Positions 1 to 26,077 of a DNA stretch of 26,077 nt are shown here, one piece after another. The DNA is from Chrysochromulina tobinii (Eukaryota > Haptophyta > Prymnesiales > Chrysochromulinaceae). The stretch covers positions 1 to 26,077 of the forward strand of contig JWZX01003004.1 in the NCBI GenBank assembly GCA_001275005.1, in the 5' to 3' direction. The position numbers were made by a program, and so were the translations under genes. Each line of letters opens with the position of its first letter. Position 1 is the stretch's first letter. A model generated the notes under the pieces. It was not told the origin of the DNA. It did no database searches and worked only from the letters and a program-made list of their open reading frames with translations.

Positions 1-3000
1 GAGGTGGAGGGCTGGGCGGAGGCGGAAGAGACGGAGGCGGTGTCCGTGGCGGCGAAGATGGTGGCGGCGTCCGCGGTGGATAAGAAGGTTTCAGCGGTGA
101 GGGCGGTGGCGGTGCCGGTGGTGACGGCGAGGGTGGCGGTGGCATGAGCAGAGGTGGCGGAGGAAGCAATGGAGGAGAAGATGGAGGGGTCACGAGCGTG
201 ACAGCCACTACATTCACAGAGCTTGGGCCCACCTGCAGAATTCCGGCCATGGCCGCCCGGAAAGAAGTCTCGTTGAATGAGTCTACGGACCCCACCATGA
301 TGAAGCTCGATGTGAGATGAATGCTGTGTGTGCCTCCTGGATGAAGGGGGACTGGCATGGGTGGTGACAGCGATGGCAGGGGCGGTGGCGGCGGCGGAGA
401 TGGTGAAGGCGATTGCGGCGATGGCGGCGGGGGCGAGGGCGGTGGAGATAAAGGCGGGGGCGTGGGCGGTGGTGAGGGCGGCGGCGGAGGCGAAGGTGGC
501 GGGGGCGTCGGCGATGGCGGCGGCGGCGGCAGCGGGGATGGTAGAGGCGGCAGCGCTGGTGGCAGCACGTCAACGCTAAAACTGCCGAAGCTGCTAAAGC
601 TGAGCACAGTAGATAGTGTCCCGATGATCGACAGCATGGGATGTGAGATGATGACAGGATCTGGGGGGAATGACAGCATGGCACTTGTTGCAGGCATGTC
701 GCCCACCGAAAGCGCAAACGACATGAACATAGCATGGGCCTGGAGGTGTCCAGTGAAGATATGAGTGGCGTGTGTCGTGCCGGCGGACTGAAAGGGTGTC
801 GTCAGTGGCCTTGACGCGAGCATGCTGATACCAACAAGGGCGTTGAGTTCGATGTCCACCTCGACGTGATCGAGGGCACGGCGCCCTAGCAGCGGTGCGG
901 CTAGGAGTGGTGCCGCTGCAAGCGCGCCACCGGTGAACGACCCCTCCATCGCAGAGCTCAAGCTAAGCATCACGGAAAGGCTCTCTGTAGTCATGGCATT
1001 AAACTGCTGGGAAGCGTCGAGCATATCCGCATACCCGTCCAACGTTGGTAGTAGCAGACCAGACCGGTCGGCTGATTGATGGGCAAACAGCAAACCGTCA
1101 CCAATCGGTAGTCTCGCGATCAGGTCAGTGGCCTCTGCCAGGCTCGTGGCCGGCGCGAGCGAGCTCATGCTCAAGGGCATCGAGACTGACTCGGTGAGCA
1201 CGTCGAGCACCATGGCGCCATCTGCGAAACCTGATCCGAGCACGCCACCCAGGATATCATCCAGGGTACCAATCGGTAGTCTCGCGATCAGGTCAGTGGC
1301 CTCTGCCAGGCTCGTGGCCGGCGCGAGCGAGCTCATGCTCAAGGGCATCGAGACTGACTCGGTGAGCACGTCGAGCACCATGGCGCCATCTGCGAAACCT
1401 GATCCGAGCACGCCACCCAGGATATCATCCAGAGTACCAATCGGTAGTCTCGCGATCAGGTCAGTGGCCTCTGCCAGGCTCGTGGCCGGCGCGAGGGAGC
1501 TCATGCTGAAGGGCATCGAGACTGACTCGGTGAGCACGTCGAGCAGCATGGCGCCATCTGCGAAACCTGATCCGACCACGCCACCCAGGATATCATCCAG
1601 GGTACCAATCGGTAGTCTCGCGATCAGGTCAGTGGCCTCTGCCAGGCTCGTGGCCGGCGCGAGCGAGCTCATGCTGAAGGGCATCGAGACTGACTCGGTG
1701 AGCACGTCGAGCAGCATTGCGCCATCTGCGAAACCCACTCCGAAGGGCATTCCCGCGATCTGGTGTGCAGGCCCGTGGACGTGTGGGGTTGCTCCCATCG
1801 GGGTTGCATGTGGCGTCCCGACGATTAGCTGCATCAGCGGCGCACGTTCCAGCTCGGAGTGAATATGAATCAACGCCTCGTGCTCGAGCTGGTCGAGCTC
1901 GCCATCGAGGACTGGATCGAGTCCCAACGCAAGGGCATCGCCATCAGCTCGGTGTGAATATGAATGGGTCTTCGCATCGCCAACAGCAAGCTCGGTGTCG
2001 CCGCTCTCCTCTTCGATGAGCTCGATGAAGTGCAGCGCCTCGACTAGCTCGTCGCGCACCTCCTGCGCAGTCTCATCGTCGATGCCGATCGCTGGCAGTA
2101 GCCCGCCCTTGGAAACCGGCGGCTGTAGCAGCTCGATGGGTTGAAGTGGCTCGATCAATCCGGGCAGCGAGAGCGCTGTCGTGAGCTCATCGGCTGTCGT
2201 GAGCGCGATGCGGGTGGCGAGGACGCCCACGAGGACGCCCGTACGAGACCTGCGATGAGTGTCCGTAGCCGTGCCGGCACGGGGGGGGCGGGGGTGAGGG
2301 AACGACGTGTAGACACTTGAGAAAGAGCTGCTGCCGGGCACATGGGCGAGCTCAACGTTGAAGTTGGTGATCGCCTCGCGAAGAGTCTGCGCTTCGTTTG
2401 CCTCAGCGGCCGCATCGCCTAGGTCGCGCCGATGGCGGTAGACCTCGGCGTCATGGCCGATGGCAGAGACGTCGAGGATCACCTCGTCGGACTCGTCTTC
2501 GTCGGACTCGTTGTAAACGTCGGCATCGGCGAATGTGACTACGTGGTCGACGTCAGCGGCGCGTTCCAGGTCTAAGAGGCCCATCTCTGCTGTGATCAGA
2601 GGCTGCTCGTCCTCGGGAAAGGCCGACGGCTGCGTAACGAGCCATTCCTCCGCCGCTCGTCTCTCGTCATCCTCCGCGCTTTCGTACACATCGGACTCGA
2701 TCGAAGCGACGATGTGGTCTCTGGTCGCCTCGCCGCCTCCTCCCTCACCGAGCCACATCTCGAGCTGCTGCACCGCCTTGTGATCGGCGTCCCCCTCCTC
2801 TGTCGCGTACTCATGCAGCGCCTGCGGGAGAGGTGACGCTCGCGCCGTGCTGAGCGCCGGTGACACTCGCGCCGTGTTGAGCGCAGGTGACGCTCGCGCC
2901 GTGCTGAGCGCCGGTGACGCTCGCGCCGCCACCAGCCCTGCCGCCATCGTCTGCTCAGTCGAGCGACCACGATGCGGGCTGGTGGCGATGGGCAGCGGCA

Positions 3001-4360
3001 CAGGTCGCGGGCGCCGTCCCGGGCGACCGAAGGAGTCGGCGGATCTGTCCGCCCAGGCTGCGGCCGGCGAGAAGGCGGTCGAAGCCCACGAGCCCAAGGA
3101 CGAGCCCAGAGCAGCCGCCGGCACGTCGAGCTCGGGGACAAGCTCCAGATCTCGCTCCAGATCTCGCTCCAGATCTCGCTCCAGATCTCGCTCCAGATCT
3201 CGCTCCAGATCTCGCTCCAGATCTCGCTCCAGATCTCGCTCCAGATCTCGCTCCAAGCTCCAGATCTCGTCATCGAGGACAAGCTCCAGCCCCGCTTCGA
3301 GCGCGCTGTCCTCACGCGCGGCCGTTGAGGCATCCGCCGAGGGCACGGCTGCAGCGGCAGCTCGATGGTTCTCCAGCCACGCTTGGGTGGCGGTGACCTC
3401 GGCGGCACCGATCGAAAGGCTACTGAGCTCCTCGGCGCGTGTGCCGAACTCGGCGCGTGTGCCCAACTCGGCGCGTGTGCCCAACTCGGCGCGTGGCTCA
3501 GCAGCGGTGGCGACGGCCGCTGCGCCCGCGAGCGCGGCAATCTCCCCGTCGAGCTCCTCGAGCGACGGCAATCTCCCTACAGGGAGATCTGCGTCCTCGA
3601 GCGCGGCAATCTCCCTGTCGAGCTCCTCGAGCGACGGCAGCGGCAGCTCCGCCAGATGGAGAGATGGAGACCTGAGAATCTGAAGATCTGGAGATGGAGA
3701 TGGAGAATCTGGAGATGGAGATGGAGATGGAGAATCTGGAGATGGAGACCTGAGAATCACGGCGCGCTCCGCCTCCCGTAGCAGATCCCGAAATGCTTCC
3801 TCGCCCGAGCCCTCGCGGGTGAGGCGTAGAGGAGTGGGGAAAGAGGCGCTGACGTCGACGGCGGTGAGCGTCGTCGTAGGCTCAGGATGCGCGTCGTCGT
3901 GGGCAGATGTGGGGTCGGTGGGCAGGGGGGCGGAGATCGGCGTGGTCATCTCCACCATCACATCGGGCAATGTGACGACGTCCACGGCTGCACTCGGCCG
4001 TGCGATGGCACTGGGGCTGCTGCTCGGGGCTATACTCGGGGTGCGCTGCTTGCGGTTCGGGCTGCTGCTGCTGGTACTGTCAGGCGTGGACGAGCTGCTC
4101 GTCGCATTGGGCACAGTCCTAATGGGGCTCGGTTCCAGTCCTGCGTGTGAGTCAGCGGCGGCAGCGAGCTGAATTGGACCGCCACCTCCCGTAGACAGTA
4201 CCGAGCGCAGCGTCGCATTCAACGGCGACAGCTCATATGGCACAGGAAACCCGGCGTCCGGAGCCGCCGCTGCAGGCACTGGAAGTTCTCGGAGTGCACG
4301 GACCGAAAGTAAGAGATGCGAGACCTGCGGGCACGTGGGCCAAACGGACGATGAGATCAG
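1..4360 (-). CDS. Giant acidic repeat protein with Ser/Pro-rich extracellular-type end (partial, runs off left edge)
   Basis: The minus strand is open without a stop from 4360 to position 1, in the frame bounded by a TAG at 4361-4363. The order from the N-terminus is: a Ser/Thr/Pro-rich part (about 4250-3680); acidic helical repeats such as PSLEELDREIAALED (about 3650-3540); a nine-fold ERDL repeat (3250-3143); an acidic, coiled-coil-like part (about 2820-1950); four 56-residue hydrophobic repeats (1736-1101); a Ser/Pro tract (about 560-360); a small beta-type segment containing VGSVDSFNETSFRAA (about 310-200); and a second SPPP tract to the edge. SPPP tracts alternating with such segments are typical of extracellular, pherophorin-like algal proteins. 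The first in-frame Met is at 3958, but coding-like sequence begins further upstream, so an upstream exon is possible (acceptor-like CCGCAG just before 4324). Function is unknown. The reading frame is confident; the start is not. Confidence 0.75.
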   Translation of the reverse strand, partial: MISSSVWPTCPQVSHLLLSVRALRELPVPAAAAPDAGFPVPYELSPLNATLRSVLSTGGGGPIQLAAAADSHAGLEPSPIRTVPNATSSSSTPDSTSSSSPNRKQRTPSIAPSSSPSAIARPSAAVDVVTLPDVMVEMTTPISAPLPTDPTSAHDDAHPEPTTTLTAVDVSASFPTPLRLTREGSGEEAFRDLLREAERAVILRSPSPDSPSPSPSPDSPSPSPDLQILRSPSLHLAELPLPSLEELDREIAALEDADLPVGRLPSLEELDGEIAALAGAAAVATAAEPRAELGTRAELGTRAEFGTRAEELSSLSIGAAEVTATQAWLENHRAAAAAVPSADASTAAREDSALEAGLELVLDDEIWSLERDLERDLERDLERDLERDLERDLERDLERDLERDLELVPELDVPAAALGSSLGSWASTAFSPAAAWADRSADSFGRPGRRPRPVPLPIATSPHRGRSTEQTMAAGLVAARASPALSTARASPALNTARVSPALSTARASPLPQALHEYATEEGDADHKAVQQLEMWLGEGGGGEATRDHIVASIESDVYESAEDDERRAAEEWLVTQPSAFPEDEQPLITAEMGLLDLERAADVDHVVTFADADVYNESDEDESDEVILDVSAIGHDAEVYRHRRDLGDAAAEANEAQTLREAITNFNVELAHVPGSSSFSSVYTSFPHPRPPRAGTATDTHRRSRTGVLVGVLATRIALTTADELTTALSLPGLIEPLQPIELLQPPVSKGGLLPAIGIDDETAQEVRDELVEALHFIELIEEESGDTELAVGDAKTHSYSHRADGDALALGLDPVLDGELDQLEHEALIHIHSELERAPLMQLIVGTPHATPMGATPHVHGPAHQIAGMPFGVGFADGAMLLDVLTESVSMPFSMSSLAPATSLAEATDLIARLPIGTLDDILGGVVGSGFADGAMLLDVLTESVSMPFSMSSLAPATSLAEATDLIARLPIGTLDDILGGVLGSGFADGAMVLDVLTESVSMPLSMSSLAPATSLAEATDLIARLPIGTLDDILGGVLGSGFADGAMVLDVLTESVSMPLSMSSLAPATSLAEATDLIARLPIGDGLLFAHQSADRSGLLLPTLDGYADMLDASQQFNAMTTESLSVMLSLSSAMEGSFTGGALAAAPLLAAPLLGRRALDHVEVDIELNALVGISMLASRPLTTPFQSAGTTHATHIFTGHLQAHAMFMSFALSVGDMPATSAMLSFPPDPVIISHPMLSIIGTLSTVLSFSSFGSFSVDVLPPALPPLPSPLPPPPPSPTPPPPSPPPPPSPPPTPPPLSPPPSPPPPSPQSPSPSPPPPPPLPSLSPPMPVPLHPGGTHSIHLTSSFIMVGSVDSFNETSFRAAMAGILQVGPSSVNVVAVTLVTPPSSPPLLPPPPLLMPPPPSPSPPAPPPPSPLKPSYPPRTPPPSSPPRTPPPSLPPPPSPPP
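1101..1736 (-). repeat. 168-bp tandem repeat, four units (last partial), coding
   Basis: Units start at 1101, 1269, 1437 and 1605, exactly 168 bp apart, and differ at only a few positions. In the minus frame each encodes 56 residues, including TLDDILGGVLGSGFADGAM and ATDLIARLP. The unit length is a multiple of three, so copy number can vary without shifting frame. The near identity implies recent expansion or homogenisation. Confidence 0.95.
2832..2930 (-). repeat. 27-bp tandem repeat within giant ORF
   Basis: About 3.6 units with starts at 2832, 2859, 2886 and 2913. The minus frame encodes nine-residue units of the type ASPALSTAR. Confidence 0.85.
3143..3250 (-). repeat. 12-bp tandem repeat (nine units) encoding ERDL
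   Basis: Nine exact copies of CTCCAGATCTCG on the plus strand. In the coding minus frame this reads (LERD)n, a highly charged helix. The plus-strand reading, an SR dipeptide run, is the antisense shadow. Confidence 0.9.
3431..3497 (-). repeat. 18-bp tandem repeat within giant ORF
   Basis: Starts at 3431, 3449, 3467 and 3485. The minus frame encodes six-residue units RAELGT/RAEFGT. Confidence 0.8.
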
Positions 4361-4439
4361 CTAATGGCGCGCTGGAGCTTGAGGCTCGGCCGCCAGCCCA
4401 AGGGTCCGACACGTTCCTGCAACATCAGCGGCAATACGG

Positions 4440-4472
4440 TCCGAACGGCTCCACTCCGTGGAGCCGTTCGGA
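4440..4472. other. Perfect 15-bp inverted repeat (hairpin, 3-nt loop)
   Basis: The arms 4440-4454 (TCCGAACGGCTCCAC) and 4458-4472 are exact reverse complements around a TCC loop. The hairpin lies in the divergent intergenic region just upstream of the giant minus-strand ORF. It could be a cruciform-forming regulatory site, a terminator-like structure or a trace of a mobile element; the sequence alone does not decide. Confidence 0.9.
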
Positions 4473-4654
4473 TCGATGGCCAGAAAGGCTGCATGAGAAG
4501 AGGCCGCTGGTAAACCTCTCGTGCGTCTGCACTGGTGAAAGCTCTGGTGCCAATGTGCCTTATCCAAAGGAGTTGTGCCGGCATAAAGTTTCGAGTTCAA
4601 ATGCATGCGCGGACTCGTCACACTTTAAAACACAAAAAGATCCCCTTTTTGCCT

Positions 4655-4667
4655 TACAATTGTATTC
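4655..4667 (+). promoter_or_regulatory. TACAATTGTATTC motif, copy 1
   Basis: Contains the perfect palindrome TACAATTGTA and recurs at 4759-4771. A one-base variant sits at 15455-15467, just upstream of the amine oxidase. A promoter-element role is inferred from position only. Confidence 0.4.
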
Positions 4668-4758
4668 TCACGTTCACGTTCACGTTCACGTTAGATTGCC
4701 ATCTCGGCAAGACGCACGACCACCGGTCCCGTGGAGACACAACGTGGAGGGCGCAGAG

Positions 4759-4771
4759 TACAATTGTATTC
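4759..4771 (+). promoter_or_regulatory. TACAATTGTATTC motif, copy 2
   Basis: Identical to the motif at 4655-4667 and 104 bp downstream of it, in the same orientation. Confidence 0.4.
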
Positions 4772-4781
4772 TTACCGAAGA

Positions 4782-4830
4782 CAGGTGCGTAACCCGGACT
4801 TAGCCAAGTCCGGGTTATATGACGCACCTG
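4782..4830. other. Two-tier hairpin with AACCCGGACTT arms
   Basis: The outer arms are CAGGTGCGT (4782-4790) and ACGCACCTG (4822-4830). The inner arms are AACCCGGACTT (4791-4801) and AAGTCCGGGTT (4806-4816), with loop AGCC and a five-base bulge at 4817-4821. A further inverted pair of AACCCGG arms follows at 4844-4850 and 4871-4877. The dense arms suggest a structured RNA 5' end or a small mobile element remnant. Confidence 0.85.
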
Positions 4831-5360
4831 GTCTTAGGTGCTGAACCCGGACCTAGAGAGGTGTGACGACCGGGTTTTTAACGCTGAAGCGCCGCGGCGT
4901 CGCGCTAGCTGTCGCATTCGGATTCGAACAGTCCGATCTCCGAAGGCGGGAGCACAGCAGCCGCCCATAGGTTGCCCACCCGCCCGCCCTCAACCGGAGA
5001 GCGGCTGCTGAGAGAGTACAGAGTGTGAGGAGGACCGAGGCTACCGGCAAAAGGTACCGTGCCGCGTTAGTACCCTGTGTGTAGGGGGGGGCCACCGACG
5101 CGAGCGTCGCCCTCCGACCCTCTGGTCGCGCCGTGTGGGGGGACAGCGCGAGGATACTGATCCCTCTGGTGAGGAGAGCACGTAAGTGCTGACGATGTGT
5201 GTGATGTGAGAACGCCCACGGGGGCGCGCGGAGCGCGGTGTGAACATGTGTGAATGGTTCGCGGTAATGTTTCGGCATCGTTCGCGGGCCGAATGCAATG
5301 TACAAGAGTAGATAGAGAGCCGTCGCGAGTCCGAGGCGCACGTGCAAGGCGCACGAGACC

Positions 5361-7745
5361 ATGGCTCGGGAAGCGAGCTGTGGCAACGAAGAGGAGGTGC
5401 GCGGAGGTGCGCGCGCACGAGCTCTCTGGCGGAGGCTCAGAGACACGCATCAATTGAAACGGAGGCTGCACCTCGGGGAGACCTCCATTAGGCGGGCCGC
5501 AAAGCGGATCTACACCGAGGCTGCCATTCAGCGACGCACACGGCAACAGGTCCACACCGGGGTGCGAGAGATAGTCGCGGTGGCTGAGAACGCCATCCAG
5601 GATCGAGATGAGCGCCACCTCCTGTTCGCGAGGTGGATCGCACAAGAGCTCGTGGCGCCGCCGGCCGAAGACATGCGTGGCGAGCACGTACGCCGCCGGA
5701 TCATCGACGTGGCAGGCGGCAAGGGCCGTCTCTCCGCTGAGCTCGTTCATCTCGGCTGGCCCTGTGCACTGGTCGATCCATGGGCGGGCTCTGGCAGAGC
5801 GCCGTGGCGGCTGGGCGCCTCTTGCGGCGACCATACACCCAGCCCCGACGAGCGCACGCGGCAGACGCAGACGCCGACGCCGACGCAGGCGCAGGCGCGC
5901 TTGGAGGACGAGGAGGACGACGAGGAGGAGGAGGACAAGGAGGAGGACTCGCAGCAGCCCGATGTACAGAGTGATCCATGCTCGAGCAGCGACGCTCTGG
6001 TACGGATCCCGCTCACGTTCCAAAAGGCCCTCGAGAGCCATCCTCGCCTCCTCGAGAGAACCGCGGCTCTGGTCGGATTACATCCTGATGAAGCCACTGA
6101 TCACATCATCGACGTCGCGCTCGCTCGCCGCCTGCCGTTTGCGGTGCTGCCGTGCTGCGTCTTCCCGCTCCCCAACTTCACTCGGACGGGCGCCTCGGGG
6201 GGACAGGTCAAAAAGTTTGGCGCCTTCCTGCGCTACCTTGCTGACAAGGACCCTCGCATACGGCACTGCAAGCTGCCGTTCAAGGGACGGAACCACGTCC
6301 TGTTCATGCGGACTGTGGACTACGAGGGAGGTCGTCTCAAGGCGACCAAGATGGCGGACGAGCCCATCTGTCGGTTCCTCGACACCAGCGTGCCATGCAC
6401 CGCGCAGCCGCCGTGCACACTGCTGCCTGGTGTGTCGCGTTGCGAAGTGCGCTGGGCTGGCAAGGGCACGGTCCTCTACCGGGCGTGCCTGACGAAATCG
6501 GTCGTCGTCTTTGCACTGGCCCATGGGGACGGTTGCAGCTCCGGGGTGAGCTCAGGGGTCCTGGATTGCATCGTGCGCGCGCACGATGGTTGGTCGGCTG
6601 ACGCACTCGCCGAGCTGACCATGGCACTCGAAGACGCCGCCGCCGAGGGCCGTGCGGTGCTGGCCGAAGGCTATCCGGAGGGCGTCGCATGGGCGCAGGG
6701 CGCTGGCGCCATCACGGGCGCATGCATGCACGTGCAGCAGCTCCTCGTCCAAGGGCGCGTGTGGAGAGCGGATGGCAGCCGCAGAGCTCATGGCGACAGA
6801 GAGGTCGAAGGGGTGGGGACTGCCAGCGGCCCGCTACTCCCTCCTCTCTCCAACAACCCGAAGCGCAACGACAACCGCTTCCTTGCCTTCGCCGACTTTC
6901 TCGTTGCCACGTTCGACGGTCTCGACGCCGGCCGTGGTGTGATGTACGTGGCGGGAGGATCGGGCGGGCTCGCATTTGAACTCTCCATCCATCGGCATGT
7001 GCCGTGTGTCATCATCGATCCACGGGAGGTTCAATATGCGCCAACGCAGCGACTGGTGCTGGAGCGCAATCGCATCCTCCGTGGCGCCCTCTCTCCGTTT
7101 GTCGAAGTCTCTTCGATGGCGGCGTTCATCTGTGAACAGATCGGCTCGCACGATGTCTCGCAACTGTACGCGCGCTTTGACAGTCGTCATGTGCTTGCGG
7201 CAGCCGCCCGGATGTACGGGGACCGCAGATCAGCGGACGGGATGGCGGCAGCGGACGAGATGGCGGCAGTGGCCTCCGCCGCACTTGAGTGCTCTTTGAT
7301 GGTGGGCGTTCATGCGGACGACGCCCTCGATCACATCATCGACGTCGCCCTGGCGCTGCGCAAGCCCTTTGCAGTGGCACCCTGTTGCGTCTTTTGGAAG
7401 CACGGCGGCAACGTGCGCAGACGAGCCCTCCCATCCGAGGTGGGCGGGACGTACGAACAGCTCTGTGCGTACCTCGCAAGCAGAGCACCTGGCATTCGGG
7501 AGTCGACGCTCAACTGTCAGCAGGGCGCAAACCGAATATTTTACTGGAAGCCTGAGTTTATTGAGCAGCGGAGCGACGGGGAAGCTGCCGTCGATGGTTC
7601 GTCGAGGAGCCTGAGCAGAGAGGCCAGGGAGTGCGAACTGTGCGATTCGGACGCAGTGCCCTCTGCTACTATCCAGTCTTCCTCCTCCTCCTCCTCGACG
7701 ACGACAACCTCCTCCTCCTCTACCACCTCTATGACGTCTATGTAA
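5361..7745 (+). CDS. Protein with duplicated Rossmann methyltransferase-like modules
   Basis: A 794-residue intronless frame. The start is chosen because an in-frame TAG lies at 5313-5315 and the ATG context is GACCATGG. Module 1 has a motif-I-like DVAGGKGRLSAEL (about residues 116-128), ALVDP, then IIDVALARRLPFAVLPCCVF (Cys pair at 265-266). Module 2 has VAGGSGGLAFEL (about 530), CVIIDPRE, then PFAVAPCCVF (Cys pair at 675-676) and an ending similar to module 1 (GRNHVLFMR versus GANRIFYWK). Glycine-rich motif I plus an acidic DP strand end is the signature of SAM-dependent methyltransferases. The paired PCCVF recalls the CC motif of Trm13/METTL25-type enzymes, which is inference. Module 1 is split by an acidic tract (about residues 176-196) and may be inactive. 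The C-terminus is a Ser/Thr tract. The substrate is unknown. Confidence 0.8.
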   Translation: MAREASCGNEEEVRGGARARALWRRLRDTHQLKRRLHLGETSIRRAAKRIYTEAAIQRRTRQQVHTGVREIVAVAENAIQDRDERHLLFARWIAQELVAPPAEDMRGEHVRRRIIDVAGGKGRLSAELVHLGWPCALVDPWAGSGRAPWRLGASCGDHTPSPDERTRQTQTPTPTQAQARLEDEEDDEEEEDKEEDSQQPDVQSDPCSSSDALVRIPLTFQKALESHPRLLERTAALVGLHPDEATDHIIDVALARRLPFAVLPCCVFPLPNFTRTGASGGQVKKFGAFLRYLADKDPRIRHCKLPFKGRNHVLFMRTVDYEGGRLKATKMADEPICRFLDTSVPCTAQPPCTLLPGVSRCEVRWAGKGTVLYRACLTKSVVVFALAHGDGCSSGVSSGVLDCIVRAHDGWSADALAELTMALEDAAAEGRAVLAEGYPEGVAWAQGAGAITGACMHVQQLLVQGRVWRADGSRRAHGDREVEGVGTASGPLLPPLSNNPKRNDNRFLAFADFLVATFDGLDAGRGVMYVAGGSGGLAFELSIHRHVPCVIIDPREVQYAPTQRLVLERNRILRGALSPFVEVSSMAAFICEQIGSHDVSQLYARFDSRHVLAAAARMYGDRRSADGMAAADEMAAVASAALECSLMVGVHADDALDHIIDVALALRKPFAVAPCCVFWKHGGNVRRRALPSEVGGTYEQLCAYLASRAPGIRESTLNCQQGANRIFYWKPEFIEQRSDGEAAVDGSSRSLSREARECELCDSDAVPSATIQSSSSSSSTTTTSSSSTTSMTSM

Positions 7746-8202
7746 CCACTTCGATCTTCGGTTGCTCCTGAGTTCGCAGTACTGCTGCCGGCGTCTGTGC
7801 ACGTGTGAGTCACACTGAGAGAGCAGTGTAAGTCTGAGGCCCGTGTGAAAATTGCGCCGGCACAAATACACCTGACCCTTCGCCTTCGTTGGTAGGGGGG
7901 CGGCATTCCGCGTCCATCCTTTCACCGTAACCGAACCTTGTTTCCGCCCTGAAGACCATCTTCTTTGTGCTTCACACACTGAAGGGATGTTTAGATAGAA
8001 CAGCCCCGAGAGCGGCTGGCTGAAGGCCGAGCTCTGAGTCCGGGTATCACGTATCACTTCTATCACCCCGCCCGAGCATCAGCGCTACACAGAAGAGCTG
8101 CCCCTCCCTCCCCGTTCCGCGCGCGCGCTGCTGCCGCCGCAGACGATGAATGCGAGCACTGCCGTACAGGTACAGGTACCTAGTGACACCAATTCGAATA
8201 GC
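7746..8202. other. Convergent intergenic region
   Basis: Lies between the stop of the plus-strand methyltransferase-like gene and the stop of the minus-strand UBA/PHD gene. It contains the dispersed element at 7955-8041 and no gene I can support. Both 3' UTRs should end here. Confidence 0.6.
7955..8041 (+). repeat. Dispersed element, copy 1 (also at 25173-25262)
   Basis: Shares with 25173-25262 the ordered blocks TCTTCTNTGTGC, TCACAC, AGGGATGTT, CAGCCCCGAGAGC and GGCCGAGCTCTGAGTCC. The last part can fold back (AGAGC with GCTCT). Both copies are in plus orientation, 200-310 bp 3' of a plus-strand stop codon. It could be a 3' UTR or processing element or a short interspersed repeat. Confidence 0.7.
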
Positions 8203-11200
8203 CTAGTGACCGACAGCTCCGCCGCCTTGCCCACTGGAGAGTGCGGCATGCTTGTGTACGCACGAGGGGCAGTACCAGCCGTCGCTGCCTCGTACCAGCC
8301 GGGTGCAACTACGAGCATGCAATAAGTGACGATCAGTGGCAATCAGTGGCAATCAGCGAGACGTTGGGTGAGCTACTCGAGATGCACCTGCGGTGATACG
8401 CGTCGGCGCACCCGTCGCACGCGTGCACAATCCCCCCACGCTTCAGGTTGCCGCATCGGGTGCACTTGTCTCGATTGCCGTCTTTGGTGTTCGCGGGGTC
8501 GAGCTCCTGCGTGCGCACTATGCCCATGAGGCGCGAGCCTGCATTGGCGAGGAGGAAGCACAGCTGATCTGGATAGATCGAACCGCGGTCCGGTCGTCCC
8601 TTTTGTCCCTTTACGGGCCGAACCTGAGCGTGCGAGCCAAAAAAGTGGCACGGCGTCTGACGAGTGCATTCCTTCTTATACGAGCCGTCTTGGTGCACGA
8701 AGGTTTCAATGGTGGCCACGTGATCTGACCACAGGTTAGTGGTCTTTTGGAAGGATTGGAGCCCGGAGGTGACGACCGTGCAGTATCTGATGAGGGGGCC
8801 ATCAGTGGCCATCAGAGAGGTCATCAGAGAGGTCATCAGAGAGGTCATCAGAGAGGTCATCAGAGTGTCATCAGAGAGGTCATCAGAGAGGTCATCAGAG
8901 TCAATTAGAACTTGGCCATCCCAGTCATCAGAAACAATGAGTGGTCATCAGAAGCCATTCGCATACGAGACTGAGAACTTGGCCATCCCAAGCCCGCCCT
9001 CGTGCTTCGGCCTTTCGAAGACGCTCACAGTGAGCGGATGGAACTGGCGCGTCGCCTTTGGATTCTCAGCGGAGCGCATGCACCTGATGAGGGAGGCCAT
9101 CAGTGTCAATCAGTGTCGATCAGAGTGACTATCAGTGGGTTCTCAGCAGAGCGCATGCACAGCTCGGTGGTACCGCACGCCTGCCAGTACAGATGACACG
9201 CAGTGAGGTAGTGGTAGCGCAGGTTGGTCGCAAATGCCTCTGCCGACGTGCCAAAGTACGCATTCTCACGCTTGCGCTGTGAGCACGAGAGCGACATGTT
9301 TGTGAACGTATGGCAGTCCAGCCCGTCGTGGATTGCATGCAGTGAGCCAACGTCGACCCTGCCCGAGAGCACCGCAATCGCAAAGTCGAGGAAGTCAAGG
9401 TGGATCAGGTTGCCCCTCTCGAGTCCGTTGAGTGTGCTCACTTGGCCGCCATCGTCGTACGTTGGCTTTGGCGCGAACGAGGGCTCCACGTACCTGATGC
9501 GGGAGGCCATCAGAAGGTCATCAGAAGGTCCTCAGAGGTCCTCAGAGATCCACAGAGGTCCTTAGATGGTCCTCAGATAGCCATCAGAGGCCAATCCAAG
9601 GCAATTGACGTTAACCGCATCCCAATCAAGGAATGTCATCAGAGGTCAATCCGAGGCAATTAACGCACTCCGCATCCCAATCAAGGAATGTCATCAGAGG
9701 TCAATCCGAGGCAATTCCGCATCCCAATCAAGGAATGTCATCAGAGGTCAATCCGAGGCAATTAACGTACTCCGCATCCCAATCAAGGAACCAAGCCGCG
9801 TTGCCCATGCTCCTCTGGTGCGCCGACCAGCCCGCACGCCCGCAGTAGAGCTCGAGCGTACGCGGACGTGTGCACGGCGTGCACAGGTCGCGCTGCTGGT
9901 TGCGTCGGACCTGCCGGCCCCTCGGCTGCTTCGCTGTGGTGGGCGCTGCCGCGCGCGCAGACGTGCCGTGGACGCCGCCACTGCTGCCGCCGCCGCGACT
10001 GTCGCCGCCACCGTTGCCGCCATCGTTGCCGTTATCGTTTCCGCGACTAATGCCGCCGCCGCCTCCATCGTTGCGGCCGCCATCACTATCGTCGCTGTCG
10101 TCGCCTTCGCCGCCGTCACCACCTTTGCCGCCGCCTTCGTCGTCGCCGTCGCCGCCGTCGCCTCCGCCTTCGCCGTCGCCTCCGCCTTCGCCTTCGCCGC
10201 CGTTTTCGCCGAAGCCACCGTCGCCGTTGGCGTCGGCATCTCCATCGTCAGCACCGGATGCATGCTGAGCAACGATGTTGATCGATCGGGCACGGCGCTC
10301 GACCTCCGCCCACGAGGTACAGCGCCAACCAGAGGGCTCACCTGCCATTTTTGGAGCACTCGCGCTGGGTGGCCTCTGATGATAATGTTTCGTAAAGTGG
10401 CGGCTGCATCTCTCACGTAGAATGTGGACGTCGGTGCTCCAATCCGGACGTCCTCGCGCCTTGTCCTCACCAAAATAGTACCTGAGGAGGTAGGCGATCA
10501 GAGAACAACAGAAACCATTAGAGGGGTCATCAGATGTCATCAGTGGATAGCACGTACGTGGGCAGCTCTGGCCTTGCCTCGGTCACAAAGAGGCAGCCGA
10601 GCAGCTCAAGCACCTGGCGTTGGAACGGCGCACTCTGCGCGTTCACCTGTACCGACACACGTTGAAACACGGGCGTCATCAGAGGTCATCATCAGAGGTC
10701 ATCATTGGCCATCAGACGCAATCAGACGTCATCAACCCACCTGCACCGACACGTCGTGCCACGGACGGCACACGCGCAGGGCGTCGCCGTTGAGGTCAAT
10801 GGCGAGGCCAGTGCGCACGCACGCCTCGCGATCGCTACCCCATGCAACGGTCGGGCACGCATGCAGCTGGTGCGCGTAGAGCACGTCCGTCTTGTCATCG
10901 AGGACATACCCGTCCCCGTCCTCGGCCACAGCCCACGCCGTAAGTGAGACAAGGACCTCTGTGGGCTGGTGGCCGCGATCTGTCCGGCAGCCGGCAGCCG
11001 TCGGGGCCTTGACCACAGGCTCGGTGAGCTGCTCATGAAATTCGTCGAAGCGCTTGAGCATGAACTGGGCGTCCTCCTCAATCCAAAGCGCCACGAGACG
11101 ACCCTTGAGCCCCCCGGCAGTGTGCTCGGGGAGCCTCAGCTGGTTCTGATCTGTGAAGTCGAGCTCGAGGGCCACGTCAGCCTCGGGTGGAGGGGCCGAC

Positions 11201-14200
11201 GCCACCAGCCGCCTCGCGGCTATCTTTGTCTCCTCTGTGGCGTTTTCGTCAGCCTCGACGAGGGCAAGAGCCACTGCCGCCACCCCGTGGCACAGGGAGC
11301 TGTACTCTGTGCGAGCCTGGTGGCCACACGCATGCAGCCTCAGAGCCGCGTGGGTGCCGAGGTGGCGCGGCGGGCGCACGCCACCAATCGAATCCGGCGC
11401 CACGAGCTCATGAGCGGGATGCTGCACGCGAGAGACGTCGGTACGACCGTCCGTCCGTCCATCCAACCAACGTAGCACTTTGGCACTCGCACCAAACGGC
11501 GCCTTCCTCGCCACCAGATCCACGTAAGATTGCAGCGCGTGGTCGATACCCTGACCGTCGAACTCGGGCAGCACGGCAACAAGCGGCACCTGAGGAGGGA
11601 GGCAGTCAGAGGTCATCGGAGGTCATCAGAAGGTCATCAGAGGTCATTCTAGAGTCTGGCAGTCGGGCGGCGAGTGGCACCTCTAGCACGAGCTCCTTCG
11701 AGCTTCCATCTTCTTCCAAGGCCGCGTGGAACGCGCGCACGACCGCGAGGCCGACGACTTCAATCTGCAGGCGTGCGAACACCACAAAGGTCAGCTGGTC
11801 GTCGTTGGCGTCTGCTGCCGGCCCGCCGCTCGCTGCGGATGCCGATGGCGCTCCCTGATGATCCCTGATGACGCTCCCTGATGATGACGATGCGCCTAAG
11901 CCGGAGCTGCCCGCTGCCCTGAACCACCACGCGTGTCTGAAGAGGTGCGCCTGATGAAATAGTCATCCAAAATGTCGTCAACATCCGCCTGGCCGAAGCA
12001 CCTGGCGAGGACGCCGTGCACGGCCAATGCCTGGTGGGCGAGCAGGTGCTCGGCGTACCTGTGATGAGGGCGGCCATCGGAGGTCATCAGAGGCCATCGG
12101 AGGCCATCGGTGGTAATCAGAGGTCATCAGAGGTCATCAGAAGTCATCAGAGGTCATCATATGTCATCAGATGAATTAAGATGCAATCAGCGTCAGAGGC
12201 CATCAGATCAGATTATATCCTTTATATCCGTCGGAGATATATCCACGCACCCAAAATCGAAGCCCAACGTGTATTCGTCGAGGGGCGGCTGGGCTGCCGC
12301 CGCACGCTGCCCCCGGCTGGGCAGCCGACGCGCGGGCAATGCAGGCCGCGCTGGCCTGGGTAGGCGCTTGCGAGGGGAGGCGGCGGGCACAAGACCCTCC
12401 TCCAGCCCGAGCTCCTTAAAGAGCGCCTTGTTACGCTCTATATTCCTCAACCTCAGCTGTTCTATCATAGGTAGCTCCTCGAGCGACGAGGTGCCCAAGG
12501 AGGCCGCGAGGTCAGTGCGAGGCTTCACCTGATGAGGGAGGCCATCAGAGGTCATCAGAAGCAATCAGAAGGGTCATCAGCGGGCATCAGTGGTCCGTGC
12601 GAGGCCTCACGTGCTCTCGTGGTACGTGGTGCACGTAGGATTCATCCGTGTACCGTACGTCCACCGTGCCGTCCGCGTGCGCCGCAGTGACAGTGCCTGG
12701 GAACCAGTCATGCAGCTCGCCGCTCGAGTACCGGTATGAAGGCGCTCTATCCCCTTGGTTGATCCACCATCGGCCACTCACCAGAGTGCCCACCCTGTAG
12801 CTCGGCACCGCCGACGACGTCTCGCCACGGGCATGGGTGGCGGCTGGCTGCGCAGTCGGATTGGCAGCCCGAGCAGACCCTGCAGCAGCAGCAGCAGTAG
12901 TAGCAGCAGTGGGTTGCTTGCGAGAGGCCTTGGCCGAGGGGGCCAGCCTGGCAGCCCGAGCAGCCCCAGCAGTAGCAGTCCCCCCAGCAGCACCCCCGGC
13001 AGCAGCCGCAGCCGCCATCCGTTTCTTGCCTGAGGCTTTGACGGAAAGGGCGGCCGCTGGTTTGGCACTCTGGAGCACTCTGTTGTGGAGCGGTTGGTCC
13101 TCGTCGTCCTCGTCACTTGAGGAGGACGTCGCGGAGGAGTAGGGGGCCGCTGCGCTGGCGCTGGCGCTGGCACTACCAGCGCGGACAGCATCGGGTGGTT
13201 TGGTGGGTGCGCCATCGAGGAGCCATGCTGTACACTTCTCGAGGCTCGGTCCACAGACCTCAACAGCCTTCATTACGTGCTGATGTGCAAAACCCATGCT
13301 GACCATCTCGCCAACCAAGCTCACGTTGTCACCGGTAGGCGCCCCTGGCGCGGGATCATTCGCATGGTCGAGCAGGTGCTGTATGGTCGCGTTTTGGTCG
13401 TCGCCGCACGCAGCGATCGCGATCCGAATGCGCTCGACCTGATTAGGGAGGGCACACTCAGCATGCAAAGAGGGAGGTCATCAGCATGCAATCAGGGGTG
13501 CGATCCGACGCGCTCTACCTCGAAACCCATCGCCACGAGTGTGACCTCCATCGATGCCGACGTGGCCGAGAGTGTTTCGTCGAAGCCTCCACTCTCTCCG
13601 CCTCCAGTGCCGCCACCGTCGCCCCCTCCCCCTCCCCCTCCCCCAGCGCCGCCACCGTCGCCCTCTCCCCGAGCGCGGTCATCGTCGCCCCCTCCTCCCC
13701 CTCCTCCACCCACGCCGCCACGTGTCACCTCCACCATGGTCACATCCATCGACTCGTCAAGACCAATCTCGGCCTCAATCTCGTCGTCGAGATCGATCAC
13801 GTGCTGCTCGGGTTCGCGCAGCTCGGCAGGCGGGCGTTGCTCGGAGGGATGAACCTCGGATGGCCGCCGTTGCTCGGTGGGAGGTCGTCGCTCGATCGCA
13901 ATCGAGCCAAGGCGTCGTCCCTCGGCGGCCGTTGGCCCAAAGGGACCTCCAGTGCCCACGCACGTGCCGACCTCGTGATGACCACTGATGACGAACTCGT
14001 CGCTTTCCGGCGCATGGGCGTCGTCGTGGGCGCCGCCGGCCTGCATGGGAGTCTGCTCGTGTGCGTCGGCAGCGTCGTCCTGAGCGCAACCATGGGCGTC
14101 GTACTGAGCGCCTTCAGCGTTGTCTTGAGCGTCATCCCACACCACATCGTCGCCGTCGTCGAAATCGGCTGCAAACTCTGCCACCGCCGCCCCCGCCGCC

Positions 14201-15033
14201 TCCGCCGCGTTGGCCGCCACCTCGGCCGCCACCTCGGCCGCCACCTCGGCCGCCACCTCAGCGGCCAACGCCGTCGCCACCTCTGCCATCAGCCGCCCCG
14301 CCACCAACCCCTCCGCCACCTGGGCCGCCGCCGCCACCGCCGCCACCGCCGCCGCCGTCACCGCCGCCACCGCCACTGCCTCGTCCGCTGCCTCGCGAGT
14401 GCCGCCGATTACAGTCGCGCCGCCGCTGGCCTCCGAGGGCCTCTGAGGACCTCTGAGGACCTCGGCGGTAGGCGACGGCGGCTTCTCATCGCACTGTTCG
14501 GCGCACTGCTCGGCGGGTTGCCCTGGCATCTGTGCTGCAGGTTGCCCTGGCTCGCGTGCCGCGGGCTCCTCCATCGGCGAGTGCTCAGGGGAGTACACTG
14601 GTGAGTACGCTGGCGAGTCTCGCTCGGAAGAGTCTCGCCGTCGATGTCGGCCTTGCGACCGTGATCGTGATCGCGACCGCGACCGTGACCGCGACCGCTG
14701 CTGATGGCGCCGGCCCGTTGCCATGTGGCCGTCACGGCCACGGCCTTTGCCATATCCGGCGTCTTCGCCACGGCCTTTGCCATACCCACCGCCTTTGCCA
14801 TACCCACCGCCTTTGCCATACCCACCGCCTTTGCCGTACCCGCCTTTGCCGTTGCTATGGTAGCCCCCGCCTTTGGCGTGGTGGCCACCTCCGTTGCCGT
14901 GGCCACCACCGCCTTTGCCATAACCGCCGTGACCGTAGCCGTCATCACGACCGCGCTTCCTTTCGCGCGAGCACAGGTCATCGAGGGTCATGTCGAGATT
15001 TGAACGCCGCCCATCGTCCGGACGATCGCCCAT
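8203..15033 (-). CDS. UBA-UBA-Tudor-like-C5 methyltransferase-like-PHD chromatin protein (12 exons)
   Basis: Exons: 15033-13519, 13438-12611, 12528-12251, 12058-11951, 11864-11681, 11589-10741, 10646-10558, 10481-9771, 9493-9161, 9083-8967, 8786-8388, 8308-8203, giving 1838 codons plus stop. The order is: GYGKGG repeats; an RS tract and YSP repeats (about residues 1-150); low-complexity Ala/Glu and Gly/Asp; UBA1 (about 495-530, completed only after splicing); UBA2 (about 545-585); a Tudor-like fold (about 715-780, WFPGTVTAAHADGTVDVRY); an unrecognised region; Gly/Asp linker; then a methyltransferase-like core with LELYCGRAGW (about 1493), FLDWDAE, GLDCHTF (Cys 1581), AENP (about 1637-1640) and QKTTNLW. 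The PHD finger ligands are C1779, C1782, C1794, C1797, H1802, C1805, C1817 and C1820. A role in reading and modifying chromatin is inferred. The junction near 11865-11950 is tentative. Confidence 0.8.
8309..8387 (-). other. Intron 11 of UBA/PHD gene (79 bp)
   Basis: GT-AG, phase 2. Splicing joins YHR to SCTRL and WYCPSC, which restores the last ligands of the PHD finger. Contains CTGATTGCC units near the 3' end. Confidence 0.85.
8787..8966 (-). other. Intron 10 of UBA/PHD gene (180 bp, CTGATGACC array)
   Basis: GT-AG, phase 2. The interior is a 12-bp array of CTCTGATGACCT type in sense orientation, and the 3' end is GGCCCCCTCATCAG. Splicing gives SVSYC, continuous with the methyltransferase-like core. 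Confidence 0.85.
9084..9160 (-). other. Intron 9 of UBA/PHD gene (77 bp)
   Basis: GT-AG, phase 2. The first 24 bases match the first 24 bases of the next exon at 22 positions, and both codon differences are synonymous. The 3' end is GGCCTCCCTCATCAG. Splicing joins TTEL to CMRSAENP. Confidence 0.9.
9494..9770 (-). other. Intron 8 of UBA/PHD gene (277 bp) with copies of the exon-intron junction
   Basis: GT-AG, phase 2. The plus strand at about 9600-9790 shows four imperfect copies of a block that includes the end of the upstream exon (CTTGATTGGGATGCGGA) and the start of the intron. A CTGAGGACC/CTGATGACC array and GGCCTCCCGCATCAG follow. Confidence 0.9.
10482..10557 (-). other. Intron 7 of UBA/PHD gene (76 bp)
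   Basis: GT-AG, phase 2; ends CGCCTACCTCCTCAG. Splicing joins ELPTY to YFGEDKARG. Confidence 0.8.
10647..10740 (-). other. Intron 6 of UBA/PHD gene (94 bp)
   Basis: GT-AG, phase 0. The upstream exon end GTGTCGGTGCAGGTG is repeated at the intron 3' end as GTGTCGGTACAGGTG, so here the duplication spans the splice junction. CTGATGACC units lie inside. Confidence 0.85.
11590..11680 (-). other. Intron 5 of UBA/PHD gene (91 bp)
   Basis: GT-AG, phase 0. The intron starts GTGCCACTCGCCGCCC and the next exon starts GTGCCGCTTGTTGCCG. It contains CTGATGACC units and ends TGCCTCCCTCCTCAG. Confidence 0.85.
11865..11950 (-). other. Intron 4 of UBA/PHD gene (86 bp, tentative GC-AG)
   Basis: A frame change and a TAG between the flanking coding blocks require an intron here. 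CAG/GCGCACC as donor and CATCAG/GGATC as acceptor keep frame (phase 2). A shorter GT-AG alternative, 11878-11930, also keeps frame. Confidence 0.45.
12059..12250 (-). other. Intron 3 of UBA/PHD gene (192 bp, CTGATGACC array)
   Basis: GT-AG, phase 2. The interior is a 10-bp sense array (GATGACCTCT and variants); the end is GGCCGCCCTCATCACAG. Confidence 0.85.
12529..12610 (-). other. Intron 2 of UBA/PHD gene (82 bp)
   Basis: GT-AG, phase 0. The intron starts GTGAGGCCTCGCACGGACC; the next exon starts GTGAAGCCTCGCACTGACC. The 3' end is CTGATGGCCTCCCTCATCAG. Confidence 0.9.
13439..13518 (-). other. Intron 1 of UBA/PHD gene (80 bp)
   Basis: GT-AG, phase 0. It splits UBA1: LVAMGFE joins VERIRIAIAACGDD. 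The intron starts GTAGAGCGCGTCGGATCGC; the next exon starts GTCGAGCGCATTCGGATCGC. It ends CCTCCCTAATCAG. Confidence 0.9.
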
Positions 15034-15491
15034 CGTTCCACTGGAGTCCCTCCGTGACGCGGGACGCGGGGCGCTGGACTCGTGTGAAGCAAAACAGAAC
15101 CCTTTTTCCCCACACGAAGAGTCAGGTCGTCGCCAGACCGGTTTGGTTTCTTTCTAACAAGTCGATTACCCCACATGCTACGGTGCCGCGTCACGGAAAA
15201 TTCATTTCCGAAAGATTAGCACGAGCCATGGACGAGCCGAGAGGTCCGACGCCCGACGCCCCTCTCCAGCCTCCAGGAATACAAGTACCAGTCTGTAGTA
15301 CAGTACAGTGGTACGAACCAATCTCGAAACCACACACACTTCGCCAGGTTATCATCTTCTTAGCGGCGCCCCGCTTGCTGGCCTCCTGACCAGGGTAAAG
15401 TAGTCATGTAAGCGCGCCCCACCGGGCACGCTCGAGGAGGGTCTCTTGTTTTCTTACAATAGTATTCACACCTGCCAATTTCACGAATGGA
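15034..15491. promoter_or_regulatory. Divergent promoter region between UBA/PHD gene and amine oxidase
   Basis: A 458-bp gap with AT-richer stretches than its surroundings. It contains the small palindrome CGGAAAATTCATTTCCG and, at 15455-15467, TACAATAGTATTC, a one-base variant of the motif at 4655 and 4759. That copy lies 25 bp before the amine oxidase start. No TATA box is obvious. Confidence 0.45.
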
Positions 15492-17231
15492 GTGACGAAT
15501 TCCGCCATGCGACCGCCCGGCCACCGTAGCGCTCTCCTCCGCGTCTTCCCGGCGTTCATCTTTGGATTGTGCGTCGTGGCACTGCTCTCGGGCGCCTGCC
15601 CGGCGGGGCGCTGTCTTTTCTCAAAGCGGGAGACCATCATCATCATCGGCGCCGGCGCGGCGGGCCTGGCCGCGGCGGCGGCGCTCAATACGGTGGCAAA
15701 CGTGCTCGTCCTCGAGGCGCAGGAGCGGCTCGGCGGCCGCGTGCACACGAATCGGAGCCTGGGAGTGCCCATTGAGCTGGGCGCGGTCTGGATCCACCGC
15801 GCTGAGGGTAACGTGGTCTCCGAGCTCGCACGCAGGTTTGGCTGCGCTTCGGTGGTGACCGAAAACAAGCAACTGCAACTCCACGACGAGGACGGCACGC
15901 CCATGCCCACGTCGCTCGTGAGCCAGGTGTACGCCGAGTTTATACGCACCATCATGCCCGAGTTTTTGCGCCGGCGTGCCCAGCTGCCGAGCGCGGCGCA
16001 CGACGTGGACATGGAAACTCTCATGCGTGCACTGCTGCCGTCCGCGGCCAGGCTGAGCGACGTGCGGCAGCAGTGCATCTTCGACTTTTTGCTCTTCCGC
16101 GACATCGTGCAGGACCACACGGCCGACCTGCGTCAGACGAGCGCGCGCGAGTATGACACCGACATGTACGGCGGCAAGGGCAAGGACGAAGTGCTGCCGG
16201 GCGGCTATGACTGCATCGTGCGTGGGCTGTCGCGCGGTGTGGAGGTGCGCACGGGGCGTGCGGGCGAGGTGGAGCGGCTGCGGTATGGCGAGGCGAGGGG
16301 CGTCGAGGCGCACCTGGCCGATGGCTCAGTCGTCCGCGCCGACCGCGCCATAGTCACATTGCCACTCGGAGTGCTCCGAGTGGGGATTGAAGCGCAGCAG
16401 GCGGCCACCGGCGCGGCCAACTCGTCGTCAACGTCGTCCCCGTCCTCGTCGTCGTCCTCGGCGTGGCCGCGCGGCGCTGTGCGTTTCGAGCCGCCCCTCC
16501 CTACGCGCTGGCTGCTGCCGCTGTCCAAGCTTGGGTGGGGCGAGGCTCTCAAAGTAGGGTTGCGCTTCCCGAACATCTTTTGGGCGCCGACGGCGCATTT
16601 CTTGGGAAAGGTGGGCGGCGGTTGCACCGCATACGGCAGCTCGCGACACATGGAGTTCGTCAACCTAGCCGTGTACACGGGCGCGCCCGTGCTGCTCATG
16701 GAGACGGAGAGGGCGTGGGCGCGAACGCTCGCCGCAATGCCGGACGAGCAACTCTTGGGCGTCGTGATGGGCGAGCTGCGGCGCATGTACCCTGGCGCTC
16801 CCGCGCCGACCGCCACCGTCGTCGCGCGGCTGGGTGAGAACGTGTTCCAGCGCGGCGCGTTCACGTTCATGCCGCCGCGCGAGACGAGTGAGCTGCAACG
16901 CCGCCTGTGGCAGCCGCTCGCGGCCGGGCGCGTGTTCCTTGCGGGTGAGCACACCTCGGTGCTGCATGCGGGCACGGTGCACGGCGCCGTCGTGAGCGGC
17001 CGGCAGGCGGCTGCGCAGGTGCGCGCGGCGATGCGTGGCGAGCCGTTGGTCGCGGCGGCCGAGAGGTTCCACGAGCAGTACCGCGAGCGGCTATACCGTG
17101 CCAACTATGGCGACGATCATGAGGACGAGCGTTGGTATTTTTGGGGCGGCCTCGGCGGAGGCGGGCAGGACGCGGCCAGCGAGGGCGACGATGACGATCC
17201 CGAGGAGGAGGTGTGGGACCGCAACCCGTAG
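15492..17231 (+). CDS. FAD-dependent amine oxidase (polyamine/monoamine oxidase family)
   Basis: An intronless frame of 579 residues; a second Met at 15507 is an equally possible start. A hydrophobic segment at about residues 12-36 fits a signal peptide or signal anchor, so the enzyme is probably luminal or extracellular. Family features in order: FAD-binding IIIGAGAAGLAAA (about 51-63), EAQERLGGRVHTNR (75-88), PIELGAVWIH (93-102), RAIVTLPLGVL, GWGEALKVGL (Lys at the usual flavin-site position), and near the C-terminus FLAGEHTSVLHAGTVHGA. Such enzymes oxidise amines with O2, releasing aldehyde and H2O2. A Ser-rich loop after the LPLGVL strand and an acidic C-terminal tail are additions to the fold. 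The exact amine substrate is not evident. Confidence 0.93.
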   Translation: MTNSAMRPPGHRSALLRVFPAFIFGLCVVALLSGACPAGRCLFSKRETIIIIGAGAAGLAAAAALNTVANVLVLEAQERLGGRVHTNRSLGVPIELGAVWIHRAEGNVVSELARRFGCASVVTENKQLQLHDEDGTPMPTSLVSQVYAEFIRTIMPEFLRRRAQLPSAAHDVDMETLMRALLPSAARLSDVRQQCIFDFLLFRDIVQDHTADLRQTSAREYDTDMYGGKGKDEVLPGGYDCIVRGLSRGVEVRTGRAGEVERLRYGEARGVEAHLADGSVVRADRAIVTLPLGVLRVGIEAQQAATGAANSSSTSSPSSSSSSAWPRGAVRFEPPLPTRWLLPLSKLGWGEALKVGLRFPNIFWAPTAHFLGKVGGGCTAYGSSRHMEFVNLAVYTGAPVLLMETERAWARTLAAMPDEQLLGVVMGELRRMYPGAPAPTATVVARLGENVFQRGAFTFMPPRETSELQRRLWQPLAAGRVFLAGEHTSVLHAGTVHGAVVSGRQAAAQVRAAMRGEPLVAAAERFHEQYRERLYRANYGDDHEDERWYFWGGLGGGGQDAASEGDDDDPEEEVWDRNP

Positions 17232-17656
17232 GTTGCTCGCTACACAATATTAGGTACCCTCCACGCTCACTACCGTACGAAAACCAAGAAGTGCATGCTC
17301 CGGGTCGGGTTATTCGCTCCGACGCCATGTCCGACGCACCGCACCGACGACGAACCGCGCGGGCCGCGGGGGCGGGGGCGCGCGCGCCCGCCCGGCCTGT
17401 TCCGGGCCGGGGCCCGGGGGCGAGAATAGGCCGCATTCCTCTATAATCTATAAGGTTGCGATAACGCGCTTTGGTGAGCGCGCGGTGCCGCACGCCAGGG
17501 GCCGCAAGCAGGCGCCATGGCCACACACAGGGGACACACACAACACACGACGGTCTACTGTAGCTAAGTCCTGGACAAGGACATAGTCTCGTCTCTGTTC
17601 ATTCATGCTGGTTCGAATGGAGCATACTGGTCATCATTGTTCTGTGTTCGAATCCT
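17232..17656. other. Convergent intergenic region with GC-extreme block
   Basis: Lies between the stops of the amine oxidase (plus) and the SnoaL-like gene (minus). Positions about 17350-17425 are almost pure G/C with foldback arms (CCCGGCC and GGCCGGG around TGTTCCG). AT-rich TCTATAATCTATAAGG follows at about 17441. No gene seen. Confidence 0.6.
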
Positions 17657-18241
17657 TCAGAAGAAGATGTTCTCATACATCTGCAGGGCGCCCATCGCCT
17701 CTGGCATGAGAGAAGAATGATGCTCCATAATCTGCCATTTCGTCCCATTCCAGGCGTAGACAAACGTGAAGCGAGCCTGCACCGAGGCACCCGTGGTGGA
17801 GAAGGTGAAGGTGTAAATGCCGGAGTGGATTGCGAGGTCGCCAAAGGTGCGAATGTTCGACTGGTCGATCACGCCGCTCGGGCCTTTTGCCAGAAAGTGC
17901 TCAAAGTAATCCTCCCTCTCCTCGGTGGTGTGGCGAACCGTGTTGGACAAAGTCGGCAGCAGGATGGCGTTGGGCGCATAGAGTGCCGAAACTTCTTTGG
18001 GCTCTTGAGTTTGGAGTGCCTTGTTCCATACATCGAAGAGGCCGGCGATTTCGTCCTTGAGTGCCGTCTTCGTCGGCGTGACGTCTTCTTCGGTGGTCTG
18101 CTCCGTGACTTCGGTCTTGGGTACTTCGGTGGTCTTGGGTACTTTAGACCCGCGCAGGTCATCCGGCAGCGCGGGGTCGAGAGTGGATGCCGTCATGGCC
18201 ACGAGTGGCGCGACGAGCAGCAGGCTTATGAGGATGCGCAT
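17657..18241 (-). CDS. Secreted SnoaL/CaMKII-association-domain-like protein
   Basis: The start at 18241 (194 residues) is preferred because MRILISLLLVAPLVAM then begins a standard signal peptide. An upstream in-frame Met at 18271 would add ten residues. After a Thr/Lys-rich linker (TEVPKTEV type) comes one NTF2-like domain: IAGLFDVWNKALQTQEP, VSALYAPNAILLPT, REDYFEHFLAKGP, then beta strands ending WQIMEHHSSLMPE. The HHSS-x-MP ending is characteristic of the CaMKII association-domain/SgcJ-EcaC family, which form oligomers or bind small ligands. No kinase domain is present. It is divergent from the helicase gene. The family call is good; function is unknown. Confidence 0.88.
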   Translation of the reverse strand: MRILISLLLVAPLVAMTASTLDPALPDDLRGSKVPKTTEVPKTEVTEQTTEEDVTPTKTALKDEIAGLFDVWNKALQTQEPKEVSALYAPNAILLPTLSNTVRHTTEEREDYFEHFLAKGPSGVIDQSNIRTFGDLAIHSGIYTFTFSTTGASVQARFTFVYAWNGTKWQIMEHHSSLMPEAMGALQMYENIFF

Positions 18242-18339
18242 GATTGGATGTATCCTGCGCAAATGTAACACCAGTTAGCTCGCAGCGTATCTGTTGGCTC
18301 GTGCGATCAACACAAAGGCCGACATACCGCTCGACGGAG

Positions 18340-18349
18340 CCAAATTTGG
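18340..18349. promoter_or_regulatory. CArG-like box 1 (CCAAATTTGG)
   Basis: Exact, fully palindromic CC(A/T)6GG in a GC-rich genome; see the region entry at 18242-18557. Confidence 0.45.
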
Positions 18350-18372
18350 ATGGAAACCGAGTCGGCTACAGT

Positions 18373-18382
18373 CCATATTTGG
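18373..18382. promoter_or_regulatory. CArG-like box 2 (CCATATTTGG)
   Basis: Exact CC(A/T)6GG, identical to a well-known SRF-type site, 33 bp from box 1. Confidence 0.45.
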
Positions 18383-18557
18383 TACTACACGTCTCTTGCA
18401 TGTCAAAAAGAAGGACACACGAACAGCATGGTTGAGTTTGGTTTTGGGTATTGAGAAACGTAGTTCAGTATGAATACAGTACGCATTCAACTCTTTTTCT
18501 GAGTCTCGTCACACACGTGGCAGTCCCTCCACGAGGGCCGAGCAGACGAGCCGCGGC

Positions 18558-21500
18558 ATGGGCCGCGAGAAGCAAGAGCAGCTTTCGACCAAGGAGGCAA
18601 AGAAGAAGGCGGTGGAGGAGGCCGCCAAGCCTCCGCCGCCCGAAGAGCCGAAGCGCAAGCTCAACAAGATCAGGACCAACGTGCACGTCGCCAAGGTGGA
18701 CCGCGTTGTCACCTTGGCCGCGGTGCCGGCGGCAGGCAAGGATGGTGGCGGAGGCAAGGGTGGCGCCTCCACGACCGCCGCCGCGGCTGGGGACTGGGTA
18801 TGCCCGGCTTGCACCGCCGAATGCTTCGCCTCGCGCACCGAGTGCTTCCGCTGCAAGACGCCGCGGCCCAAGGATGATGGCATCACGGTCATGCCAGCAT
18901 CCAAGGCGCCAGTGGCATTGGCCGCCGCCAAGGCGGCAGCAGCCGGCAGCAGCGGCGTCGGCGTCGGCGTCGGTGGCGTCGGTGGCGTCGGTGGCGGCGG
19001 TGGCGGCGCACCGGGCACCTCGTCGGGCACGTCGTCAGAGGCGGCCGAGGTGACCATCATCCTCAAGGAGTGGCAGCGGCTGCCGCGCCAGCTGCTCCAG
19101 CAGCACACGGATAAGGCCAAGGCGCCCAAGCCCGACTTCCAGCTGCACCGTGTACGCGGCGAGCTGCGCGGGCGCGTCAAGCTCTGCCTGCCTAAGGAAC
19201 TCGCCGCCCCCGAGACGACCTTCGACTGCCCGCTCGCCGCCCTCTCCAGCCAAGATGCGTACCAGAAGGCCGCGCTCTATGCGCTCTACCAACTTGGACC
19301 GACGATTGCGCACCACCGCGTGCTGCCCGATCCCTACCGCGAGATCTGGGTGGGCTGGCAGACTGAGCCTCCTCCGCCGCCGCCAGGCGCGCCAGGCAGC
19401 GGAGTGGGCGGCGGAGGTGGCGGCGGCGGCGGCGGCGGCGGAGGCGGCGGAGGCGGCGGGCGGCGCGGCGGCGAGGGCGACGAGCGTGCCGAGGACTGGG
19501 TGTGCCCAGGCTGCACGGCGAGCGTCTTCGGCTCCAAGGACGCCTGCTTCCGCTGCCAGACACCGCGCCCCTCGGGGTACGGCTCAAAAGACAAAGCTCT
19601 CTCGCTGACCATCTCTGCTGAGGGGCGTGAGGCGGCCCTGCAAGCGCTCGCCATGGCGGTGGGCGCTGCGGCCTCCTCCGCGGCCGGCACGGAGACCTCC
19701 GCCACCGCTGTGGCCGCCGATGCCAAGCTGGTGAACGAGCTGCGTGCGCTCGGCTTCGCGGCAGACGCAGCGGACGCGGCGGCGCGGCACGTGCGCGCAA
19801 CCTCTGGTACCGAAGCGGATGCGGGCGGCGGCGGAGGCGCTGGTGGCGGAGGCAGCGGCGGCGCTGGCTCGCGCACGAAAAAAGACCGCGCGATCGATTG
19901 GCTGTGCCTCATGCTGCCTGAGCAGGTGGGAGACGCGCTGCTCGCGACTCTGAGTGTCCTCTGATTGCCGTCTGATTGCGTCCCTCATTGCATGCAGGAG
20001 CTACCGCTCGCCTTCCAAGTGAAGCAGCGTGTGCAGATTGTCAAGGCCGCCGACCGTACGCCCAAGCCGCCGCCGCCGCCGCCGCCGCCGCCGGTGCCGA
20101 CAGCACCAGGAAAGGCCGCCGCGGACGCGGCCGAGGTGGTGCCGACCCAATTAACGGCGCAATTAACGGCCGAGGTGGTGCCGACCCCTTTGCAGAGCGC
20201 GCCGTCGGCAGCGCCCAAGGCTCTGGCAGGTGCGAGTGCGGCGCAGCGGGCGCTCACGGCGTGTGGTTTCAGCCGAGCGGATGTGGACGCGGCTCTCATG
20301 CTGGCTCGAGGCGATGAGTTGGGTGCGCGGATGCTGCTTCTGTCGCTGCTGGCACGCCAAGCTCGGCGGACGCTCGCACCCTCTCTGGTGCCCTTGGGCG
20401 GCGGTGCGAGCGTCGTCGTGGGCGGCGGTGCGGACGAGGACGAGGGCGACGAAGACGAGGACGAGCACGAGGATGTTCACGACGTCGCGTCGGCCATGGG
20501 CGAGGAGGAGCTGCGAGCGGTGGCCGAAGAAGAGAAGGAGGTGCTCCGGGCGATTTATGGGGAGGCATTCCGCGAAGAGGAGGCGCCTGTGGCCGACGGC
20601 ACGCTGGTGCGAATGATGCATGTGCATCTCGAGAGCTTGCCCATCGCCGGCACGCTGACACTGCACATCACCGATGGAGCGGCGTGGCCTGATTCCCACA
20701 GCGCCGCAGAGGGCGGCGCGAGTTGTCCACAGGACGGGACGGCGACGAGCGCGACGAGGGGCGCGCACTACCCGCAGCGGGCGGCGCTGCCCTTGTTTGT
20801 GCCCTCGGAGCGCGGGGCCTTGCCGCCGCAGGCGTGCCTCGCAATCACTTACGCTCTCGCATGCAAGGCGCGCAAGCTCGCGCGGACCGCTGCGCCGGCC
20901 ATGTACGAGCTGGCCACGTGGCTTGAGGAGGCTGCGCTGGCTGAGGTTGCCGTGGCCGCTCGAGCTGGCCACGTGGCGCCTCCGCCCGCGCTGCTCGCGT
21001 CGTCAGCGCTCGAGGCAGCGCCTGCGGCGGGAGACGGCGGTGTGAAGCGACCGTGTGAAGACGGCGGTGAAGCGACCGGCGAGGCCGAGGCCGCCGTGGA
21101 GGACGTGAGCGACCGTGTGAGTGAGGGCGGCGTGAGCGTGAGCGACTTGTCCGAAGCTACGACGGTGCTTGCCGCCGTCGGTCGAGGTGCTGGCACACAA
21201 GGCGGTCGCAACAGCGCCAAGGAGGGGCGCGCCGGGGGCGCGAGCGGCGAGCGGCGCGCTCGCTTCGGCCGTGAGCCTCAGCCGATAGACCCGACGAGTG
21301 AGGCATGCAAGCGGGCGAATGCCTCGCTTCTTTCGGAGCAGCAGCGGCTGGACAGTAGTCCCGACGAGGCACGCCGCAGGCTGCCCGCGTACGGCGCGCG
21401 CGCTGAGCTCCTCGAAGCACTGCGCAAGTCGCGAGTCGTGGTCGTCTCTGGAGAGACTGGCTGCGGCAAGTCGACGCAGGTGCCGCAGTATCTGCTCGAG

Positions 21501-23692
21501 GACATGTGCGCGGCGGGGCGGGGCGGCGAGTGCTCGATCGTCGTGACGCAGCCCCGTCGCATCGCCGCCATTGCGCTGGCGGAGCGTGTGGCGAGTGAAC
21601 GTGGCGGCGGCAAGGCGGGGGGCGTGGTGGGCTATGCCGTTCGCCTCGAGTCCAAGGTGACGATGGACGTGACGAGGCTGCTCTTCTGTACCACCGGCGT
21701 GCTCTTGCAGCGGCTGCGCACCGACCCGACGCTGCGCGAGCTCTCGCACGTGGTGATCGACGAAGTGCACGAGCGGTCGCTCGATTCCGACTTTCTGCTC
21801 ATCGTGCTGCGCGATGCCCTCGCTGCCAATCCCAACCTTCGCGTCGTGCTCATGTCGGCCACTCTCAACGCCGCCGGCTTCGCCGCCTACTTTGGCGGTG
21901 CCGCCATGCTCCACATCCCGGGTCGAACGTTCCCCATCGACGACTACTTTCTCGAAGATGCGATCGAAGCGACGGGCTACGTCGCGCGCGGCAAGCTGCT
22001 CCTGCGGGGTGAGGAGGCGGAGGAGGAGCTCGCCCCCCTCGCCGAGCAGCTGAGCACCGCCGCCACCGCCGCTGCCGCCGCCGACGCCGCAACGGTCGAA
22101 GCCGCCGCGGACGTCTCTGTGGCCGACGTGGCCTCGGGCGGTGCCTATTCCGACCGGACGAAGAAGGCGCTGCAGACACTACCCGCCGGCCAGGTACCCT
22201 CGGCGCTGCTGATGACCGCAGATGACCGCAGATGACCGCAGATGACCGCTGATGACCGCTGATGACCGCTGATGACCGCTGATGACCGCTGATGACCGCT
22301 GATGACCGCTGATGACCGCAGATGACCGCTGATGACCGCTGATGACCGCTGATGACCGCAGATGACCGCTGATGACCGCTGATGACCGCTGATGACCACT
22401 GATTGCCGCTGATCGCCAGGTACCCTCGGAGCTCGTCGCGGCGCTCCTCTCGAAGGTCGATGATGACGCGACGGAGGAGGAGCGCACCCTGGCCGCGAGC
22501 GCCAAGGGTGGTGGTGGTGGTGGCGGTGGCGGTGGTGGTGGTGGCGTGGGCGGCTTTGGGCGCGGCGCGGTACTGATCTTCCTTCCAGGTGTCCCCGAGA
22601 TACGCCGGCTCCAGCAAGACCTTGCACGCAGCCCGAACGCCACACGCTGGCTGCTGCTGCCGCTGCACGGCGAGCTCCCCGCGCAGGAGCAGCGCAAAGT
22701 CTTTCAACGGCCGCCTCCCTCGCAACGCAAGGTCATTCTGGCGACCAACGTGGCGGAGACCTCGCTGACCATCGACGACGTCACCGTGGTCATCGACACA
22801 GGCCGTGTCAAGCAGGCGAGCTACGATGCGCTCCACTCGGCGGCTGAGTGCCACTGCGTGCATGCTGAGTGCCACTGAGTGCCACTGAGTGCATGCTGAG
22901 TGCCACTGAGTGCCACTGAGTGCCACTGAGTGCCACTGAGTGCCACTGAGTGCCACTGAGTGCCACTGAGTGCCACTGAGTGCCACTGAGTGCCACTGAG
23001 TGCCACTGAGTGCCACTGATTGCCTCCCTCATCAGGCGAGCTACGATGTGCTCAACTCGGCGGCCACGCTCGAGGAGACCTGGGCACCCCGAGCCTCGCG
23101 CCGTCAGCGGCGCGGGCGCGCGGGACGCACGCGCCACGGCCAGTACTGGGCCCTCTACTCGCGTGCGCAAGAGCGACGGCTGCCGGAGCAGGCGCCGCCT
23201 GAGATCCTTCGTGTGCCCCTCGAGAACCTGTATTTGCAGGTGAGGGGGCCCTTGGGCTGTGACTGGACGTGACTTGACGCGACTTGACGTGCCTTGACGT
23301 GACTTGACGTGACTTGACGTGACTTGACGCGACTTGACGTGCCTTGACGTGCCTGTCCTTCCTACAGGTGATGGCCCTTGGGCTGGGCAATGGCGACGCG
23401 CGTGCCTTTCTGCGTCGCGCGCTCGACCCGCCCACCGATACGGCGCTCGAACACGCCGCGGCCGCGCTGCACCGTGTGGGCGCCCTCAAAGGAGGAGCCG
23501 CACCCCCGCCCGTGGGCGAGTCGGCTCCACAGGCCCTCACAGCGCCCATTCGCGCCAGAGTGGACGCCTGGACGAACGCCAAGAAGGTCAAGGACTACAA
23601 GAAGGCCGATGCGATCCGAGACGAGCTTCGCAAGGCGGCCATCGATGTCGAGCGCGCCGCCGCGCAGATGCGGCAGGAGGCGGGGGGCACCA

Positions 23693-23738
<46 letters not shown>

Positions 23739-24862
23739 GACCCTCGCCGCAGGCTCCGCTACGCGAAGAATTGACGCCGTTGGGCTCGCACCTGGCGCGT
23801 ATGCCGCTCGAGCCGCGTGTGGGCAAGATCCTCATCTATGGCGCCCTGCTCGGTTGCATCGACCCGGCGCTCACGATTGCGGCCGCCATGAGCCTCTCGC
23901 GCTCGCCATTCCTCACGCCCCACGAGCGACGACAGGAGGCCGCCACCGCGCGCGCCGACTTTGTCCGCGATCGGTCGGACCACCTCGCCTTGCTCCGCGC
24001 TTACGAAGCCTGGGAGCTCGAGTACGAGCTCTAATTGCCTCTGATGGCCTCTGATGGCCTCTGATGGCCTCTGATGGCCTCTGATGGCCTCTGATGTCCT
24101 CTGATGGCCTCCTTCATTAGGTACGATGTCGTTGGATCGCATGCGGCACGACGCTTTGCCGAGGCGCACTTCTTATCTCCGAACGGGATGGAAGAGCTCC
24201 ACGGCCTCCGACGCACACTCGGCGCACAATTGGCCGACATTGGGTTTGCCCGCTCGAGCGCACAGGCAGCCGAGCGTGCCGAAGCCAATGAGTCCGCCAC
24301 TCAGCCCACCACTCAGCCGGCGAGCGAGTCGCCCAACCTCGTGCGCGCGCTCGTGTGTGCCGGCCTCTACCCCAATTTGGTACGTGTGCGCATGCCCGAT
24401 ACCAAGTACGTGGCTACCGCGCAGGGCGCCATCGAGGCTGCCAATGACGACGCGCGCGCCATTCGCTTCTACACGCTCCCCAATTCGCGCGTCTTCTTGC
24501 ACCCGAGCTGCGCCCTCTTCACCGAGACAGCCTTCAACGCCCGCTGGCTCGTCTACACGTCGAAGCAGCAGGTGGCCGCTGAGAAGGTCTACGTGCGCGA
24601 CGTGAGTGCGGTCTCGCCGCTCGCCCTGCTCCTCTTCGGCGGAGAGGTGCAGGTGAGTCATAGCAGCGGCACCGTCACCATCGACGGCCAAATCTCCTTC
24701 GAGGCACCCGGGCGTGTCGCGGTGCTCGTGCGGGAGCTGCGCGCAGAGCTCGATAAGCTTCTCGCCGAGAAGCTCGCGGACCCGTCCCTCGAGATCGGGA
24801 CGCACCCTGTGGTCAAGGCCATCGTCAACCTCATCAACACGGAGCGTGCGGGCTTCTCATGA
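18558..24862 (+). CDS. DExH-box RNA helicase, DHX57/DHX29-like, with two RanBP2 zinc fingers (7 exons)
   Basis: Exons: 18558-19925, 19998-22193, 22420-22815, 23036-23239, 23368-23679, 23753-24021, 24121-24862, giving 1828 codons plus stop. Domains: RanBP2 fingers at about 78-104 (CPAC..CFRC) and 311-337 (CPGC..CFRC); a dsRBD-like segment (about 190-250); UBA (about 391-456, ending DWLCLMLPEQ/ELPLAF across intron 1); a second UBA-like helix set (about 538-575); RWD (about 620-780); helicase motifs I GETGCGKST (941), II DEVH (1044), III SAT, V NVAETSLT (about 1297) and VI QRRGRAGR (1344); winged helix/HA2 (ALGLG, LTPLGSHLA); and a C-terminal OB region. This is the architecture of DHX57-type helicases, known to bind and unwind structured RNA in an ATP-dependent way. 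The Gly tracts and a CysRS-like insert (about 1450-1480) are unusual. The junction at 23680-23752 is inferred. Confidence 0.9.
19926..19997 (+). other. Helicase intron 1 (72 bp)
   Basis: GT-AG, phase 0. Removing it joins DWLCLMLPEQ to ELPLAF, matching the conserved family sequence. Contains CTGATTGCC-like units and TCCCTCATTGCATGCAG. Confidence 0.9.
22194..22419 (+). other. Helicase intron 2 (226 bp, 10-bp array)
   Basis: GT-AG, phase 0. Nineteen units of GATGACCGCT or close variants fill 22211-22400. CCAGGTACCCTCGG is present at both intron ends, so the exact cut is fixed only by the GT-AG rule. Confidence 0.93.
22816..23035 (+). other. Helicase intron 3 (220 bp, GC-AG, 10-bp array)
   Basis: Phase 0, donor CAG/GCGAGC. 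The intron's first 29 bases match the next exon's first 29 bases at all but two or three sites, and no GT alternative exists within the duplicated block. The interior is about fifteen GAGTGCCACT units; the end is TGCCTCCCTCATCAG. Confidence 0.9.
23240..23367 (+). other. Helicase intron 4 (128 bp, GACTTGACGT array)
   Basis: GT-AG, phase 0. The interior is a 10-bp array of GACTTGACGT type. The intron starts GTGAGGGGGCCCTTGGGCTG; the next exon starts GTGATGGCCCTTGGGCTG. It ends CTTCCTACAG. Confidence 0.92.
23680..23752 (+). other. Helicase intron 5 (73 bp, inferred GC-AG, GGC tract)
   Basis: The reading frame must shift by one between RDELRKAAIDVERAA and LTPLGSHLA. A GC-AG intron with donor GAG/GCGGGG and acceptor GCCGCAG/GCTCC restores frame, is phase 0 and has the usual minimum length. 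A simple indel in the (GGC)n tract is the alternative. Confidence 0.5.
24022..24120 (+). other. Helicase intron 6 (99 bp, GATGGCCTCT array)
   Basis: GT-AG, phase 2. Six to seven units of CTGATGGCCT; ends GGCCTCCTTCATTAG. The intron starts GTACGAGCTC; the next exon starts GTACGATGTC. Confidence 0.9.
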
Positions 24863-24906
24863 GGATTCGTCAACCTCATCAACACGGGGCGTGCGGGCGT
24901 CTCATG
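24808..24906 (+). repeat. ~45-bp tandem duplication spanning the helicase stop codon
   Basis: GTCAACCTCATCAACACGG...CTTCTCATGAGG is repeated immediately downstream with a few changes (GGGGCGTGCGGGCGTCTCATGAGG). The duplicated unit includes the TGA, so the second copy is noncoding. Confidence 0.9.
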
Positions 24907-25456
24907 AGGCTCGGGTAGAGAGCTTCCAAATGGCGTCGACGCCGATGGTGCCATCTGCCGCGGCACGGTCCTCCATGCTGGGTTGTGGTGCGCCGCCGTC
25001 AATGGGCGCCCCCGCCGGCGCACTCTGCACGCTCTGCTCCGCCCCCATGATCTGGTTTGTGGCACGTGCCTCGTCGCGGAGGAAGGGGTACGTACCTTCT
25101 AGCACCCGGCCTCATGTTTTCCCCCAAGGTTTTCCCGCACACGACAGGAAACGAAAATATCGCTCTTTCACAACCGTCTTCTCTGTGCATCACACTTGTT
25201 AGGGATGTTAAGTAATAATCAGCCCCGAGAGCTGGCCTTGTGAGGCCGAGCTCTGAGTCCCTGAGTGTGAGGCGCCGAGAGACGGCGGTCGGGACGGAGG
25301 TTAAGGCGGTCGGGCGGTGTCGTGCGGTCACTGGTTTGAATCCCTCATGGGTGGGAGGGTGGTCGGTTTTTGGCAGCTGGTGTATCCAAGCTTGTAAGCT
25401 TTTCATGAAGGCTGCCCTGTTCGGTAGGACGGTCGGTGATGACTGTGGTAGCTCGG
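24863..25456. other. Convergent intergenic region
   Basis: Holds the second copy of the stop-codon duplication, a short coding-like stretch around 24931-25090 with Cys pairs, and the dispersed element at 25173-25262. No complete gene is supported. Confidence 0.55.
25173..25262 (+). repeat. Dispersed element, copy 2 (also at 7955-8041)
   Basis: Shares ordered blocks with copy 1. Here AGAGCTGGCC and GGCCGAGCTCT form a ten-pair stem with one bulge around TTGTGA. It lies about 310 bp 3' of the helicase stop and about 195 bp from the recombinase stop. Confidence 0.7.
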
Positions 25457-26077
25457 TTAGAACGGAACGAGGACCGTAAGGTCCAGTTTGACATCTGCGA
25501 AAGGCAGGCCGCGGTCGTCTGCGGCTTCGACGAAGCGTACGATGGCGGCGTTTGGGCGCTGGAGCGTCGTGATGAGTGCGGTCCATCCCAGCCCCCCATG
25601 CTCTGTGCATGGGTAGGTGGGCCAGCACGCGGCGGGCACGCGCACGCGGCGTCCGACTGCGTTGGTAGCGGTCAGCGGTGACGAGTCAGGCGGTGCAGGC
25701 GGTGGCGCTGCTGTGTCGCCCGCGTCGCGGTCGGCGTTGTCAAGCACGTGACGCGCCCGCGCTGGGATGTTTCCGCCAAAGGCGTGTAGCAAGGCGATGT
25801 TGCCTTCGCTGTTGCACACCTTGGGCACGGTGGAAGCGCGCACTGCGTCGACGACCGCCTTTTCGGCCTTGTCGACCCAATTGATGTGAAGCGACGTGCC
25901 GTGAAGCGCATAGATCTTTAGCGACTCCGGGTTGGCCCATCGGCAGATCATTTGGATGACGTCGTCGGCACAGCCGGCGGCTTTCAGCGCGGTGGCGAGC
26001 CCACTGCGCAACGAGTGCCATGAGTAGCATGAGGCGACCTTATCGCCGTACAGGCGCACGAGCGCAGCATGCAACAT
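25457..26077 (-). CDS. Tyrosine recombinase, C-terminal part (partial at right edge)
   Basis: The frame enters from the right edge, so the Met at 26077 may be internal. In the visible 206 residues, SWHSLRSGLATALKAAG supplies the His-x-x-Arg of the catalytic box. ICRWANPESLKIYALHG supplies the Trp/His-position residue and the nucleophilic Tyr (visible residue 56). These are hallmarks of phage-integrase-fold recombinases as found in eukaryotic Crypton- and DIRS-like elements. After a Pro-rich linker, a C-terminal module (VGRRVRVPAACWP, EHGGLGWTALI, LPFADVKLDLTVLVPF) resembles an SH3/Tudor-like barrel. This module is unusual for the family and could target the enzyme to chromatin. Host-domesticated versus active element cannot be told from this fragment. 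Confidence 0.85.
   Translation of the reverse strand: MLHAALVRLYGDKVASCYSWHSLRSGLATALKAAGCADDVIQMICRWANPESLKIYALHGTSLHINWVDKAEKAVVDAVRASTVPKVCNSEGNIALLHAFGGNIPARARHVLDNADRDAGDTAAPPPAPPDSSPLTATNAVGRRVRVPAACWPTYPCTEHGGLGWTALITTLQRPNAAIVRFVEAADDRGLPFADVKLDLTVLVPF

Follow-up and report, generated by a model that had tools for sequence, protein, structure and literature searches.

The origin of introns is a long-standing question, because most introns are too old to keep a scar of their birth. The closest described systems are compared here as they appear in excerpts of the papers cited. Previously characterised introner families have target duplications of 3-9 bp (Gozashti et al. 2022, PMC9860276), and the same survey describes families with an element-borne acceptor and a duplication-supplied donor, states that most introners leave mRNA length unchanged, and finds terminal inverted repeats in 72 of 177 introner families. 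New introns in Daphnia pulex have been attributed to the repair of staggered double-strand breaks, with repeats of 4-12 bp (PMC4202315), and introns have also been described as arising from AGGT segments duplicated in tandem in the genome (PMC3443670, PMC4974935). The introner elements of Amoebophrya have direct repeats of 3-5 nt, inverted repeats of 8-20 nt and many noncanonical splice sites (PMC7789003), and end joining has been invoked for a deletion in the stwintrons of Hypoxylaceae (PMC8469720). In the excerpts covered by our literature search, microhomology-mediated template switching and polymerase-theta templated insertion (PMC8421209, PMC5068794) were not named as generating introns across a genome.

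The window, that is, the whole stretch of 26,077 nucleotides of Chrysochromulina tobinii analyzed here, contains introns that end in a shared 3' block, as a preliminary description had noticed. A 20-mer of this block has eight matches in the window with at most three mismatches, compared with a mean of 0.01 in 100 shuffles. The matches end at 12529, 12061, 11590, 10482, 9494 and 9084 on the minus strand and at 23035 and 24120 on the plus strand; for the match ending at 12061, the corresponding intron end is 12059. Six of the eight coordinates given as examples in that description are among these matches, and the other two, 8787 and 13439, proved on reading the sequence to be insertion/deletion variants of the block. 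The matches at 10482 and 12061 are additional to its examples. Two of its neighboring intronless genes are also borne out, as the ORFs at 5361-7745 and 15492-17231 are open over their full length. Furthermore, the genome-wide block search that it had proposed as a check recovered 206 exact copies of the 20-mer in the 53-Mb genome, with 0 for the reversed control, and CCTCCCTCATCAGG is present in 1484 exact copies genome-wide (reversed control, 0).

Many block introns have an X-E-X architecture, in which a cassette (E) lies between two copies of X. X repeats the 20-42 bases with which the downstream exon begins; E, mostly 30-60 nt long, usually consists of repeats of about 10 bases followed by CTGAT, pyrimidines and AG. 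X mostly has GT or GC at its start, so that its 5' copy can serve as the donor, while the acceptor comes from E. Removal of X plus E is predicted to restore the original coding sequence. The exon-start duplication at the 5' end of many block introns was absent from the preliminary description, as were the tandem arrays of about 10 bases found by TRF in most of them. The introns and associated features in the window are the following.

22194..22419, plus strand: intron 1 of the DHX36-like helicase gene, GT-AG, 226 nt; about 20 copies of GCTGATGACC (TRF) follow the X copy GTACCCTCGGCGCT
22816..23035, plus strand: intron 2 of the DHX36-like helicase gene, GC-AG, 220 nt; X copy at 22816-22844, CTGAGTGCCA array, block ending CATCAG
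23036..23064, plus strand: exonic 3' copy of the 29-nt duplication of intron 2, with 2 mismatches
23240..23367, plus strand: intron 3 of the helicase gene, GT-AG, 128 nt; GTGACTTGAC array, acceptor CCTTCCTACAG
24022..24120, plus strand: intron 4 of the helicase gene, GT-AG, 99 nt; CTCTGATGGC array, block ending CATTAG
8787..8960, minus strand: array intron (12-nt unit), acceptor CCCCCTCATCAG; start coordinate approximate
9084..9160, minus strand: GT-AG intron of 77 nt in the gene with UBA, Agenet and PHD-like matches; 25-nt X (9160-9136) ahead of a cassette that carries the exact block; 22/24 nt, score 19
9494..9770, minus strand: intron, 277 nt; 47/55-nt and 10-nt arrays (TRF), block with 1 mismatch
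10482..10557, minus strand: intron, 76 nt; block with 3 mismatches
10647..10740, minus strand: intron, 94 nt; array
11590..11680, minus strand: intron, GT-AG, 91 nt; block variant (3 mismatches), diverged X
12059..12250, minus strand: intron, 192 nt; CATCAGAGGT array, block variant ending CATCACAG
12529..12610, minus strand: intron, GT-AG, 82 nt; X of 19 nt (12610-12592), cassette with exact block
13439..13518, minus strand: intron, GT-AG, 80 nt; insertion/deletion variant of the block, outside the 118 anchored sites

The duplication is preserved to different degrees among these introns. In helicase intron 2, 22 of the first 24 nt equal the following exon (score 23, L=29), its excision restores the frame, and the protein aligns to DHX36 across the site. 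Intron 1 shares 16 of its first 24 nt with the exon start (score 17 in the flank test), and the flank duplication of intron 3, CAGGTGA..GGCCCTTGGGCT, has a 2-nt gap (score 14.5; ungapped only 10/24). No clear duplication is left in intron 4 (score 6), where 10 of 24 nt match vs a maximum of 15 elsewhere in the intron. On the minus strand, the intron at 12529..12610 matches its exon start at 18 of 24 nt (score 13), and that at 11590..11680 does so at 16 of 24 vs a maximum of 12 elsewhere (12 in the flank test, only 5 in the anchored test). A diverged X with a 1-nt gap was seen by eye at 13439..13518 (ungapped, 11/24), and no clear duplication was seen at 9494..9770 (score 6), 10482..10557 (score 4) or 12059..12250. 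Ungapped, the duplication is found in only 5 of the 12 introns modelled in the window. At 10647..10740, it is the upstream exon end (..TCGGTGCAG) that seems duplicated at the 3' end of the intron (score 13.5).

An anchored test found the exon-start duplication at 60 of 118 block acceptors compared with 0.5% of 1385 mispaired controls, and scores of at least 15 at 43 of the 118 compared with none of the 1385; duplications shorter than 10 nt are below its detection. As 96 of the 118 acceptors were drawn from loci chosen for the exact block, young copies are over-represented in these counts; in 20 unselected 10-kb stretches, 3 of 15 acceptors score at least 10 and 1 of 15 scores at least 14. The mispaired-flank nulls took the place of an initial de novo search for duplications with fixed AG/GT anchors, in which tandem repeats dominated (215 real, compared with 152 for the mirror and 212-238 for other anchors). 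The counts also leave out 443 direct repeats listed without filtering and an initial anchored set, in which 121 of 413 candidate acceptors were listed.

Among the 45 strong events, X is 17-42 nt long and starts with GT in 35, with GC in 6 and with neither in 4; the two X copies are identical in 24, at lengths of 20-42. In five of the weaker events, the repeats are identical and 10-12 nt long. All 45 strong events end in CATCAG or CATTAG, although the block search itself selects for such ends. In 24 of them, CTGAT is also found close to where the cassette begins; such a pair might represent terminal inverted repeats, but it may follow from the array unit. Of the strong events, 30 are shorter than 110 nt, and in every one of these the cassette share is 28-81 nt, acceptor included. 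Tandem units (X-E-X-E-X) were read directly in the sequence, and 33 of the 118 clusters contain more than one block. We divided 43 tested events into class A, with noncassette sequence before the first X (29 events), and class B, with the first X after another CATCAG-like end (14 events). The X match runs only 0-3 nt past the junction in 28 of 28 class A events. Excision keeps the frame in 23 of the 29 class A events, and in 11 of 11 where both flanks look coding, but in only 7 of the 14 class B events.

These observations bear on whether the block has spread at all. The order CTGAT, pyrimidines, CAG could plausibly act as a branch-acceptor signal, and the arrays are of low complexity (TRF), so that a rigid splice consensus beside ordinary microsatellite growth might be imagined. 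However, a splice consensus would be shorter and less exact than the 206 exact 20-mers and the 509 exact 21-mers of a second kind, and it would moreover leave the exon-start duplication unexplained. Unless the duplication test is an artifact, it refutes this explanation, which we regard as very improbable. A viral or prokaryotic origin of the block was likewise rejected, as CTGATKRCCTCCCTCATCAGG had no match in viral_contigs or genome_contigs; the terminal ORF had no match in the phage collection. TGATGA and CTGA resemble the C and D boxes of C/D snoRNA; this candidate was rejected, with nothing at gathering thresholds in Rfam for the window.

The second cassette is nonrepetitive and has its 509 exact copies genome-wide vs 0 for the reversed control. 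Among nonblock acceptor types, 5 of 21 are duplicated (null, 0 of 397), and 4 of these 5 carry this second cassette, which leaves the same X-E-X scar. It has CTCAC where the block cassette has CTGAT, both presumably branch-point-like motifs, and no terminal inverted repeats were seen in it by eye. An identical scar from a second, unrelated cassette points to a common insertion process rather than to one element family.

The preliminary description had proposed the spread of a common introner, always in sense orientation. One sequence is indeed present in many introns, and the orientation is sense where testable, the sense strand having the better codon score in 24 of the 29 class A events. A classical introner with a fixed sequence and a short target duplication does not fit, as only the 3' part (the cassette) is common to the introns and the 5' part is a copy of each intron's own downstream exon, 20-42 nt in identical cases. 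Within the excerpts cited, these introns resemble introners in that similar introns occupy many genic sites with the frame restored, and differ in the length of the duplications (20-42 nt in identical cases vs 3-9 bp) and in two unrelated cassettes sharing one scar (PMC9860276). As in Daphnia pulex, exon terminal bases are directly repeated at the opposite intron end (60 of 118 here) and internal repeats are common, but the strong events have 17-42 nt rather than 4-12 bp, and what is inserted is a splicing cassette that recurs (PMC4202315). As in tandem genomic duplication, the exon start and donor are duplicated and the sequence between is removed; there, the intron consists entirely of duplicated exon and both splice sites come from the AGGT copies, whereas here a foreign cassette brings the branch point and acceptor (PMC3443670, PMC4974935). 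Amoebophrya is likewise a protist in which repeated introns are numerous and bordered by direct repeats, but here the sites are mostly GT/GC-AG and the direct repeats long (PMC7789003).

Template switching and polymerase-theta insertion leave inserts that are copies and junctions at which a few bases match, and both features are found here. In the 39 of 45 strong events that were testable, microhomology at the 5' junction averages 1.51 nt vs 0.48, the largest of 500 permutations being 0.75. Homology at the 3' junction, between source and target exon starts, is weak (mean, 2.64 nt, n=11, vs 1.83). Cassettes at the same locus are modestly more alike (mean, 14.06 vs 11.62 shuffled; sd, 0.67), a value that the shuffles can also attain, the maximum of 2000 being 14.24. 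A source search with the 5' extensions of two cassettes gave matches at their own locus only, and an exact 28-nt piece (core) of one cassette is present on three contigs (C172, C412 and C2154).

We lean towards these being gained spliceosomal introns whose acceptor cassette was copied during DNA synthesis or break repair, and within this reading most of the weight falls on template switching. From the sequence, we infer gain as the direction of change, the switching and the splicing itself; the gain was probably guided by microhomology. E would be copied from an existing intron into an exon. During DNA synthesis or repair through the exon, the new strand would leave its template at the end of X, pair with an intron cassette via a few matching bases, copy it to AG or just past, and re-anneal a short way upstream, so that X is copied again. 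Selection would retain events with X starting at G|GT or G|GC, because only those splice out exactly, and the units may then multiply in tandem (X-E-X-E-X).

A nonautonomous mobile introner, spread by retrotransposon machinery (target-primed, from excised intron RNA) or by a transposase, with X as the target-site duplication, seems less likely. Excised intron RNA ends exactly at AG, and long duplications of variable length, together with 5' ends that vary and a 3' end that does not, resemble target-primed insertion. Such a pattern is seen here, including the uniform CATCAG/CATTAG ends, although the search itself accounts for part of this uniformity. The genome also has 26 matches to the reverse transcriptase domain RVT_1, 22 of them over the cut-off, which would allow an RNA route. 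Against this stand the identical scar of two unrelated cassettes, the tandem X-E units, unexpected under simple retrotransposition, and the 5'-junction microhomology above chance, even if target-primed insertions can show some.

Relatives bear on whether X marks gain or was merely refreshed, by replication slippage re-duplicating the exon start and array in old introns. Tandem X-E units are common, as noted for class B and the multiblock clusters, and helicase intron 1 was seen in each of the five close strain clusters, metagenomic ORF clusters that end running into its X copy and a varying array. In contrast, noncassette sequence precedes the first X in 29 of 43 events, most with the correct frame, and at the protein level only, helicase site 1 is uninterrupted in P0126, P0127, P0128 and P0138 and site 2 in P0126, P0128 and P0138. 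Furthermore, P0127 has its own X-E-X intron, with a different array, at a helicase site where the window has none; as P0127 reads into this intron, its sequence comes from DNA, while those of P0126, P0128 and P0138 might come from RNA. Turnover of this kind is thus improbable. Presence/absence differences between strains, another check proposed in the preliminary description, did not emerge from an empty-site search with the joined coiled-coil protein (no match at E <= 1e-20).

If true, intron gain by cassette copying with exon-start duplication leaves an unusually readable scar. Because low-complexity families were discarded in the survey, as its excerpts state, array cassettes were probably filtered out, and those of the X-E-X type could be common yet unseen (PMC9860276). 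Tentatively, host DNA synthesis alone might multiply introns in a whole protist clade, without a transposase or retroelement and independently of the cassette sequence, a 20-42 bp exon duplication making the donor and leaving a datable scar. Many copies here carry that scar, in which an identical X would mark recent births and an eroded X older ones. Dating it would allow a single genome to yield measurements of the rate of gain, the choice of target, the source intron and the decay.

A block of about 20 bases common to the 3' ends of introns, ending in CATCAG or CATTAG, had been proposed in the preliminary description, and this part of it stands: eight matches with at most three mismatches lie in the window versus 0.01 expected, far over chance. 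Six of the eight positions named there were recovered by this search, those at 8787 and 13439 proved on reading to be indel variants, and further matches lie at 10482 and 12061. Across the genome searched (53.15 Mb, 2253 contigs), the exact 20-base block occurs 206 times and the reversed word not once, while its last 13 bases followed by G have 1484 exact copies, versus 0 for the control.

On the plus strand lies a DEAH helicase gene, modelled with introns of 226, 220 and 128 nt between the following exons:

19965-22193 (+), first helicase exon
22420-22815 (+), second helicase exon
23036-23239 (+), third helicase exon
23368 onward (+), last modelled helicase exon

The joined frame is open through introns 1-3, and stops are present in the model's last exon. 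By reading, the coding frame seems to shift near 23720; a GCG run at the apparent frame change (23693-23738) reflects either an error of the assembly or an intron of the GC-AG type. The alignment of the joined protein with DHX36 spans introns 2 and 3; intron 1 sits between two aligned stretches and is supported by relatives' proteins. Among these helicases, at about 60% identity, three that might derive from RNA (P0126, P0128 and P0138) are continuous at the sites of introns 1 and 2. Another, P0127, is continuous at the first site and interrupted elsewhere, between SLT and IDD, where the window has no intron; it should be derived from DNA, since its sequence reads into the intron. All five of the close strain clusters seen carry intron 1, which is thus not a very recent event. 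We regard it as quite improbable that the structures described below reflect turnover inside old introns.

The minus-strand gene matches UBA, Agenet and PHD-like domains, the latter two under Pfam's cut-off, and in its model the reading frame stays open across introns 1-3 before meeting a stop. The neighbouring amine oxidase has its best protein match at 98% identity. An ORF at 25457-26077 (minus strand) weakly matches the phage-integrase/tyrosine-recombinase family (E 2.3e-4, under Pfam's cut-off) and is, in our view, possibly a Crypton-like remnant. For the long minus-strand ORF at 2-4279, Pfam gave no domain with E <= 0.01; this ORF contains a 168-bp tandem repeat (1100-1735; 3.8 copies, 98% matches).

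The window introns are mostly tandem repeats of about 10 bases, with units GCTGATGACC, CTGAGTGCCA, GTGACTTGAC and CTCTGATGGC, and reading of the junctions revealed that the intron 5' end repeats the start of the downstream exon. In five of the 12 modelled introns, at least 16 of the first 24 bases equal the exon start (22, 22, 18, 16 and 16), the best match elsewhere in the same introns being only 10-12 of 24; the other seven reach 6 to 11, with no clear ungapped duplication. At 23240 and 13518 (the latter by reading), the duplication is visible if a small gap is allowed. A mirror case occurs at 10647-10740 (minus strand), where the sequence that seems to be repeated at the intron 3' end is the end of the upstream exon and not the start of the downstream one.

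This duplication extends to the genome. Among 76 repeat arrays from the window, 20 unselected 10-kb stretches (contigs picked at regular number steps) and block loci, upstream and downstream flanks aligned with a score of at least 12 in 22, versus 1.65 expected from mispaired flanks. Anchored exactly at AG, an exon-start copy was found upstream in 60 of 118 block acceptors (66 loci; score >=10), a sample biased by the 96 that come from loci selected for the exact block, and in 0.5% of 1385 mispaired pairs; at scores of at least 15, the counts were 43/118 and 0/1385. Scores of at least 10 and 14 were reached by 54 and 42 of the 96 acceptors in block-selected loci, by 3 and 1 of 15 in unselected stretches, and by 3 and 2 of 7 in the window. 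Two sampled loci stand out for their arrays: very dense ones of about 10 nt, with units such as CCTCTAATTG and an orientation flip at about 6440 (L015 on contig C650, 1500-9956), and ones whose 10-11-nt units are of the CTGTCGAG type and differ from the CTGAT arrays (L026, 3769-4664).

The events have the form X-E-X, where X is the copied exon start and E the acceptor cassette. In the 45 strong events (score >=14), X measures 17-42 nt (median 27), and 24 duplications are identical over 20 to 42 nt. Five sub-threshold identical matches of 10-12 nt (L022, L053, L057, L062 and L066) and an identical X of 18 nt in L072 mean that 20 nt is no sharp lower limit. X starts with GT in 35 events, GC in 6 and otherwise in 4; its first copy follows G in 39 and AG in 26. 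Thirty events are below 110 nt in length; in these, X+E has a mean of 77.9 nt (sd 8.5), with E shorter where X is longer (r = -0.59). In all 28 class-A events (first X without a preceding TCAG or TTAG), identity runs just 0-3 nt past the splice junction, which places the insertion boundary at the acceptor. More than one block occurs in 33 of 118 clusters, and units can stand in tandem: L041 has four X copies with three cassettes between them, and two adjacent introns of one gene in L030 each have three X copies and two identical 39-nt cassettes.

A codon model was trained on the ORFs of the window (two of the 45 events, with flanks too short, were left out). By this model, the frame survives removal of X+E in 23/29 events of class A, chance being one third, and in 11/11 with both flanks coding-like; the sense strand scores higher in 24/29. 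In class B, where X comes after an older CATCAG or a similar sequence, the figures are 7/14 and 11/14. The X starts at G followed by GT or GC may be a product of selection, because only such an X would let predicted splicing restore the message.

Introners of Micromonas and Aureococcus were reportedly described by Huff et al. in 2016. Published duplications measure 3-9 bp for introners characterised before (PMC9860276, whose large survey filtered out low-complexity families), 4-12 bp for new Daphnia introns (PMC4202315) and 3-5 nt for Amoebophrya introners (PMC7789003). A 2025 survey of 213 introns gives border-near direct repeats of 4-30 bp (mean 11.4; PMC11782384), which overlap the lower part of the range here. 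Among the matches listed in the open-licence literature (titles and abstract openings), none describes a cassette accompanied by a 20-42-bp exon-start duplication. A target-primed or transposase insertion route seems to us unlikely. We lean slightly towards an origin during DNA synthesis or repair, in which the acceptor cassette would be copied into an exon and the next 20-42 exon bases synthesised again, giving the second X; within this reading, microhomology-guided template switching is the likeliest route, held tentatively. In the 39 of 45 events testable at the 5' junction, the X end shares a mean of 1.51 nt with the bases that lie ahead of the cassette start elsewhere, versus 0.48 for permuted X ends (largest of 500 permutations, 0.75), and the cassette starts exactly at TGAN in 12/45 versus about 3.1 expected. 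Both results suggest that a few matching bases determine where the junctions form. At the 3' junction, the complementary test was weak (2.64 versus 1.83, n=11); pairs in L030 and L052 share 6 and 7 nt there.

Cassettes of the same locus resemble each other more than shuffled ones (14.06 versus 11.62, sd 0.67; 84 pairs), although the highest value among 2000 shuffles was greater (14.24). The L030 cassette has a 28-nt core with six genome copies (four on contig C172, one each on C412 and C2154), the full 39 nt being identical on C412; therefore, cassette copies occur both inside one gene and on separate contigs. Furthermore, acceptors of other types in the sampled loci had strong duplications in 5/21 (null 0/397), four with an unrelated, non-repetitive second cassette (L021, L027, L051 and L072) and one without it (L011). 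This cassette, GCATGCAAGTGCTCACCACGGCGCC...TCCCCACAG, has 509 exact 21-mers (control 0); its core has 30 matches at <=5 mismatches, some by chance, and 8 of the 17 with a testable acceptor have a duplication scoring at least 10.

X copies flanking the second cassette, by genomic locus
L027, 31/31 identical
L062, 27/27 identical
L072, 18/18 identical
L021, 30 nt
L051, 35 nt
L065, 16 nt
L074, two in tandem units

Since the second cassette leaves the same duplication, the scar is not bound to one cassette sequence. In P0127, past an array of other units, the sequence is decodable as the same 12 residues (36 nt) re-encoded in a shifted frame (0/20,000 random strings), and thus X in another species would measure at least 36 nt and flank a different cassette.
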